Part shown: positions 1 through 64,000 of the stretch, piece after piece | How positions within the stretch are numbered: the first letter of the stretch is position 1 | Layout of the letters: each line of letters begins with the position of its first letter | NCBI GenBank assembly: GCA_002717365.1 | Contig: PBDJ01000022.1 | Coordinates: 52,815-116,814 of the forward strand | Length of the DNA: 64,000 bases | Reading direction: 5' to 3' | Source of the DNA: Acidimicrobiaceae bacterium | GTDB lineage: Bacteria; Actinomycetota; Acidimicrobiia; Acidimicrobiales; MedAcidi-G1 | Notes under the pieces: model-generated | What the model saw: the letters and a program-made list of their open reading frames with translations, nothing else | Databases searched by the model: none | Told to the model about the DNA's origin: nothing | Made by a program: the position numbers and the translations under genes

Positions 1-979
1 CGGCCAGCAGGCGGTCGAGGGCCTCAGCCCACGCCGCCGGGTCGCCGGCATTCAAGACGGCGTCGCAGCCCGGGGCCAGGTCGGCGGCCGGGGTGCCGTC
101 GGCGACTAGAACGGCCACGCCGGCCGCCATGGCCTCCAGTACGGGGATCCCGAACCCCTCGTAGGTAGACGGGAAGGCCACCACGTCAGCATCGGCCAGA
201 TAGCGGGCCAGATCGGCGACGGGAACCCGTCCGGTACGGTCGATGCGTCCGACATGTTCGGCCGAGGCGATGGCCCGGGCCACGTCAGCCTCAGCCGCCC
301 CCTGCCCTCCGGTCAGGATCAGACGGGCATCCGGGTGGCGGGCCGCCACCCGATCGAAGGCCTCGACCAGTAGGCAGTGGTTTTTGTGGGGATAGGTGGC
401 TGCCGGGTATAGGACGGTTGGGGGTCCGGCGGGAACTGACGGGGCCGAAGCGACCGTTTCGACACCTACCGAGACAGTGATCACCCGGTTCGGGTCGGCG
501 CCCAGACGGTCGACGACCTGGTGACCCACAGCGTCGCTGATCGCCACCACTACGTCGGCCCGGGCCACCGACCGGGGAACGGCCCGGCTCAGGTAGGCGC
601 CCTTGACCAGGCTGAAATTCTCCGGGTGGTCCAACACCTGGAGGTCGTGAACGGTGACGGCCACCGGGTGACTGGTGCGGGCCGGGATCCGCCCGCCTAG
701 GTGGTGGACAGCCAGGCCGGCGGTGCGGGCGGACAGCCAAGTGTTCTCGGCCAGGACCCGGCGGGCCCGCCGCCGGCCGTCGGTCGGGTGGACCTCGACG
801 TCGAACGCCTCGCCAAGGCCCGGGTAGGCGCCCAAGGCGGCCTCCGACAGGCACAGTACGGGCCGGAGGTCAGCCGGTCCGTGGCGGGCGTACGCCGACA
901 GGGTACGCACGGCGTACTCCTCGGCCCCGCCGATGTCGTCGGGGACCAGTGATAGGAGGTTGACGGCCAGACGGGTCAT
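1..979 (-). CDS. Glycosyltransferase family 4 (group 1), truncated by left window edge
   Basis: Minus-strand reading from ATG at 979 (MTRLAVNLLSLVPDDIGGAEEYAV...) continues in frame to ...FPSTYEGFGIPVLEAMAAGVAVLVADGTPA, the GT4 C-terminal nucleotide-sugar motif. Absent from the ORF track because no stop lies in the window. Confidence 0.85.
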   Translation of the reverse strand, partial: MTRLAVNLLSLVPDDIGGAEEYAVRTLSAYARHGPADLRPVLCLSEAALGAYPGLGEAFDVEVHPTDGRRRARRVLAENTWLSARTAGLAVHHLGGRIPARTSHPVAVTVHDLQVLDHPENFSLVKGAYLSRAVPRSVARADVVVAISDAVGHQVVDRLGADPNRVITVSVGVETVASAPSVPAGPPTVLYPAATYPHKNHCLLVEAFDRVAARHPDARLILTGGQGAAEADVARAIASAEHVGRIDRTGRVPVADLARYLADADVVAFPSTYEGFGIPVLEAMAAGVAVLVADGTPAADLAPGCDAVLNAGDPAAWAEALDRLLA

Positions 980-1013
980 CAGGGCCTCCCCCGCCTGGAC
1001 GCCGTCCGGACGG

Positions 1014-2111
1014 TCACCGGCCCAGAACCTCGCGGTAGACACCGACCGTGGCCTCGGCAGTGGCCGCCCAGGTCAGGGTGGCGGCCCGGTCCCGGCCCGC
1101 CTGGGCCAGGCGGGCTGCCAGAGCGGGGTCGTCGAGTACCCGTCGTAGGCCGTCGGCCACCGCGTCGACGTCGGTCGAGTCGACGGCTAGACCGGCGTCT
1201 CCGGCTACCTCGGCTGTCGCCGTGTCGGCCGAGGTCACGACCGGAGTTCCGTGTCCCATGGCCTCCAGGACGGGTAGCCCGAAGCCCTCGAGCAGGCTAG
1301 GCAGGCAGAAGACGTCGGCGGCATCGAACCAGGCGTGCTTGGTGGCCTCGTCAACCGGTCCGACCACGACGGCCCGGTCGCCCAGGGGGGCCATGGCGGT
1401 CGACAGGTCCTCTCCCCAACCGGCGGGTCCGACTACCACCAGAGTGAGGCCGTCGACGGCGGCCACGGCACGGGCCAGCACGGGGAGGTTCTTACGGGGC
1501 TCGACGGTGCCTACCCATAGGACTACCGGGCCGTCCAGGCCGTGGTCGTCACGCAGTCGACGTGCCCGGTCCGGGGCTGGGGGAACCGGGTCGGCCCCGA
1601 GGGAGACGACGGCCACCCGGTCGTCGGGGAACCCGGCGTCGGCCAGGTGGCGGCGGGTGACTTCCGACGGGCAGATCACCCGGTCGGCTCGCCGGGAGTC
1701 AGCCAGCCATGCCTCAAACAGGCGCCGCCCGCGACGGGTGGCCGCCTCGGGGTGATAGCGCCATGCCAGGTCGTGGATGGTGGCTACCAAGGGTCGGGTG
1801 GTGGACGGAACCGCTCCCCCGGTGGCGTGGACGAGGTCAGGCCATCCAGCAAGTCGGTCGACGCGGGGGTGGCCTGTGCGATGCCATGTCTCGTAGAGCA
1901 CGGCCCGGGGCAGGCGTGAGGCGGCCAGCGGAACGCCCGGATCCCCGTGACGAGAGGCGCCGGAAGCGTGTCGGGCGGTAATCCCGGTGACGTCTACGTC
2001 GGGCCGGGCGTGGAGGGCCTGGGCCAGACCCACGGCAGCCACCGCCGTTCCGCCGGGCACCCGATGCCAGCACTGCTCTAGGAGGTGGGCCACCCGGATG
2101 GGGTCGCTCAC
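1014..2111 (-). CDS. Glycosyltransferase family 4 (mannosyltransferase-like)
   Basis: VLWVGTVEPRKNLPVLARAV and CLPSLLEGFGLPVLEAMGHGTPVVTS motifs. Confidence 0.88.
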   Translation of the reverse strand: MSDPIRVAHLLEQCWHRVPGGTAVAAVGLAQALHARPDVDVTGITARHASGASRHGDPGVPLAASRLPRAVLYETWHRTGHPRVDRLAGWPDLVHATGGAVPSTTRPLVATIHDLAWRYHPEAATRRGRRLFEAWLADSRRADRVICPSEVTRRHLADAGFPDDRVAVVSLGADPVPPAPDRARRLRDDHGLDGPVVLWVGTVEPRKNLPVLARAVAAVDGLTLVVVGPAGWGEDLSTAMAPLGDRAVVVGPVDEATKHAWFDAADVFCLPSLLEGFGLPVLEAMGHGTPVVTSADTATAEVAGDAGLAVDSTDVDAVADGLRRVLDDPALAARLAQAGRDRAATLTWAATAEATVGVYREVLGR

Positions 2112-2161
2112 CGGCCGCCCCCGGGAGGTCGCCTCGGCAACGGTGGTCGGCGGCTCATGGC

Positions 2162-3766
2162 TCAGGGGCAGCGGCTGCCGTCGGGGCGACGTCCGTCGAG
2201 CGACGCCGCCCGGATCTTCAAGGTTCGCCGGGTGCTGCGGGCCGGTAGCACGGTGGCCACCTGCTCGCTGTCGGGTGCCGGGTCAAACACCGGGAGGGCA
2301 TTTTCGTCGTCCACCTCGCCTTGGGCGACTAGGGCGGCCCGGGCCGCCGCGTCCACCTCTTCGATGCCTCGGGGGGCTAGCAGGAACGTTCCGAAATCCT
2401 GGCCGAGTACCAGTTCCACCCGGTCGGCGAGGGCATCGTCGAACTCGAATCGGGGTAGGGGGTCCACCAGCTGGCCGACCAGGACGGCGGCGTCGAAGCG
2501 GTCCCGGGCCGCCCGGACGGTGGTGGCCGGAACCGGGTCACCAATCAGCGGGCGTACCGGGAATCCCTTATAGGACATCTGCTGGAAGGCCGGCACCGTC
2601 TCGTCAACGGGGCCCCGCCGGTCGACGACGTCGACCGGTACGTCGTCAGGCCTCAGGGAAATCCCGCGGAACACATCGAACACCTTTCGGGCGTCGGCGT
2701 GGAGGCGCAGCACTGACGACGTGCCGACCACGTCGTCGTAGACGGGAAGGCTGTGGCGTTCCATGCCGGTGGGGTCAAAGTCGGCAAAGGCGTTACCTAG
2801 TCCCATGAGGTTTCGCAACGTGAGGCGGTCGTCGAGAATCACCGCCTCGGCGACGGCCTCGATGAGGTTGTCGCGTACAAGCACCGATCGGGCCCCCTTG
2901 TCGATGACCCGTTCCATGGCCAGCACTAGGAAGTCCTGCTGGCGGCGGTTGCGCTCCAGGTCGTTCCAGACGCCGACTCGTTGCCAGCGACCGTCGATGA
3001 AAAGCTCGGGTTTGCGGCTGCGAACGAACGACAGGGCGGCCCGGCCGTCGAACCGGGTACATCCGCTCTCCGATACGTATAGGCCGGAGGCCACGTCACG
3101 GGCCGGGTACGGGAACCACAGCGAGACCCCTCCGATCTCGTCGACCACGTTCTCAAAGCCCAGAAAGTCGACGACCACGAAGTTGTGGATGGGAACGCCG
3201 AACTCGCTAGTGACTGTCTCTACGAGCGTCGGGGCCCCCATCTCCATGCCGCCGACCAGCAGGGCTGAAGCCAGTTTCTCTTTGCGTACCGGCACGCCGT
3301 TGCGGTGGACCGTGACGTACAGGTCGCGAGGTAGCGACAGCACGGAGGCCCGGGCCAGGCCCGGGTCGAGGCGTAGCAGCATGATGGCGTCGGCCAGGGC
3401 TACGCCGGGAGTTCGGTCCCGCCAGCCGGCCGGATCGTCGTCGTCCAGGCCGATGGCGCTGTCGGTGCCGATCAGCAGGAAGTTGCGGGGTGGCTGCGGC
3501 CGGTCGGCCTGGTCTTGGTCGTTGTCGGAGGGCGACCCTCCGGTCGGCCCGTCGTCGTCATTAACGGTGTCAGAGGGTTCCGGTTCGTAGACGTCGGCCA
3601 GCACACCGGCTGGGACCTCAATGCGGACGATGCTAGATACCGCCTGCTCGAACGAGGAGAGGCGGGCTGAGGCTACGAACATCCCGGACGCCAAGATGAC
3701 ACTGGACAGGATCAGCAGCCGCTGGGGCCACGTTCGCCGTAGCCCCTCTGCGGGTCGCTCCGTCAC
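2162..3766 (-). CDS. LytR-CpsA-Psr (LCP) family glycopolymer-peptidoglycan ligase
   Basis: N-terminal TM, then NFLLIGTDS...RTPGVALADAIMLLRLDPGLARASVLSLPRDLYV, typical of the LCP catalytic domain. Confidence 0.85.
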   Translation of the reverse strand: MTERPAEGLRRTWPQRLLILSSVILASGMFVASARLSSFEQAVSSIVRIEVPAGVLADVYEPEPSDTVNDDDGPTGGSPSDNDQDQADRPQPPRNFLLIGTDSAIGLDDDDPAGWRDRTPGVALADAIMLLRLDPGLARASVLSLPRDLYVTVHRNGVPVRKEKLASALLVGGMEMGAPTLVETVTSEFGVPIHNFVVVDFLGFENVVDEIGGVSLWFPYPARDVASGLYVSESGCTRFDGRAALSFVRSRKPELFIDGRWQRVGVWNDLERNRRQQDFLVLAMERVIDKGARSVLVRDNLIEAVAEAVILDDRLTLRNLMGLGNAFADFDPTGMERHSLPVYDDVVGTSSVLRLHADARKVFDVFRGISLRPDDVPVDVVDRRGPVDETVPAFQQMSYKGFPVRPLIGDPVPATTVRAARDRFDAAVLVGQLVDPLPRFEFDDALADRVELVLGQDFGTFLLAPRGIEEVDAAARAALVAQGEVDDENALPVFDPAPDSEQVATVLPARSTRRTLKIRAASLDGRRPDGSRCP

Positions 3767-3822
3767 GCGGGCGATGGTACCAGCGCGCCTTTGAAGGCTT
3801 GGGCGCGGCCTAGCCTGCGCCG

Positions 3823-4671
3823 ATGGTCCCTACGGAGCCCCACGATCCCATCGGCGCCACCTGGGCCGGCGGTCGGATACTCAGCCCGGGAGAAACCGCC
3901 GTGCGAGCCGACGACCATTCAGTGGTCGTCGGCGATGGCGTGTTTGAGGCGACCGGGGTGTTGGACGGGGTGCCGTTCGCCCTAACCCGCCATCTGGCCC
4001 GACTGGCCCGCTCGGCGGCCGGTCTGGGAATCCAAACTCCGGACGATGCGCGAATCCGGGAAGCCGTCGCTGAGGTGATAGCCGCCGACCGCCGAGCCGG
4101 GCTACTGCGCATCACGTGGTCCAGCGGGCCGGGGCCTCTGGGATCTGGGAGGGGCGACGGGCCGGGCACCCTGGTGCTGTCCACCGGACCGGGCAACGTG
4201 TGGCCGGCCACCGAGCGGGTCCACCTGGGGCCGTGGGTCCGTAACGAACACGGGGCCCTGACCGGCCTGAAGACCACGTCGTACGCCGAAAACGCCAAGG
4301 CTCTGGCCGTCGCCCACCGTCGTGGCTGCACCGAGGCGCTGTTTCGCAACACGGCCGGCCACTTGTGCGAGGGCACGAGCACCAACGTGTTCCTGGTGGT
4401 GGACGATGTGCTGGTCACGCCGCCTCTGTCGTCGGGCTGCCTGGCCGGCGTGACGCGGGACCTGCTGCTGGAACTGGTCGACGTGGTGGAACGCGACGTG
4501 GCCCTCGACGAGATCGAGGTGGCCAGCGAGGCCTTTCTAAGCTCGGCCACCCGAGACGTCAGTTCGATCGCCGCGGTCGATGACCACGACCTGCCGATGG
4601 CCCCCGGCCCGGTAACGACGGCCGTGGCGGCCGCCTTCGCCGACCTGGTAGCCCGGACGCCCGACCCGTAG
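3823..4671 (+). CDS. Aminotransferase class IV (branched-chain aminotransferase / aminodeoxychorismate lyase-like)
   Basis: DHSVVVGDGVFEATGV, LKTTSYAENAKALAVAHRRGCTEALFRNTAGHLCEGTSTNVFLV, fold-type IV PLP enzyme motifs. Confidence 0.85.
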   Translation: MVPTEPHDPIGATWAGGRILSPGETAVRADDHSVVVGDGVFEATGVLDGVPFALTRHLARLARSAAGLGIQTPDDARIREAVAEVIAADRRAGLLRITWSSGPGPLGSGRGDGPGTLVLSTGPGNVWPATERVHLGPWVRNEHGALTGLKTTSYAENAKALAVAHRRGCTEALFRNTAGHLCEGTSTNVFLVVDDVLVTPPLSSGCLAGVTRDLLLELVDVVERDVALDEIEVASEAFLSSATRDVSSIAAVDDHDLPMAPGPVTTAVAAAFADLVARTPDP

Positions 4672-4717
4672 CCGGCACCCACCGGAGAGCGGGAACGGAG
4701 CCACGGCGACCTACCGG

Positions 4718-5515
4718 TCAGACGGGACGAAGGTGAACGACGTCACCGGCCCGGATAGCTACCGGGCCGTCCCCGGTGTTGACGAGCAACGACCCGTCGA
4801 GGTCAAGGCCGACGGCCGTTCCGACCAGCGAACCGTTGGATGCCTCGACATGGACCTCGGATCCCACGGTGGCCGACCGGTCCCGGTGGGCGGCCTGTAG
4901 ACGTTCCGGCCCGTCGGTGGCCTCCAGGTCGCCCAAGCGAGCCTCGAACTCGGTCAGTACGCCAGCCAGCAGATCGCCATGGGTGGTCGACGTCCCGGCG
5001 GCGGTCAGCGACGTGGCGCCGGGCGGGGCGTCGCCGTCGGGTAGGGGCCAGCCCACGTTGAGGCCCAGACCGACTACCACGGCGGGAGATGGCCCGGCGA
5101 CCAGTTCGGCGAGGATCCCGGCCACCTTGCCGGGAGCCGGGCCGCCGACCAGAACCACGTCGTTGGGCCACTTGATAGCGGCATTGACGCCAAGGCCGAC
5201 CACGGTGTCGACGGTGGCGACGGCCAGGGCCGTGGTGACCAGTGGGTGCCGGTCAGCCGTCCAGCGGGGTCGAACCAGGATCGACACCAGAAGGTTGGTC
5301 CCCGGCGGGGCGTCCCAACGGCGATCCCGGCGGCCCCGGCCGTCAGTCTGGTAGTCGGTGACCCGCACCAGGCCGTCGGGGGCGTCGGCGACCCGGGCTG
5401 CCAGGTCGGCGTTGGTGGAACCCGTCTCGGGAACATGTTCGACGGGTCCGAACCGGGTCCCGGTGGGCGCCTCCAGCCCTCTCCCGTCGGATGAGAGATG
5501 CGAAACGGACGCCAT
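4718..5515 (-). CDS. birA: Biotin--[acetyl-CoA-carboxylase] ligase (BirA)
   Basis: VPETGSTNADLAARVADAPDGLVRVTDYQTDGRGRRDRRWDAPPGTNLLVSILVRP ... INAAIKWPNDVVLVGG-type motifs. Track ORF 4718..6529 is over-extended into the divergent gene; start placed at ATG 5515. Confidence 0.87.
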   Translation of the reverse strand: MASVSHLSSDGRGLEAPTGTRFGPVEHVPETGSTNADLAARVADAPDGLVRVTDYQTDGRGRRDRRWDAPPGTNLLVSILVRPRWTADRHPLVTTALAVATVDTVVGLGVNAAIKWPNDVVLVGGPAPGKVAGILAELVAGPSPAVVVGLGLNVGWPLPDGDAPPGATSLTAAGTSTTHGDLLAGVLTEFEARLGDLEATDGPERLQAAHRDRSATVGSEVHVEASNGSLVGTAVGLDLDGSLLVNTGDGPVAIRAGDVVHLRPV

Positions 5516-5533
5516 TCGGATAACCATAGGGTC

Positions 5534-7312
5534 GTGTTCTCCAAGGTTCTGGTCGCAAACCGGGGCGAAATCGCCGTCCGGGTCATCCGCGCCTGTCGGG
5601 AGCAGGGGGTGACCACGGTCGCCGTCTACTCCGATTTGGACCGCGACGCTCTGCACGTCCGTCTGGCCGACGAGGCCTACGCCCTCAGGGGCCAGACAGC
5701 CGCCGAGAGTTACCTGAACACCGAAGCCATCTTGGGCGTCGTGGAGCGCAGCGGGGCTGATGCCGTGCATCCCGGCTACGGGTTCTTCTCCGAGAACGCC
5801 GACTTCGCCCGGGTAGTCACCAAGAGGGGTGTGACGTTCATCGGGCCGCCACCCGAGGCCATCGAGGTAATGGGCGACAAGATCAGTGCCCGTCGGGCCG
5901 CCGAGCGGGTCGGGGTGTTGGGCGTGCCGGGGACCACCGAGTTCATAACCGACCCCGACCAGGTGCGGGCCTTCGGGGCTGAGCACAACTACCCGATCGC
6001 TATCAAGGCGGCCTACGGCGGCGGCGGGCGGGGCATGAAGGTGGTAGCCGATGAGTCGGCCATCGTCGACGCCATCGAGTCGGCCCAGCGCGAGGCGCTG
6101 GCCTACTTCGGCCGCGACGAGATCTACATGGAGCGCTACCTGACGGCACCCCGTCACATCGAGATCCAGGTCCTGGCCGACGCCCACGGCAACGCCGTAT
6201 ATCTGGGTGAACGGGACTGCTCGGCACAGCGCCGCCACCAGAAGTTGATCGAGGAGGCGCCGGCCCCCAACCTGCCCGACGAGGTACGCACGGCCATGGG
6301 CGAGGCGGCAGTGGAGGTGGCCTTGGGGTGCGGCTACACGAATGCTGGCACGGTGGAGTTCCTGTACGAGGACGGCGCCTTCTTCTACCTGGAGATGAAT
6401 ACCCGCCTGCAGGTGGAGCATCCGGTGACCGAACTGGTGACTGGCCTGGACCTGGTGGAGCAGCAGTTGCGGATAGCAGCCGGGGAGCCGCTGGCCTTCA
6501 CCCAGGACGACGTGTCGATCACCGGGCACGCCATCGAGGTGCGAATCAACGCCGAGGACCCGGCCGGTGGGGCGTTTTTACCGTCGCCGGGCCGTATCCA
6601 CACCCTGAGGGTGCCGGACGGATACGGGGTGCGGTTCGACAGCGGCTACGAAGCCGGTGACGAGGTCAGCCAGTTCTACGACAACTTGGTCGGAAAGCTG
6701 GTGGTGTGGGGACGGGACCGAGACACGGCGATCCGACGCACCCTGCGAGCTCTTGGTGAAATGGAGGTCGGTGGCGTGGCGACGACCATCTCAGCCGATA
6801 TAGCCATCCTCGAACACCCCGATTTCGGAGCGGTATCCCACTCCACGAAGTGGGTGGAGGAAACCCTCGACCTGTCAGACGTGTCGTCGCCGATCGGGTC
6901 AGGCGATGCCGCCGCCGAGGAGTCGACGGTGCGCCGCGACACCACCGTCGAGGTGGACGGCCGGCGGTTCGCGGTGAGCATGTGGGTGCCCGAAGCAGCA
7001 CCGACGGTCGGGCGGACGCCGAAGCGATCGAAGCGGTCGGGTGGCGGGGTGTCGGGTGACGGGCAGGTGGCCGTGCCCATGCAGGGCACCATCGTCAAGG
7101 TCCTGGTGGCGGTGGGTGACACCGTGGGCGCCGACGACCCGGTGTGTGTGCTGGAGGCTATGAAGATGGAGAACAACGTGCCGGCCGGTAAGGCGGGCAC
7201 GGTCGCTGAGGTGCGGGTGGCGCCCGGTGACTCGGTGGGGGCTGGCGACGTGGTTGTCGTGGTCGAGGAGCCGGCCTGTTCCAGTCGGCCGCTACTCGGC
7301 GGCGTCGGCTAG
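5534..7312 (+). CDS. Acetyl/propionyl-CoA carboxylase alpha subunit (biotin carboxylase + BCCP)
   Basis: KVLVANRGEIAVRVIRACREQGV; GGGGRGMKVV; FLEMNTRLQVEHPVTE-type motif; C-terminal biotinylation motif VCVLEAMKMENNV. Start placed at GTG 5534 in the frame of ORF 5498. Confidence 0.93.
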   Translation: MFSKVLVANRGEIAVRVIRACREQGVTTVAVYSDLDRDALHVRLADEAYALRGQTAAESYLNTEAILGVVERSGADAVHPGYGFFSENADFARVVTKRGVTFIGPPPEAIEVMGDKISARRAAERVGVLGVPGTTEFITDPDQVRAFGAEHNYPIAIKAAYGGGGRGMKVVADESAIVDAIESAQREALAYFGRDEIYMERYLTAPRHIEIQVLADAHGNAVYLGERDCSAQRRHQKLIEEAPAPNLPDEVRTAMGEAAVEVALGCGYTNAGTVEFLYEDGAFFYLEMNTRLQVEHPVTELVTGLDLVEQQLRIAAGEPLAFTQDDVSITGHAIEVRINAEDPAGGAFLPSPGRIHTLRVPDGYGVRFDSGYEAGDEVSQFYDNLVGKLVVWGRDRDTAIRRTLRALGEMEVGGVATTISADIAILEHPDFGAVSHSTKWVEETLDLSDVSSPIGSGDAAAEESTVRRDTTVEVDGRRFAVSMWVPEAAPTVGRTPKRSKRSGGGVSGDGQVAVPMQGTIVKVLVAVGDTVGADDPVCVLEAMKMENNVPAGKAGTVAEVRVAPGDSVGAGDVVVVVEEPACSSRPLLGGVG

Positions 7313-8654
7313 TGCCTCGGCCAGGGTGGGGTGTACGAACAGGCTCTCTTGGATGTCGTGCACGGTCAGGCTGGCGGTGACGGCCAGGGCCACGATGGAG
7401 ATCAGTTCGGCGGCGTGGCGGCCCACGATAGAACCTCCCAGAACTACGCCGGTGGCCGGGTCGGAGACGATCTTGATGAAGCCTCGAGGGTCGTCGTTGA
7501 TGGCGGCCTTGGGTGAGGCGGTGAACGGCACCTTGGTGACCCGGATCTTGCGGCCCTCGGCGAAGGCGTCGGCCTCGGCCAGGCCCACGTCGGCAATCTC
7601 CGGTTCGGTGAACACCGCCGAGGCGGCCTTGTTGTAGTCCATGAGCCGGTGGGACCGGTCGTCTACGACGCCCATGGCGTGCTCGGCGATCTTGCGGCCC
7701 TGCATCTGGCCTACCGACGAGAGGGGCAGTTTGCCGGAGACGTCGCCGGCAGCGTAAATGTGTGGAACGCTGGTCCTGCAGTAGTGGTCGATGGGGATGT
7801 AGCCGCCGTCGGTCTCGATACCGACGGTGTCTAGGCCCAGACTCTCGCTGTTGGGTACCGAGCCGACGGCCAGGATCACATGGCTGCCGGTGGCGATCCG
7901 GCCGTCGTCGCAATGGACCAAGACTTGGTCGCCGTCGCGTTCGATGGACTGAGCCCGGGCACCCTTGTAGAGGCGGACGCTGCGGCGCAAAAAGTCGGCT
8001 TCGAGGGCAGCAGCCACTTCAGGGTCCTTAGCCGGGAGGACTTGTTGGCGACTGACCAACAGAGTGACGTCACAGCCAAACGACGTGAACATGTGAACGA
8101 ACTCCACACCGGTGACGCCGGAGCCGACCACGACCAGGTGGTTGGGCATCTCACCGGGCGGGTAAGCCTCGCGGGTGGTGAGAACGCGCTCGCCGTCGAC
8201 GGGCCCAGTCGGGGATGCGAGGCCGGCTACCGGTGCTGAGCACGACGACGTCGGCCTCGATCTCCTCGAGGCCGTCGGCCGTATCAGCGACTACTTGGTG
8301 AGCGCCCTTGAGCGAACCGGTGCCCTCGATGAGGCGGACGTTCTGGCTCTCCAGCAGCGAGGTAGTGGACCGGTGTAGGCGTTGCTCGATGGTCGCTAGG
8401 CGGGTGGCCAGGTTGTCGACGTCGATGCGGGGGCTGACGTCGCCGAGGCCCATGCCCTCGGCTCGAGCCAGGAACGACATGGCGCCACCGGTGGCGATCA
8501 TGGCCCTGGACGGGATGCAGTCCCACAGGTGAGCGGCGCCGCCAACGATGTCCTTTTCGATCATGACGACCTCGGCGCCGTGGCGGGCAGCGTAGGTGGC
8601 TGCCGTGTTGCCGCCGGGACCGCCGCCGATGATGACGAAGCGCATGGGTTTCAC
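7292..8654 (-). pseudogene. FAD-dependent pyridine nucleotide-disulfide oxidoreductase (dihydrolipoamide dehydrogenase / LpdA-like), split by one frameshift near 8201-8203
   Basis: ORF 8151..8654 (MRFVIIGGGPGGNTAATYAARHGAEVVMIEKD...LSTGSRPRIPDWA) and ORF 7292..8149 (VVVGSGVTGVEFVHMFTSFGCDVTLL...HPTLAEAL) are adjacent halves of one protein in two frames. Could be a sequencing error. Confidence 0.85.
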
Positions 8655-8705
8655 GGCTGGTCAAGCTACCGACTCGTGCCAGGTGGCCCCCGTAGAGTGC
8701 GAGTC

Positions 8706-10277
8706 GTGCCACCTGCTTTTCGACCGTTCGGCGTCCGCCGGCGGACGCTCAGGAGCGCCTGGATGCTGCTGCGGTCCGGTGACCTGGCCGGCTTCGCCCG
8801 GCGGGTCTGGAGGCGCCTGAGGGGCCTCTGGAAGACCCTGGAAAGCAACACAGACCTGATCGACCACGGGGAGTGGCGGAAACGGTGGGTGGATCTCACG
8901 GAGCGGGACCGAGAGGTAGCGGCTGGATGGAAGTCAGCGACGCTATTCGCCGTGGCCGTGGGCAATGGCCCGCCCGGTGCCGTGGCGAGCACGGTGGCGT
9001 CCCTGGGGGCCCAGTTACACGACCGATGGGCGATCGGGGCCGAGGCCGAAGACGCCAACTGGGTGGTGGAACTCGAGGCCGGGGTGGTACTCCACCCGGC
9101 GGCGTTAGCCACCGTGGCCCGGGCTATAGACACCAACCCTGGCCTACGCCTGGTGTACGCAGACCACGACCACCTGGACGACGGGGGGCGACCTGTCGAC
9201 CCGTGCTTCTTGCCCGACTGGAACCCGGACCTGTTCGAAGGCTTGGGCTGGATCGGAGCCCTGGTGGTCCGCCACCAAACAGTGGACGCCAAGCAGGTGA
9301 CCGGCCTAGACGGTGGGATAGTCCATCACCTGCCTTTCTTGCTGGCGTCACGGCCGACCCGGTTACGCGACGCCGACCCGGCACCAGTTCGCCATCGGTG
9401 GCCGGTGGACAATCCACCGCCCCGGGTGTCGGTGATAGTCCCGACCCGGGACCAGGGGCGTCTTCTGGAGGCCTGCCTGACCAGTCTGCGCGGCCGCACC
9501 CGGTATCCGGATCTGGAGGTCGTGGTGGTCGACCATGACACCACCGAGCGGCGGGCCCGAAGGCTGATCGACGGGCTGGCCGATAACCCGGATGCCGTGG
9601 TGGTGCCGTTCACGGGCCCATTCAACTTCGCAGCGATGTGTAACCGGGGGGTGGAGGTGGCCTCCGGTGAGGTAATCGTGCTACTCAACAATGACACCGA
9701 AGTGGTGGCCGACGACTGGCTAGACGAGTTGGTGGGCCAGCTGGCCCGTCCGGAGGTCGGGGTGGTTGGGGCGCTGCTACTTTTCGCCGACGGGACGATC
9801 CAGCACGCCGGCGTGCATCCGGGGGTGGGAGGCCTGATGGGCCACGGACACAAGCACCGTCCGGGCGATGATCCCGGCTATCACGGACGACTCACTGTGG
9901 CCCACGAGGTAGCGGCGGTGACCGGTGCCTGCCTGGGTATCACTCGAAAACTGTGGAACCGACTGGGTGGGTTGGATGAAGAACACCTGGCCGTGGCCTA
10001 CAACGACATTGACCTGTGTCTGAAGGCCCGGGCGGCCAACCTGCGCGTGGTCCTGACCCCTCATGCAGTGTTCCACCACCACGAGTCGGTATCACGGGGC
10101 TACGACGAGGACCCGGTACGCCGAGCCCGGCTACAGCGCGAGGTGGCGGTCATGGAGGAGCGGTGGGGCGACGCCCTACACGCCGACCCGGCCCACAGCC
10201 CGAATCTGGCCCTGACGGGCGACGGTTTCACGCCGGCCGCAGTCCCCCGGGTAACACCCCCGTGGCGAGTCCGATAG
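8706..10277 (+). CDS. Glycosyltransferase family 2 (rhamnosyltransferase-like, degenerate N-terminal plus catalytic C-terminal domain)
   Basis: RVSVIVPTRDQGRLLEACLTSLRGRTRYPDLEVVVVDHDT...GEVIVLLNNDTEVV...GACLGITRKLWNRLGGLDEE. GTG start at 8706 is a suggestion; the upstream part of ORF 8529 overlaps the divergent gene. Confidence 0.87.
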   Translation: MPPAFRPFGVRRRTLRSAWMLLRSGDLAGFARRVWRRLRGLWKTLESNTDLIDHGEWRKRWVDLTERDREVAAGWKSATLFAVAVGNGPPGAVASTVASLGAQLHDRWAIGAEAEDANWVVELEAGVVLHPAALATVARAIDTNPGLRLVYADHDHLDDGGRPVDPCFLPDWNPDLFEGLGWIGALVVRHQTVDAKQVTGLDGGIVHHLPFLLASRPTRLRDADPAPVRHRWPVDNPPPRVSVIVPTRDQGRLLEACLTSLRGRTRYPDLEVVVVDHDTTERRARRLIDGLADNPDAVVVPFTGPFNFAAMCNRGVEVASGEVIVLLNNDTEVVADDWLDELVGQLARPEVGVVGALLLFADGTIQHAGVHPGVGGLMGHGHKHRPGDDPGYHGRLTVAHEVAAVTGACLGITRKLWNRLGGLDEEHLAVAYNDIDLCLKARAANLRVVLTPHAVFHHHESVSRGYDEDPVRRARLQREVAVMEERWGDALHADPAHSPNLALTGDGFTPAAVPRVTPPWRVR

Positions 10278-10432
10278 GCCCGGCCAGACGTTAGTTAGTC
10301 AGGACACTTGGCCTTGACTCCAGACAAGGAGATCTAAGACAACGTTGGAAGCCCTGCGCTTTTTTCATACTCGTCGTGGAGGGAAATAGGGATATTTCAT
10401 AAGAGGCCGTCGTTCAGGGCCGATTGCCGGAT

Positions 10433-11701
10433 TCAGAGCGACTCGGTTGTGTCCGAAACCGTCAATCTTCCCGGGTCATGGAGTGAGAAGAGGAGGAAAA
10501 GAAGTGCCAAGGTCCCGATCATCGGGATGGAATTCTCATGGGTCCATTGAAAGAGCCATACGTGCCTACCGATAACTGAATCAACTACAGCTTCAACGAT
10601 CGACATGGGCACTGGCCACGCGACTACCGAATAGGCAACCAAGAACAGCACCCATTTCCAGGTTCTTCCCATGACACACAGGCGGGAGAATGCTACGGCA
10701 AACGGAGGAATGAGGAGGCAGAGGTAGTACGACTCGCCATGCGGTATCAGTAACAATACTGAGGTGAGCAGAATGGACCATTGAATCGACCAGTCACTTG
10801 AACCTCTCCGACTCCAAAGCCAGAAGCAGAGCGCTAACCCTGCAGCAATAAGCACCACGATTGAAATGGCAATCCCGGTCGACTCATTCCCCTGGTCCCC
10901 AACTGCCCGCATTATGAAGCCCGATAAAGCCTGATTTTGTGGGTGGTCAAAGAAGTTGATCTCACTGTCGACATCCACAACTGTCCTCAACAAGAGGTTG
11001 TTCTGCCACCCCAGCGTCAACTGAGTGACTACCGCTATTACGGCAAGTGTCGTCATCGACACTGCCCCTGCTCGCCGTCGGCGTGCGAGAAATAGGGCGG
11101 GAATGAGTACTGCAGGCAGATACTTGACCCCGGCCGCTAACCCGAGAAGAAATCCTGTCGCAGTGTCTCTACGACTGCCGAAGGTGACAAAGGCAGCGGA
11201 GATCAGCAACAGCTCAAGCAACTCAACATTCCGCTGCCCAAGGGCCTCAAGCGCAGGTGCAAAGTTGAATACAACGAAAATCAGTCCCGCGAGTGCATAG
11301 CCATTTGGGAGTTCTCTTCTCAGATGCCAGATCAGCAACAAACCTGTGACGACAAACCCACCGGCTGCCACAAAGAGGAGGAACCGATATGCGGTATCTC
11401 GATCGGGAAAAAGAAATAGCGGAATGGTGACTAGGTGGAGGATGGGCCCATAACTCCATGAGGTTCCCTCATGCCATTCGGTCACCAGTCCCGAGTAGAA
11501 ACCATCTGTCTTACCAAACCATTCGGCCAATCTGGGTGCAGGCCACGAACCAAGGAAATCACTAGCGGCATTCGGAATCCCGTACCGAAACAGAAAGACA
11601 ACAAGGCGCGACGCCGAAAGGACCGCTACACCAAACAAAGCCAATCGGGTATTCCGAGTTAGCCGACTGACCGCGCCAGTCCGATCTTCATACTCCATCA
11701 T
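10433..11701 (-). CDS. Polytopic membrane glycosyltransferase, GT87/DUF2029-like
   Basis: Many hydrophobic segments; NVELLELLLISAAFVTFGSRRDTATGFLLGLAAGVKYLPAVLIPALFLARRR resembles GT87-type proteins. Confidence 0.65.
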   Translation of the reverse strand: MMEYEDRTGAVSRLTRNTRLALFGVAVLSASRLVVFLFRYGIPNAASDFLGSWPAPRLAEWFGKTDGFYSGLVTEWHEGTSWSYGPILHLVTIPLFLFPDRDTAYRFLLFVAAGGFVVTGLLLIWHLRRELPNGYALAGLIFVVFNFAPALEALGQRNVELLELLLISAAFVTFGSRRDTATGFLLGLAAGVKYLPAVLIPALFLARRRRAGAVSMTTLAVIAVVTQLTLGWQNNLLLRTVVDVDSEINFFDHPQNQALSGFIMRAVGDQGNESTGIAISIVVLIAAGLALCFWLWSRRGSSDWSIQWSILLTSVLLLIPHGESYYLCLLIPPFAVAFSRLCVMGRTWKWVLFLVAYSVVAWPVPMSIVEAVVDSVIGRHVWLFQWTHENSIPMIGTLALLFLLFSLHDPGRLTVSDTTESL

Positions 11702-12013
11702 CCAGTCGCCCGGATGAGCGACTTCGAAGGTAGGTGTCCGATCATGGAGACGCGAGACGAAGGTTCTAGGTAGCCCCAGATTCGTCGAGTTCCTCCGAAC
11801 AGGTTCCTACCGAGGTGAGGCGTCAACTTAGCCGCCATAACAACTGACTCTAGGTCTGGTACACGCGGCCCGGTGGCCTTCAAGGACGAGGAGGGCCCAC
11901 ATTAGGAAGATGAAACTAGAACCCCCGCTTTTCCTGGCCATCCGAACCGAGCGCACTGGCTCCTCGGTAACAAGTCTTTCTGCGACTCGTGATCTCTTCC
12001 TCACAGTTGGCAC

Positions 12014-14272
12014 TTAGACGACGCCTCGGGTCAGTTCCCCAACTTGGCTATCTCTCTCTACCGTTACAGGAAGATCCGACTTGTCTACGAGGCTTTTCGC
12101 AAGTCGCCGATACAGATTGCCAGCAAACGGCCAGGAGAAGAAGGTATTGGTCGACATTGCGCACTCCCAGGTACATCGACATTCTGTGTCACGGATCCAG
12201 GTCCGTAGAGCAGTCGCCTTGTCTGACTGGACGAGTTCGCGAAAGGTACTCATGGAGGCATCCGAATGGGCCGAATTGCCACCAATGGGTCCAAGGACCA
12301 CAGGAACTCCTTTGTCTGCGAGCGGCATGAGCGATTTGCCGGACCGCTGAGTCCCTTCAATGGCTCCAAGGTTTTGTTCAGGGTCAAGAATCTCGCAGGC
12401 AGCGACAGTGCCGTCTTCGTTGATTACATAACTCAATGTTCCTGCCATACATGGTGTAACAAACTCATCTTTGCGTGCTACACGTGTTATAAGCTCTTTC
12501 TGAAGAAACTCCTTAATTGATAGCGCTCTACGCCCAAGAAATCCATAAAAGTCGAGATTGCCTGTTTCCATATGTGATCTATATACTTCAATAGCTTTTT
12601 CATATCCTTCAATTACCTCAAGAGGAATTGGCGGATGGGCCAGGCTGTGGTATCTAAATAAATTAATCGAGATTGCATTCGGGCGGAACTGCTCAACAAT
12701 TTGCTCAATAAAGTCTGGAGCTATTTCAGCGTTCTGTGGCATCACTGTCGTCACAACGTTCAGGTGAAGGTTTGGATAGAGGGCTTTGAGAGGTCTAAGA
12801 CGTTCCATCGTCTGGACGACTCTCGCATAAGACCCAGAGCCTCTGATCTCATCGTGAAGATCTTCTGGACCATCAAGAGAGAAGGCGACTACCAGGTTTC
12901 CGCGCTCCATCCTCTGAAGAATCCGAAGTGTGATCTCATAGGTACGGTCTACATACCAGCCGTTTGTCGGGAATGACAGTACCTTCGGTCGACAATTCCT
13001 CTGTACAAGAGCAATTACCTTGTCGAGATCACTTCTTAGGAATGGCTCACCGCCAGCGAGAGCATGCCAAAGAGTTGGACCTATTTCTTTCATAGTCTTA
13101 TCCATTGTCTCTAGAGACATCTCTCCAGGATTCGGAGCATCAAGGGTTTCCTTGTAGAAACAATGCTCACATCTCAGGTTGCAGCGCGCTGTCACATAGT
13201 GGACGATTTGGACGGGCATTCCTGATCTGGAGATGACTCGATACCCGATACAGGCCCAATCCGCTAACTCACGTATTGATTTAGTTAGTGCCCTCCACAA
13301 CCAGACCAATGCTGCTGCAGAGGTAGCCGACGCGACGCTCCATCCGATGGCAGGCCACAGGACGAGACTCAAGAGCTTTGATTGAGCAGATGAATCACGT
13401 AACACACTGGTCCACAGCAACGCCGGGGCCATGAACAACAGAGCAACGACCAGAAAGCCATAGGTTGATGCTCCCGGCCACGTTATGGCTGCAACGCATC
13501 CGGCCGGGAGGAGGCAGCCAGCGATCCAAGTCAGCCCGATCGCCGATCCCAGATTCATGTCGAGTCCCTTGAACACAGACGCATACCGCCTGCGGGCCAG
13601 GAACCCTGAGAACGCCTTGACCCAATAGTCTTTGATCAACGACCAAGCTGAGAATCGCTTGAGGTGTACAGCCTCAAATCCCCTCTCGACAGTGACCGGA
13701 AACCCAAGGCGGGTGCTACGGGCAGAGAACTCGTCATCTTCGTACAGCGTCAACGCGGGGCTGAAGCCTCCTACCTGCTCGAAGGTTTCACGACGAATCA
13801 GCATGTGGGATGCCGATCCGAAGGCATCCCTATTGTGTGCGTTCCTCAGGAGTCGGTACTTGAGCACCGAGTTCTGTAGAGCGGCTATTGGGCCATTGAC
13901 TTGTGGGTTGGTCCGATACACGCCACAAACAACGTCATGCTCGGAGTCGACAAGTTGATTGCGTATAAAGGTCCGGCTGGCTTCCGTCAACTCCACATCC
14001 GAATCCAAGAAGAGGATGAAATCGCTGCGAGTTTTTTTTGCACCGATATTTCGCGCTTCCCCTGGAGGGGTCCGCTGAGGCAACCGACAGACATCGACCT
14101 CGTCACTCAACTCCGACAGTTCGGACGGAGATGAGTCGACTACAACAACTTCAGCCTGAAGTTCTCTGACAGACTCCAAGACCACGTCTAAAGTTTGACT
14201 CCGGTAAGCAGGAATCACGATGCTGAGCGTCGCTCGGGCACCAAACTCCTCCACCACAGTGCTTCTCCTCAC
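12014..14272 (-). CDS. Fusion: GT2 glycosyltransferase - transmembrane segments - radical SAM/SPASM-like domain
   Basis: N-terminus LSIVIPAYRSQTLDVVLESVRELQAEVVVVDSS...FILFLDSDVELTEA (GT2); hydrophobic segments in the middle; C-terminus VTARCNLRCEHCFYKE (CX3CX2C), LAGGEPFLRSDL, then CMAGTLSYVINEDGTVAACEI...CRCTWECAMSTN. Confidence 0.88.
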   Translation of the reverse strand: MRRSTVVEEFGARATLSIVIPAYRSQTLDVVLESVRELQAEVVVVDSSPSELSELSDEVDVCRLPQRTPPGEARNIGAKKTRSDFILFLDSDVELTEASRTFIRNQLVDSEHDVVCGVYRTNPQVNGPIAALQNSVLKYRLLRNAHNRDAFGSASHMLIRRETFEQVGGFSPALTLYEDDEFSARSTRLGFPVTVERGFEAVHLKRFSAWSLIKDYWVKAFSGFLARRRYASVFKGLDMNLGSAIGLTWIAGCLLPAGCVAAITWPGASTYGFLVVALLFMAPALLWTSVLRDSSAQSKLLSLVLWPAIGWSVASATSAAALVWLWRALTKSIRELADWACIGYRVISRSGMPVQIVHYVTARCNLRCEHCFYKETLDAPNPGEMSLETMDKTMKEIGPTLWHALAGGEPFLRSDLDKVIALVQRNCRPKVLSFPTNGWYVDRTYEITLRILQRMERGNLVVAFSLDGPEDLHDEIRGSGSYARVVQTMERLRPLKALYPNLHLNVVTTVMPQNAEIAPDFIEQIVEQFRPNAISINLFRYHSLAHPPIPLEVIEGYEKAIEVYRSHMETGNLDFYGFLGRRALSIKEFLQKELITRVARKDEFVTPCMAGTLSYVINEDGTVAACEILDPEQNLGAIEGTQRSGKSLMPLADKGVPVVLGPIGGNSAHSDASMSTFRELVQSDKATALRTWIRDTECRCTWECAMSTNTFFSWPFAGNLYRRLAKSLVDKSDLPVTVERDSQVGELTRGVV

Positions 14273-14427
14273 AGCCGATCGACGCTACCTAAGCATTGAC
14301 CAAAGGTAACCCACCCCTAACGTTGGGTGGTCCGCATGCTCTCAGCAGTTCCTAGTCGAATTGTGCCCAATGTTGTTATTCGAAATCGGCCTATCGGACA
14401 CCTTCACCCATTAGAACCGCCTTTACG

Positions 14428-15282
14428 ATGCCCGATGTGAAGGAAGTGGTATTCCACGCTGACGACTTTGGCTGGTCCCCCGGGATCAATGAGGGCATCA
14501 TCGACTCTCATCAGCACGGGATTCTGACGAGCACTTCGGTAATCGCAACGATGCCCGGCCTCAAAGACGCTGTCCGAAGAAGGGATGAGGCACCCAGTTT
14601 GGGGTATGGAGCCCATCTGAGCATCAATCTCGGCCGTCCGATATCAGCCCCAAAGTCAGTCAACCTGCTACTCGACCGAAATGGTTTTTTTCAGTATTCG
14701 TACCTTTACCACCTCAGGAAATCCAGAAACAAAATTTATCTGGACCAAGTGCGTCGTGAAATCTCAGCGCAGCTAACAAAGCTCGGAGATCTAGGTTTCA
14801 GACTCGACCATGTGAACTCCCAGTCTCACACTCACATGATTCCCCCGATTCACAACTTGTTCAAAGAAGTCCTCCAGGAGTTCTCTATTCGCCACCTACG
14901 TCGCTCTGTGGAACCGTGGCACGGACGTCCACGCATCCGCAACCCCATGAACTTCGTTAAGTGTCTGACTCTAGAGACACTCGATACCTTCGGATCAACG
15001 TCACCTGGCATGGTTCAGTTCGTCGGGATTAGACACAGCGGCCTCATGGATACTCAGACGATGGTGAACTATCTGCGCCACCTAAAATCTGGGACGTGGG
15101 AGATCGCCTCACATCCGGGTACCGGCGAGTTGGACGACGACTCTCTTTATCCGCAATCTGCGGTTCGGCACATGCGATCCGCGAATCGACGCCTCGAGTG
15201 GGAAGCTCTGGTCTCCGACGAAGTACAAACCGCTCTTCATGAGGCCGAGATCAACCCGATCAGGTTCTCCGACATCGGTTAA
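14428..15282 (+). CDS. ChbG/HpnK (YdjC-like) family carbohydrate deacetylase
   Basis: VVFHADDFGWSPGINEGIIDSHQHGILTSTSVIATMPG...GAHLSINLGRPI...LDHVNSQSHTHMIPPI. Confidence 0.87.
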   Translation: MPDVKEVVFHADDFGWSPGINEGIIDSHQHGILTSTSVIATMPGLKDAVRRRDEAPSLGYGAHLSINLGRPISAPKSVNLLLDRNGFFQYSYLYHLRKSRNKIYLDQVRREISAQLTKLGDLGFRLDHVNSQSHTHMIPPIHNLFKEVLQEFSIRHLRRSVEPWHGRPRIRNPMNFVKCLTLETLDTFGSTSPGMVQFVGIRHSGLMDTQTMVNYLRHLKSGTWEIASHPGTGELDDDSLYPQSAVRHMRSANRRLEWEALVSDEVQTALHEAEINPIRFSDIG

Positions 15283-15350
15283 CCGCTGGGCACCCAGACC
15301 GGTTTATTTCGTCAAGTTCTGATTCATCAGGGACCGCTGTCGAGACTTGG

Positions 15351-16295
15351 TCAATGCTTGTCTCCAGCCGACAACAAGCGCTGGATCACATACGGCGGCC
15401 GGTCAGCCACTTCGTTGTGCAGTGAACCTATGTATGCGCCGAGCAGACCGACCATCACGAAAAGGAGGCCCTGCATCGTCGAAAGAATCGCGACCATGGA
15501 CGCCCAGCCCGGAACGTCTCGACCATTGGACAATTCCAACCCAATCGAAATAGCCGCATAGCCTCCGACCACAATCGACCAGACCGTACCAAGCATCGCA
15601 ACGATTAAGAGCGGTCTATTTGAGAATCCGACAATCCCATCTCGTGCTAACCGGAGGAGTTTACGGAAGGTGTACGTAGTGGTTCCGTGGCTCCTCTCGT
15701 TCGCCGTATAGAGCACACAGGACTGGTCTAACCCAATCCAAGAGGTGGTACCTCGAAGAAAGGGACGCTTTCCCGCGGCATCCAAGGTGGCCTCATGCGC
15801 CTTACGACTCAATAGGCGGAAGTCGGAAGTACCCTCCGGGATAGCGAGACCACTGAGAAACCTGAATACCCAGTAGAACAAGTGACCCCAAATCCGCCGT
15901 CCTGAACCCTTCCCCGGCACGGCCTCAGGAATGGTGTTCACCACATCGAATCCGTCTCGCCACGACGCGATCATTGCTGGGAGTGCGGTGGCTGGATGTT
16001 GGCCATCCGAATCCATCATGATGACTGCATCTGCAGAAACGCTCGCTAGCCCAGCCAAAAGAGCAGCCTGGTGACCAAAGTTCCTACTTAACTGAACAAC
16101 CACCAGCCGGGGTTCGGTCTGCCGAAGCGCAACTAACTGGTCGATCGTGCCATCAGACGAACCGTCATCGACGACACAAACACAAGGCTGCACCTCACAA
16201 GACTCGAGCACATTCAGAACTTCGGGCACGAGATCCAGGACTGAGGACTTTTCGTTGTACGCCGGAAGGACAACACATACAGATTCTGTAGTCAT
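15351..16295 (-). CDS. GT2, polyprenyl-phosphate glycosyltransferase-like (DPM1/ArnC/GtrB type) with C-terminal TM segments
   Basis: VCVVLPAYNEKSSVLDLVPEV...VDDGSSDGTIDQL...LSRNFGHQAALLAGLASVSADAVIMMDSDGQHPATALPAMI plus two C-terminal hydrophobic helices. Confidence 0.88.
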   Translation of the reverse strand: MTTESVCVVLPAYNEKSSVLDLVPEVLNVLESCEVQPCVCVVDDGSSDGTIDQLVALRQTEPRLVVVQLSRNFGHQAALLAGLASVSADAVIMMDSDGQHPATALPAMIASWRDGFDVVNTIPEAVPGKGSGRRIWGHLFYWVFRFLSGLAIPEGTSDFRLLSRKAHEATLDAAGKRPFLRGTTSWIGLDQSCVLYTANERSHGTTTYTFRKLLRLARDGIVGFSNRPLLIVAMLGTVWSIVVGGYAAISIGLELSNGRDVPGWASMVAILSTMQGLLFVMVGLLGAYIGSLHNEVADRPPYVIQRLLSAGDKH

Positions 16296-16712
16296 TCCCG
16301 ATCACCTCATAACTGCTGGTCTCAACACCGATCAGGACAGGACACCCGGATCACGGCCGCGAAGTACATCAAGAACAAAAACAAGGAAACTGAAAAACCA
16401 GCCACTCTCCTGAACGCTAGTGCCCATGATCGAACTCCGCGCGACGCCAAGCCAAGCCAAGCCAAACTGGCCACCTAGACCTCTCCGGTGCCTCTAACTC
16501 CAGATCACGCTGGTTAACGACTCAGGATCCTTTGGATTCTGATCGCTTTTCGATCGCTTGTCGTGCACCGGAAGGAAGGGGATATGAGCAGATAGGAGTC
16601 TGTGCAACCCGATCGCGTTTACGGTCCTCTGGGATCGAGGAGACACACAATCATGAAGACGGGCAGCAGAAAGTAGTCCAACGCGGTAGCCGGAAGAACG
16701 AAGGCGAGAAGC

Positions 16713-17618
16713 TCAGTCGGTACTCCGGGATCGCCAATCTTGCAGAACATCTATCAGGGTGGATTCAAAGTCAATCAGTGGAGTCCAGCCTGTGTGATTC
16801 TGAATAAGTGTTGGATCGCCCCGGAGCTCTGGGAGATCCGCGGGTCGGAATAATTCCTTCTTGGGCTCCATCCTCACCGAATCACCCGACAGGGCAATAA
16901 GCCGGTCGGCGACATGCCTGATAGAAACACTTTGGCCTGAACAAACGTTGTATGCGAGGCCAGGATGTCCACGCTCGGCAAGTAGGCGATAGGCACGAAC
17001 GACATCACGCACGTCTGTAAAATCGCGACGAACCGACATGTCTCCTACAGGAATCGTGGTAGCTCCGGCCACTTCACTGGCAACGATTTGCGAGGCGAGA
17101 GCAGCGCAAACGGCCCGATCACTCTGACCGGGCCCAAAGTGGTTGAATGACCTCGCCCGTATGACCTCTTGACCAAACCCCAGATGCGCTTGTAGCGCAA
17201 CTAAGTCGGCAACGGCCTTGCTCGCCCCGTAAGGCGAGACTGGTCGGAGAGGAGCGGACTCGTCAAGCGGAAGATCGTCTGGAAGGGCAAACCCGTAGAT
17301 GTCCGCACTGGTAACCGTGACAACTCGTTCGACGCCGGCCATCCGAGCGGCCACCAGCAGGTTGTAGGTGCCCTCGCCATTTGTCCGAAACGACTCAAGT
17401 GGGTTACACCAGGACGTTTCTACATCGGCCTGACCTGCCAGGTGAAAGATGGTGTCAGGTTGATGCTCGCCGACGAACGCTGTTAGCGCACTGAGATCAC
17501 AAACGTCGGGACCACCACTTGACCGACTAGTGACGATCACCTCGTCACCCTCTGCGACAAGGTGATCTACGAGATGTACGCCTACGAATCCCGTCGAACC
17601 GGTGACCAAGACCTTCAT
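16713..17618 (-). CDS. NAD-dependent epimerase/dehydratase, GDP-6-deoxy-mannose reductase (RMD)-like
   Basis: MKVLVTGSTGFVGVHLVDHL, YGASKAVADL, FNHFGPGQSDRAVCAALASQI, VRRDFTDVRDVVRAY. Track ORF begins at 17636; start at MKVL preferred. Confidence 0.8.
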   Translation of the reverse strand: MKVLVTGSTGFVGVHLVDHLVAEGDEVIVTSRSSGGPDVCDLSALTAFVGEHQPDTIFHLAGQADVETSWCNPLESFRTNGEGTYNLLVAARMAGVERVVTVTSADIYGFALPDDLPLDESAPLRPVSPYGASKAVADLVALQAHLGFGQEVIRARSFNHFGPGQSDRAVCAALASQIVASEVAGATTIPVGDMSVRRDFTDVRDVVRAYRLLAERGHPGLAYNVCSGQSVSIRHVADRLIALSGDSVRMEPKKELFRPADLPELRGDPTLIQNHTGWTPLIDFESTLIDVLQDWRSRSTD

Positions 17619-17801
17619 TTGGAGCCCTTCCCCCACCGCCGACAGTTAGGGAACCTAGACCAGATTCACGAAATCTTGGATTGAGGAATCAGCGTTGGTT
17701 AGCGATAGCCGCTACGTTGCGAAAGCCATCCAGATGGGCCCGGCCCGTGGTAGCAGAGTTGACCGGGTTGATTCACAAGAGGTGTCCACCCTAGGGAACT
17801 G

Positions 17802-19190
17802 TTGAACGAAAAGGAGAGGTGCTTGACCTACCTCGGTACAAGGATCTTGTTGGTTGGCTTTGGGGTTCTGGCCCGAGAAATCCTCAGGTCCCTGGAACAA
17901 TCAGGGGTTACCGTCGTTGGTGTCGTCGACGACGGCACTCCCGTTGTTCCTGACCATCTCGATTTCTTCGGGCCGATCTCCGCACTACCTGACGTGCTTG
18001 AACGAGGTTCGTGTGACGCGGTCATAGTCGCTGCCTCGCTCATTCCGTCGAAGACGATCGCTTGGCTGACTGAACAGGCTCATCTCTTTCATGTGCCAAT
18101 CACGATTGCACCAGAACGTGTAGAGGTGTCGTCACTGGGTTCTGTCCACGAGATCACCCGGGAGCCAAGGATCGACGACATGTTCGCCCGATCGTCACTA
18201 AAGGTTGACTACGAACAAATCGACCGAGAAGTAGCTGGCAGGAAGGTTCTCGTTACAGGAGCGGGAGGCTCGATCGGCTCAGAGGTTGTGCGCCAACTCC
18301 ACGAGTCCGGTGCCAAGCAAATCGGTTTACTCGATCGCGACGACTGCCTAATGCACGATCTGGTAGTCCGACTATCGGGAAGGATGTATGACGCTCGACT
18401 GCCGCTCCTACACGCAGACATTCAACATGCCGGACAGCTTCATCGAGCATTCCTTCAGTTCAAGCCTGACACCGTCATCCACGCCGCCGCCCTCAAGCAT
18501 GTAACCACTCTGGAGATAAATCCGATTAACGCATTGACTGTCAATGTCGGCGGCACCGCCAACGTTCTAAAGGCATGCGAGAACTTTGCGGTCGACCGCC
18601 TGGTCAACGTCTCGACTGATAAGGCTGCAACTCGACTCAGTTGTCTTGGAATGTCAAAATACATCGGCGAACGGATGGTGGAAGGTGTTGGCCTGCCGGG
18701 CTATCGAAGCGTCCGATTCAGCAACGTGTTCGGATCACGAGCAAGTGTCCTACATGCGTTTCGACTTCAGGCCCGCCATCACGGTCAAGTCATCGTGCGA
18801 GGAGATGGGACAAGCCGCTTTTTCATGACCGTTGGAGAAGCAGCGTCTCTTATCCTTTCGACACTTGGTCAAGTCGGGGGTTGTGGAACATACGTAATGG
18901 ATATGGGTAATCCTGTCGCCATACACAGCCTTGCAGAGGCAGTCATTGAAGAACTCGGGGGCTTGGCTTCGATCCACCACGAAGCACTGGGAGATGGCGA
19001 GTTCGAATCCGAACGACTTTTCGCTACAACGGAGACTCCCGAGGCCACCAGCATCGAAGGAGTCTTCAAGGTAAATACCGAGCCGCTTGACCGACGAGTC
19101 GTCGAATCGATGATGCAATCTCTTGAAGACGTTTATGGTCTTGACGACGAGACCGTCCGCCAGCACCTTCGAGAAATTGCAAGCATCTAA
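17802..19190 (+). CDS. CapD/FlaA1-type nucleotide-sugar 4,6-dehydratase
   Basis: ILLVGFGVLAREILRSLEQSG, RKVLVTGAGGSIGSEVVRQLHESGAKQIGLLDRDDCLMHDL, VNVSTDKAATRLSCLGMSKYIGE. Confidence 0.86.
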   Translation: MNEKERCLTYLGTRILLVGFGVLAREILRSLEQSGVTVVGVVDDGTPVVPDHLDFFGPISALPDVLERGSCDAVIVAASLIPSKTIAWLTEQAHLFHVPITIAPERVEVSSLGSVHEITREPRIDDMFARSSLKVDYEQIDREVAGRKVLVTGAGGSIGSEVVRQLHESGAKQIGLLDRDDCLMHDLVVRLSGRMYDARLPLLHADIQHAGQLHRAFLQFKPDTVIHAAALKHVTTLEINPINALTVNVGGTANVLKACENFAVDRLVNVSTDKAATRLSCLGMSKYIGERMVEGVGLPGYRSVRFSNVFGSRASVLHAFRLQARHHGQVIVRGDGTSRFFMTVGEAASLILSTLGQVGGCGTYVMDMGNPVAIHSLAEAVIEELGGLASIHHEALGDGEFESERLFATTETPEATSIEGVFKVNTEPLDRRVVESMMQSLEDVYGLDDETVRQHLREIASI

Positions 19191-19244
19191 TAGGTTCGAA
19201 GACCAACCAGAAAATCCGACAATGTCAGATTGTGAGTGTGTTGA

Positions 19245-20504
19245 GTGACTAGTTCCCTGACGGTCATCGGCCTGGGTTATGTAGGCCTGCCTCTCGCCCG
19301 AGAGGCCTGCCGGTCAGGGCTCGCAGTAACCGGTCTCGACATCGATCCGTCCGTCGTGGCCGGGCTCATGAATGGCCAAACACACGTTGATGATGTCAAC
19401 TCCTCCGATCTTGCGGAAATGCTGCAAGCTGGCTTCCACGTCACCAGCGACTCAACCTGCCTTGAGAGCTCCGACACTGTCGTTATCTGCGTTCCCACCC
19501 CCCTCAACGAGTACGGCACACCCAATCTGGACGCAGTCAAGGCTGCGACACGAACGGTCTCAGAGAAACTGCAACCAGGCACTCTTGTCGTCCTCGAGTC
19601 GACCACCTACCCCGGGACGACCGAGGACATAATCCGACCGATCCTTGAGGCAGGCAGTGGCCTTAGCGCCGGTACAGATTTCTACCTGTCGTACTCGCCA
19701 GAGCGCATAGACCCCGGAAATCCCGATTGGGGCCTACGTAATACCCCGAAGGTCGTTGGTGGACTGACACCGACCTGTACCGAACAGGCCGTGAGGTTCT
19801 ACGACCAGATCGTCGACACCGTGGTTCCCACGGTCGGAACTCGAGAGGCCGAGTTGGCAAAGCTCCTTGAGAACACCTATCGACACGTAAACATCGCTCT
19901 CATGAACGAAATGTCAGTCTTCTGCCACGAGCTAGATGTCGACCTGTGGGCAGCTATTGAAGCCGCCAAGACCAAGCCATTCGGATACGAGGCCTTCTAC
20001 CCGGGACCTGGGGTAGGTGGCCACTGCATCCCGATCGACCCGAACTACCTGTCATGGGTCGTGCGATCGGTCGGCTACCGGTTCCGGTTCGTGGAGTTGG
20101 CAGAAGAGATCTCTGACCGGATGCCGGCCTATGTCGCTAAGCGAGTCCAGGACTCGCTCAATGCCGACAAGAAGTCTGTGAACGGTTCAGTTGTACTTCT
20201 GTTGGGTGTCACCTACAAGGCGAATGTCAGCGATCTGCGTGAGACAGCAGCACGGCCACTAGCAGCGCAGCTGTCCACGATGGGAGCAGACGTCCGTTAT
20301 TTCGATCCCTATGCAGAGACATTCAACTTCAATGGTCGCGAGTTGGTAAGCGAGGACGACCTTGAAGTTGCACTTGCCAATGCAGACCTGACTGTCCTTG
20401 TGCAAGCTCATGACGAGATAGTCGAATCAGGCGCGCTTAGCCGAGCCGGACGCATACTGGATACACGTGGCGTGCTGTCGGGAGACAACGTCGAAAGGCT
20501 GTAA
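19245..20504 (+). CDS. Nucleotide-sugar (UDP-sugar) 6-dehydrogenase
   Basis: LTVIGLGYVGLPLAREA...VVICVPTPLNEYGTPNLDAVKAA...GPGVGGHCIPIDPNYLSW...LLGVTYKANVSDLRETAARPLA. Confidence 0.92.
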   Translation: MTSSLTVIGLGYVGLPLAREACRSGLAVTGLDIDPSVVAGLMNGQTHVDDVNSSDLAEMLQAGFHVTSDSTCLESSDTVVICVPTPLNEYGTPNLDAVKAATRTVSEKLQPGTLVVLESTTYPGTTEDIIRPILEAGSGLSAGTDFYLSYSPERIDPGNPDWGLRNTPKVVGGLTPTCTEQAVRFYDQIVDTVVPTVGTREAELAKLLENTYRHVNIALMNEMSVFCHELDVDLWAAIEAAKTKPFGYEAFYPGPGVGGHCIPIDPNYLSWVVRSVGYRFRFVELAEEISDRMPAYVAKRVQDSLNADKKSVNGSVVLLLGVTYKANVSDLRETAARPLAAQLSTMGADVRYFDPYAETFNFNGRELVSEDDLEVALANADLTVLVQAHDEIVESGALSRAGRILDTRGVLSGDNVERL

Positions 20505-20533
20505 TCCCAGGAGGCGGCGTTTCTGCTAGCGGG

Positions 20534-22441
20534 CTAGTCGGCAGAATCTAAGCGTTGCAGGAAGGTGAACATCTCGGCTCGAGTCACGGTGCCGCCCGGA
20601 CAATACGACGTCGGCGTGCATCCGGTGGTCGTGCCGGACGCCAACAACCAGTCGATGGCCGGTCCTGCAAAGAAGTCGGCGGCTACGTCACTGAAGCCTG
20701 CACTGGTAGAACCCGCCGGTGAACCCTCCAGCCGCCACAGAAAGGCCGCCATCTCCGCACGGGTCACGGTGCCATCCGGGCAGTAGGTGGTTGCGGTGCA
20801 ACCTAGGGTGATGCCCGCCTCAGCCAAGAAATCTACTGCTGGGCCGTAGGTCGCATCGGAAGGCACATCAGCGAATACAGCGCTCACTGTGGCCAGCGGA
20901 AGGCTCCTGAATCGCCACAGGAAGCGGGCCATCTCGTCCCGGGTTACCGCCAGCTCTGGACAGGTTAAATCGCCAAGCGTGGGACAACCGTCGGTGATCC
21001 CTGCCGTGAACGCCCAGTCGATAGCGGTCTCCGCCCAATGGCCACGGATCGTAGCGATGGTCGACGGGAGGCTCCCCAGGCGGGCGACACCCCAGCCGTA
21101 CTTGTAATCCGGGTCGTTGGCTCTACTGGCCCGGCTGGTGAGCCGTGCCTTGACCTGGGCCGGCGTCAGATCGGGTGCAGCGCTTCGGATGAGTGCCACT
21201 AGGCCGGCCACGTGGGGAGCCGCGTACGATGTGCCTAAGTTGTCAACACCGGCCCACGCCGAAGTTGTGATCTGGTCGGGGCCCACCACGTCGGGCTTGC
21301 GGTCACCCATGTGGTTAGGTCCCCACGCACTATAGGACTGGAGTTTCTCAGTCCTCCAGTTCACGGCCCCGACTGTGATCACATCCGCCATGTTGCCAGG
21401 CACCCCGATGCTGGCCGCCGGGTTCGCGAACTCCAGCGGACTCGTGCCCCACGTCCGGGTCTCATAAGTGGTCTCAGGGCCCGATCGACGGGTCACCCCG
21501 TACGAGTAGTTGTGCCGGGCACCGGTTTCATTAGCCAGCGTAAGGATCTCGGTGGCGAGTTCCCCGAAGCCCTGCCGGTTTTCCGTGCACTCGATCTGGG
21601 TCGGCTGCCCGTCGGAATCGAAGAGTTCCATGTCGAATAGGCAGAGGTCCAGGTCGGTCGTCGGGTCATTCCAACTCAGCGAGACCTCCGCCTTGTCACC
21701 CGAGTCGATCGTGAACCTGTTGTGCTCAATGCCTCCGCTAGTTACTTCGATCCAACCGTCACCGTCGACATCCATCGTGGTGCCGTTGTGGTGCTTGTCT
21801 GCAGAGTTACCTGCCGCCACCACCCATGCGATCCCGCCGTCGATCGACCGCTGGATGATCGGTGCCGTCCAGTGGGTGCCGTCTAGTGGACCGTCGGTCC
21901 ACTCCATCGAGAAGGTCACAACGTCTACTCCAGCGAACTCCATCCACGCCACAGCCTCAGCGAACTTTTCGTCTGCGAAGGTCACCAAGATCAGCTCGGC
22001 GTCGGGAGCCACGTCGTGCACGATCTCGGCCATTTGGGTTCCGTGGTCGGTGAGTTTGTCGATGATCCCATCCGAGTCGAACGCCATCTCCAGAAGGTCA
22101 GCTGGAAGGTCGTCGGCCGGTACGTTGTCGATACCGTCAAAGCCCACATCCAGAATTGCCACCTTGACCCCAGCCCCCGTGTAGCCGGCGGCGTGCCAGG
22201 CCGGGGCGCCACTGTCTGCGAGGCCCTCTGAAAGGACCGCCAACGCGAGTCGCGCTGGCACGGAAGTGTCAACCGCAGTCGCAATGTCGGTTGGCGTGAT
22301 CCTGTCAGTAGCAACGTACTGGCCGACGAACCGGCTCGACTCAACTCGTTTGAGTCCGGTGGCGGGAGCACCGAAGGTGGTCGTCAGCCCCAACACGAGC
22401 AGCATGATGCTCCCACCAGCAACATTGTGGAAGCGGCTCAT
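20534..22441 (-). CDS. Secreted subtilisin-like (S8) serine protease with three C-terminal SLH-type repeats
   Basis: Signal-like N-terminus MSRFHNVAGGSIMLLVLGLTTTFG; KVAILDVGFDGID, DHGTQMAEIVHDVAPDAELIL, GTSYAAPHVAGLVALI; three repeats with (C)PxxxVTRxEMxxFLxR. Start moved from 22567 to ATG 22441. Confidence 0.88.
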   Translation of the reverse strand: MSRFHNVAGGSIMLLVLGLTTTFGAPATGLKRVESSRFVGQYVATDRITPTDIATAVDTSVPARLALAVLSEGLADSGAPAWHAAGYTGAGVKVAILDVGFDGIDNVPADDLPADLLEMAFDSDGIIDKLTDHGTQMAEIVHDVAPDAELILVTFADEKFAEAVAWMEFAGVDVVTFSMEWTDGPLDGTHWTAPIIQRSIDGGIAWVVAAGNSADKHHNGTTMDVDGDGWIEVTSGGIEHNRFTIDSGDKAEVSLSWNDPTTDLDLCLFDMELFDSDGQPTQIECTENRQGFGELATEILTLANETGARHNYSYGVTRRSGPETTYETRTWGTSPLEFANPAASIGVPGNMADVITVGAVNWRTEKLQSYSAWGPNHMGDRKPDVVGPDQITTSAWAGVDNLGTSYAAPHVAGLVALIRSAAPDLTPAQVKARLTSRASRANDPDYKYGWGVARLGSLPSTIATIRGHWAETAIDWAFTAGITDGCPTLGDLTCPELAVTRDEMARFLWRFRSLPLATVSAVFADVPSDATYGPAVDFLAEAGITLGCTATTYCPDGTVTRAEMAAFLWRLEGSPAGSTSAGFSDVAADFFAGPAIDWLLASGTTTGCTPTSYCPGGTVTRAEMFTFLQRLDSAD

Positions 22442-22485
22442 CCGGTCACAGTACCGGCAGCCCTCGGCGGCGAAGCCGTCCCGGG

Positions 22486-23481
22486 GTGGCCGCCATAGGC
22501 TGTGTAGGTCTGCTACGGAAGCCCCCCTGCATCGACGGAGGACAGGCCATCGATTACATCCGCCCATCTGAGCCCCGCATAGCCGTGTTGGTGCCCTGCC
22601 TCAACGAGGCGGCCACCATTGGCGACGTTGTAGCCGGGTTCCAGACGTCTCTTCCTGATTGTGTGGTCCACGTCTACGACAATGGGTCCACTGACGAAAC
22701 GGCGCGCCTAGCCGCCGACGCCGGGGCGGTGGTGCGAACCGAACCAGTCCCCGGCAAAGGCCGGGTGGTGCGGCGCATGTTCGCTGAAGTTGACGCCGAT
22801 GTCTACGTCATGGCCGATGGCGACGGCACCTACGACCCATCTGGAGCCTCAATGCTCGTGAAATGCCTGGTCAACGATGGTCTTGACATGGTCGTCGGCA
22901 CCCGCACGGGGGTCACGACCGACGCCGGTAGGGCTGGACACGCCTTCGGCAACCGCCTGTTCAACCGCCTATACCGAGCCCTGTTTGGTTCCGGCTTCAC
23001 TGACATACTCTCTGGCTACCGAGCGTTCTCCCGGTGCTTCGTGAAGAGTTTCCCCGCTGTGTCATCCGGCTTCGAGATCGAGACCGAAATGTCGGTCCAC
23101 GCCTCGCAGTTGCGCCTTCCGGTAGCCGAGGTCGAGGTCGACTACGGCACCCGGCCCGATGGTTCAACCAGCAAACTCCGTACTGTGGCCGACGGAACCA
23201 ACATCCTGCGGGCCATGCTGGTCCTACTCAAGGAGTACCGGCCCCTAGCGTTCTTTGGATGGGTTGCCGGTGCCTGCTATGTGACCTCAGTGGCCCTCGG
23301 TATTCCATTGGCCATCACTTACGCCCAGACCGGTCTCGTTCCACGCCTACCGACAGCCATTCTGGCCACCGGCCTAGCCGTGGTCGGCCTACTCATGACG
23401 ACTGCAGGCCTCGTGTTGGACTCGATTGCCAAGGGTCGACTTGAGGCCAAGCGTCTCGCTTACCTGTCGCTTGCTTCGTAA
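22486..23481 (+). CDS. GT2, polyprenyl-phosphate glycosyltransferase-like, with C-terminal TM segments
   Basis: IAVLVPCLNEAATIGDVVAGFQTSLPDCVVHVYDNGSTDETARLAADAGAVVRTEPVPGKGRVVRRMFAEVDADVYVMADGDGTYDPS. True start may be downstream of 22486. Confidence 0.86.
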   Translation: MAAIGCVGLLRKPPCIDGGQAIDYIRPSEPRIAVLVPCLNEAATIGDVVAGFQTSLPDCVVHVYDNGSTDETARLAADAGAVVRTEPVPGKGRVVRRMFAEVDADVYVMADGDGTYDPSGASMLVKCLVNDGLDMVVGTRTGVTTDAGRAGHAFGNRLFNRLYRALFGSGFTDILSGYRAFSRCFVKSFPAVSSGFEIETEMSVHASQLRLPVAEVEVDYGTRPDGSTSKLRTVADGTNILRAMLVLLKEYRPLAFFGWVAGACYVTSVALGIPLAITYAQTGLVPRLPTAILATGLAVVGLLMTTAGLVLDSIAKGRLEAKRLAYLSLAS

Positions 23482-23574
23482 CAACATGCCGGCGATTCAC
23501 TGGGATCGCATCTATCCAGACATGCATTCATTGGGCTCCGAAAGGTTGTTCAAGTTCTCTCCAAGTACCAGAAC

Positions 23575-24264
23575 CTACGTAGCGCAGGGACCTGAAATGG
23601 AGAAATGGTTGCGCCAGAGGTCCTTTGCGCCATCGTGAACGACCCCGACCTGTGCCGGTATCGATGACAGACCAACGGTGATCGCCATTGCGAATCGGTG
23701 GCAGCCCCAGAACCCAAAAATAGGTCTAAGGTTTCTATCAATGTGGAACACAATTCCACCAGCTTCTCGGAAGTGAATACGTGACAGTTCAGCACTGGAG
23801 CTGAGCTTTTGATTGTTGCGAACTACATGAAATATTTCGTCTAATTTCTGATAGCGGTTAATGATGTCCTCAATAGACTTACATTCATCAGCAGTGCCTC
23901 TCTCCTTAATCAACTTGAGCAAATGGTCATAGATGCCTGTGGCCTCCCAGGAAACACCGTCATTCCAATGTGCTAAACAAGCTTGAATTTTGACCCAATG
24001 ATTTCGAGAGTCTTGAGTTCTAGGCTCTTCTGTAAGAGGTTCTGATTGGATATCCCAGTCGCCTTTGCGAATTTTACCAAAGTCATCCCAGTGGAACCCT
24101 GCATTCATCGCCTCGCACTGTTGAGGGTCCACCCAGATTCGTTCATGCATCCGAGGCGTGTGAGGCCCGTACACAAACATGTTAGAGACATCCCGCATAG
24201 CGACCCTGGAAAGAAAATGGACCCCTCGGTATGCCGTGTGAAGCGCATTGGGCAAGGCAGCCAT
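23575..24264 (-). CDS. Uncharacterised protein with a possible ParB-like motif
   Basis: 229-aa ORF; C-terminal DRNLRPIFGFWGCHRFAMAITVGLSSIPAQVGVVH resembles ParB-type '(D)G...GxHRlaaA..lGl..IPv.V'. No close family recognised. Confidence 0.6.
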   Translation of the reverse strand: MAALPNALHTAYRGVHFLSRVAMRDVSNMFVYGPHTPRMHERIWVDPQQCEAMNAGFHWDDFGKIRKGDWDIQSEPLTEEPRTQDSRNHWVKIQACLAHWNDGVSWEATGIYDHLLKLIKERGTADECKSIEDIINRYQKLDEIFHVVRNNQKLSSSAELSRIHFREAGGIVFHIDRNLRPIFGFWGCHRFAMAITVGLSSIPAQVGVVHDGAKDLWRNHFSISGPCAT

Positions 24265-24345
24265 AGTTTGAGACCATACCTACCAGTAGTCACATGAACC
24301 GCGCCATAGGACGCCCAGCTCTTGATGAGTGGATAGTGTTTCCGG

Positions 24346-25083
24346 ATGCTGAGACGGCTGCGAAGACACGTCCTACTTGGCCATCCGCTGGCCCGCCGTG
24401 TCGTTCGACCCTTACCGGCTCCAGTGAAACAGCGCTTGCTCACCATGGCAGGTATGTCCGGCATCCACCGCTATCAAGATTTCCGAGATCCAACCGCCAA
24501 GGCGGTTCTCATTGCAGAGTTCCTTAGAGGATCCGTGGCGAGTTATCCTCAGTCGGTCCTGGACGTCGGATGCAACGCCGGTGAAATAACCCGGTACCTG
24601 AACAAAGAGGGTTTCCTAACCGTGGGGATAGACCTCCACGAAGTCCTCGACCGGGTCCCACCCGGCAGGAAACATTCCGCATTGATCCCGTTCGAGGTTG
24701 ACTCGGAATCAGTACCACGACTGCCATCGTTCGATTCGGTTCTGTTACTGTCAGTTCACCATCAGTGGATTGCGACAAATGGCGACACTGCTACTCGACG
24801 ATTAGTGCGCGATCTGTCGAATAAAGCTGATAAGACAATGGTTATTGAGTTCTCCTGTCTAAACTCTAAGTATGGTAAATATCACCCCGAACTATTCGTT
24901 GACAATAATCCAGCTTCTGTCACTGAATACGCTTCTGAATGGCTCACTGAGACGCTACCGGATTTTATCTTTGATTTCCTAGGGCTTAATGTGGAACACC
25001 CAGTAGACGAACCCCATCGAGTCCTACTCGGTGGTAGACGAATAGATTCTTCAACCCATCCAAGCTCGGATATAAGTCAATGA
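24346..25083 (+). CDS. Class I SAM-dependent methyltransferase
   Basis: QSVLDVGCNAGEITRYLNKEGFLTVGIDLHE (SAM motif I), FDSVLLLSVHHQW. Confidence 0.8.
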   Translation: MLRRLRRHVLLGHPLARRVVRPLPAPVKQRLLTMAGMSGIHRYQDFRDPTAKAVLIAEFLRGSVASYPQSVLDVGCNAGEITRYLNKEGFLTVGIDLHEVLDRVPPGRKHSALIPFEVDSESVPRLPSFDSVLLLSVHHQWIATNGDTATRRLVRDLSNKADKTMVIEFSCLNSKYGKYHPELFVDNNPASVTEYASEWLTETLPDFIFDFLGLNVEHPVDEPHRVLLGGRRIDSSTHPSSDISQ

Positions 25084-26024
25084 AGGTTCTCATTACCGGC
25101 GGGGCTGGCTTTATTGGCGCAAACCTGGCACGAGATTTGGCTTCTCGCTCGGACGTAGACGAAGTCGTCGTCTTGGATGATCTGTCCTTTGGGTATCAAA
25201 GCAACCTTGACGGCACTGACGTGCAATTCGTAAAAGGCTCGATTTTGGATGAGCAAGTGCTCGCCGACGCCTCCTTGGGCGCAAGCGCGATCGTCCATCT
25301 TGCAGCACGATCATCGGTACCAAGGTCGATCGCTGAACCGATGGCCGCACATGAGGTGAACACGACCGGAACCGCAATGGTGCTTGAAGCCGCTCGAAGA
25401 GGAAACGGAGTCCAAGTCATTGTGGCCTCGTCGTCGTCTGTCTACGGCCAAACCGATGTGTTGCCGAAGTATGAGTCACTTCCAGCACGCCCGGTGAGCC
25501 CGTATGCGGCAAGCAAGTTGGCCACCGAGTCCTACACCCTTGCGTGGTCGCACAGCTATGGACTTCCTGCCCTGGCACTCCGCTTCTTCAACGTGTTCGG
25601 GCCGCTCCAGCCCCCTATTCACACCTACGCGGCGGTAATACCAGCGTTCATTTCCGCTGCGATGACAAAGAGGCACTTGCCCGTCCATGGCGATGGAACA
25701 CAGTCGAGAGACTTCACGTACGTTGACTCGGTGGTCGAGGTCATCACCGATGCCATCATGCGTCGGGTTAGCTACAAAGAGCCGGTCAACCTGGCATTCG
25801 GCACGCGAATCACCCTCCTGGAATTGATTGCCGAACTCGAGGAGATCCTGGATAGAACGCTTCCGATTGATTTCCTGCCGACACGTGCCGGCGACGTACC
25901 AACCTCTCAGGCAGACGCATCAAGGTTGGATGAACTTTTCCCAGACCTTAAACCAACGCCACTGTCAGAAGGCTTGCGGGCGACCGTCGAGTGGTTCGAG
26001 TCGGTACGTCCGTGGGAACAGTGA
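25080..26024 (+). CDS. NAD-dependent epimerase (UDP-glucose/GlcNAc 4-epimerase-like)
   Basis: MKVLITGGAGFIGANLARDL, VVLDDLSFGYQSNLDG, SSSSVYGQTDVLPKYESLPARPVSPYAASKLATESYTLAW, FFNVFGPLQPPIHTYAAVIPAF. Confidence 0.9.
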   Translation: MKVLITGGAGFIGANLARDLASRSDVDEVVVLDDLSFGYQSNLDGTDVQFVKGSILDEQVLADASLGASAIVHLAARSSVPRSIAEPMAAHEVNTTGTAMVLEAARRGNGVQVIVASSSSVYGQTDVLPKYESLPARPVSPYAASKLATESYTLAWSHSYGLPALALRFFNVFGPLQPPIHTYAAVIPAFISAAMTKRHLPVHGDGTQSRDFTYVDSVVEVITDAIMRRVSYKEPVNLAFGTRITLLELIAELEEILDRTLPIDFLPTRAGDVPTSQADASRLDELFPDLKPTPLSEGLRATVEWFESVRPWEQ

Positions 26025-26065
26025 ACCTGACTTCTATTCGATCAAGAACAGGCCAGTACCGCTGA

Positions 26066-27124
26066 TCACCCACTGGTATCGGTAGGTCCTACATCTTTCG
26101 TTATGGGTGAGACCACCGGAACCCTCAGAAGTGCACCTCCCGACAGCATGAGCGTCAGGCCGATCAAACCGGTAATAAGCCAGGCTGAGTTCGGACTGAC
26201 GCGGCTCACGGTGTAGGTGAGGATGCCTACACCGACAGCACCCATGTAAATGATCCCCACCGCATGGGGAACCGCCATCCCCAACCTCACCAGGCGATGG
26301 CTCACGTGGTCTTGTCCACCTTGGAAGGGGCTTCCTCCGGCGGCCAGACGGGACACTGTAACGAGCGTGGTATCAAAAATTGCAGTCGAGCAGGCCAGTA
26401 CCGGCACCATCGCACTTGCTCCCCGACCGGACTCGAATCGCAACTTGATACCTAGGTACGCGACAAGAAAACCAATGAACAGTGATCCACCATCGCCCAT
26501 GTATATGCGAGCAGGGTGGAAGTTGTGTCGCAGAAAACCAACTGTGCACCCAGCCAGACCCACGGCGAGCGCCGCCACAAGGAACTGTCCGTTAGCGATA
26601 GCGACGGCGAAGATTGTCAGGCTGCTAATCGCAGCCAGACCTGCGGCTAGGCCATCCATGTTGTCGAGCAGGTTGAAAGCATTGGTGATGCCCACGATCC
26701 ACAGCACTGTGAGACCCAGATCAAGTACTCCAATGCCGCTGACTGTTACCCCTGTCCCGAGCGACCAGACGACAAGCGCGACTACTACCTCAGCGGCAAC
26801 CCGCCATAGAGGCGACACATGTCCCAGGTCATCGGCTAAGCCGACAACTGACAGAAGTACACCGAGCGTAAGAACGATGAAGAGTTCCCCACTGCCGCCG
26901 TGCGGAGCCTCAAGAATGGCGAAAACGACAACGGCCGTGGCAAAGGCCAGAACGATGGCAACACCACCCAGGTACGGCACAGCCGTGTGGTGGCTCTTGT
27001 GTTCACCCGGCTGGTCGAGCAGGTTCTCGCGGATGGCGATCCGCATGACAGAGGGGGTAAGCACGACGCACAGCGCTCCCGAACCGACAAACACCGCCAG
27101 GTACGCCCACCACTGACCCGTCAC
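26066..27124 (-). CDS. Undecaprenyl-phosphate glycosyl-1-phosphate transferase (WecA/MraY family)
   Basis: AVPYLGGVAIVLAF, LSVVGLADDLG, NAFNLLDNMDGLAAGLAAISS, RIYMGDGGSLFIGFLVAYLGI, DHVSHRLVRLG. Confidence 0.93.
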   Translation of the reverse strand: MTGQWWAYLAVFVGSGALCVVLTPSVMRIAIRENLLDQPGEHKSHHTAVPYLGGVAIVLAFATAVVVFAILEAPHGGSGELFIVLTLGVLLSVVGLADDLGHVSPLWRVAAEVVVALVVWSLGTGVTVSGIGVLDLGLTVLWIVGITNAFNLLDNMDGLAAGLAAISSLTIFAVAIANGQFLVAALAVGLAGCTVGFLRHNFHPARIYMGDGGSLFIGFLVAYLGIKLRFESGRGASAMVPVLACSTAIFDTTLVTVSRLAAGGSPFQGGQDHVSHRLVRLGMAVPHAVGIIYMGAVGVGILTYTVSRVSPNSAWLITGLIGLTLMLSGGALLRVPVVSPITKDVGPTDTSG

Positions 27125-27139
27125 GGAGTGACCAACCTC

Positions 27140-28099
27140 CTACGAGCGCTGATCCGCGATTACCGAAAGGATGATGTCGTCAAGACCAACTGACGGCTCG
27201 AAGCCAACGAGACGGTTGGCCCGGTTCGTGTTCGGGACTCGACGTTCCATGTCCTCGAAACCCTCTTCATAGGCATCGTCGTATGGGATGAACTCAAGGT
27301 GGCTTTCAGACTCGACAAGGTCGATGACCCGCTCTGCAAGGTCAACCATGGATATCTCATCAGAACCACCAAGGTTGAAAACCTTTCCAAAAGCATCAGG
27401 GTGCTCCGAAAGTGCAATGAGGCCGCTTACCACGTCACTGACGTGACAGAAGCAACGAGTCTGGGTGCCATCACCAAAGACCGTGATGGGCTGGTTCCGG
27501 AGCGCTTGACCGATGAAACGCGGCACCACCATGCCGTAACTGCCAGTCTGGCGGGGCCCAACGGTGTTGAAGAGTCGGACGATTACCGTCTCTAAGCCCT
27601 TTTCACGCCAGTAGGTATAGGCAAGGATCTCGTCAATAGCCTTGGCTTCCGAGTAGGACCAGCGGCTCTTGAGCGGAGAACCAAGGATTCGGTCGTCATC
27701 CTCGGAGAGGCTGTCGGAGGTATTCTTCCCGTAGATCTCAGAAGTCGAGGTGACAAGGATCCGCTTGCCGTACTTGTGGGCCTTTTCTATGACGGTCTCA
27801 GTGCCTCGGATGTTCGTCATGAGGCTCTCGAGAGGCCTCTCGACAATCAGGTTCACCCCGACCGCGGCGGCTAGATGGAAGACCGTGTCCACCCTTGAGA
27901 CAACGTGGTCGACCAGATCCGCGTTGAGGACCGAACCAAGGACAAACTCAGCATCTGGACTGCCGGTCAAATGTTCGATGTTTGCCAGGCGACCGGTAGA
28001 GAGGTCATCCAGCAGAACCACTTGGTCACCACGGTCAAGTAGCCGGTCGGCCAGGTGCGATCCAATGAAACCGGCTCCGCCGGTAACGAGGGCCCTCAT
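27140..28099 (-). CDS. NAD-dependent epimerase/dehydratase (UDP-glucuronate decarboxylase/epimerase-like)
   Basis: MRALVTGGAGFIGSHLADRLLDRGDQVVLLDDLSTGRLANIEHL; STSEIYGKNT; YSEAKAIDEILAYTYWREKGLETVIVRLFNTVGPRQTGSYGMVVPRF. Confidence 0.88.
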   Translation of the reverse strand: MRALVTGGAGFIGSHLADRLLDRGDQVVLLDDLSTGRLANIEHLTGSPDAEFVLGSVLNADLVDHVVSRVDTVFHLAAAVGVNLIVERPLESLMTNIRGTETVIEKAHKYGKRILVTSTSEIYGKNTSDSLSEDDDRILGSPLKSRWSYSEAKAIDEILAYTYWREKGLETVIVRLFNTVGPRQTGSYGMVVPRFIGQALRNQPITVFGDGTQTRCFCHVSDVVSGLIALSEHPDAFGKVFNLGGSDEISMVDLAERVIDLVESESHLEFIPYDDAYEEGFEDMERRVPNTNRANRLVGFEPSVGLDDIILSVIADQRS

Positions 28100-28120
28100 T
28101 CTGCGAGCCTACCAATGGGG

Positions 28121-29320
28121 TCAACCGCGACCGGACTGTGGGCCACCGGCACCCAGAGCGCTCATCAGTCGATCGTAAAGCGCTGCGTGGTCGGCAATGA
28201 GACGCTCCACACTGAACTCTGCGTCAGCCCTCGCAAGAGCAGCCGCACCCATCTGATCCCGAAGATCGGGGTCGAGAAGTCTCAGCAACCCATCGGCAAC
28301 CGCTGCAGCCTCCGGGGCTACGACCAGGCCGGTCACACCATCTAGGACCACCTCCCCGGCGCTACCAACATCGGTAGTTACCGCTGGCACCCCTGCCATG
28401 GCCGCCTCGATGAGAGTGACGGGCATTCCTTCACTATCGGATGTGAGCACCACACAGTCAGAGGCCATATACAAGTCACCAATGTCGGGTTGCCAGCCGA
28501 GTAAGCGAACTGCCGAGCCGAGAGGCTCGGCTCGGAGTCTGGTTTTCTCCAACAAGTCACCTTCTCCGACCAGACCCAGTACGACATCAGGGCGATGGTC
28601 CAGAACTAGTGACATTGCATCTATCAGGCGATCGGGACGCTTGATAGCCGTCAGCCGGCCCACAAAGAGGACTACAGGTACATCAGATGGCAGGCCGAGT
28701 CGGGCTCGGGCCGACTCTCTGTCGCTAGTGGTGGCGCGGGCTACGCCTGGTGGAATGACCGTGTACTGGTCGTAGTTTCCAATCCCAGCTGCGACAAGGT
28801 CGTCCCGAACCCGCTCTCCCACCGCTACCAGAGCGGTCGTACCACGAGCCAGTAACCGCTCCACGACCACAAGGGTCCGAGAGACGAAGCGGCTGAAGTA
28901 TCCGTGGAGCAAGTGACCGTGGTAGGTGTGAACCCTCACAGGTACCCGAGAAGTCGCGGCCGCTAGACGACCGAGCAGCCCAGCCTTAGCCGTGTGCGTA
29001 TGGACAATGTCAGGCTGGAAGTCGCGTATTGCCCGCCGGATTGCGATAAACGCTCGGAGGTCGTCGCTGAACCTAACAGAGCGACCCAAAGTCGGAATCC
29101 GCATCAACGGCAGATCGGGATCACGAAGGTCCACGAAATCGGCCTCACCTTCTCCAACGTCACCGACAATCAGCCGGGTCTCGAACCGGCTGGCGTCGAG
29201 TCCGCGGGGTAGGACACTGACCTGCCACGCCGGACCACCGACGTTCATTCGGGCGATCACCCGCAGAATCCGGACCGGGTGGCTCTCAAGGGGACTCACC
29301 CAGTTTCCTCCACTAACCAC
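28121..29320 (-). CDS. Glycosyltransferase family 4
   Basis: IVHTHTAKAGLLGRLAA, VLFVGRLTAIKRPDRLIDAM, VLTSDSEGMPVTLIEAAMAGVPAVTTDVGSAGEVV. Confidence 0.92.
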   Translation of the reverse strand: MVSGGNWVSPLESHPVRILRVIARMNVGGPAWQVSVLPRGLDASRFETRLIVGDVGEGEADFVDLRDPDLPLMRIPTLGRSVRFSDDLRAFIAIRRAIRDFQPDIVHTHTAKAGLLGRLAAATSRVPVRVHTYHGHLLHGYFSRFVSRTLVVVERLLARGTTALVAVGERVRDDLVAAGIGNYDQYTVIPPGVARATTSDRESARARLGLPSDVPVVLFVGRLTAIKRPDRLIDAMSLVLDHRPDVVLGLVGEGDLLEKTRLRAEPLGSAVRLLGWQPDIGDLYMASDCVVLTSDSEGMPVTLIEAAMAGVPAVTTDVGSAGEVVLDGVTGLVVAPEAAAVADGLLRLLDPDLRDQMGAAALARADAEFSVERLIADHAALYDRLMSALGAGGPQSGRG

Positions 29321-31230
29321 GCCTGAAACATGAGGAGCGACCAGACCTGGAAGGTCAGATCAGCTTGCCCATCGCGATGGGTCGTCCACCGCTGGCGGAC
29401 GACTGTTGGATCCAAGAACCCCTGCTCCTTCACGAGTGCAGGATCCAGAAGTTCGTCGGCCCAGGAGCGGAGCGGACCCCGCAACCAGTGGCCTATTGGA
29501 ACACCGAACCCCATCTTGGGCCGGTCGATGAGGTGATCCGGCAGCGAACGCCTTAGCAACTCCCGAAGTACCCACTTTCCTTGCCTCTTACGAACCCTGT
29601 GGTCGTGAGGCAAACCCCATGCAAACCGGAACAGATCCGGATCGAGAAATGGCGCACGAACCTCGAGACCCACCGCCATAGAGGCTCGATCCACCTTGGT
29701 TAGAAGGTCACCCGGGAGATAGGACAATGTGTCTAGAAGCATCGCCCGCTCGAACGGTGCCATGGACTCCATCTTCGAAGTTAGGGGCTCGGCAGACTCG
29801 GGCACCGACTCCAGAGGGGCGATAACCAGGCCGTCGGACTGGCCCTGGATTGACATAAGCGAGGCGTATGCGTCCTGTGCCTCATCGGCTACCAGCAGGC
29901 GAGCCACCTTATGCATCCGGTAACCGGTTCGGTGACGAAGGCCGGACGGAACCATAGGACGGGGAAGGAGACGACCGAGACGGTCCCATGAATCCACCGG
30001 CAGTCGTTCAACTGTCGAACCAAGTGCTCGTCGGATGCTCCCAGGTAGGACCCGACGCAACCGATCCAGACGTTCAACCTGCTGATAGCGGTCGTATCCA
30101 CCGAACAACTCGTCGGCGCCATCACCCGAGAGGGCCACGGTGACATGTTCACGGGCCATCTGGCTCACAAGGTAAGTAGGTATCTGGGAGGAATCTGCAA
30201 ACGGCTCATCAAATACACGCGGAAGATCAGGGATCACCTGCATGGCATCATCAGGGCTGACAACAAGGTCCGTATGGTCCGTACCGAGTGCGGCAGCTAC
30301 CTCGGCCGCGTATCCGGACTCGTCATAGGACGCCTCGCTGAACCCAATAGTGAACGTCCGGACAGGGTCAGACGACCGTCGCTGCATCGAGGCAACAACC
30401 GATGAGGAATCGACTCCACCGGAAAGAAATGCTCCAAGCGGCACGTCAGAGATCATCTGCGAGTGGACCGCGTCGTCAAGCACCGTTTCTAAATGATCGA
30501 CTGTGTCAACGCCGTCCGGTAGCGACAACGCCGATCCGACGACGTCCAGTACCGACCAATAGGGTTCCGGATCAGAGACGCCGGCCCGGTCGCTAACACA
30601 GAGATAGTGCGCCGGTGGCAGTTTGTGTACCCCCTCATAGATAGTCATGGGTGATGGCACGTTTGTCCAACGGAAGTACTCCGCCAGGGCCTGTCGGTCG
30701 ATGTCTGGGTTGAAATCAGGTACGGCCCGTAGCGCCTTCAACTCGGAACCAAATACGACCGCACCCCGGTGCTGGCCGTAGTAGAGGGGTTTTTCACCGA
30801 ACCGGTCGCGGGCAAGCCAGAGTTCCGACTCTTTTGCATCCCAGCAGCCGAAGGCGAACATTCCCTTTATCGCCCTCAGGGTCTCAGGAACTCCGTGTCT
30901 TGAAATGTGTTCGACGAGAACCTCGGTATCGGAGTGCCCCCTCCATCGAACCGAAGGGAGGCGATCACGCAGAAAATCAGAGTTGTAAATCTCTCCGTTG
31001 TACGTGATCGTCCATCGTCCGTTGGCTGACGACATGGGCTGGCTGCCTGCTTGAGAGAGGTCGACAATGGCAAGCCGGGAATGGCCAAAACCCACTTCTC
31101 CGCTGGGCGCCACCCAGATATCCGAATAGTCGGGCCCGCGGTGACGCAGAGCATCCGTCATGTCTTCGAGCACCGATGTGAGGTCTGCCATCCTCCGACC
31201 CGACTGAAAGACCCCGCACACGCCACACAC
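29296..31230 (-). CDS. asnB: Glutamine-hydrolysing asparagine synthase family amidotransferase (AsnB-like)
   Basis: (GTG)CGVCGVFQSG catalytic N-terminal Cys; ALRHRGPDYSDIWV; ITYNGEIYNSDFLRDRL; GAFLSGGVDSSSVVASM; ALSGDGADELFGGYDRY. Start moved from 31281 to GTG 31230. Confidence 0.9.
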   Translation of the reverse strand: MCGVCGVFQSGRRMADLTSVLEDMTDALRHRGPDYSDIWVAPSGEVGFGHSRLAIVDLSQAGSQPMSSANGRWTITYNGEIYNSDFLRDRLPSVRWRGHSDTEVLVEHISRHGVPETLRAIKGMFAFGCWDAKESELWLARDRFGEKPLYYGQHRGAVVFGSELKALRAVPDFNPDIDRQALAEYFRWTNVPSPMTIYEGVHKLPPAHYLCVSDRAGVSDPEPYWSVLDVVGSALSLPDGVDTVDHLETVLDDAVHSQMISDVPLGAFLSGGVDSSSVVASMQRRSSDPVRTFTIGFSEASYDESGYAAEVAAALGTDHTDLVVSPDDAMQVIPDLPRVFDEPFADSSQIPTYLVSQMAREHVTVALSGDGADELFGGYDRYQQVERLDRLRRVLPGSIRRALGSTVERLPVDSWDRLGRLLPRPMVPSGLRHRTGYRMHKVARLLVADEAQDAYASLMSIQGQSDGLVIAPLESVPESAEPLTSKMESMAPFERAMLLDTLSYLPGDLLTKVDRASMAVGLEVRAPFLDPDLFRFAWGLPHDHRVRKRQGKWVLRELLRRSLPDHLIDRPKMGFGVPIGHWLRGPLRSWADELLDPALVKEQGFLDPTVVRQRWTTHRDGQADLTFQVWSLLMFQAWLVEETG

Positions 31231-31418
31231 GTGATTCACCCACCTCCGCGATCGACTCAAGGTCTCAATGGCGTCGTACACCCCGGAGGCTAGTGTGGCC
31301 CCCGGTTGTCAGCGTTGGCAGGTCCATCACGGTGATCCGTTTCCTGCGGACCAGGGGTCACGGGTCTAGATCCGGTGATTGGTTATTTCGCACCAGCCGA
31401 GAAGGGCTTCGGTCGTCC

Positions 31419-32564
31419 ATGAGAACTATCGCCATCTTCTACTCTCCCGGGCTCGGCGGTTCTTGGCACATACATAACGCTCTGATGGACCCCGGCGAAC
31501 GTCGAAAGATCATTCATGTTTTCGTCGGCAATCCTCTTCCCACCTCCATTGATCTGATCGATGCGGTAGCAACGCGGAATCTCGACCACGTCTTCATTCC
31601 ATACCATTCCCGCCGAAGCCTCTTCCTGGCAATCCTGCGAGCACGACAGGTACTCAAATCACAGGGCGTTCAGGTGGTCCACGGTCACGGTATCGAGGCC
31701 ACGATGATCGGTCTGGTCGCAGCGCTCACTGTCGGAATCCAAGAACGGATCCATACGCGTCATCACGCGACCATGCACCACGAGGGAGGCCCAAGGCGCG
31801 GTGTTATAGCCGACCGAGTAGCGAATTATTTATCAACAACAATTATGGCTACCTGTTCGAATGTCTCGAACTGCCTCGAAAACCTGGAGAAGGTTGATCC
31901 TGCCAAGATCAAAACTCTGGAGTACAGACTCGATATCGCGGGGTTCGGCAAGGTCTCTGATAGCCGAGTTGCAGCCATACGTTCTCGATACGGGCTCCTA
32001 CCCTCTCAGACGGTTGTGGGAATGATCACAAGGTTTGTCTGGTGGAAGGGAGTCGAGTTTGGCGTCGAAGCTTTCTCTCGGTACCTAGCCACCGATCCCG
32101 ATGCAGTACTCGTTATTGCCAAAGCGGTCGGGCCCCATGGTCCAGTAGTCCGACAACTTCTGGACTCTCTACCTGAGCATAGTTATCGGCTCGTTGAACA
32201 CGAAGATGACGTTCAAGCTCTTTACGGCGCGTTTGATTTTCTCATGCACCTTCCGGTCTCACCTGGAGTCGAAGCATGGGGTCAGGTTTACGCAGAGGCA
32301 ATGGCTGCAGGAATTCCCATGGTCTGCACACGTGCGGGCATCGGAATTGATGTTCTGGAAGACGGAGTCAACTGCGTATTGGTCGACTATCGGGATGCCA
32401 ACTCGACCTATGACGGGCTTGTCCGACTAGCAGCGGACGAACACCTCCGGTCATCGATAGTTGCCAACGGCCGTAGAGATGCAATGCGCTATATGCGCAC
32501 TCCGGAACTGAACACCCTTGATTTTGTCTACGGATTCTCAACCACCCAAGAAACCGACGTGTAG
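31419..32564 (+). CDS. Glycosyltransferase family 4
   Basis: MRTIAIFYSPGLGGSWHIHNAL...VVHGHGIEATMIGLVAALTVG...AWGQVYAEAMAAGIPMVCTRAGIGIDVLEDGVNCVLVDYRD. Start shifted from 31293 to ATG 31419. Confidence 0.82.
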   Translation: MRTIAIFYSPGLGGSWHIHNALMDPGERRKIIHVFVGNPLPTSIDLIDAVATRNLDHVFIPYHSRRSLFLAILRARQVLKSQGVQVVHGHGIEATMIGLVAALTVGIQERIHTRHHATMHHEGGPRRGVIADRVANYLSTTIMATCSNVSNCLENLEKVDPAKIKTLEYRLDIAGFGKVSDSRVAAIRSRYGLLPSQTVVGMITRFVWWKGVEFGVEAFSRYLATDPDAVLVIAKAVGPHGPVVRQLLDSLPEHSYRLVEHEDDVQALYGAFDFLMHLPVSPGVEAWGQVYAEAMAAGIPMVCTRAGIGIDVLEDGVNCVLVDYRDANSTYDGLVRLAADEHLRSSIVANGRRDAMRYMRTPELNTLDFVYGFSTTQETDV

Positions 32565-32572
32565 TCGGAGAC

Positions 32573-34543
32573 TCAAGGAATCTCGCCTCCAAGGATTTCC
32601 ACGAGGGACGGAGCGAGCAGGAGCGCCCCAGCTCTCGAGAGATGATTGGTGTCGGTGTAGTACTCGGTGCCGTCAACTGCTGTCCGGCAGATGCTCCGAT
32701 CGCAAAACACTTCGTAGGGATCAAGGATGTCAACCTCGTCATATTCTGCTGCTAGTTCAGTCTCAAGTCCGAAGAGCCATGCTCGTCCCTCGCGGCTGCG
32801 AACAGCATCGGTTGACCTGTCTGCATCAGGCCGAACAATGATTGAACGGGAAATCGAATCGTCATCTCCTTGTGGATACGAGGAAATGAGGACTACCGGC
32901 ACCCCAATATCGTTTAAAGCCTCGAACATGCCGACCAGGCCCGAAGTCCAGCGTCGGCGGCTCTCGGGTTCGTCGCCGACGTACCCATATGACCAGTTCG
33001 AGATGATGACCGCACTAGGCCTAGTTGAAATAGCAAACTCTGTTACGGCTGACCTGAACTCTTTACACCCCGCCCAATCTCCAGGTAATTCCATGTCTTC
33101 GACTGGATACACGAATGCACAGCCGTTCAGCGTCGCCACCGTCGTGTCATATCCCAGTTCTCCCGCAGCTTCGATGACGCCATCGGCCACGGCCCATGAC
33201 TGCGAATCTCCAGCTAGAAGAACTACTCCCCTTGAATTCTCGACTTCCCAAGTGCAGGAAGATGGGGTGAACTCTCCATGATCGCAATCGTTCTGCACAA
33301 CGAGGTGAGCGCCGGTCGGCCAGTCAAGTCCCCATCCGGATCGAGACCCAACAGTCAGGACTGTGGCCACTAATCCAGGAACAAGTAACGAGACAACTAA
33401 GAGCCCCACTACTCGGCGACCGCTTAGTCGCACGGATCGTATGATCGGCGACTCTAGATACCGCCACGATAGGTACGCAGGGACAAGAGACAGGCCGACT
33501 GCAGCCAACAGGACCCACCAACTGTCAGAAAAGTACAGGCGGGTGAACACGACCACCGGCCAGTGCCAGAGGTACCAGGAGTAGGAGAGATCACCGACCC
33601 ATACAAGGAGCGGATGCTCCAGCATGGTTCGCCCATCAGACCGTCGAGTTGACCCCGAGAGAATGAGTGCTGCAGCGCCGGCCACCGGGAGTAAGACCAC
33701 AAAGCCGGGAAAGATCCACTCCTCTGAGATGGTCAAGGCCGATCCGATGATCAATACGAACCCGACCCCACTAAGGCGGGCTAGTAGCCACTTAGGGAGG
33801 CGACTGAGTTGAGGGGCTAGGAGAACAAGGAGTGCTCCAACTGCGAATTCCCACGCTCGCGTAAACGACGAGTAGAAGGCAAAGAGGCGGGATGGTCCGC
33901 CAATCAGTGGAATGTCAACAAGACTGTAAGAGGCTAAAACCGAAAGCAGAATCGACGGTATTAGGAACACGCCCGCCACAATCCATGCTGCAATCGACCT
34001 GTTCGTTCCTTGACGGCGTGCAAGGGACCAGCCAACTGCTATAGCGGCGGGGAACACGAGAAAGAACTGCTCCTCTACCGATAACGACCAGATGTGCAGA
34101 AGAGGATTGTTCTCTGCTATCGGAGAGAAGTAGTCGCCGATTGAACGGAAGATCACAAAGTTGGCGACGAAGGCGGTGGCTCCAAACGCTGTCTTCGCAG
34201 TCTCCTGCTGAGGACCATTTGGAGATTGGAAGAGAATCGATGCAATCACGGTTGCCGCCGTGAGTAGCGCGAGCGCAGGCAGAAGTCGCCTCACCCGGCG
34301 CGCATAAAATCGTCTGAAACTGATTCCGCCGGTACTGGTCCATTCGCGCTGAAGCGACCCCGCTATCACGTAGCCGGAGATCACGAAGAATACGTCTACA
34401 CCAATGAACCCCCCGGGCAAGACTGCCGCTGCGTGATAGAGCAAAACTAGGATGACCGCAACGCCGCGAAGCCCCTGGATATCGCTCCGGTATCCGGAAA
34501 GGGACGGACCGATCACCGTCCTGTGATCCAAGCCACGTTCCAT
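32573..34543 (-). CDS. Acyltransferase family 3 (OafA/YrhL type) with C-terminal SGNH-like domain
   Basis: YRSDIQGLRGVAVILVLLYHAAAVLPGGFIGVDVFFVISGYVIAGSL; C-terminal VVLLAGDSQSWAVADGVIEAAGELGY and DTNHLSRAGALLLAPSL. Confidence 0.92.
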   Translation of the reverse strand: MERGLDHRTVIGPSLSGYRSDIQGLRGVAVILVLLYHAAAVLPGGFIGVDVFFVISGYVIAGSLQREWTSTGGISFRRFYARRVRRLLPALALLTAATVIASILFQSPNGPQQETAKTAFGATAFVANFVIFRSIGDYFSPIAENNPLLHIWSLSVEEQFFLVFPAAIAVGWSLARRQGTNRSIAAWIVAGVFLIPSILLSVLASYSLVDIPLIGGPSRLFAFYSSFTRAWEFAVGALLVLLAPQLSRLPKWLLARLSGVGFVLIIGSALTISEEWIFPGFVVLLPVAGAAALILSGSTRRSDGRTMLEHPLLVWVGDLSYSWYLWHWPVVVFTRLYFSDSWWVLLAAVGLSLVPAYLSWRYLESPIIRSVRLSGRRVVGLLVVSLLVPGLVATVLTVGSRSGWGLDWPTGAHLVVQNDCDHGEFTPSSCTWEVENSRGVVLLAGDSQSWAVADGVIEAAGELGYDTTVATLNGCAFVYPVEDMELPGDWAGCKEFRSAVTEFAISTRPSAVIISNWSYGYVGDEPESRRRWTSGLVGMFEALNDIGVPVVLISSYPQGDDDSISRSIIVRPDADRSTDAVRSREGRAWLFGLETELAAEYDEVDILDPYEVFCDRSICRTAVDGTEYYTDTNHLSRAGALLLAPSLVEILGGEIP

Positions 34544-35119
34544 CTCAGCGCCCCAGCAAGGGTTACGCAGTCAGCTTGAAGGCTGACGGTGAGAGCCTGA
34601 GTAAAGACGAAAGCGTCGCCTCGAACCTCATTGGCCTTGGCAATCCGTAGGCAAACTGTTGATCACTACGCCACCATCGATACAAGGCCAACCGACAAGT
34701 GGCCGAACAAGATTGACGCTAATCGAGCCTACGTCTGCGGTTACGAGAACCTTCATCGTTGAGAGTCGAACATGGTTGTCCCGTACGCGCTAGCAACTGA
34801 GAATCGCAACAATATCTGGTCGGCGAATGACAGAACCTCTTCGTAACCGACTCTCAGTGCTCTGACTTTCGACCGTGCCTACGGAGGTTCATCTCGTAGT
34901 CCATCTTGTGGGCGAGGACCTGGGAGGCTTGACCCGCGACGCCCTCTACTATCGGCCTGTGGACCTAGGTTTCGACACTGTGGGCAAATAGGACTGGCAA
35001 GGCTGCCTATCGTCGAATGGTCGGCGACACCTCGAGGATCTAAAGTCGGATGCAACAATCTTGGTCGACGACCCATCGATCGTGTAGTTCGCTTCCCCAG
35101 CCTCTCGGTTGGAGTAACA

Positions 35120-36097
35120 ATGTTTGACCGCGCAAGCCTTCCGGTCTCAATCAGACTCCATGGGAGACGTTTCGCACGTCGAGCGTTCCCTCTGCTGCGT
35201 CAGATGTTGATACTGGTTTTCGGGAATCTCGGGCCCTTACATCCTCGATGCCGTAAAGGTCTAAATGGGCTGACCGTCTTCCTTTTCCATGACGTCACCT
35301 CCCGGCCGAGCCCGTTCTCTCATGACCTTGGTATGGCAACGGATCCCGAGTTGTTCCGTCAACAACTGAAATGGATCGCACGCGACTTCACCGTCGTCCA
35401 CCCTCGCGACTTGGGTGGTCAGGGACTTCCGCCCCGTCCCGCGATCCTTACCTTCGATGACGGATTTGGAGACTTTCGAGAAACTGCACTCCCCATCCTG
35501 GAAGAATTCGAAATGCCGGCTGTCGTCTTCCTCAATATGGACGTCTCGGAGGGGTCGCCTAATGCTGTCGCCCTCGGAATATGGAACTCGCCAAAATCCT
35601 CGAATCCAAATCGCTGGCAAAGCTCTACACCACATAGCTTCAAGCAGAGACTTGGTGACATCGCAACGATGGAACTAGTGGACGACCTCCTCGAGTACCA
35701 AGGGCCCTACCTGAAACCAGTAGATCTCAAGGCGCTGCAAGACCATCCGCTGGTATCGATCGCCAATCACCTCGACAACCACTGGTCCGTCCCCCAACTC
35801 GATCTCTCCGAGTTCGAACAGGCCCTGTTGGGCAACCAACGACGTATCGATACCTTCGATAACTCCCTCCGCTGGTACGCACATCCCCACGGCATCGGCA
35901 CGGCAGCCACTCACCGTCGAGCAATGGAACTCGGCTTTACACGGGTCTTCACTGGAGGCGGAAGACTTAATCCTGATCCCGATTCGCCGATCCTCGATCG
36001 GATCGATGTCGACAGGACTATCGGAAGTCGAATTGCATTCCGATGGCGTCTGACATTTCGAACCCTCTTGCCTCGCCGCAATACTTTGACGACTTGA
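35120..36097 (+). CDS. NodB-type polysaccharide deacetylase
   Basis: LTVFLFHDVTSRPSPF, PAILTFDDGFGDFRETALPILEEFEMPAVVFLNMD. Confidence 0.85.
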   Translation: MFDRASLPVSIRLHGRRFARRAFPLLRQMLILVFGNLGPLHPRCRKGLNGLTVFLFHDVTSRPSPFSHDLGMATDPELFRQQLKWIARDFTVVHPRDLGGQGLPPRPAILTFDDGFGDFRETALPILEEFEMPAVVFLNMDVSEGSPNAVALGIWNSPKSSNPNRWQSSTPHSFKQRLGDIATMELVDDLLEYQGPYLKPVDLKALQDHPLVSIANHLDNHWSVPQLDLSEFEQALLGNQRRIDTFDNSLRWYAHPHGIGTAATHRRAMELGFTRVFTGGGRLNPDPDSPILDRIDVDRTIGSRIAFRWRLTFRTLLPRRNTLTT

Positions 36098-36138
36098 GAC
36101 CACCGAACAGCCCGCTCGAAGGCTGACCGGTTCGGCTT

Positions 36139-37254
36139 TCAGGAGAGGCCCAATTGGTCAACAACCTCGTCTGCAACCCAGACGCAGTGATCAATCTTGC
36201 CCGCGAAGACGCTGACGTAACCTGGCTCCGCCGATTCGACGATGGATGGCCTCGTGTCGGTGACATCGCTGTTTGCTAGAACGACTCGAGGGCCTTGGAG
36301 AAAGCCCACGTGACGCGCTTTACTGAGGGATGGCACAAACGACTGGCAAGCCTCGAAGATCTCCGACAGAAACCGGTCTTTATCAAGTCCTGCGGCGGGC
36401 GAAGCTAAGGGGTCCAACCAGGCCCTATTGAGATTCTGGCCGACATCGCGACTGATAACCGTGTGATCGACGTGATAGAGGAGGAACTGGCCTGTCCTCC
36501 CGAACGGAAGGACCGTCATAAACGGTCCATCCATGACCGTGATACCGACGGGCTCAGCCTGCCATTCGAGGATTGGGACAACTGTGTACTCGTACTGGCG
36601 ATCTGGGACCGCGTGTCCAAGTTCTCTCGCAAACCGATTCACATCTGCATATGTGCTGTTGACCACAGCGTCGAAGGTCTGAACATCACCGTTGGTTAGA
36701 TGAATATCGAAACCGCCCTCAGTTCTTGAGATCGACTCAACATTTGCGTTTGTTTCTACTAACACCTTTGAATCGCTAAGCCAGGACGAAATCAAGTTAC
36801 GGAGGATGCCGCAGTCATAAACGACCTCATCAACGAGGACACCTAGGTCGACTCCGGCAATCGATGGCTCAAACGTGTCGACATCGAAGAGAGCGTGGCT
36901 CAAACCGAGTGCTTGGCAGAAGGCCAAGTATTCGTCAGATGTAGTTCGACTACCTTCCGACGCTATGAAGTAGGCGTTCGGGAAGTCACCAAGGATTGAC
37001 GGTTCGAACGTTTTACGAAATCTTTCAAACCCGCGGATGCATTGCTCAGCTGTATCCATATCGCGCGGGTAATGAAAACCAAGGTGGAGACGGTTTTGGT
37101 TATTGAAGGATGCTCCGCCGAGTATTCCGTCAAGTCGTTCAAATACGGTGACTGAACAGCCAACACCAGCCAACCGGAGTGAAACCATCGCTCCAAACAC
37201 CCCACAACCTATTACCGCCACATTGGGGGTTGAATCAGATCGTTTCGTCGCCAA
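36139..37254 (-). CDS. FAD-dependent oxidoreductase (DAO-like)
   Basis: NVAVIGCGVFGAMVSLRLAGVGCSVTVFERLDGILGGASFNNQNRLHLGFHYPRD, N-terminal FAD-binding Rossmann motif. Confidence 0.8.
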   Translation of the reverse strand: MATKRSDSTPNVAVIGCGVFGAMVSLRLAGVGCSVTVFERLDGILGGASFNNQNRLHLGFHYPRDMDTAEQCIRGFERFRKTFEPSILGDFPNAYFIASEGSRTTSDEYLAFCQALGLSHALFDVDTFEPSIAGVDLGVLVDEVVYDCGILRNLISSWLSDSKVLVETNANVESISRTEGGFDIHLTNGDVQTFDAVVNSTYADVNRFARELGHAVPDRQYEYTVVPILEWQAEPVGITVMDGPFMTVLPFGRTGQFLLYHVDHTVISRDVGQNLNRAWLDPLASPAAGLDKDRFLSEIFEACQSFVPSLSKARHVGFLQGPRVVLANSDVTDTRPSIVESAEPGYVSVFAGKIDHCVWVADEVVDQLGLS

Positions 37255-37921
37255 CGCCTATGACCTCGCCCGTCCGGTCCGCCCACTCTGGTCCTGTCAT
37301 CCGGTGTATCGCTTCCGCCACCTCTTCCAACGATCTGAGCTTTCCTGTCGCACTCCTTGCTACATGTCGACTCCGCACCTCAGGCGCCATGTCCACGAAC
37401 ATCTTCGAGCCTTCGATCAGGCTGGGCGCCAACGCGTTCACGCGCACATCGGGCGCCAGCCAGGTAGCCAGCGACTTGGTTAAGCCGATTAGGGCGGCCT
37501 TAGACGCCGCGTAGATCGGGTCGAAACTGCCTCGCTGACCTGAAACTGACGACATAAGAATCACATGGGCCTTCTGGTCGAGCAGAGGAAGCGCATCGCG
37601 TACCAACCTCGTCGGACCCGTAAAGTTGACCGTCATAACCTGCTCTATTTCTGCATCCTCGTAGTCGACAAGCGATCGCCCAGGCAGGACGCCGGCAAGT
37701 ATGACCAAGGTTCCCAGAGGGGCGAACTCAACTGCCGTCGATTCAGTGAAGTTACGGATGCTGGTGGGATCAGTGAGATCCAGATCAGCCCAAGTGGCCC
37801 CGTTTTCAGGTCGCTTCGTACCTTGTCTAGACGTCGCCAAGACACGGTGCCCAGCATCGGCCAGACGGCGGGTAATCGGTTGGCCAAGTGAAGACGCTGC
37901 GCCAACTATAAGAACGTTCAT
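37235..37921 (-). CDS. Short-chain dehydrogenase/reductase
   Basis: NVLIVGAASSLGQPITRRLADAGHRVLATSR, ILMSSVSGQRGSFDPIYAASKAALIGLTKSLATWLAPDVRVNALAPSLIEG. Confidence 0.87.
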   Translation of the reverse strand: MNVLIVGAASSLGQPITRRLADAGHRVLATSRQGTKRPENGATWADLDLTDPTSIRNFTESTAVEFAPLGTLVILAGVLPGRSLVDYEDAEIEQVMTVNFTGPTRLVRDALPLLDQKAHVILMSSVSGQRGSFDPIYAASKAALIGLTKSLATWLAPDVRVNALAPSLIEGSKMFVDMAPEVRSRHVARSATGKLRSLEEVAEAIHRMTGPEWADRTGEVIGVGDETI

Positions 37922-37930
37922 CCGCCGACA

Positions 37931-39085
37931 TTAAACATTGTCGCTCCAACCAATCGGCATCGCCCAAGAACGACCAGAAGTTTGCAAGTGGCGACCAAAC
38001 TCGTTGGTTCCGATTAGCACTGGCATCTTTCTTAGAGGCAGGAAGCCCAGTCGCAAGAGGTGTTGTGGCGAAACCTCCCGGTCATTAGACCAGAGAGAGA
38101 CGGTGTGAACGCCCTCAGCGTTTGCTATCACGTGACGAAGAAGAGAAGCGAAGAGACCGGAAGGCTGATCTGGACTAAGAAGCCAGTCGGCGATACAGAC
38201 TGTGGAATATCCATTGGGCCTGGTTATACGCCGTGTGACGAAGAATCCAACTGGTTGGTCCGAGACTGTTGCCAAATGGCCTACAAATGACTGAGATGGG
38301 TGAAGGGCGTAGCGATAAGCAAAGTAGTCAGAGTCCTGAACAAGGGTGAGCTTTCCTTCTAGCTTCTGGCAATCCCAAATATCATCAATCGCTTCGTAGA
38401 AATCCACTAACGGGCCAGTGGAAGTTAGGGCGAGCGAGTTAACGGTCGGTCTGATGCGTCGGCCGGACTGAAGAAGCCAGGTCGCAGCATCAACCATCTT
38501 GTGCGCCACACGACCGGATCTGAGCGGCAACCGGGACTCAAACAGGGCTCTGCACGGCCGATGCCAAGAGCGGCTGCTGACGAGGGGAACCTCAACATAC
38601 AGTCCTCGTCGAGAATAACCCGGGCGAGACTGATCGTTGGGGGTCGTGTATACAAAATCAACCCCGCGTTCAGCAAGTTGTTGGACGACTTCTTCAATAA
38701 GACGGCCAAAGACGCTCTTGTTCAGATAATCGTCGGAGTCGTAGGTGCCACGCGCCAGAGTTTGAGCGCGCCCTGCCCGGCGAAACGCAGGATGGGTAAA
38801 CGTGTCTCCGGTAAATGCGGCAAGCAAACTCTGCCCATCTATAGCGACCAACTTCATGGTCGCTGTCATCACCCCAACCACGTCCACACCACTGACCGCT
38901 AAAGCCAAGAATCCTTCACCAGCTGGGTTCGACCGGCCGAGCTTCCAGCGAAACAGCTCGGGACGACAAGGCTCTCCGAAGACCCCCGGGAAATGCGTAT
39001 TAAAGAAGTCAGACGTTCGATCAACCCAGATGTCGTCGAGATCCTCGACAAACACAACCTCCCAAGCTTGGTCAGAAGCTGGCAC
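37931..39085 (-). CDS. GNAT-like N-acetyltransferase
   Basis: FTGDTFTHPAFRRAGRAQTLARGTYD and overall layout resemble GNAT acetyl-CoA binding region; weak call. Confidence 0.55.
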   Translation of the reverse strand: MPASDQAWEVVFVEDLDDIWVDRTSDFFNTHFPGVFGEPCRPELFRWKLGRSNPAGEGFLALAVSGVDVVGVMTATMKLVAIDGQSLLAAFTGDTFTHPAFRRAGRAQTLARGTYDSDDYLNKSVFGRLIEEVVQQLAERGVDFVYTTPNDQSRPGYSRRGLYVEVPLVSSRSWHRPCRALFESRLPLRSGRVAHKMVDAATWLLQSGRRIRPTVNSLALTSTGPLVDFYEAIDDIWDCQKLEGKLTLVQDSDYFAYRYALHPSQSFVGHLATVSDQPVGFFVTRRITRPNGYSTVCIADWLLSPDQPSGLFASLLRHVIANAEGVHTVSLWSNDREVSPQHLLRLGFLPLRKMPVLIGTNEFGRHLQTSGRSWAMPIGWSDNV

Positions 39086-39306
39086 CCAGCGACTCTATGC
39101 GGTCGCACAACCTTAGGATCAACGGTTCGAGGCTAGATTTCCTTAAAGGCAAGAAGCCAACTGAAGAATTGGCAGCATTCTGCGTCTCTCAAGTCTCACG
39201 AGACTCTGAACGGCGCTGCCCGGCGTTCTACGTCTTGCTACACGCCAGGCGACTACAACCTCCGTAAAAACATTTAGAGGTCTAGGCAGATCCGATCAGA
39301 ACACTG

Positions 39307-40755
39307 ATGAATAGACGGTTGGTCCCGGTTGTCCCGGCAGCGTTCGCGGTTGCCGTCTACGCACCACTCATCTTCCGTCGCTCAGCGTGGAGTGATGACT
39401 TCCCATTGCTCCTCAACAGCAGCTCGACGAAAATTTTCTCCGATGGCCGACCGGTGCTGACGGTCTTGAATCGACTGGTGTTCGGCTCCGTGGACACAAT
39501 CGGCGAACTGGCAGTCGCCCGAGGGATCGGGCTCCTAGGCATCGCCTTCCTTCTCGCATATCTAACCCGACTTCTCCTAGAACTCGGTTGGTCACCAAAG
39601 GCAGCAATCCTTACCGGCATGTCGATCGGGCTCCTCCCGCCGTTCCATGCCTACGCCGGCTGGGCAACCGTGTTCTCGTTCCCCTGGATCATGCTGCTCA
39701 GCGCGTTTGCGGGCCACCGGTGGCTCCAAGCGCTCGAAGACCGACGCCGTGCTGGTGCCGGCTTCGCGATGGTCGCTATGACGCTTGCCCTCCTCGCCTA
39801 CCCACCTGCCGCGATGTTTTGCTGGGCCCCGCCCGCACTCCGGCTTCTCTGCCGGCCGACCGGCCCGCGGAGCGCCGTCGTGGACGCCTGCCGCACCGGC
39901 CTGCTCGTCGCCCTCTCCGGTTCTGTCAGTCTGCTCATCGCACGACTCACCATGACCCTTCTCGATATCCAGGCAGATCCTCGATTCCAGTTCATCGACT
40001 CGATCCCCGAACTCGTTGAGAAGGCACGTTGGTTCGCCACCCGCCCGCTTGGGATAGCCGCCCGACCGTTTCTCATCTCCAGTCCGAGTGACCTGATAGG
40101 CCTGCTCACCGCAATCCCTGTCCTGATCTTCCTTTCTTTCGGCTTACTGCTCCGGTTCAAGGGACCTATCGTCCGGCGCCTGGCCACCATGGCCATTCTC
40201 GGACTGATGGCCGCCCTAACCATGCTCAGCCACCTCCTGTCGGTTGAAAATCAGGTCGAATACCGGTTCATGGCGGGCCTCATTGTGGTGACATGGATCG
40301 CGCTCGTTGTCGCAGGACGGGAACTGCTCAGCCGGACTCTCGCTCGGTTTGGGATCGGGATCGACATCGCAACGATCGGCGTACTCGCCATGTCGCTGGT
40401 TATCGTTCCAGCAACGGTGGCGGCTCAACGCAACGTCAACCAGGTCTTTGTCCGACCTGCGGTGATCAAAGAAGCTCACCTACTCGAGCAACTCAGCGGC
40501 TTTGATCCCGAACAACATCACCGCCTCATCGTCATTGATGCACCTGGATCCTGGCCGACACGGCAGAACTTGGGCATCTACTCAGTCCGCACCGATCTCG
40601 CCCATTCCTGGGTGATCAGGGACAACCTGCGGCTCCTGCTCGCGGAGTCGTTCGACTTCGACGTCACCCCTGAAATCCGGGTCGTGGACAAGCCGAGCGA
40701 TCCCCATGCCGGCGAGTTCGTCATCGATCTCCGTCCTCTAGTCAGTCGCCTCTGA
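39307..40755 (+). CDS. Polytopic membrane protein, possible GT-C/GtrII-like glycosyltransferase
   Basis: Many TM segments after an N-terminal YAPLIFRRSAWSDDFPLLL, with acidic residues in the first loop as in GT-C enzymes. Confidence 0.5.
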   Translation: MNRRLVPVVPAAFAVAVYAPLIFRRSAWSDDFPLLLNSSSTKIFSDGRPVLTVLNRLVFGSVDTIGELAVARGIGLLGIAFLLAYLTRLLLELGWSPKAAILTGMSIGLLPPFHAYAGWATVFSFPWIMLLSAFAGHRWLQALEDRRRAGAGFAMVAMTLALLAYPPAAMFCWAPPALRLLCRPTGPRSAVVDACRTGLLVALSGSVSLLIARLTMTLLDIQADPRFQFIDSIPELVEKARWFATRPLGIAARPFLISSPSDLIGLLTAIPVLIFLSFGLLLRFKGPIVRRLATMAILGLMAALTMLSHLLSVENQVEYRFMAGLIVVTWIALVVAGRELLSRTLARFGIGIDIATIGVLAMSLVIVPATVAAQRNVNQVFVRPAVIKEAHLLEQLSGFDPEQHHRLIVIDAPGSWPTRQNLGIYSVRTDLAHSWVIRDNLRLLLAESFDFDVTPEIRVVDKPSDPHAGEFVIDLRPLVSRL

Positions 40756-40939
40756 AATACCAGTTGGACTTTTCGGTTCGCCGGTCAGACCAGTTCCGGC
40801 CCCCGCAGAGCACCGAGGGATACCGTCGGTCAATGCCGTCGCGGATTACCGACGCCGAAGCCCGCCAGGTGATGGTCGACACTGGCCTGGAGCCGCTGGA
40901 GCCACATCTCGGTCACACACACCACACCCAAGAGCGATG

Positions 40940-41029
40940 ATGAAGCGCCTTGGCCATTCGTCGATCAATGCCACTCTCGATACCTACAAGCACCTGTTCC
41001 CCGCTCTCGACGAGGCACTGACAGAATGA
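40940..41029 (+). pseudogene. Decayed tyrosine recombinase (phage-type integrase) C-terminal remnant
   Basis: MKRLGHSSINATLDTYKHLFPALDEALTE*, the R(L)GHSSIxxTLdTYxHLFP motif around the catalytic His/Tyr; no upstream catalytic domain; reading past the TGA gives LDEQFQNAISN, suggesting nonsense decay. Confidence 0.75.
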
Positions 41030-41157
41030 CTGGACGAACAGTTCCAGAACGCCATTTCCAACGACACGCGGCCTGTTCGCGGCCTGAGCAAACTCCCGCT
41101 GTCCGCCTTAAAACTCCAGCGGCGACGAAACACCTTTTCAAACAGGATTTTTATCTG

Positions 41158-41204
41158 TCGGGCTGCCAGGATTTGGACCCGGGACCTTCGATACCCCAGA
41201 TCAC
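41158..41204 (-). repeat. 3' half of tRNA-Pro(GGG)-like sequence (anticodon arm to discriminator base)
   Basis: Minus strand gtgat-ctggggt-atcga-aggtc-ccggg-tccaaat-cctgg-cagcccg-a: anticodon loop CT-GGG-GT, 5-nt variable loop, T-arm with five paired positions (one G-T), 7-nt acceptor 3' strand. No 5' half seen. Confidence 0.65.
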
Positions 41205-41297
41205 AGAAATCTACCCAGGGTGTTCTCCTGAAAGGAGTAACTTTGCGGCCGTCTCACGCCGTGCCAACAGCGGCACCTCCATCTTGGATCTGATTCA

Positions 41298-42437
41298 ATG
41301 ACTTTGACCATCCCCTTCAACAAGCCGAGTGTCGAAGGGCGAGAGATTGAGTTGGTGTTAGCCGCGATTGAGAGAGGTGAGACCGCCGGTTCAGCCGAAT
41401 CCGCTGTCGCAGCCGTTGGCATCCTGCAGGAAGAACTCGCGGCTGAAGATGTTCTGCTAACCACCTCTTGCACCGCCGCTCTTGAATTGGTCGCGCTTCT
41501 TCTCGACATTAAGCCGGGCGATGTTGTGATCGTGCCTTCGTTCACCTTCGTGTCTACAGCTGTTTCCTTCGTCCGGTCCGGAGCCAAGATTCGGTTCGCT
41601 GACATCGACCCTGTCACTCTTGGCATCGACGTCGACCATGTCGCAGAACTTCTCGACGATCGGGTTCGGGCGGTGATCCCCGTGCATTATGCGGGCATCG
41701 CAGCCGACGTCGATCGACTCGTAGAACTATCCCGTAGCAATGCATTCGACATTGTCGAAGACAATGCTCATGGCCTGTACGGGCGGTTAAACAACAAGCC
41801 GCTCGGATCGTTTGGGAGATTTTCAACGCTTAGCTTCCACGAGACAAAAAATTTCACCTGTGGTGAAGGTGGTGCGCTAGTGGTGAACCGTCAATCCGAT
41901 GTCGACCGAGCTCACACTCTCTGCGACAAGGGAACCAACAGACGAAAGTTTCTTACCGGAGCTGTCGACAGTTACACCTGGGTTGACACAGGCTCTTCGT
42001 TTCGCCTGTCTGGTCTTCTCGCTGCGTTCCTTCAGGGTCAGCTGGAACAACGATCTCCTATCCTTGCGAAGCGAGCTGCAGTTACCGAGGCGTACCGAGA
42101 GCGGCTAGCTCCGCACTCCGAGGAACTCGGCTTCAGTTGCATTCCCGACCTTGACAACCGGCTGTCACCGTGTCACATGTTCTACGTGCTACTTGACTCC
42201 CGGCAATCCCGCGACCGGGTTCTCACCGAACTTCGTCAAGCGGGCATCATGGCCACGTTTCACTACGTGCCATTGCATTCATCGCCCGGAGCAACGCGAT
42301 TCGCTGACGGAAATGGCGATTGCCCGGTTACCGAAGACATCAGTGGTCGACTGCTCCGGCTCCCGTTCTTCAACTCGCTGACCATTGACGATATCGAGAT
42401 CGTGGTTGATCGATTCCTTCGATCAGCTAAGCACTGA
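41298..42437 (+). CDS. DegT/DnrJ/EryC1/StrS aminotransferase, dTDP-4-amino-4,6-dideoxygalactose transaminase (WecE/RffA)-like
   Basis: IPFNKPSVEGREIELVLAAI...SCTAALELVALLLDIKPGDVVIVPSFTFVSTA...VHYAGIAADVDRL...FSTLSFHETKNFTCGEGGALVVN...KGTNRRKFLTGAVDSYTWVDTGSSF. Confidence 0.9.
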   Translation: MTLTIPFNKPSVEGREIELVLAAIERGETAGSAESAVAAVGILQEELAAEDVLLTTSCTAALELVALLLDIKPGDVVIVPSFTFVSTAVSFVRSGAKIRFADIDPVTLGIDVDHVAELLDDRVRAVIPVHYAGIAADVDRLVELSRSNAFDIVEDNAHGLYGRLNNKPLGSFGRFSTLSFHETKNFTCGEGGALVVNRQSDVDRAHTLCDKGTNRRKFLTGAVDSYTWVDTGSSFRLSGLLAAFLQGQLEQRSPILAKRAAVTEAYRERLAPHSEELGFSCIPDLDNRLSPCHMFYVLLDSRQSRDRVLTELRQAGIMATFHYVPLHSSPGATRFADGNGDCPVTEDISGRLLRLPFFNSLTIDDIEIVVDRFLRSAKH

Positions 42438-42482
42438 AGCACTCCTGTCGTACCATCCATCAGTACCGAAAGGACTGGGCAC

Positions 42483-43439
42483 ATGACCACCGGGGTTTCT
42501 GAACTCGCCAGCAGCCCCCTGCTAAGCGTTGTCGTACCTGTATACGGGTGTGTGGATTCACTTCCCGAGTTGGTCCAGCGAGTGGTATCGGCAGTTGTAG
42601 AAGCTGACTGGGCTGCAGAGGTGGTCCTGGTCGACGACTGTTCTCCTGACGACTCCTGGTCGACTATTGAGTCGCTGGTCAGTTCTCGGAACGAGGTTGT
42701 GGGTGTCCGCCTCTCTAGAAACTTCGGTCAACACGCCGCGATAACCGCTGGTCTCGCTATCTGCAAAGGGCAAAAGGTCGTTGTCATGGACTGCGACCTA
42801 CAAGACCCTCCCGAACTCATCCCCGAGATGCTCGGACTCGCGGTCGAATACGACGTGGTTCTAGGACGCCGGCAAGGCAACTATCAAAGTCGTCCTCGCC
42901 TATTACTTGCCCGAATCTACAATCGCTTGGTATCGGCTATGGCGGGTGCTCAATTCGATCCTGCTATCGGCACGTTCAGTCTGGTTGACCGCAAGGTCGT
43001 CGATGCGTTCCTAAAACTAGGCGAGCACGACCGACATTTCATTTTCGCTATTCTTTGGCTGGGCTTCAAACAGACAACGATTGATTTCCAGCGGCAACCT
43101 CGTTCCGTGGGAGCAAGCAGTTACACCTTGCGGCGTCGGTTTGGCCATGCCATGCACGGAATCATGTTCCAGAACACAAGATTTCTCGGCCTCGTTGTAT
43201 CCACAGGCTTCATCACCGCCGCACTCGGTAGTGTTCTCGGTGTCTACACGATTATCCGCCGCATTACTGCGGACACCCTTCCCGGCTGGACAAGCACAGT
43301 CGCATTACTACTCTTTGTATTTGGCGCCTTAGTGACCATTCAAGGTGTCATTGGTCTCTACATTGGGCGTATCTTCCAGGAAGTAAAGGGTCGCCCGTCA
43401 TACCTCATTGACCATGTCCTACGAGCACCCGAATCATGA
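42483..43439 (+). CDS. GT2, ArnC/GtrB/DPM1-like polyprenyl-phosphate glycosyltransferase
   Basis: LLSVVVPVYGCVDSLPELVQRVV...VDDCSPDDSWSTIESL...LSRNFGQHAAITAGLAICKGQKVVVMDCDLQDPPELIPEML plus C-terminal TM helices. Confidence 0.9.
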   Translation: MTTGVSELASSPLLSVVVPVYGCVDSLPELVQRVVSAVVEADWAAEVVLVDDCSPDDSWSTIESLVSSRNEVVGVRLSRNFGQHAAITAGLAICKGQKVVVMDCDLQDPPELIPEMLGLAVEYDVVLGRRQGNYQSRPRLLLARIYNRLVSAMAGAQFDPAIGTFSLVDRKVVDAFLKLGEHDRHFIFAILWLGFKQTTIDFQRQPRSVGASSYTLRRRFGHAMHGIMFQNTRFLGLVVSTGFITAALGSVLGVYTIIRRITADTLPGWTSTVALLLFVFGALVTIQGVIGLYIGRIFQEVKGRPSYLIDHVLRAPES

Positions 43440-43469
43440 CCGGAACAACTTTGATTTGGGGTAGGTCAA

Positions 43470-44183
43470 GTGGACCCCAAGGACAAGGCTCTGATCTCGA
43501 AAGAACCCGGAAATGAACCAGTGACGGATCTTACGTGCACGGTTGTCACGGATGGAGAAGAGAACTGGTTTGTGCCCTACGCCCAGGATCTCGTACAGCA
43601 ACTCGGACACATGGCCGACGTGTCTCTCGTATTCACCCATGACGAGGTCGAGAGTTGCGACATCGTCTTCTACCTCAGCTACTACTCGATTGTTCCCGAA
43701 GAGGTTCTTTCTCTTGCCCGGAACAATATCGTCGTTCATGAGAGTGACCTTCCAAGAGGACGCGGCTGGTCACCTCTAACATGGCAGGTTCTCGAGGGCC
43801 GTAATCAGATCACTATTTCCCTATTCGAAGCCAACCCTCTGGTGGATACTGGAGTGGTATATGTCAAAGAATGCCTCGAACTTGAAGGAACAGAACTCAT
43901 CGATGAGATACGCGCTCAGGCTGGACAGATCAAAGTTTCAATGTGTCGACAATTCGTTGAGAATTACCCAGAAATAATTCAGTCCGGAATTCCACAAACT
44001 GGAGACTCCACCTACTACCCACGCAGAACATTGTCCGACAGCAGACTTGATCCGGAAGATACGATTTCACGGCAGTTCAACCTGCTACGCGTTGTAGACA
44101 ATAAACGTTATCCGGCCTTCTTTGAATTCTTGGGGCGACGATACCTGTTGAGGATTGAAGCCGCCGATACTCAAGACCCTTAA
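43470..44183 (+). CDS. Methionyl-tRNA-formyltransferase-like sugar N-formyltransferase
   Basis: CDIVFYLSYYSIVPEEVLSLARNNIVVHESDLPRGRGWSPLTWQVLEGRNQITISLFEANPLVDTGVVYVKE; sugar N-formyltransferase-like catalytic region. Confidence 0.82.
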   Translation: MDPKDKALISKEPGNEPVTDLTCTVVTDGEENWFVPYAQDLVQQLGHMADVSLVFTHDEVESCDIVFYLSYYSIVPEEVLSLARNNIVVHESDLPRGRGWSPLTWQVLEGRNQITISLFEANPLVDTGVVYVKECLELEGTELIDEIRAQAGQIKVSMCRQFVENYPEIIQSGIPQTGDSTYYPRRTLSDSRLDPEDTISRQFNLLRVVDNKRYPAFFEFLGRRYLLRIEAADTQDP

Positions 44184-44227
44184 GGGTTGAACCGAGTACT
44201 CGTCGCCACGGCCTGCGGATTCACTTG

Positions 44228-44272
44228 TTGGGCTTGGAAGATTTGAACACCCGACCTTCAGTCCCCAGGCCG
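44228..44272 (-). repeat. Second, more degenerate tRNA-Pro(GGG)-like 3' fragment
   Basis: Minus strand ctggggactgaaggtcgggtgttcaaatcttccaagcccaaca aligns by eye with ctggggtatcgaaggtcccgggtccaaatcctggcagcccgaca of 41158-41204, same orientation, ~3.07 kb away. Confidence 0.5.
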
Positions 44273-44364
44273 TCAAACCACAGGCAGTTGAGTTGGAGAT
44301 TGACTCTCTGCTGCCGCGAGACAGGATCTCTGGATCAATCCGAGTCTGGCTAATCTGTCCGCCT

Positions 44365-45081
44365 ATGCGGGTTGATCTACCAAGACCGAATGTTGTTCCG
44401 TTAATCGTGCGTCTCTGCTATCTCGTTGACCGGTTGGTGCCAGTACGGAACCCGAGTTCGAGGCTCGGCTGGCTACTTGACCTTGAGTGGAGTGTGGCAA
44501 GACTGTGCCATGAACACTCAATAAGGGTCTTCCCGCCCGAACGTCACCCCCATTACCGCCAGACTCTTCACTTCCTCTCCAAGCACCTTGAGCAAAGTGA
44601 CAGAGTCCTAGACGTTGGTTGCAATACGGGGATCATGACCGCTGAGATCGCCAAACTTGTCCGTGAAGTCGTCGGCGTGGACTACTCAGACCAAGCAATA
44701 CTGACAGCGAAAGAGACCCATCGTGCTGAAAATCTCTCGTTCGAGGTCGATGACGCCATCAAATACTCCGCCAGGCTCAACGAGCGGTTCGACGTCGCCG
44801 TTCTCTCACATATCGTTGAACACCTGGACGACCCAGTTGATCTTCTTGCCCCACTTAGCCGTTGCTGCCGGTTCCTCTACGTCGAGGTTCCTGACTTCGA
44901 GCACACTGCGCTCAACCACCACCGCGAAAGTCTCCAGCGACAGCTCATATACACGGATACAGACCACCGGTTCGAAATGGACCGCAAAGATGCAGTCACA
45001 CTCCTGGAACGCTGCTCACTCCAGATTCTGGAGAGCGAGTTTCTCTTTGGTAGCCAGCGGTATTGGTGCAAGTCAGTTTGA
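44365..45081 (+). CDS. Class I SAM-dependent methyltransferase
   Basis: DRVLDVGCNTGIMTAEIAKLVREVVGVDYSDQAI...FDVAVLSHIVEHLDDPVDLL. ORF opens at 44293 right next to the tRNA-like fragment; ATG 44365 (MRVDLPRP) is a plausible start. Confidence 0.82.
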   Translation: MRVDLPRPNVVPLIVRLCYLVDRLVPVRNPSSRLGWLLDLEWSVARLCHEHSIRVFPPERHPHYRQTLHFLSKHLEQSDRVLDVGCNTGIMTAEIAKLVREVVGVDYSDQAILTAKETHRAENLSFEVDDAIKYSARLNERFDVAVLSHIVEHLDDPVDLLAPLSRCCRFLYVEVPDFEHTALNHHRESLQRQLIYTDTDHRFEMDRKDAVTLLERCSLQILESEFLFGSQRYWCKSV

Positions 45082-45383
45082 ACCAAGCCTCATAAGAACT
45101 GCAGCGACTAGTAAGCAACCAGAAGCCTCGTTTAGCGGCTATCCGTCGTATCTGGCCACGGGCTCGACGGCTCGGCTAGGTCACGCAGCGGCCTCCAAGG
45201 GGCGCATAATCTGCTCAAACATTTCAGGTTCTGTGTGGCTGGCCTAGCCCAACTGACCTGATAATTGCTATGAAACGTTGCCGGGCTAAGGCCCAGAGCA
45301 GAACCGCTACCCGCTATCCGAGGAACAGTTCCAGCCGAGCCTTGGACTGTGTTGCCATACACGCAGACTGAGAAGTCGGCCTA

Positions 45384-46340
45384 TCAAAACTCTCGCGACA
45401 ATCGTCCGAGACGAAAATCCAAGTACCCCAGAAACGTCGCTGTATCGGCAAAGATGCTGGCTGCCACAGCCTGCAGAAACACCCATAGGCCCCCAGTGAC
45501 CTCATCATCGCCTCGCCAACAATGTCGCCTATAACGGACAGCGGACCGCAACACATGCGGGCTGAGAAGGAAGAGAAGGCCCGGCAATCCAATAACAACG
45601 GTCGCAGTCGCCGCCAGCGCCCCTCCTAACGAATTCCAAAGGAAAACCGGCCGATGCCAAGAGTTGCCGTGCACGGCATTGTGGTATTCGTAAATTCGCC
45701 ACTTTTGAAACACCCGACGGCGGTCCAATGCAAGATCCCAGACCACCTCAGCAAGAGGTTCTGTCAAGATTTTCGGCGGTAAAAGAGCCAGTCGCTCCAT
45801 AAAGTCCAGATCCTCGCCAGCCCGCCAATCCCGGAATCCTCCAATATCCGCCCAGAGTCGCCGATCGAGCAAGCTTGGAATGAGATCAAACCGACCCCAC
45901 TGTCCCTCGACGCACTCCCGCTCTCTAATCCCAGTGATAATCGCTGCAGCACGCCAACGTGGAGCAGCCTGAATCCGCCTAGACCCAAGCACCATCCGAC
46001 ACTGAGGATCAGTGTCACGCCTGGCCATCAACATTTCGACCAGAAAGCCATCAACGCTAATTCCAGAGTCGACCAAGAGGAGCCACGGTGCACTCGTCGC
46101 CTCAATGCCCAGATTCCGGCCACGACCTGGTGAAGCTGGTCCAGCGACAACAACTGAAATTCGAGGATCACCGTCCGCCAACTCCAGTGCCATCTCGGTG
46201 GTTCCATCAACCGAACCACCATCGACAATCACCAACTCATCAATTGGTTCCGTCTGGTTTAACAGGGCCTCGACTAGGACAGGAAGAGTCGTGATCTCAT
46301 TACGCACCGGGATGACTGCCGCAACTGCACCCCTAGTCAT
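45384..46340 (-). CDS. Glycosyltransferase family 2
   Basis: VAAVIPVRNEITTLPVLVEALLNQTEPIDELVIVDGGSVDGTTEMALELADGDPRISVVVAGPASPGRGRNLGIE. Confidence 0.88.
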   Translation of the reverse strand: MTRGAVAAVIPVRNEITTLPVLVEALLNQTEPIDELVIVDGGSVDGTTEMALELADGDPRISVVVAGPASPGRGRNLGIEATSAPWLLLVDSGISVDGFLVEMLMARRDTDPQCRMVLGSRRIQAAPRWRAAAIITGIRERECVEGQWGRFDLIPSLLDRRLWADIGGFRDWRAGEDLDFMERLALLPPKILTEPLAEVVWDLALDRRRVFQKWRIYEYHNAVHGNSWHRPVFLWNSLGGALAATATVVIGLPGLLFLLSPHVLRSAVRYRRHCWRGDDEVTGGLWVFLQAVAASIFADTATFLGYLDFRLGRLSREF

Positions 46341-46397
46341 TCAGATAACCCCCGGTTGTTCACACGTCTCCGAGACCAAGCCCAAAGGCAGTGAACC

Positions 46398-46811
46398 ATG
46401 TCGAATAACCCCTACTTGCTATCATCCCGACCCATGGAACCGATAGTCACACCTATTCCTGAGGTCGCGGACCGTTACACAATCGCACTTCTTAAATCTG
46501 AACGGTTGGACCCCACAGAGATTGATCCAGACGACATGCAACGTCAGATCAATTACTACAAAAGCGGTCTCAATCTGGATGATCCAGATCTAAACCATCT
46601 TGTAGAGGAGCTCTATAAAGCCAACTCACGAATCTGGGATGCCGAGCATGATATTCGAAAGGGACAGGATGAAGATCTTGGCCTCGAAGAAATCGGTCGG
46701 CGTGCCATTCATATTCGTGATCTCAATCGGATACGTATGAAGGTCAAGAACGACATTATTGATCTAACCGGTGACGGTTTCAGGGAAGCAAAAATGAACT
46801 ATGCCAAATGA
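46398..46811 (+). CDS. Small uncharacterised helical protein
   Basis: 137 aa, charged, predicted helical by eye (DRYTIALLKSERLDPTEIDPDDMQRQINYY...RRAIHIRDLNRIRMKVKNDIIDLTGDGF); no motif recognised. Confidence 0.6.
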   Translation: MSNNPYLLSSRPMEPIVTPIPEVADRYTIALLKSERLDPTEIDPDDMQRQINYYKSGLNLDDPDLNHLVEELYKANSRIWDAEHDIRKGQDEDLGLEEIGRRAIHIRDLNRIRMKVKNDIIDLTGDGFREAKMNYAK

Positions 46812-46861
46812 GGCAACGCCACCAATAACATAAACAACAAGGTTCTTCATCCTTGTGCAGG

Positions 46862-48154
46862 TTACTGGGTGGTGGATCTTGTTTCAGCCAACAATTTCAT
46901 GGATGCCTCCACCACATCCTCTTCGGGGACCGTAAGTATGCAGTGAGCCGACTCAGCGATACAGGTAGACCGATCACCGCATTCGTTGATCCGTTCAGGC
47001 GGCTGCAGAACGACGGAAGGTACCCCCCACGGCCCATAACGGTTCGGGGAAGCCACAACCCACGGCTCTCCGTCAAGTGGATGTGCAAAAATTACAACGA
47101 CTGGCGTCCCTACGGCGGCAGCGACGTGAGCTAGCCCTGAGTCATTACTGACAAGTAGATCGACATTGCGCAGCACGCTTCCTACAACACCAATCGATGT
47201 CTCTCCAACTAGATCAACGACCACTCCTTTCAAACAGTTCATGATCTCATCAGCTCCGGCCCGAGCGTCGGGACCACCCACCAGGAGGATCTGAGCACCC
47301 GCCCGTCCGCCAAGGTCGTCAGCAACCTGTCGGAACCGGGAAGCAGGCCACCTCTTGCGCCCTGCTCCGGCCCCCACCGCTAGCGCGATTATCGGCCTAC
47401 TGGCGTCCAGTCGGCCCAGAAGATCGCTGGCCACAGCCTGATCCTCCCGTGAGGTCCAGAACTCAAGATGATCATCCAACACTTCTATTCCTAGGGCGGC
47501 TGCGATCTCAAGGTTCCGGCGGACATGGTGTCGCCTGATGTCAACGATGGTCGCCAACCCGCGGCGGGCTCGGCCACGAAGCAGGCGTCGGCCTCCTCCT
47601 CGACGAAAGAGCGCGCTTTCGAAAAACGTCGCTCCGTATACCGGATCCAACCAATCTGGGCCAATTACTAAATCGATTGGCCCATACGACCGAGCTTCGG
47701 TTCGGAGGAGACGTGCGGCGTCCAGCACTAGTCGGCCGGGGTTCTCCGGTGTGCCGTGGGGCTCTCCCTCCACTGCAGGAAGTTGGACAGTCTGAGGTCG
47801 CAAACAGTCCACATAGGGACAATGGGCGAAGATGCCATGATTCTTCTCGTTGCATAGCAACACGATTCGAGCGGCCGGTAGGGTCCGACGAAGTTGACGC
47901 AATACGGGTCCAAGCAATACGGCGTCACCCAAGTTGTCCCAGTGGATGACTGCGACGTGACGTACCTCGTCAATAGATCGAGGTCTCGTTCCAATCCGCC
48001 GCCCAAAACGTGGCAAGAGCAACTGCGCCACGATCCGACGTGGCAATCTTGAAATAAACAGCCTCCACGGCATGAGGGTTGGATCTTCCAGTGCCCTTGC
48101 GGGGCGTCTTAAGGGTCGCCATTTGAACAAAGCCAACGCTCGGCGACCGAACAT
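46862..48154 (-). CDS. Glycosyltransferase family 9 (heptosyltransferase-like)
   Basis: VRHVAVIHWDNLGDAVLLGPVLRQLRRTLPAARIVLLCNEKN; IIALAVGAGAGRKRWPASRFRQVADDL; VDLLVSNDSGLAHVAAAVGTPVVVIFAHP. Track ORF starts at 48382 inside the ABC gene; ATG 48154 preferred. Confidence 0.88.
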   Translation of the reverse strand: MFGRRALALFKWRPLRRPARALEDPTLMPWRLFISRLPRRIVAQLLLPRFGRRIGTRPRSIDEVRHVAVIHWDNLGDAVLLGPVLRQLRRTLPAARIVLLCNEKNHGIFAHCPYVDCLRPQTVQLPAVEGEPHGTPENPGRLVLDAARLLRTEARSYGPIDLVIGPDWLDPVYGATFFESALFRRGGGRRLLRGRARRGLATIVDIRRHHVRRNLEIAAALGIEVLDDHLEFWTSREDQAVASDLLGRLDASRPIIALAVGAGAGRKRWPASRFRQVADDLGGRAGAQILLVGGPDARAGADEIMNCLKGVVVDLVGETSIGVVGSVLRNVDLLVSNDSGLAHVAAAVGTPVVVIFAHPLDGEPWVVASPNRYGPWGVPSVVLQPPERINECGDRSTCIAESAHCILTVPEEDVVEASMKLLAETRSTTQ

Positions 48155-48179
48155 TGCACCGTGAGGTTGATTCACGTCC

Positions 48180-49943
48180 TCAACTACTGTCCAGTGCACC
48201 ACGTAGCGATCCTGCGTTTTGCGCAAAGTCCTCGTATGTTCCGTCTTGGACAAGCCGACCCTTCTCAACCAGATGTATTCGGGTGCAGTTCCGCAAGATA
48301 GGCAACCGGTGGGAAACGACAACCGTCGTATAACTCTCAGCGATTTCGGTGAGCGACTCTGCCAGATCAATCTCCGTCGCACGATCTAAAGAGGCCGTGG
48401 GCTCATCCAGGATGAGAACCTCCGCCTCCTTGTAAAGCGCTCGAGCGATCGAGATTCTCTGGCTCTGACCACCCGACATGCGAACGCCGCGATCTCCCAT
48501 GTAGGTCGATAGCCCATCAGGAAGCGCTAACACCTGGTCGGAAACTTTGGCGCGTTCAAGTGCCCACCAAACTCGTTCATCGTCAATCGACTCCGGAGAG
48601 CTACCGAAAGCGACGTTGGTCCGAATAGTGGAGTCCGCCATGAACGCTGTCTGGGCCACTAGGCCTACCTGCGCTCTCCACGCGACTAGGGAGTCGCGAA
48701 TATCCCGGCCATCAACGAGCACTTCTCCCGAGTCTGGACTGATCAGCCCAGCTACCACATTCAAAATAGTGGTCTTACCTTCACCCGATGCCCCGATCAG
48801 GCCAATGGATTCGCCTCTTTTCACCTGAAAACTGACCCCAGTGACCGCTGGCTGGGTCGCTCCCGGGTATGTGACAGATACATCCCGGATGCCGATCAGG
48901 TCCCTGACTTTGAAGGGTTCTCTGGATACACCGAGATTTTCAGTAGGCCCGTGCAATACCGGACTAACTAGATCTAATGCCGGGATGCCGTAGGACACGT
49001 TGCCGATTGCTGCTAGTAGCCGATTCGCTGAAGGCAGAACCCGAAATCCCGCGTAGCCGAATAAGGCCATTGTGGTGAGCCCTGCTTGTTCAGAGCCTCT
49101 TAGGGTGTAGGTCACGACGAGTACTGCAACGGCAGCCGCAAGAAGCCCCTCCGTCAACAGCCGAGGCGCTTGTGACATCGTTTGATAACGCCAGTACATC
49201 TTGGCCAGAAAATTGCGATCTTTTCTATAACGACTAACGAAGAAGTCCTCGGCACTGGCGAGTTTGATCTCCCGAAATCCGCCGAAGAACTCTTGGATCT
49301 GCTGCAAGCATTCAGATGCGTATTCCTCAGCACTGGCACCCCATCCAGTGATGTACCGCCCAAATACCCGATAGCCGCCATAAACCAACACCGCACCACC
49401 CACTACAACGCCCAGAGCAGTAGCCGGTGAGATGACAGCCAGTACCGTCAGGAGACCGATCATGACCGCGGCTTCCGTACCGATAGCCAAAATCCCTAGC
49501 AGCGACTGTCGAATGAGCATCTCGGAGGCGTACCAAGTGTTTCGAAGAAAGTCCCCGGACCGCTGAGTCTGGTGCTCGAGGAGTGGGCTCTTGCCGTAAT
49601 GCTCAAGGACTCTGGCGCTAAGTGAACCTGCGAATTGTTGGACACGCCGTAGCTGTAAATGACTCTCAGATAACGAGAACGTCATACGAAGCATTGCGTA
49701 AACAAGAGTCAGGAGGCCCAGGACGAGCGTGACGTCATCAGGTGCATAGTCCGGGAGCAGCCTGTCCACGACGGCTGGATGTTCGCCTGAGGCAAACTGG
49801 GTGAGCAGGGATAACACCAAGACTGCACCCACGGCCTCCAACAATGAGGAGGCCAGACTCATCAGAAAGAGAAGCCTGAACTTTCGGCGTTCGTCCGGGA
49901 GAAGAATCCGATAGATCGATCGACCAACGGTTACGAGTCGCAT
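48180..49943 (-). CDS. ABC transporter, fused permease/ATPase (MsbA/PglK-like flippase)
   Basis: Six TM region then ESIGLIGASGEGKTTILNVVAGL (Walker A), VRMSGGQSQRISIARALYKEAEVLILDEPTASLD (signature/Walker B). Confidence 0.93.
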   Translation of the reverse strand: MRLVTVGRSIYRILLPDERRKFRLLFLMSLASSLLEAVGAVLVLSLLTQFASGEHPAVVDRLLPDYAPDDVTLVLGLLTLVYAMLRMTFSLSESHLQLRRVQQFAGSLSARVLEHYGKSPLLEHQTQRSGDFLRNTWYASEMLIRQSLLGILAIGTEAAVMIGLLTVLAVISPATALGVVVGGAVLVYGGYRVFGRYITGWGASAEEYASECLQQIQEFFGGFREIKLASAEDFFVSRYRKDRNFLAKMYWRYQTMSQAPRLLTEGLLAAAVAVLVVTYTLRGSEQAGLTTMALFGYAGFRVLPSANRLLAAIGNVSYGIPALDLVSPVLHGPTENLGVSREPFKVRDLIGIRDVSVTYPGATQPAVTGVSFQVKRGESIGLIGASGEGKTTILNVVAGLISPDSGEVLVDGRDIRDSLVAWRAQVGLVAQTAFMADSTIRTNVAFGSSPESIDDERVWWALERAKVSDQVLALPDGLSTYMGDRGVRMSGGQSQRISIARALYKEAEVLILDEPTASLDRATEIDLAESLTEIAESYTTVVVSHRLPILRNCTRIHLVEKGRLVQDGTYEDFAQNAGSLRGALDSS

Positions 49944-50010
49944 TGGCAGGCGATTCTACTGGCATTCAGAATATGCGCCCGATTCACCTCAAGGCGGCCA
50001 GGCACTCAGA

Positions 50011-50925
50011 TCAGTCGGATTTTGTACCCCGGTATCGGAATCTGTTTGCTATTCGATCGGACCGCTTTCTCGAAGCAAATCGAAATGCGACGCCGGACAG
50101 TTTACGAAGCAGAAAGAGGCTCAATAGTCGGGGGTGCCGGACTAGAAGCGGGTCCCACCGCCCCGGAGCCGGCCACGCTGTATCACCGGTCTCGAACTCA
50201 TCACATGTCAATCCGGCTCTGCCAAGGAGCCTCTGCTGGCCTCGAGCAGTAATGAGGTGCACGTGATATGGGGGCATCTCGACAGGACGGCCTAACTTGA
50301 CCGCTGATGCGACAGCAAGAACGCCATTGAATACTGAAAGGTTTGCCTCAAGCGGACCTTCAACTAGAAGGGTGCCGCCCGGACGTAGGAGCGAGCACGC
50401 CTCGTCCAACAGGGCCATCGGATTGGAGACGTGTTCGAGTACGTCACCGATGTGGAGCACGTCAGCTGTTGAAAGGTGGTCACCTACATCAGCGTATGTG
50501 TATGCAGTGCAGCCCGCAGACAGGGACGCCTCCTCTACTCCAGCAGCATCAAGGTCGAACCCGACCGCTTCAACACCAGTCGTGGCAACCCTTCTAAGCA
50601 GTTCCCCACTGCCGCACCCGTAGTCAACGAATCGGTCTGGGTTCAGGGACTGGACAATGCCCATGATCCAGTCGACGGCGCGGGGGTCGCTCTCGAGCCT
50701 TAGTCCATCGTTGTCTCCGGAGTTGTACTCGTATCCATAGAGCGGCGCCAGTTCCGTGTCGGAAGGCATTGGATCCAGCGACAGTGAGCCACACTCGCGG
50801 CATCGCACGTAGTGGCGAACCTGACCCGCAAATCGAATCGGGCGTCGGATCGATCGTCCAGGACGTGCCAACTCCCCACAGATGGAACAACGAGTCCCAT
50901 CGTCGCTAACAGAGAGTCCGATCAA
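50011..50925 (-). CDS. Class I SAM-dependent methyltransferase with N-terminal Cys motifs
   Basis: CSICGELARPGRSIRRPIRFAGQVRHYVRCRECGSLSLDPMPSD; RFVDYGCGSGELLRRVATTGVEAVGFDLDA; ADVLHIGDVLEHVSNPMALLDEACSLLRPGG. Confidence 0.87.
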   Translation of the reverse strand: MIGLSVSDDGTRCSICGELARPGRSIRRPIRFAGQVRHYVRCRECGSLSLDPMPSDTELAPLYGYEYNSGDNDGLRLESDPRAVDWIMGIVQSLNPDRFVDYGCGSGELLRRVATTGVEAVGFDLDAAGVEEASLSAGCTAYTYADVGDHLSTADVLHIGDVLEHVSNPMALLDEACSLLRPGGTLLVEGPLEANLSVFNGVLAVASAVKLGRPVEMPPYHVHLITARGQQRLLGRAGLTCDEFETGDTAWPAPGRWDPLLVRHPRLLSLFLLRKLSGVAFRFASRKRSDRIANRFRYRGTKSD

Positions 50926-52328
50926 ACCGGTGGGCCTGTTCCATCAGAGCGAGACTGCCATCGCGTCCAGAGGCGTTCCCCGCCTACGGCTGCGAGCAGT
51001 GCCACCACCCAGAAAACTTGGAGTCGATGCCGGAACGCTGTACCAAGATTCCCCTGGGTCAGCGAAGCCCCGAGCCCAGCCGTTAAAAAGAAACTGGAGC
51101 CAAAGATAACTATCGCTGGGTGTCGGCGCCAGAGCGGTCGCACGCCGTATAGAGCAAAGCCGTACAAAACAAACCACAGAAGGTTCTCAACGGCTGCCAA
51201 TCTGAATATCAACGACTGCTCTCCTATTGCCTCCCATGGAAGCGGCCGAAAATAAAATGCTGCCAGGCCTCCGGGTATCGCCTCGAGGCTCGCCGTAAAC
51301 GAATTGTCCACTATCAGGGAGCCAGAAACAATCTCGTGGCATTCATCATCTATGCAGACCGTCTCTGTGCACCTCTCAACTATCGCGGCCGCACCTGCTT
51401 CCGTAGCCGAATTGAATTTCTCACAGGCTCCTACTAATTCTGGGTGAAGCGCATCTCCACTCGATGGCGGTTTAGACCACCATCCTCGTGCCTGTACTTC
51501 CTCTTCTGGCACTGAAAACGGAATTACATCAAACGCGATGATCGCCGAGTCGGCTTCTATTGTCATCCACGCTCGAACAGATCCGAGCACAGGAATGGAA
51601 TTACTCAGCAACACCAAGCCGGCTGGGCCACTCGCCGTCGCCCACGGTCCGACCAAGAGCACAACCACCATCAGGCCAATGCGTCGCCGGCGCTGGTTAC
51701 CTACAAAGAGTGCTACCGGGACCAGTGACCATGCGACGAGGATCGCTGTCTGGTCCCGAAGCCAGCCAAGCCCAACCACCGCCAGGAGTAGTCCGGCCGA
51801 ACAAATCATAAGACGACGAAGACCCTTATCTTCACTCCAGAGGATCACCAACCATGCGGCACTCACAATGAGGAGCCATATGAGCGACTCGCGCAGGACT
51901 GTCGATGAATGCAGCATCGCCGAAGGAAGCAACGCCACGACGAGACCAGCAACGAGTGCCCACTGGGCTGATATGAACTTTCCAGCGATTCGCGTAACTA
52001 CATAGGCTCCCACTGCCCCGTAGAGAACTGCTGGCACTTGGAGAATCCACGCACGAGGTCCGAATAACTCAACGAGACCATGTATCTGCCAGGCAAAGAG
52101 TCTGGTCGATGCATACAGCGCTGGACCGTAGCCACCACAACAGAAATCGTTGATCCGACTGTCGGCGGCCAAGGTGGCCAGCTCCACATACTGGCCTTCA
52201 TCAGGAATCAACGGCCACCGCTGAGCAACGTGCGTTCCAACAACCGACACGAGACGCGAAGCAAGGGCGACGACAAAGGCAGTCCACGCCGGCTGCCGGA
52301 GCACCATCCCACGGAGACCCATCTTCAC
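50922..52328 (-). CDS. Polytopic membrane protein, GT-C (GT39/ArnT-like) glycosyltransferase
   Basis: N-terminal TM followed by IPDEGQYVELATLAADSR loop, then multiple TM segments, GT-C-like architecture. Confidence 0.6.
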   Translation of the reverse strand: MKMGLRGMVLRQPAWTAFVVALASRLVSVVGTHVAQRWPLIPDEGQYVELATLAADSRINDFCCGGYGPALYASTRLFAWQIHGLVELFGPRAWILQVPAVLYGAVGAYVVTRIAGKFISAQWALVAGLVVALLPSAMLHSSTVLRESLIWLLIVSAAWLVILWSEDKGLRRLMICSAGLLLAVVGLGWLRDQTAILVAWSLVPVALFVGNQRRRRIGLMVVVLLVGPWATASGPAGLVLLSNSIPVLGSVRAWMTIEADSAIIAFDVIPFSVPEEEVQARGWWSKPPSSGDALHPELVGACEKFNSATEAGAAAIVERCTETVCIDDECHEIVSGSLIVDNSFTASLEAIPGGLAAFYFRPLPWEAIGEQSLIFRLAAVENLLWFVLYGFALYGVRPLWRRHPAIVIFGSSFFLTAGLGASLTQGNLGTAFRHRLQVFWVVALLAAVGGERLWTRWQSRSDGTGPPV

Positions 52329-53551
52329 CAGACCTCAAGTTCTGGCACAGCGGTAACGAAGGTTCCTGACCAGTCACGGATGTAGTCCAACTGGCTGGCG
52401 ATCTCCTCGCGAAGGTTCCACGGGAGGACCACGACGTGATCAGGGCGTCGGTGCACAATATTCGCCTCATCGACGATTGGGATCTTGCTTCCCGGCATGT
52501 ATTTGCCCTGTTTTATGGGGTTTCGGTCGGCGACGAAGGAAATCAGGTCAGAATCCACTCCGGCGTAGTTGAGAAGTGTGTTTCCCTTAGCGGCGGCACC
52601 ATACGCCGCCACCGACTTCCCTTCATCTCGAGCCGTCAAGAGGAACGTAACAAACTCATTCCTGATGTGGTCAGCACGATCCTGGAAGCCGGAATAGTAC
52701 TCAGCCGATGCCACGCCGGCCTCAGCCTCCAACGCCCGAACGGCATCAACTCTCGGCCTCGGCAAGGAACTACCGCTGTCCACATGTTGAGCGAAAACTC
52801 GCAGGCTTCCACCATGGGTGGTTAGGCGTTCAACGTCGAAGACCGTCAGGCCAGCCGACGATAGGACCGTCTCTACCGCCGCGAGAGAGAGGTACGAGAA
52901 GTGCTCGTGGTAAATGGTGTCGAACTGGGCAAGTGCGACGAGTTGCAGCACATGGGGGAACTCGAAGGTCGCGACTCCACCATCTGCAAGAAGAGTGGAA
53001 CAGGCGGTCGCAAAGTCATTGATATCGGGCACATGGGCAAGCACGTTATTGGCAACAAGAAGATCCGCTTCCGGGCCTAGACCGACAAGTTGGTCAGCGA
53101 GGCCGGCGGTGAGAAACTCTTCGATGACTGTCAGGCCGAGCCCACGAGCAATAGCCGCTGATCGCTCTGTCGGTTCTATTCCCGTGCAAGCCATTCCTCG
53201 GTCATGGAACCATCGCAAGAGCGTCCCGTCATTGGAAGCCACCTCTATCACCTGACTGCTCTCTGTCAAAGCGAATCGTTCGACCATCTCCTCGGCAAAC
53301 CGACGACAATGCGACACCCATGTTTCGGACTGTCCACTGAAATACGCATAGTCGGCATCGAAGAGGACGTCAGCTCTGACAAAGTCCTCCGTTTGCACTA
53401 ACCAACATGATTCGCAGACCAGAACCCGAAGCGGAAACCGCGCCTCCGGGGCCCCGAGAGCGTCATGACATAGGTAGGCGTTGGACGGAGGCGAACTACC
53501 GAGGTCTACGAAAACAAGATCAACAGGTTCTCGACAGTGCCGACAGATCAC
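52325..53551 (-). CDS. Sugar C-methyltransferase (NovU/TylC3-like)
   Basis: MICRHCREPVDLVFVDLGSSPPSNAYL Zn-binding N-terminus; VIEVASNDGTLLRWFHDRGMACTGIEPTE; FDTIYHEHFSYLSLAAVETVLSSAGLTVFDVERLTTHGGSLRVFAQH. Confidence 0.9.
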   Translation of the reverse strand: MICRHCREPVDLVFVDLGSSPPSNAYLCHDALGAPEARFPLRVLVCESCWLVQTEDFVRADVLFDADYAYFSGQSETWVSHCRRFAEEMVERFALTESSQVIEVASNDGTLLRWFHDRGMACTGIEPTERSAAIARGLGLTVIEEFLTAGLADQLVGLGPEADLLVANNVLAHVPDINDFATACSTLLADGGVATFEFPHVLQLVALAQFDTIYHEHFSYLSLAAVETVLSSAGLTVFDVERLTTHGGSLRVFAQHVDSGSSLPRPRVDAVRALEAEAGVASAEYYSGFQDRADHIRNEFVTFLLTARDEGKSVAAYGAAAKGNTLLNYAGVDSDLISFVADRNPIKQGKYMPGSKIPIVDEANIVHRRPDHVVVLPWNLREEIASQLDYIRDWSGTFVTAVPELEVW

Positions 53552-54111
53552 TGGACAACGCCATTCCAGTCATCAGCCAGCAACTCGTGAGCGGCATCTC
53601 GCTCTGATACCAAGATCGGTGGTTCTGGCCAGGCAATATCGAGAACAGGGTCCAACGGACTGAGGCCTGCTTCGGCATCTGGGTAGTAGGCGGAACCGTG
53701 TAGGTAAATGAGTTCAGAGTGGTCAACCAATGCCTGAAAGCCATGGGCAAATCCAGCGGGGATCACAAGGCTCATGAAATCTCCGTGCTCCAATATCTGA
53801 CCGTGCCATCTCAGGAATGTTGGCGACCCGCGGCGAATATCCACCACGACATCAAACACGCAACCCTGCACGCAGCTGACGATCTTCGTATCGGCATGTG
53901 GTGGTGCCTGATAGTGCATGCCGCGGAGGGTGCCTCGTAGTCGAGTCACCGATCTGTTCACCTGGGCGACGCGAAAGCCCGGCGAGAGACTTTCGACCAG
54001 ATCTCCATCAAAGAGGTTGTCGAAAACACCTCGGTCATCCTCATGGGGGTGTCGTTGAATAATCACCAATCCACTTAGTGAGGTCTCTCTGGTGCTCGCC
54101 GATCGTGTCAA
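53548..54111 (-). CDS. dTDP-4-dehydrorhamnose 3,5-epimerase family (RmlC/RfbC-like)
   Basis: IQRHPHEDDRGVFDNLFDGD...QVNRSVTRLRGTLRGMHYQAPPHADTKIVSCVQGCVFDVVVDIRRGSPTF...IPAGFAHGFQAL. TTG at 54111 follows the upstream stop; start not certain. Confidence 0.88.
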   Translation of the reverse strand: MTRSASTRETSLSGLVIIQRHPHEDDRGVFDNLFDGDLVESLSPGFRVAQVNRSVTRLRGTLRGMHYQAPPHADTKIVSCVQGCVFDVVVDIRRGSPTFLRWHGQILEHGDFMSLVIPAGFAHGFQALVDHSELIYLHGSAYYPDAEAGLSPLDPVLDIAWPEPPILVSERDAAHELLADDWNGVVQ

Positions 54112-54112
54112 C

Positions 54113-55225
54113 TCAGCACAATCCTGAATATTCGACAATGTGATCAAGACACAGCATCTGGGCATCCGCCCCATCTGCGATCCTGAGGTGCCAATAGACC
54201 GTGCGTTCCACGGCTTCGGCAAGGTCCCACCGTGGCGACCAGCCAAGAACTTCTCTCGCTTTATCACTGTTGAGATGAAGAGTTTTCGTCTCGTGGATGC
54301 GTCCCGATCCGGCGTCCTGGCGGACCTCTGCACCGTCACCCCATGCCAGTGCGACCATCTCGGCCACCTTTTTCACTGTGACTTCAGATGCCTGGTCCGG
54401 TCCGAAATTCCAAGCTGATGCATACTCGTTGCCACCATCGCTTGCCAGACGTTCTGCCAGCACCAGATAGCCCGACAAAGGTTCGAGAACATGCTGCCAG
54501 GGGCGCACAGAGTCGGGTGACCGAATCACGGATGGCCTGCCGGCCTCGAAAGCCCGGAGACAGTCGGGTACCAGGCGATCAATCCCCCAGTCGCCGCCAC
54601 CTATTACGTTCCCGGCCCGTGCTGTTCCAAGACAGACATCGTCGGCATCACCCGTGGACCAGAAACTCTGACGATAACTAGCCGCGAGTAGTTCGACTGC
54701 CGACTTGCTGGAACTGTAGGGATCATGTCCCCCGAGACGGTTTGACTCGATATACGACACCCCAGTCCCATGGTCCTCGTAGACCTTGTCGGTTGTGATC
54801 ACCACCACGGCACGAACCGAAGGTTGCTGTCGAACGGCTTCAAGGAGGTGAACAGTCCCCATGACGTTCGTAGACCAAGTCTCACTGGGAAATCGGTACC
54901 CAGCAGAGACAAGGGGCTGAGCTGCCAGGTGAAAAACAATTTCAGGTCTAACGGCGTCCACTGTTTCCCGAACGGCTGATTGATCACGTAGATCGGCGCG
55001 CGTGTCCGAATCCAAGAGGCCGACCACACCTGCTGAATCAAAGATGGTCGGACCATCAGCTGGGTCCAGCGAATATCCGTGGACGTGTGCTCCCATCTCG
55101 GTCAGCCAGAGACTCAGCCAGGCTCCCTTGAAACCCGTGTGTCCGGTTACCAGCACCTGCCGGTCGCCCCAAAAGGACGGTCGCGGAGTTACCACACGCG
55201 CCAAGGAGGCTTCCCTGACTCCCAC
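54113..55225 (-). CDS. rfbG: CDP-glucose 4,6-dehydratase (RfbG)
   Basis: FWGDRQVLVTGHTGFKGAWLSLWLTEMGAHVHGYSLDP...HLAAQPLVSAGYRFPSETWSTNVMGTVHLLEAVR...TTDKVYED...GGHDPYSSSKSAVELLAASYR. Confidence 0.93.
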   Translation of the reverse strand: MGVREASLARVVTPRPSFWGDRQVLVTGHTGFKGAWLSLWLTEMGAHVHGYSLDPADGPTIFDSAGVVGLLDSDTRADLRDQSAVRETVDAVRPEIVFHLAAQPLVSAGYRFPSETWSTNVMGTVHLLEAVRQQPSVRAVVVITTDKVYEDHGTGVSYIESNRLGGHDPYSSSKSAVELLAASYRQSFWSTGDADDVCLGTARAGNVIGGGDWGIDRLVPDCLRAFEAGRPSVIRSPDSVRPWQHVLEPLSGYLVLAERLASDGGNEYASAWNFGPDQASEVTVKKVAEMVALAWGDGAEVRQDAGSGRIHETKTLHLNSDKAREVLGWSPRWDLAEAVERTVYWHLRIADGADAQMLCLDHIVEYSGLC

Positions 55226-55959
55226 AACGACTCAAGGTAGGAGCGATCACGCACAGTGTCCATCGGTTGCCAAAACCCATCATGGACAAATGCCCTCAAC
55301 TGGTCGCTCTCGGCTAGAAGGCGCATGGGCTGTTCTTCCCACTTTGTCGTGTCACCTTCGATCAGGTCCAAGCAATCGGGTTCAAGCACGAAGAAGCCAC
55401 CGTTGATACATCCGCCATCGCCTGGAGGCTTTTCAGTAAATCCAGTCACTGCCTGACCATCAAGGGCCAGTGCACCGAATCGACCTGGTGGCCTAACAGC
55501 CGTGACAGTCGCAACCCGGCCATGTGAACGATGGAAATCCACGGCCGCGGCGACATCCACGTCGGCCAAACCATCGCCGTAGGTACAACAGAAAGACTGT
55601 CCCTCGTCAAGATAGCCGGCGACCCTTCGCAATCGACCGCCGGTCTGCGTGTCATAACCGGTATCGACCAGCGTGACCCTCCAAGGTTCCGAATGCCTTT
55701 CGTGTACCTCCATCTGGTTGTCGACCATGTCAAAGGTGACATCAGACATGTGCAGGAAGTAGTTGGCGAAATACTCCTTGATCACATAACCGCGGTATCC
55801 GCAACAAATAACAAACTCGTTGACACCGTGAAAGGAGTACAGCTTCATGATGTGCCAAAGAATCGGGTACCCGCCGACCTCGACCATCGGCTTGGGTCGC
55901 ACCTGCGTCTCTTCAGCAAGCCGCGTTCCCATACCCCCGGCGAGGATCACCGCCTTCAC
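55189..55959 (-). CDS. rfbF: Glucose-1-phosphate cytidylyltransferase (RfbF)
   Basis: MKAVILAGGMGTRLAEETQVRPKPMVEVGGYPILWHIMKLYSFHGVNEFVICCGYRGYVIKEYFANYFLH. Confidence 0.95.
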   Translation of the reverse strand: MKAVILAGGMGTRLAEETQVRPKPMVEVGGYPILWHIMKLYSFHGVNEFVICCGYRGYVIKEYFANYFLHMSDVTFDMVDNQMEVHERHSEPWRVTLVDTGYDTQTGGRLRRVAGYLDEGQSFCCTYGDGLADVDVAAAVDFHRSHGRVATVTAVRPPGRFGALALDGQAVTGFTEKPPGDGGCINGGFFVLEPDCLDLIEGDTTKWEEQPMRLLAESDQLRAFVHDGFWQPMDTVRDRSYLESLWESGKPPWRVW

Positions 55960-56024
55960 GAGTCGTCCTCCATCACAGGGACAAACGGTAGCCCGTCAGA
56001 GAAGGCATCTGGAGTAGGCGGCGG

Positions 56025-57173
56025 TCATCCACAGAGGGATCGGTAGACACCAATAAGACAATCAACGCCGGTCTCGAGATCGAAATGAGATTCGGCTAGC
56101 GACCGGCAGCGTTCGGACGTCATAGGATCGGCGAGCAGATCCTCCAACTGGTCCACCGCCTCGTCTAGCCCGCATGACGAAGCCTGACCATAAGTTACGC
56201 CACACCGTTCTTGCGTCAGCAAAGCAGCAGCGTCAATCAGACCAGGGTTCACGACAACCGGTCGGCCGGCAGCAAGGAACTCTCCGATCTTCGTGGGCAT
56301 CGCTGCGAGGAGACTCACTCCGGCGTCATCTCGACAGACACTCAACCCGAGGTGGCTTGACGCCACCAAATCCTTCATCTCATCCGGTGTCGCTGAGACC
56401 CGTACCGCCTCCACTGTCGAGAGTTCCGCTTCCCAGTCGGTCTCCTCCGGGGAGGCGACAATGAATTCGACAGGTCGACGACGCCGTAGCTCAGCAACTA
56501 GGTCGAGCATTGATTGAAGATCGTAATATCGATTCAGTGTTCCGGAGAGTAGGACTCTCAGTGGCATAGGAGGCATCGTTGAAGCTTGGAACCTGTCCAA
56601 ATCGACGCAGGTGGTGACAACCGTCGCCTTAGGTGAAACCGCATGGTTGTACCGCCGGTCAAGTTCAACGATCGCCGACTCGGTGAGCGCTATCGCCGCC
56701 GAGCACCGGATTGCGGCCCGGTGTTCGACGCGACGCATGATGCGCTCCTGCATTGAACCGGCTCGTATTACTCCCGAGGCGACCTTTTGGTCCACCCAAA
56801 ACGACCGAACGTCCCAGACCCATCGATCAATACCTGCCAACGACACCGCTCCCGCTGCCATGTCGCTGCGGGCATGCACCATCACTGCTCCCCTGATTGA
56901 TTGGCACGCGCGCACAACCCGTCCCAGACCGCCCGCTGACCCATGGCGTCCAAAGTCCTGCGGTCTCCAGCGCACTCCGATACCGGCCAGACGCTCCCTG
57001 AGATCGAAGTCGACGCGGTGCTCAAAGGTGACCAGATCCACGTCGACACCGCGAAGAGCTAACCGTTCGACATAGGCGAGTACCTGCGATGATCCGACGG
57101 TGCTGGTAAGCGGGTCCATCGAGAGATAAGTGAGAGTCGGGAGATCTGAGACGACCTCCGTTTTCGAATCCAT
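56025..57173 (-). CDS. Glycosyltransferase family 4-like
   Basis: PLRVLLSGTLNRYYDLQSMLDLVAEL, SHLGLSVCRDDAGVSLLAAMPTKIGEFLAAGRPVVVNPGL. ATG 57173 overlaps the upstream stop (TGATG). Confidence 0.83.
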   Translation of the reverse strand: MDSKTEVVSDLPTLTYLSMDPLTSTVGSSQVLAYVERLALRGVDVDLVTFEHRVDFDLRERLAGIGVRWRPQDFGRHGSAGGLGRVVRACQSIRGAVMVHARSDMAAGAVSLAGIDRWVWDVRSFWVDQKVASGVIRAGSMQERIMRRVEHRAAIRCSAAIALTESAIVELDRRYNHAVSPKATVVTTCVDLDRFQASTMPPMPLRVLLSGTLNRYYDLQSMLDLVAELRRRRPVEFIVASPEETDWEAELSTVEAVRVSATPDEMKDLVASSHLGLSVCRDDAGVSLLAAMPTKIGEFLAAGRPVVVNPGLIDAAALLTQERCGVTYGQASSCGLDEAVDQLEDLLADPMTSERCRSLAESHFDLETGVDCLIGVYRSLCG

Positions 57174-58225
57174 CACAAAGACTCGAACAGTCGATCCCAG
57201 CGAGAGGCCAGAGATTCCTCGGAATACGTCGACAGAGCGGCTGCCTGACCCGCTTCTGCTATCCGCAGCCTCTCGTCTGGCCGTTCGTGGAGACGCTCGA
57301 GAACGCGCCTCCAATCGTCGCTAGTAGTACAGAGAACCTGTCCGGCTATGTCAGCAAGAGATGCCGCCCGCACATGCGCCGAACTTGCAGAGACCACAAC
57401 CGGTAGCCCCAGCCTCCAGAAGATACGCATCCGGTTCTCCGGCTTGCCAGCGGCCATCGGATCCGAAAGGTCAACCGGGACGACAGCGATATCACAGCCG
57501 TCGGCGACCTCGGCCAGAGTGTCTACGCTCCACTGGTGCAGCCTCACCTCGATACCCCAAGGGGCCACAACGTCCTCGGTCAGGCAGGTGCGAAACCGAT
57601 TCATATAGCGCTTGTACCGAAGATCGGTTACCAGGTGTAGGCGAAGTTCGTATCTGCTGGATAGTGATTTAAGAGCTGGAAGCATCTGCTCAATCGCCGG
57701 AAGAGTTACGGCCAGTCCTTCCCACATGATGTCGAGCCCCGTGCCACCGCTAATCGTGGGCCTACGCACTTCGATTTCGCTGTGCAAGTCCAATATGGGA
57801 TGCACGTTGGCCGAGTACTTCGAGATGTTCACAACTTGCTCATCTGTACTGCACACCACTGCGTCTGCTCGTTCCAGCAGACGCTCTATGGCCCGGCCAT
57901 AGTTCAAAGTTGGACGATGGGACTCACCTGCCGCCCATTTCGCCAACCCTCTGAACGAACGTCGAACGCCCCGACGCTCATCCAAGTAGGAATCCGGTAG
58001 ATCCACCACGATTCGACAGTCGGATGGCGCATTGACCCATCTGGTCACATCGGCCGAAGGCGAAAGAACAACGATGTCGTGATCCTTCCAGTCGTCAACT
58101 GACCGGAAAGACAGTCCTCGCATCTTCGCGTAGCAGGGAAACCGCCGACGATCGAATGGTCGCTCAAGTCTTTGCCCGTGGGGGACGTAGCCGATCTCCG
58201 ACTGCGTCACGTTTTCTGCAGTCAC
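57173..58225 (-). CDS. Glycosyltransferase (GT4-like)
   Basis: CDIAVVPVDLSDPMAAGKPENRMRIFWRLGLPVVVSASSAHVRAA C-terminal GT-B-like segment; GTG 58225 overlaps the upstream stop (GTGA). Confidence 0.72.
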   Translation of the reverse strand: MTAENVTQSEIGYVPHGQRLERPFDRRRFPCYAKMRGLSFRSVDDWKDHDIVVLSPSADVTRWVNAPSDCRIVVDLPDSYLDERRGVRRSFRGLAKWAAGESHRPTLNYGRAIERLLERADAVVCSTDEQVVNISKYSANVHPILDLHSEIEVRRPTISGGTGLDIMWEGLAVTLPAIEQMLPALKSLSSRYELRLHLVTDLRYKRYMNRFRTCLTEDVVAPWGIEVRLHQWSVDTLAEVADGCDIAVVPVDLSDPMAAGKPENRMRIFWRLGLPVVVSASSAHVRAASLADIAGQVLCTTSDDWRRVLERLHERPDERLRIAEAGQAAALSTYSEESLASRWDRLFESL

Positions 58226-59550
58226 GCGTCGAGTCTCCGTAACTCTCGATTCGTCCAAATCCCCGAGATGACCGCCAACGCCACATGTCCTAGTAGGCAT
58301 GCATATGCCGCTCCGCGCATTCCCCACTCCGGGATCATCACCAAATTGAGCAGCACCGCCACTGCTCCACCAAGGACCTGGGGAGGACCTATTCCTCTCG
58401 GCCTGCTGAACCCAACCAAGAGCGACTGGTACATGAAGTAGATAGACAACACCATCTCGGCAATCGTCACTATTGCGAGGATGCCGAGAGCCTCTCTGAA
58501 ACCCTCACCGAACACCGCCAGAAGGAGCGTTGAGCCGACTACGGCTGATATGCCCAAGATGAGCACCTGTGCGACGACAAAGAGCCTGGCGTAGCGCCGC
58601 ACCGCTTTTACTGGATCGACGCCACTACGGCCACGATCTGCGATCACCTGACCGAATGCCTTCGGAACAATCCGAAGTGTCTCAGGGATAGCCAGAGCGA
58701 CCACATACAACCCGAGAGAATCGGCGCCTGCGACCGCAGCCAAGATGGCCCGATCAGAACGAAGGGCGATGAAGATCGATACCTGCCCGAGCATCGGATA
58801 GAAGCCATCGGTAATCAGGCTCCGCCAGTGCGTCGTTAGGCCAAGCCCGGCCTTCTGTCGAACTTGTACAACCTGGCCGATAAGCCAGCTAGCACCGAGC
58901 ACCAACCCCAGAGCCATCGTCAGGATGGCCGAGGTCGAGCTGAGCCGTCCGCTCATCAGCAGACCAACTACAACGAAGGCTTCACTGACACCAATAATCA
59001 CCTCGGCCATTAGGACATTGCGATACCGACGAAGCCCGTAGAGCACGGCGACCGCGGAGTTAAACAGCATCGTGGCCAAACTCAAGGCAAAGATCGCCAG
59101 CGAGAACTCCCAGGTCATGTAAAAGGAGGTCAGCGAAATCACTCCAACCGATGCAGCTACTAGCAAGGCCTGAAGCGGCAGAAGTGCGATTGACAGCGAT
59201 ACGACGTCTCGTGGCCCTACTGGATCAGTGGGCCTAAGAAGCCGTATGCGACCGCTAGTGGGCGTCCCAGCATTGGCGACATGTGTCGTCGCCCAAGCGA
59301 TGGTGAAGGCGAGGGCAATTTCTCCTCGACCAACCGGTCCAAGATGTCTGCCGGTGATGACTACGAATGCAAAACCAACAGCGGCATTTGCGAGGCGCGA
59401 TAGAAAAACGATCAAGACCTCGCCTCTGAGCCTCTGGAACCAACTTTCTAGTTTCTCGCCACCCAGCCATCGGCTTATAAGGCTCACATCGTCCACCCAC
59501 TCGACCGACCGGGCCCCCAGAGGCGAGTTCGGCGACCCAGGCGACGACAA
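58222..59550 (-). CDS. Wzx-like polysaccharide flippase (MOP superfamily)
   Basis: VLIVFLSRLANAAVGFAFVVITGRHLGPVGRGEIALAFTIAWATTHVANAGT, ~12 hydrophobic segments. Confidence 0.82.
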   Translation of the reverse strand: MSSPGSPNSPLGARSVEWVDDVSLISRWLGGEKLESWFQRLRGEVLIVFLSRLANAAVGFAFVVITGRHLGPVGRGEIALAFTIAWATTHVANAGTPTSGRIRLLRPTDPVGPRDVVSLSIALLPLQALLVAASVGVISLTSFYMTWEFSLAIFALSLATMLFNSAVAVLYGLRRYRNVLMAEVIIGVSEAFVVVGLLMSGRLSSTSAILTMALGLVLGASWLIGQVVQVRQKAGLGLTTHWRSLITDGFYPMLGQVSIFIALRSDRAILAAVAGADSLGLYVVALAIPETLRIVPKAFGQVIADRGRSGVDPVKAVRRYARLFVVAQVLILGISAVVGSTLLLAVFGEGFREALGILAIVTIAEMVLSIYFMYQSLLVGFSRPRGIGPPQVLGGAVAVLLNLVMIPEWGMRGAAYACLLGHVALAVISGIWTNRELRRLDA

Positions 59551-60467
59551 ATTGCTCGAACCGGCAACGTGAAGACTCGCCGTGGGTCATAGCGAATAGA
59601 ACGCCATAGGTTAGGAAATGCGAGTTTCACCTGGCCGCGCTGCAAATACGAATATCCAATATGGGCAGAAAGGTTGGCTCGGCACCGCCGCTCAAAGGAC
59701 GGGCTTTCTCCTCCAGCGAAGACGCGGTCGTAGAGGGTTTGCACATCGCTGGCCAGCTCTCCTATCTGACGATGCATCTGCTGTGCATGGAGCCGGTATC
59801 GAACGAGCACCTCAGGAAGCGAGTCGATGTGACCAACATCTGCTATCCGGAGGGCGAAGTCGAGGTCGGCTGAGACGGAAAATTCCGGATCGAAGAGACG
59901 TAACTCGTCAAGCGCCGGCCGGCTGATAAGTGCAGCAGAGGCCAACGCTAGGCCGTTTCCCTCCAGCGACATCCAACCTCTTAACGCCGCCGAACCATCC
60001 CTGACACGCACCACTCCGGTTCGTCGACCAGTTCGATCGTCAAAGAACTCAAAGCCGCAGGTGCACATCGGTGCGCCGCTGTACTCCAGGCTTTCCACCT
60101 GTAACTCGAGTTTTTTTGGTTGCCAAAGATCATCTGCATCCAGCAGGGCAATAAACGTCCCAGTCGACTCCTCAATGCCTATATTGCGCGCAGCAGCCAC
60201 TCCACTATTGGTCGTCTGAAGCAAGCGCACTGGTTTTTCGCTGTCAGCAGCGAACTCGGCGACAATCTCCGCTCCCCGGTCCGTCGATCCATCGTCCACC
60301 ACAATGATCTCGAAATGTGAATACGTCTGATCAGACACCGTCGCCAAGGTCTTACCGATCCAACTCGCTGCCTGAAACATGGGGATCACGACAGACACGA
60401 GAGGGCGATCATCCCCGAGAGAACTCACTGACTGTCCTGCCGGCGCCAGCCAACCGCAACCCACCAA
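59484..60467 (-). CDS. Glycosyltransferase family 2
   Basis: PLVSVVIPMFQAASWIGKTLATVSDQTYSHFEIIVVDDGSTDRGAEIVAEFA...GVAAARNIGIEESTGTFIALLDADDLWQPKKLELQ. Confidence 0.92.
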   Translation of the reverse strand: MVGCGWLAPAGQSVSSLGDDRPLVSVVIPMFQAASWIGKTLATVSDQTYSHFEIIVVDDGSTDRGAEIVAEFAADSEKPVRLLQTTNSGVAAARNIGIEESTGTFIALLDADDLWQPKKLELQVESLEYSGAPMCTCGFEFFDDRTGRRTGVVRVRDGSAALRGWMSLEGNGLALASAALISRPALDELRLFDPEFSVSADLDFALRIADVGHIDSLPEVLVRYRLHAQQMHRQIGELASDVQTLYDRVFAGGESPSFERRCRANLSAHIGYSYLQRGQVKLAFPNLWRSIRYDPRRVFTLPVRAICRRLGRRTRLWGPGRSSGWTM

Positions 60468-61354
60468 GGCGGGCCCTCCGCGAATACAACATTCTCAAGG
60501 CCGGCGGTCTCGAGGAGAAGACGAACCTCGTCACGGCTGTAGCGCTTCTCCAACCGAGTACCGAACCTGTCCAAGGCATCATTTCGCATCACGTAGAAAG
60601 ACCGTCGTCGATACTGGAACAGAGGAACCCAAGACGGATCTCTTCCTGCCTTCTCCAACAACTTGGCAAAACGAGCTAACGGCCAGTAGACGAGAGCACC
60701 TATGCCATCGGCAACAAGCAGTCGCATTCTTCGCGGAAGGCGCGCAACCACATAGCGGACGGCAGTAACCACAGTTAGCAACAAGCGTTGTAGCAGCCCA
60801 CGATTATCCAGGTCGTAGTACAGGTAGACAAGAAACGGTGCTCCCGGCTTCAGTTTCTGCACGCATGTCGCCGTAGCAAGTTCAGTGTCGGGAATGTGAT
60901 GAAGAACTCCCAGGGAGTATCCGAAATCACAACTACCGTCAGGGAGTTCGAGTTCACAAATATCTTGATGGTGGAACACCACATTGGAATGTTCAACAAG
61001 AGTTCGGCGCGCAATTTCAAGTGCAGCATCGCTGGCATCGATGCAATGAAGTAGACCTACTCTTGGCGCAAAAAAGGCGGCCCAGCGCCCGGACCCACAA
61101 CCGGCGTCGAAACCTACTGCGTTCTGGGGTAGGTCTCGCCATGGGAATATCGACGCGTAGAGTTCGAACATTTCCCGTAACTCATGAGTTGACAGCGCTT
61201 GGTTGGTGAAACGAGACCACTCCTCGCCGAATCCTCTTATGACCCGTCGACTCAGATCGGCCGATTCACGCCCTACTGGAACTTGGTTGGTTCTTTTCGA
61301 ATTGTCGATCTCACCATTCTTCATGAGTTCTTGAACGCTCGTCCGCCTAGCCAA
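60425..61354 (-). CDS. Class I SAM-dependent methyltransferase
   Basis: VGFDAGCGSGRWAAFFAPRVGLLHCIDASDAALEIAR, DFGYSLGVLHHIPDTELATATCVQKLKPGAPFLVYLY. Confidence 0.9.
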   Translation of the reverse strand: MARRTSVQELMKNGEIDNSKRTNQVPVGRESADLSRRVIRGFGEEWSRFTNQALSTHELREMFELYASIFPWRDLPQNAVGFDAGCGSGRWAAFFAPRVGLLHCIDASDAALEIARRTLVEHSNVVFHHQDICELELPDGSCDFGYSLGVLHHIPDTELATATCVQKLKPGAPFLVYLYYDLDNRGLLQRLLLTVVTAVRYVVARLPRRMRLLVADGIGALVYWPLARFAKLLEKAGRDPSWVPLFQYRRRSFYVMRNDALDRFGTRLEKRYSRDEVRLLLETAGLENVVFAEGPPWWVAVGWRRQDSQ

Positions 61355-61535
61355 GGACCAAATACAACTCCAATACCCGGGTGCCCCAAAACGAAACAGG
61401 CCTGCCCTATGAACTGCGTCTGCACCCTTGCCACTGTAGGGCCACCCTGGGCCATCAAATGCGGCTATGACCGTCTCCTACGATGAACGGCACTATCGCT
61501 CACCCAAGGGTATCGATTCGTCACCTAACGCTGAT

Positions 61536-63647
61536 TCAACAACCCGCCTGCCCTGGTACAGCACAGAGAGACGCATGTTTGGATGCCTCCGTGTAACCAA
61601 GATGGTCATAGATCTCACTTACGATCTGCCACCTCTCCGCGTTCGTCCCATCGGCCGACATGGATACCGTGCCAAGAGCCTCAAAGGTTGCCAATAGTTG
61701 GCTTGCGCGCTCCTCGCTACCTGTCAAGGCGAAGAATCCTGCCGCCTCAACGAGCACACCAGCTCCGTGGGGGTCTAGTCGGACAGCCTCCTCGTACCAT
61801 TGGCCAGCTACTTCCAATCGGTTCATTCGAATCGCTGCCCGAGCAACCTGGACCGCTGCGAAAGCATTCCCTGGCTTAAGGCGGGCAATCTCCTGGCGCT
61901 CTTCGAAGGCAATCTCGTGCATCTGGTTCTTTTCATGCAGGTCTGCCAATCGCTCCAGGTAGGCGCTGTTCCGAGGCTGCAGGTTTACCGCTTTCTGGAA
62001 CTCCTCGCCGGCCAACCCTGGGTTTCGCTCGTTCCTGGCCTCTTGACCCCGGTAGGCGGCCATATCGGCCCGCAGCGGCGCCGAGAGCGGAACAAGGGCA
62101 AGGAGAAACACGACAAGGAGTCCAGCTCCCACCACCCGCTGGCCGTTGCCAACAAGCCGCCGACTCAACGGCAACTCCAGCACCGGCAGGGATTCCCTCA
62201 CTCCGCCAGCTAGGAGAACCCCACCCAGAACCCACTGTGTGGAGATAAGTCCAGGTACATCAATCGAAACGCTGGCCTGAATCTGATATCCGAGCCATGC
62301 AGCCAAGACGGCCCCAAAAAATAGCCGGGACTCGGCCTCGGACCTTCGGACAGCCTGGACCCCGTAATAGCCCACTACCAGAAGGATCCCAACGTAGGCA
62401 ATGGCCAGGATGACACCACCACCGCTCAGGATGCCGAGTAGGACGCTGTGTGGTGAATCTGCATGGGAAGTCTCCAGGCTGACGGCCCGTTCAATCGAGC
62501 GGTGTGCAGTGAAGTAGTTCGGGTACGCCTCAAGGCCGGTGCCAACTATTGGGCTCGTCTTGAAAACCGAAAGGGCTACCCTCCAATACTCGAGACGGTT
62601 GGAGAGGCCGCTTTCGACACCGTCGAGTATTCGACGGAAAAGGAAGATGCCTGAAACCACGCCGACAGAAAGCGTGGCGCCCAGCCACAGCCGACCAGAC
62701 CCATTTCCTTTGCGGTCACCGTCGTCTAGGGCGGGCACAGGTCGATCCAACCCGATCGCGAGTCTGGCGCAGCCTGCCAGGAGAGCCATGACACCCAGAA
62801 GAAGACCAACTCCGGGATCGTCGAACAGGATCGGCAGGCCACCAACAACCGCCGCTACCGGCAAGGCCACTAGGACTGCTACCGGACGGTTACTCCTGCA
62901 TCCTTGCAACGCCCAGTTGGCGAGGACGCCTAGTGCAACAAATGCTGCCACATACCCTTGAAATGCTCCCAGGTAGGCCAACGCCACCACGGATGCGCCA
63001 ATCACGGCCCCTGATCCAACCTTGACCACGGGTCCGCGGGTTGATCCGAATGGAACCCAGACCAGCAAGGGCAGGGTGAGTGCGACGAACCCTGCTGAGA
63101 AGTTCGGATTCCCAAGTGTTGAAAAGACCTGGGCGTCGTGGGTGCCTAGCCCGACGACCCAAGACAACGGATCCAACCCATAAGCCTGAAGCAGCGCATA
63201 GCTGACTACCGCCACATGCGCAATAACGAAGGCCTGTACCAACGGTTCAAGTGACCGGCGCCTTCCGAGGCGGAAGACAGCATGGAGGAGTCCGACACAC
63301 AGCCCGTAGGTGATGGCACCCGCCCCTCGCACGGTCAGACCCGTCAGAGCAACCCAGGTCTGACTCGAGAGAAATGAGGTCACGGCCAACGCTGTCAGGA
63401 AGGCAACCGAGGCAACCGAGACAACTACGGGTCCGCGCTCAAGACGACCAGTAACCACAATCCGATGGAAGCCCACCAGCAACACGGCTACGGCAACCGT
63501 CCACAGAAGCACCACCTGTGGGATAACGAAGATCCGAAGCGAAGTCGGGAATACGAGCGTCGGAACCCCGATGATCGCAACGATTAGCAAAGCAAGAAGG
63601 AGGCGGTCTGCAGGAGCGAGCCCACCCCTTTCCGTTCCTGCCACCAC
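61536..63647 (-). CDS. O-antigen ligase/polymerase-like membrane protein (Wzy_C/WaaL) with C-terminal TPR-like region
   Basis: Many TM segments; IVGTGLEAYPNYFTAHRSIE...SHADSPHSVLLGILSGGG (Wzy_C-like); C-terminal repeats NPGLAGEEFQKAVNLQPRNSAYLERLADLHE...RLEVAGQWYEEAVRLDPHGAGVLVEAAGF. Confidence 0.85.
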   Translation of the reverse strand: MVAGTERGGLAPADRLLLALLIVAIIGVPTLVFPTSLRIFVIPQVVLLWTVAVAVLLVGFHRIVVTGRLERGPVVVSVASVAFLTALAVTSFLSSQTWVALTGLTVRGAGAITYGLCVGLLHAVFRLGRRRSLEPLVQAFVIAHVAVVSYALLQAYGLDPLSWVVGLGTHDAQVFSTLGNPNFSAGFVALTLPLLVWVPFGSTRGPVVKVGSGAVIGASVVALAYLGAFQGYVAAFVALGVLANWALQGCRSNRPVAVLVALPVAAVVGGLPILFDDPGVGLLLGVMALLAGCARLAIGLDRPVPALDDGDRKGNGSGRLWLGATLSVGVVSGIFLFRRILDGVESGLSNRLEYWRVALSVFKTSPIVGTGLEAYPNYFTAHRSIERAVSLETSHADSPHSVLLGILSGGGVILAIAYVGILLVVGYYGVQAVRRSEAESRLFFGAVLAAWLGYQIQASVSIDVPGLISTQWVLGGVLLAGGVRESLPVLELPLSRRLVGNGQRVVGAGLLVVFLLALVPLSAPLRADMAAYRGQEARNERNPGLAGEEFQKAVNLQPRNSAYLERLADLHEKNQMHEIAFEERQEIARLKPGNAFAAVQVARAAIRMNRLEVAGQWYEEAVRLDPHGAGVLVEAAGFFALTGSEERASQLLATFEALGTVSMSADGTNAERWQIVSEIYDHLGYTEASKHASLCAVPGQAGC

Positions 63648-63783
63648 GGCGCTGATGATAGGTCACCAGTAAGAACGGACCGGGTAGCAGTCCCGTCTGC
63701 AGCAGGGGGTCAGATCTCTGAATGCTGCCTATCAGGTGGGCGGGGTCCCTCTAAGAGCCGGCCACCCGCAGATGTAACCGACC

Positions 63784-64000
63784 TCAGGCCAGGGCGCGAA
63801 TCAGGAATGCGGCCATCTCAGCTCGGGTGACGAACCGGTCCGGGCAGAACGAGGTAGGCGAACAACCAGAGGTGATACCACTCGCCTCCAGCGAAGCGAT
63901 CTCAGCCCCGAAGAAGTGGCCCCCAATGTCGGAAAACGGCATATCTCCTGCGGCAGATAAACCGAAGCCACGTACGAGAAATGCGGCCATCTCAGCTCGG
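63784..64000 (-). CDS. SLH-type repeat protein, C-terminus only (runs off right edge)
   Basis: MAAFLVRGFGLSAAGDMPFSDIGGHFFGAEIASLEASGITSGCSPTSFCPDRFVTRAEMAAFLIRALA*, same repeat type as the protease at 20534. Confidence 0.85.
   Translation of the reverse strand, partial: RAEMAAFLVRGFGLSAAGDMPFSDIGGHFFGAEIASLEASGITSGCSPTSFCPDRFVTRAEMAAFLIRALA

Follow-up and report, generated by a model that had tools for sequence, protein, structure and literature searches.

A glycosyltransferase and a radical SAM enzyme encoded as one polypeptide raise the question of which molecule such a protein acts on, and whether the deacetylase gene next to it takes part in the same pathway. We analysed this locus in a window of 64,000 nucleotides from an Acidimicrobiaceae genome (contig PBDJ01000022.1). 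It lies in a low-GC surface-glycan island (window 10000-64000, ~52-63% GC) whose far end is at or beyond the window end; the fusion gene itself has a GC content of 51.8% compared to 69% in window 1-9500. A first-pass annotation had proposed that the fusion and the deacetylase may together attach an amino sugar to a membrane lipid or polyprenyl carrier, remove its acetyl group and remodel it by radical chemistry, in analogy to the enzymes HpnI, HpnK and HpnJ of hopanoid biosynthesis.

Domain structure of the 752-residue protein

The 752-aa open reading frame (window 12014-14272, minus strand) runs in a single frame without internal stop. Its N-terminal half (residues 1-339; 13256-14272, minus strand) contains a Glycos_transf_2 domain (PF00535, residues 17-167, E 8e-17, above the Pfam cut-off) and membrane segments at residues ~241-293, while the C-terminal half (residues 340-752; 12014-13255, minus strand) contains a Radical_SAM domain (PF04055, residues 360-495, E 5e-14, 53.3 bits at a Pfam cut-off of 29.5) and a twitch-like auxiliary-cluster region. 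Hydropathy analysis gave two clear membrane segments (241-265 and 267-293), and in the homologues two or three at this place, the third at ~300-325. The arrangement of GT2 domain, membrane segments and radical SAM domain initially read from the sequence is thus confirmed by the uninterrupted frame, the Pfam domains and the hydropathy profile. With its GT2 domain, DxD motif and acidic catalytic residues, the N-terminal half belongs to the GT2 family (GT-A), and CxxxCxxC, GGE and the Radical_SAM domain place the C-terminal half in the radical SAM superfamily. The acidic residues D90xD92 and E178-D179 are invariant in three aligned fusions, as are the triad C364/C368/C371 and the GGEPF motif (407-411) among the aligned fusions. 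Structure prediction, which the annotation had recommended, was successful for the GT2 part, as Foldseek searches with the confident N-terminal part of the predicted model returned GT-A matches, but gave low confidence for the radical SAM half. The models were built from three or four sequences and were uninformative for that half: in the full-length model (three sequences) the GT2 part was usable, the ends of the radical SAM part mostly fell under pLDDT 50, and modelling the radical SAM half alone gave no better result.

Downstream of the radical SAM core, the alignment contains five cysteines (C608, C626, C698, C700 and C704), of which the first two are spaced as C-x12-G-x4-C (C608...G621-x4-C626) and C698-x-C700 forms a CxC rather than a CxxC motif. 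A full SPASM domain has seven cysteines and two auxiliary clusters. Cysteines of an auxiliary cluster are present, as the first reading of 'SPASM-like cysteines' had it, but as there are five instead of seven, the two-cluster SPASM pattern is lacking and 'twitch-like' is the more accurate term. C704 is lost in more distant radical SAM relatives and the first cysteine of the C698/C700 pair is shifted or lost in a few, leaving about four ligands across the family and four or five auxiliary cysteines per member. The region appears to fit one cluster, as in twitch enzymes, rather than the two of SPASM, a count read solely from the alignment because the radical SAM half has no confident model. An insertion of ~27 residues (residues ~630-665) lies between the auxiliary cysteine pairs and is missing from the aligned gammaproteobacterial homologues.

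Fused and unfused relatives

Searching for further fusions of this kind, as had been suggested, we found full-length homologues in four gammaproteobacterial genomes and a fifth copy interrupted by Ns. Two are encoded by Gammaproteobacteria MAGs (L014, residues 15-727, and L015, residues 11-735; both halves matched, 38-39% identity), a third gammaproteobacterial match (L016) is broken by N runs, and genome searches yielded two more, L050 from genome G830 and L094 from the related genome G1052. Genome contigs were scanned with exact peptide patterns, and profile or protein searches covered ~1,500 genomes. The fusion was absent from 16 congeners and 20 family members of the host, viral contigs gave no match to it, and plasmids gave only partial matches, to either the radical SAM or the GT2 part. 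An assembly join, which the annotation had named as a possible refutation, is ruled out by the homologous fusions in four other genomes (and the fifth with Ns). Identity to the gammaproteobacterial fusions amounts to ~50% in the radical SAM half and ~30% in the GT2 half, and the fusions group as a single clade in the radical SAM tree and in the GT2 tree (support 100/99 each; L094 was not included in either tree). This pattern would fit best with one fusion event followed by horizontal transfer. The genes surrounding L014 and L015, both at contig ends, are unrelated to glycans. We found no paper on the GT2-radical SAM fusion or on the corresponding gene pair in the open-access literature.

The closest unfused radical SAM proteins (E 7e-37 to 5e-53 against the radical SAM half) are encoded in nine gammaproteobacterial loci (L051-L059). 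At all nine, a GT2 gene homologous to the N-terminal half of the fusion adjoins or overlaps the radical SAM gene, in the order GT2 to radical SAM; the GT2 of L054 was identified by tblastn, as it was not in the selected ORF set. The two genes overlap by 1 base in L055 and by 4 bases in L058, as would be seen in translational coupling, and larger overlaps at other pair loci may result from mechanical start choice. More distant radical SAM relatives in three loci (L044, L045 and L062) are likewise encoded next to a GT2, though of a different type. Since a GT2 was nearby in two of six weaker radical SAM loci examined as an adjacency control, GT2 proximity alone is not unusual for radical SAM genes in this order, and it is the ordered, homologous pair that constitutes the evidence. 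The single fused clade in both halves and the nine unfused loci of the same order argue that GT2 and radical SAM are, by these comparisons, an old functional pair that was fused once, in one lineage.

The unfused pair, for which we found no name, shares with the fusion its homologous halves, their order and the same auxiliary-cysteine region. It differs in being encoded by two genes and in its linkage to an HpnJ-like B12-type radical SAM gene in eight of the nine loci (all except L051; partial in L059), the product of which matches the HpnJ model with E 9e-62, under its cut-off. Moreover, a PMT_2-type protein and a YedE-type sulphur-transport protein (7/9 loci), a PRK07208-type, amine-oxidase-like FAD protein (5/9) and rhodanese (5/9) accompany most pairs, these families being named from one or two members per cluster, whereas no HpnJ-like, PMT_2, sulphur-transport or FAD amine-oxidase-like gene adjoins the fusion here. 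In L057 and L058 the pair is followed by an LPG_synthase_TM flippase-type gene. L052-L058 constitute a conserved locus (e.g. L055:2506-12711) with PMT_2, YedE, the PRK07208-type FAD protein, the HpnJ-like B12 radical SAM, GT2 plus radical SAM, and rhodanese or a flippase-type gene, and may encode a lipid or sugar pathway in which two steps are catalysed by radical SAM enzymes.

The physical coupling of glycosyltransferase and radical SAM enzyme emphasised by the annotation was borne out by a conserved fusion and by nearest unfused radical SAM proteins encoded beside a homologous GT2, and there is good support for a coupling of the two activities. Still, the domains do not have to act on a common substrate: they could serve one pathway on different molecules, with the radical SAM domain modifying, for example, a lipid or another glycan residue, and the fusion providing only co-expression and co-location at the membrane. 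The persistence of an unfused two-gene form in nine loci is in line with such an arrangement, but the tight ordered adjacency there, together with the fusion, suggests consecutive steps, and we regard action on separate molecules as unlikely.

Peptide and hopanoid pathways as alternatives

A SPASM-type radical SAM enzyme and a GT2 also occur in one pathway in the biosynthesis of mycofactocin (MftC and MftF), and peptides are the substrates of many SPASM enzymes (PMC9012708). In a mycofactocin-like or other RiPP maturation the radical SAM half would modify a peptide and the GT2 half would glycosylate it. Each half does match the corresponding model, but at 49.1 bits for MftF (cut-off 280) and 42.7 bits for the mycofactocin radical SAM MftC (cut-off 265) both scores are far too low for membership, and the nearest models of the GT2 half, of the TIGR04283/MftF type, were all matched far under their cut-offs. 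The substrate of mycofactocin is peptide-derived, whereas neither a precursor nor an RRE gene was seen here and the Pfam-scanned neighbours include no RRE/PqqD-like or other RiPP gene. Given also that the GT2 is membrane-anchored and set in a glycan island, we consider peptide maturation very unlikely.

The hopanoid analogy includes the gene divergent from the fusion, which encodes a YdjC/ChbG-type deacetylase (14428-15282, plus strand; PF04794, E 3e-53) across a gap of 155 bp (14273-14427). The assignment as a ChbG/HpnK-type deacetylase on the other strand was correct, albeit with 157.9 bits on the HpnK model TIGR03473, related to HpnK but below the cut-off of 232.6. The HpnI, HpnK and HpnJ genes are needed for formation of the cyclitol ether from BHT (PMC5462960), and the enzyme types GT2, YdjC deacetylase and radical SAM recur at our locus; an HpnJ-matching B12-type radical SAM is, furthermore, a regular neighbour in the unfused pair loci. 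However, the GT2 half is of a different family than HpnI (TIGR03472, 25.8 bits, cut-off 310), and HpnJ is a B12-type radical SAM enzyme, whereas a Pfam search of the 752-aa protein found no B12-binding domain, which sets it apart from HpnJ (TIGR03471), and an HpnJ-like protein used as query had no match in the host genome. B12-type radical SAM relatives are encoded elsewhere in the genome in the four tested fusion-bearing gammaproteobacteria. Squalene-hopene cyclase, the gene by which we judged hopanoid producers, was found neither in the host genome (78% complete) nor in 16 congeners, and no hopanoid pathway was detected in the host.

The deacetylase itself turned out to be unlinked to the fusion. 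PF04794 occurs in none of 13 gammaproteobacterial genomes (four with the fusion, nine with the pair), while an E. coli positive control was matched, and it was not found on the 10.7-kb contig of G1052, to which that search was confined. Conversely, it is present in 48 of 61 genomes comprising the host and its relatives, of which the host alone carries the fusion. Some genomes are incomplete, so that single absences of PF04794 are weak, but 0/13 is not. Island deacetylases of the relatives G012 and G008 have other glycan genes, but no fusion, next to them, and the congeners G011 and G012 have merely remote counterparts (25-33%) of the deacetylase, elsewhere in their islands. The co-occurrence check with ChbG/HpnK proposed by the annotation thus revealed no linkage to either fusion or pair. 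As no fusion-PF04794 linkage was found in the other genomes examined, the divergent genes are best explained as having come to lie side by side by chance in an island with many glycan genes, and the deacetylase is probably an independent gene of that island. The annotation had regarded homologues encoded by two unrelated genes without deacetylase as evidence against its proposal; two-gene homologues without PF04794 do exist, but their genes are adjacent or overlapping, ordered and homologous to the fusion. An HpnI/HpnK/HpnJ-like cascade is hence highly improbable; the annotation had itself cautioned that any relation to these enzymes would be analogy and not orthology.

Proposed mechanism and setting in a variable island

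The best explanation, to which we assign a probability of roughly 0.55, is a membrane-anchored bifunctional enzyme that combines GT2 sugar transfer to a lipid-linked acceptor with a twitch-type radical modification. On the cytoplasmic side of the membrane, the GT2 domain, anchored by the membrane helices behind it, would transfer a sugar either to polyprenyl phosphate or to a lipid-linked glycan under construction. The radical SAM/twitch domain tethered to it would then abstract a hydrogen from that sugar and convert it; a two-electron oxidation of the BtrN kind is the most likely conversion, with epimerisation or dehydration less probable. After flipping, the modified sugar would be incorporated into a variable surface glycan through a GT-C enzyme, for instance the adjacent GT87, with the deacetylase remaining outside the pathway.

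We infer a lipid-linked substrate from the membrane helices and from GT-C-type and flippase-type neighbours, which also make the membrane or lipid-carrier context of the annotation plausible. GT-C-type proteins encoded nearby are GT87 in the window, PMT_2 in the pair loci and a polytopic protein of ~625 aa in L050 and L094. The order of the two steps is likewise inferred, since the position of the GT2 gene ahead of the radical SAM gene is no proof of which reaction comes first. The twitch enzymes include MoaA and BtrN, the latter having a fully Cys-ligated cluster and oxidising the alcohol of a cyclitol (PMC9012708). The auxiliary region of the fusion is consistent with one such cluster and the substrate of BtrN is a sugar-like alcohol, but BtrN is unfused, acts on a free cyclitol and resembles the fusion in cysteine count only. 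We prefer oxidation solely because this count fits twitch/BtrN, a slender basis, which makes the reaction type a guess guided by cysteine count. Pathways for lipid-linked sugars of the ArnC/ArnT type also feature a GT2 whose catalytic domain is followed by membrane helices, with a GT-C transferase close by, but proceed without a radical step, and the GT2 half of the fusion is not of the ArnC family.

To our knowledge, a substrate is seldom known for radical SAM/SPASM proteins encoded in glycan gene clusters. The fusion and the same-order unfused pair tie this radical SAM family to a specific glycosyltransferase and thereby narrow its substrate to the product of that enzyme. Tentatively, and at somewhat worse than even odds, the pair may represent an undescribed route of surface glycan synthesis, in which a membrane-linked sugar is made and then radically changed before export. 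If the radical SAM domain acts on a lipid-linked sugar, radical chemistry would join the known means by which bacteria diversify their surface sugars, and the fusion would offer a single polypeptide for testing such a modification.

Comparison with congeners places the fusion in a variable part of the island. The host and two congeners share a surface-glycan locus: both G011 and G012 carry counterparts of the genes at 25-31 kb and 52-62 kb, and G011 also carries counterparts of the chromosomal genes at 0-8.7 kb. GT87, the fusion and an ArnC/PgfS-like GT2 have no counterparts in the G011 and G012 stretches read; since the island backbone is shared and these three genes are absent there, the fusion is assigned to a variable cassette, and it appears to have been carried into the host on this variable, low-GC island. 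GT87 (10433-11701, minus strand; PF09594, E 7e-21), downstream of the fusion, is of the GT-C type with ~nine membrane segments by hydropathy and is a candidate user of a polyprenyl-phosphate sugar. The other GT2 (15351-16295, minus strand) is by its best NCBIfam models of the PgfS/ArnC (undecaprenyl-phosphate sugar transferase) kind (PgfS 3.7e-56, ArnC PRK10714 2.6e-38, both below cut-off). Promoter- and terminator-like sites showed no excess over shuffles in the region.

The polytopic proteins of L050 (9872-11767) and L094 (1903-3774) share 38% identity, have no Pfam match and are each encoded convergently with the fusion gene, which makes them candidate GT-C enzymes. Elsewhere in the glycan island of the window, a DegT aminotransferase, a second GT2 and a formyltransferase-like gene follow in a row (41298-44183) and resemble a pathway to an N-formylated amino sugar, a polysaccharide deacetylase is encoded at 35120-36097, and a subtilase with an S-layer homology domain at 20534-22567.

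Follow-up and report, generated by a model that had tools for sequence, protein, structure and literature searches.

CIMEs and the tandem accretion of ICE- and IME-type islands are known in Streptococcus and Streptomyces (PMC5704250). The Islander survey recognized an anticodon-loop class of tRNA-gene islands; it required an integrase for each island and listed just four arrays of three or more (PMC4383910). The tycheposons of Prochlorococcus and Methylophilaceae are 4 to 200 kb long (PMC10872708), and tRNA remnants have been inferred to be integration sites of actinobacterial AICEs such as pSAM2 (PMC3218068). A search of open-access papers returned no description in Acidimicrobiales of units such as those reported here.

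We analyzed a 64,000-nucleotide stretch of DNA (the window), which spans positions 52815 to 116814 of the 123-kb contig C29 in a 1.87-Mb, 78% complete Acidimicrobiaceae assembly. Named matches to the family of this genome come from marine MAGs that carry the labels Acidimicrobiales, Microtrichales, or Candidatus Microthrix. The GC content of the window is 50 to 64% from about 10 kb onward, as opposed to approximately 67% on the remaining contig. Sugar-nucleotide enzymes, glycosyltransferases, a flippase-like protein, and the like (named by eye except for those run against Pfam) are the products of this low-GC stretch of about 54 kb, which makes it a surface-glycan island.

Half-tRNA copies and an integrase remnant in the window

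The original prediction held that two tRNA-Pro(GGG)-like 3' halves lie in the same orientation on the minus strand, and we located them at 41158-41200 and 44228-44270, with exactly three genes between them, as had been claimed. The anatomy predicted for the left copy was borne out: it has the loop CTGGGGT, the 5-nt variable loop AGGTC, the acceptor strand CAGCCCG followed by A, and a T-stem of the CCGAG type (CCGGG/CCTGG) in which all positions are paired, one of them as G-U. Its T-loop is TCCAAAT instead of TTCAAAT, so this copy would not make a normal tRNA. The right copy, with a T-stem allele of the GGGAG type, is more decayed, having a single-base deletion near the anticodon loop and one mispair in the T-stem (GGGTG/CTTCC). 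The two T-stem alleles differ, which is what successive integrations, and not the duplication of one sequence, would produce, as far as such decayed sites can be read.

Similarity to the tRNA-Pro(GGG) gene of the host, which the original prediction had named as a check, was found for both fragments by BLAST against 109 kb of the genome. The segment 40923-41200, which comprises the left copy and an adjoining integrase remnant, matched C1:1048-1325 with 84% nucleotide identity over 278 bp (E = 2e-82), and the right copy matched the intact tRNA-Pro gene with 88% identity over 42 bp (44225-44266; E = 5e-7). The core pattern AAGGTCN5TTCAAATCN5AGCCC, at no more than three mismatches, occurred 8 times in the 1.87-Mb genome and 0 times in the reversed sequence that served as the control. 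Its four best matches were the one intact tRNA-Pro(GGG) gene of the genome (C1:1282-1357), a third fragment (C12:3599-3641), and both window copies. The 123-kb contig of the window contained neither an intact tRNA-Pro gene nor additional att copies beyond those at 41158 and 44228.

The integrase remnant, which the earlier reading had overlooked, occupies 40925-41107 on the plus strand, outside the three-gene interval. It retains only the 61 C-terminal codons of a tyrosine integrase, one in-frame TGA among them, and is 85% identical in amino acid sequence to the intact 376-residue integrase of G009:C175. Within it lies the R site CAGGCCGCGAACAGGCCGCG (41067-41086, minus strand), a candidate integrase arm-binding site positioned at +71 from the tRNA 3' end. 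The R site has 0 mismatches and is the sole copy on the contig at up to three mismatches.

Could the fragments be random tRNA-like sequence, or decayed duplications of tRNA-Pro, with no relation to integration? ARAGORN and Rfam, the latter at the gathering threshold, made zero tRNA calls in the window, which agrees with such an origin but is also expected of half genes. The E values of 2e-82 and 5e-7 and the empty control search speak against it, as do the integrase coding sequence that is continuous with the left copy, the R site at its exact spacing, and a flanking sequence (arm B, below) common to four other contigs. The adjoining integrase remnant already contradicts this explanation, and we consider it very improbable. 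By these alignments, the fragments at 41158 and 44228 are genuine, diverged att copies derived from integration at tRNA-Pro(GGG).

Integration and exchange of units at tRNA-Pro(GGG)

A pattern search found the core in 27 of 48 genomes of the family, with zero control matches. We tabulated 52 core copies in two classes. Half of them (26/52) were preceded by the tRNA-Pro(GGG) 5' half, and the T-stem was fully paired in all 26. In the other copies different sequence, most of it recurrent, took the place of the 5' half beginning at the anticodon loop, and a few copies were cut there by a contig end; T-stem pairing was relaxed in some of these non-gene copies. Sites were concentrated near contig ends: 23 of the 52 lay within 700 bp of one (9.8 expected) and 9 within 100 bp (1.9 expected).

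Empty and occupied forms of the locus could be compared directly. In G048:C18 the tRNA-Pro gene is joined directly to its right flank, whereas in G050 the left flank and tRNA are found on C17, and arm A, att, and the right flank are found on C6, with 508 of 542 positions identical to G048. In a close relative of the window's genome with an empty site (G001:C28), the tRNA has the T-stem CCGAG and is joined to a terminator-like flank. The window's genome has, in turn, a tRNA with the T-stem GGGAG followed by an integrase end, the left flank being 91% identical to that of G001, while on C12 a displaced CCGAG half is joined to the terminator-like flank; there the right flank, also 91% identical to that of G001, follows after a 1.9-kb insertion. 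The intact tRNA gene on C1 and the same-orientation 3' fragment on C12 thus form the pair by which Islander-type islands are recognized. The GGGAG/CCGAG pattern is the swap of the gene's 3' half that one expects from an incoming element.

Other contigs switch partners at the half-tRNA. L137 and L151 are identical at 1,997 of 2,000 positions up to the half-tRNA and unrelated from 7 bp past the tRNA end. Contigs C125 and C175 of G015 share att and downstream sequence (112/112 identical), with arm A upstream in one and arm B in the other. Together, the empty/occupied pairs, the swapped T-stem alleles, and the partner-switching contigs indicate site-specific integration, and by this comparison of sequences it took place at the tRNA-Pro locus of the window's genome and of its relatives.

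The units between copies are 0.8 to 4 kb long and usually devoid of an integrase; complete units besides that of the window measure 0.8, 1.0, 1.0, 1.6, 2.3, 2.9, and 3.0 kb. Their cargo, with functions assigned by eye, includes a TM2-like protein, a xanthine-dehydrogenase-like protein, a dehydrogenase with an acyltransferase, and AzlCD. Two genera share an ABC-transporter unit of three genes with 96.6% identity over 3.8 kb, and att sites of G056, G001, and L137 have the azlCD pair next to them, at 85 to 91% identity. L137, L142, and L151 sit in MAGs labelled Verrucomicrobia, Euryarchaeota, or Poseidoniales and are most likely misbinned. We rejected G020:C32 and G058:C18 as proof of a circular form, since a unit with a cut in each of its two att sites, together with a neighboring unit that has the same proximal arm, accounts for their permuted order equally well.

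An intact integrase of 376 aa was present only in G009:C175 and G019:C3, at the same distance from tRNA-Pro(GGG) in both, and its catalytic R, HxxR, H, and Y residues are visible. Its closest named phage and plasmid relatives, integrases of actinophages and plasmids, are just 28 to 35% identical, and it scores 47.8 bits against the integron model TIGR02249 (cut-off, 265). The C1 copy is an integrase end of approximately 80 to 90 codons that runs toward the intact tRNA-Pro gene (PF00589, E = 7.5e-8). The integrase is reduced to its last 55 to 93 codons in G000:C1, the window, G012, and G017, and in the first three of these the surviving codons hold the repeat described next.

Two kinds of flanking sequence recur on the distal side of the half-tRNAs. 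Arm A is common to units of several genera over about 110 to 130 bp; the arm A region had no match in the phage and plasmid collections. Arm B was found in G015:C175, G056:C2:7609, and JASMKJ010000111 (L139) and, more weakly, in G058:C18. A 20-bp repeat, CAGGCCGCGTACAGGCCGCG, lies on either side of the crossover: in arm A its end is 107 to 109 bp upstream (98 bp in a few copies), and in integrase-bearing arms, the window copy included, its start is 71 bp downstream. The +71 spacing of the R site recurs in G000:C1, G009, G012, G019, and G021. A further motif, GCAGGTCAG, is recurrent at -18 and at +10 or +11. One turn of DNA is about 10 bp. The presence of repeats on both sides and of two spacing classes about 10 bp apart resembles the arm-binding sites of lambda-type integrases, for which these repeats are candidates.

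Origin of the three-gene interval

The three genes between the window copies are on the plus strand. The first (41298-42437) encodes a WecE-like dTDP-4-amino-4,6-dideoxygalactose transaminase of the DegT family (NF008687, 420 bits, cut-off 375; PF01041, E = 5.6e-73). The second (42483-43439) encodes a membrane GT2 protein (PF00535) that is probably an ArnC/PgfS-like polyprenyl-phosphate sugar transferase, with NF047588 and NF007986 both below cut-off. The third (43470-44183) encodes a sugar N-formyltransferase-like protein (PF00551, 27.9 bits, cut-off 26.1; ArnA/PRK06988 models below cut-off). Judged by what is known of such enzyme families, the three proteins would together synthesize a 4-formamido-4,6-dideoxyhexose and transfer it to a polyprenyl carrier.

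Both junctions of the interval carry sequence akin to that of units elsewhere. At the left copy, the half-tRNA gives way at the anticodon loop to distal arm B (...AGATTTCTGTGA; 41201-41230, minus strand), which matches the G015:C175 arm in 24 of 30 positions. The arm B match has P = 0.001 relative to random 60-mers of the window, a figure that leaves the exact junction position out. Next to the right copy lies a short proximal flank, CAAGTGAATCCGCAGG (44212-44227, minus strand), which resembles proximal arms (GCAGG at +11); a BLAST match to G002:C38 continues past the half-tRNA as far as 44212 (82% over 55 bp; E = 1.6e-9). No signal was obtained when the sequence on the upstream side of the 44228 copy was aligned with the 5' half of the tRNA, arm A, and arm B.

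Read in the tRNA orientation, the order is half-tRNA (44228), proximal-like flank, formyltransferase, GT2, transaminase, arm B, half-tRNA (41158), and integrase-end arm, which corresponds to one unit, 3.07 kb long, followed by the start of another. We propose that the anticodon loop of tRNA-Pro(GGG) is where elements with a phage-type tyrosine integrase recombine. An element would bring its own tRNA 3' half and so rebuild the tRNA gene, and the displaced 3' half would mark the far end of the element. Repeated integration would leave units head to tail between same-orientation half-tRNAs. The trio would be such a unit, with its tRNA-proximal end at 44228 and its arm-B end at 41158, and to its left would lie the integrase-end remnant of a second element. 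The att pair is now decayed and lies within the glycan island of about 54 kb. Most units in the relatives are without an integrase and were presumably moved by one acting in trans, or else are remnants.

The general premise of the original prediction, that same-orientation tRNA 3' halves represent att repeats, is thus strongly supported by the integrase remnant, the arms, the repeats at fixed distances, the empty/occupied pairs, and the displaced T-stem allele. Its further claim, that the trio moved as an island unit, stands in part: the genes do lie between two att copies with arm B at the 41158 junction, but their mobility is unproven and the flanks are absent from the relatives. In a search of the 47 other genomes of the family, none had the interval, be it with the trio or without it; both flanks are unique to the window's genome. 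Relatives carrying the trio without the tRNA fragments would have counted against the claim. No relative has the whole trio, and G013 has two of the three genes without the fragments: on its contig C75, a homologous transaminase-GT2 pair (54% amino acid identity) lies in DNA of 69% GC, which is host-like.

The same contig bears on where the functional cluster ends. Near the pair, G013:C75 encodes a protein, recognized by eye, that resembles the product of 39307-40755 in the window (plus strand). This polytopic membrane protein, whose gene ends 170 bp before the integrase remnant, matched no Pfam or NCBIfam model, and a homolog of its C-terminal part (43% amino acid identity) also abuts an integrase remnant in G012:C51. 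The gene may therefore be a partner in the pathway of the trio from outside the interval, and the functional cluster may continue to the left of 41158.

Integrase remnant, att, and arm B at 41158 could instead be the uncut attP of a single element with cargo on both sides, the membrane-protein gene to the left and the trio to the right, and that 44228 could be an older, unrelated scar. In serotype-converting phages the order is int-attP-gtr. Consistent with a single attP, the 39307-40755 type of gene occurs together with the transaminase-GT2 pair in G013, its C terminus abuts the integrase remnant in G012, and the 44228 copy is without an arm and more decayed than that at 41158. However, arm A and the d1 integrase arm are at opposite ends of one unit in G000:C1, and the order arm A-att-int in G012:C51 is a boundary between two units. 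Arm B elsewhere precedes att sites with several different proximal arms and hence is not a fixed partner of this integrase arm. We regard a single attP as unlikely.

It is less likely still that tRNA-Pro elements left the att copies as old scars and that the trio came together through homologous recombination inside the glycan island, with no att unit involved. Such an assembly would fit the low GC content and glycan-related content of the entire 54-kb region, flanks that are all genome-specific, and the decay of the att copies. It does not account for a trio that exactly fills the space between same-orientation att copies, for an arm B that starts precisely at the junction, or for the noncoding DNA at the two ends being just 44 and 97 bp.

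We favor the reading in which the att copies stem from tRNA-Pro integrase elements and the trio is most likely one unit, embedded in the glycan island. On it, the mobility of exactly these three genes is plausible from the sequence, and we infer their entry as one unit, a route into the glycan island, and mobilization in trans. The weak points of this reading are that the right copy is without a recognizable upstream arm, that the flanks and the trio are missing from the relatives, and that the integrase is both outside the trio and broken. Also against it are the GC content, which stays level through the island and shifts at neither the 41158 nor the 44228 att copy, and the lack of an intact tRNA-Pro gene on the contig.

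Relation to described elements and meaning for Acidimicrobiales

Like CIMEs, the units have kept att sites and lost integrase and transfer genes, and they share a single tRNA gene with an integrase-bearing element, to which they lie in tandem. The window interval itself has att at both ends (that at 44228 decayed) and only three sugar genes between them, so that the integrase and transfer genes are lost. Unlike CIMEs, the Acidimicrobiales units are only 0.8 to 4 kb, hold one to a few genes, and share arms across at least five genera. No conjugation genes were recognized in the units that we read, and no parent element with transfer genes was found. What differs from known accretion is unit size, the absence of an integrase from most units, and recurrence across genera.

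Islander-type islands share with the units a rebuilt tRNA gene, a displaced 3' fragment that keeps the orientation of the gene, crossover at the anticodon loop, and a phage-type tyrosine integrase. An integrase is absent from most Acidimicrobiales units, and these would be missed by Islander, which requires one; in the window, the 61-codon remnant is outside the interval. Tycheposons, as described, resemble the units in their occurrence in marine streamlined bacteria and in the turnover of island cargo, and may be akin to them in tRNA borders and tyrosine recombinase, for which the window has tRNA halves and an integrase remnant, but the window unit, at 3.07 kb, falls below their size range of 4 to 200 kb, and the other units are mostly smaller. 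The units have in common with AICEs a tyrosine integrase of actinobacterial type, a tRNA 3' end, and tRNA remnants usable as sites, whereas no replication or transfer genes were recognized next to the intact integrases that we read. In integrons, too, small gene units form arrays and are exchanged at a fixed site; here, however, att is a tRNA half with arm repeats, and the integrase is not IntI and need not be in the array.

A broader proposal, which we advance tentatively and with less than even confidence, is that marine Acidimicrobiales carry out an integron-like exchange at one tRNA gene. Integrase-less, single-operon units bounded by tRNA-Pro(GGG) 3' halves with conserved arm sites would move across genera by a phage-type integrase acting in trans. 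Truncated integrases would be retained on account of the arm-binding repeat in their last codons, and each exchange would swap the T-arm of the essential tRNA-Pro(GGG).

If true, this would account for the swapping of small metabolic and surface-sugar operons among uncultured, streamlined marine Acidimicrobiales and for the breaks in their assemblies at the tRNA-Pro locus. The 43-bp half-tRNA with its arms is also a readable marker for integrase-less units that are overlooked by island finders requiring an integrase.

Contig ends and cargo at the half-tRNA sites

The anticodon-loop crossover coincides exactly with a contig end at position 1 of G000:C1, in the window's own genome, and with the ends of contigs G021:C34, G022:C36 and G020:C32 from other family genomes. 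Half-tRNA sites were over-represented near contig ends, as would fit a tRNA-Pro(GGG) locus that holds repeats or differs between mixed strains.

Just before a half-tRNA joined to arm A, a recurrent sequence replacing the tRNA 5' half, contig G000:C12 carries as cargo a gene for a long, secreted-looking protein with Thr-rich repeats (2-3385, minus strand). A similar gene likewise lies ahead of an arm-A site in G056:C2.

Edges of the glycan island and the window

The glycan island begins on its left at window positions ~10000-10500, where GC content falls from ~0.67 to ~0.56; neither a tRNA nor an att copy was found at this step. An imperfect direct repeat of ~190 bp (window 63803-64000) extends beyond the window's right edge into stretch L020.

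Other tRNA genes

Same-orientation pairs of tRNA-Pro(TGG) were present 3.3 kb apart in G014:C52 (21990 and 25272; both copies intact by ARAGORN) and 0.7 kb apart in G050:C22 (62278 and 62967), pointing to a possible parallel array at a second proline tRNA gene.

Relatives of the tRNA-Pro(GGG)-associated integrase end adjoin tRNA-Gly(GCC) and tRNA-Val(TAC) at two loci, G019:C13 (L159, ~892-1229) and G056:C68 (L160/L102, ~58520-58857), which suggests that the target tRNA has switched among close relatives of this integrase.
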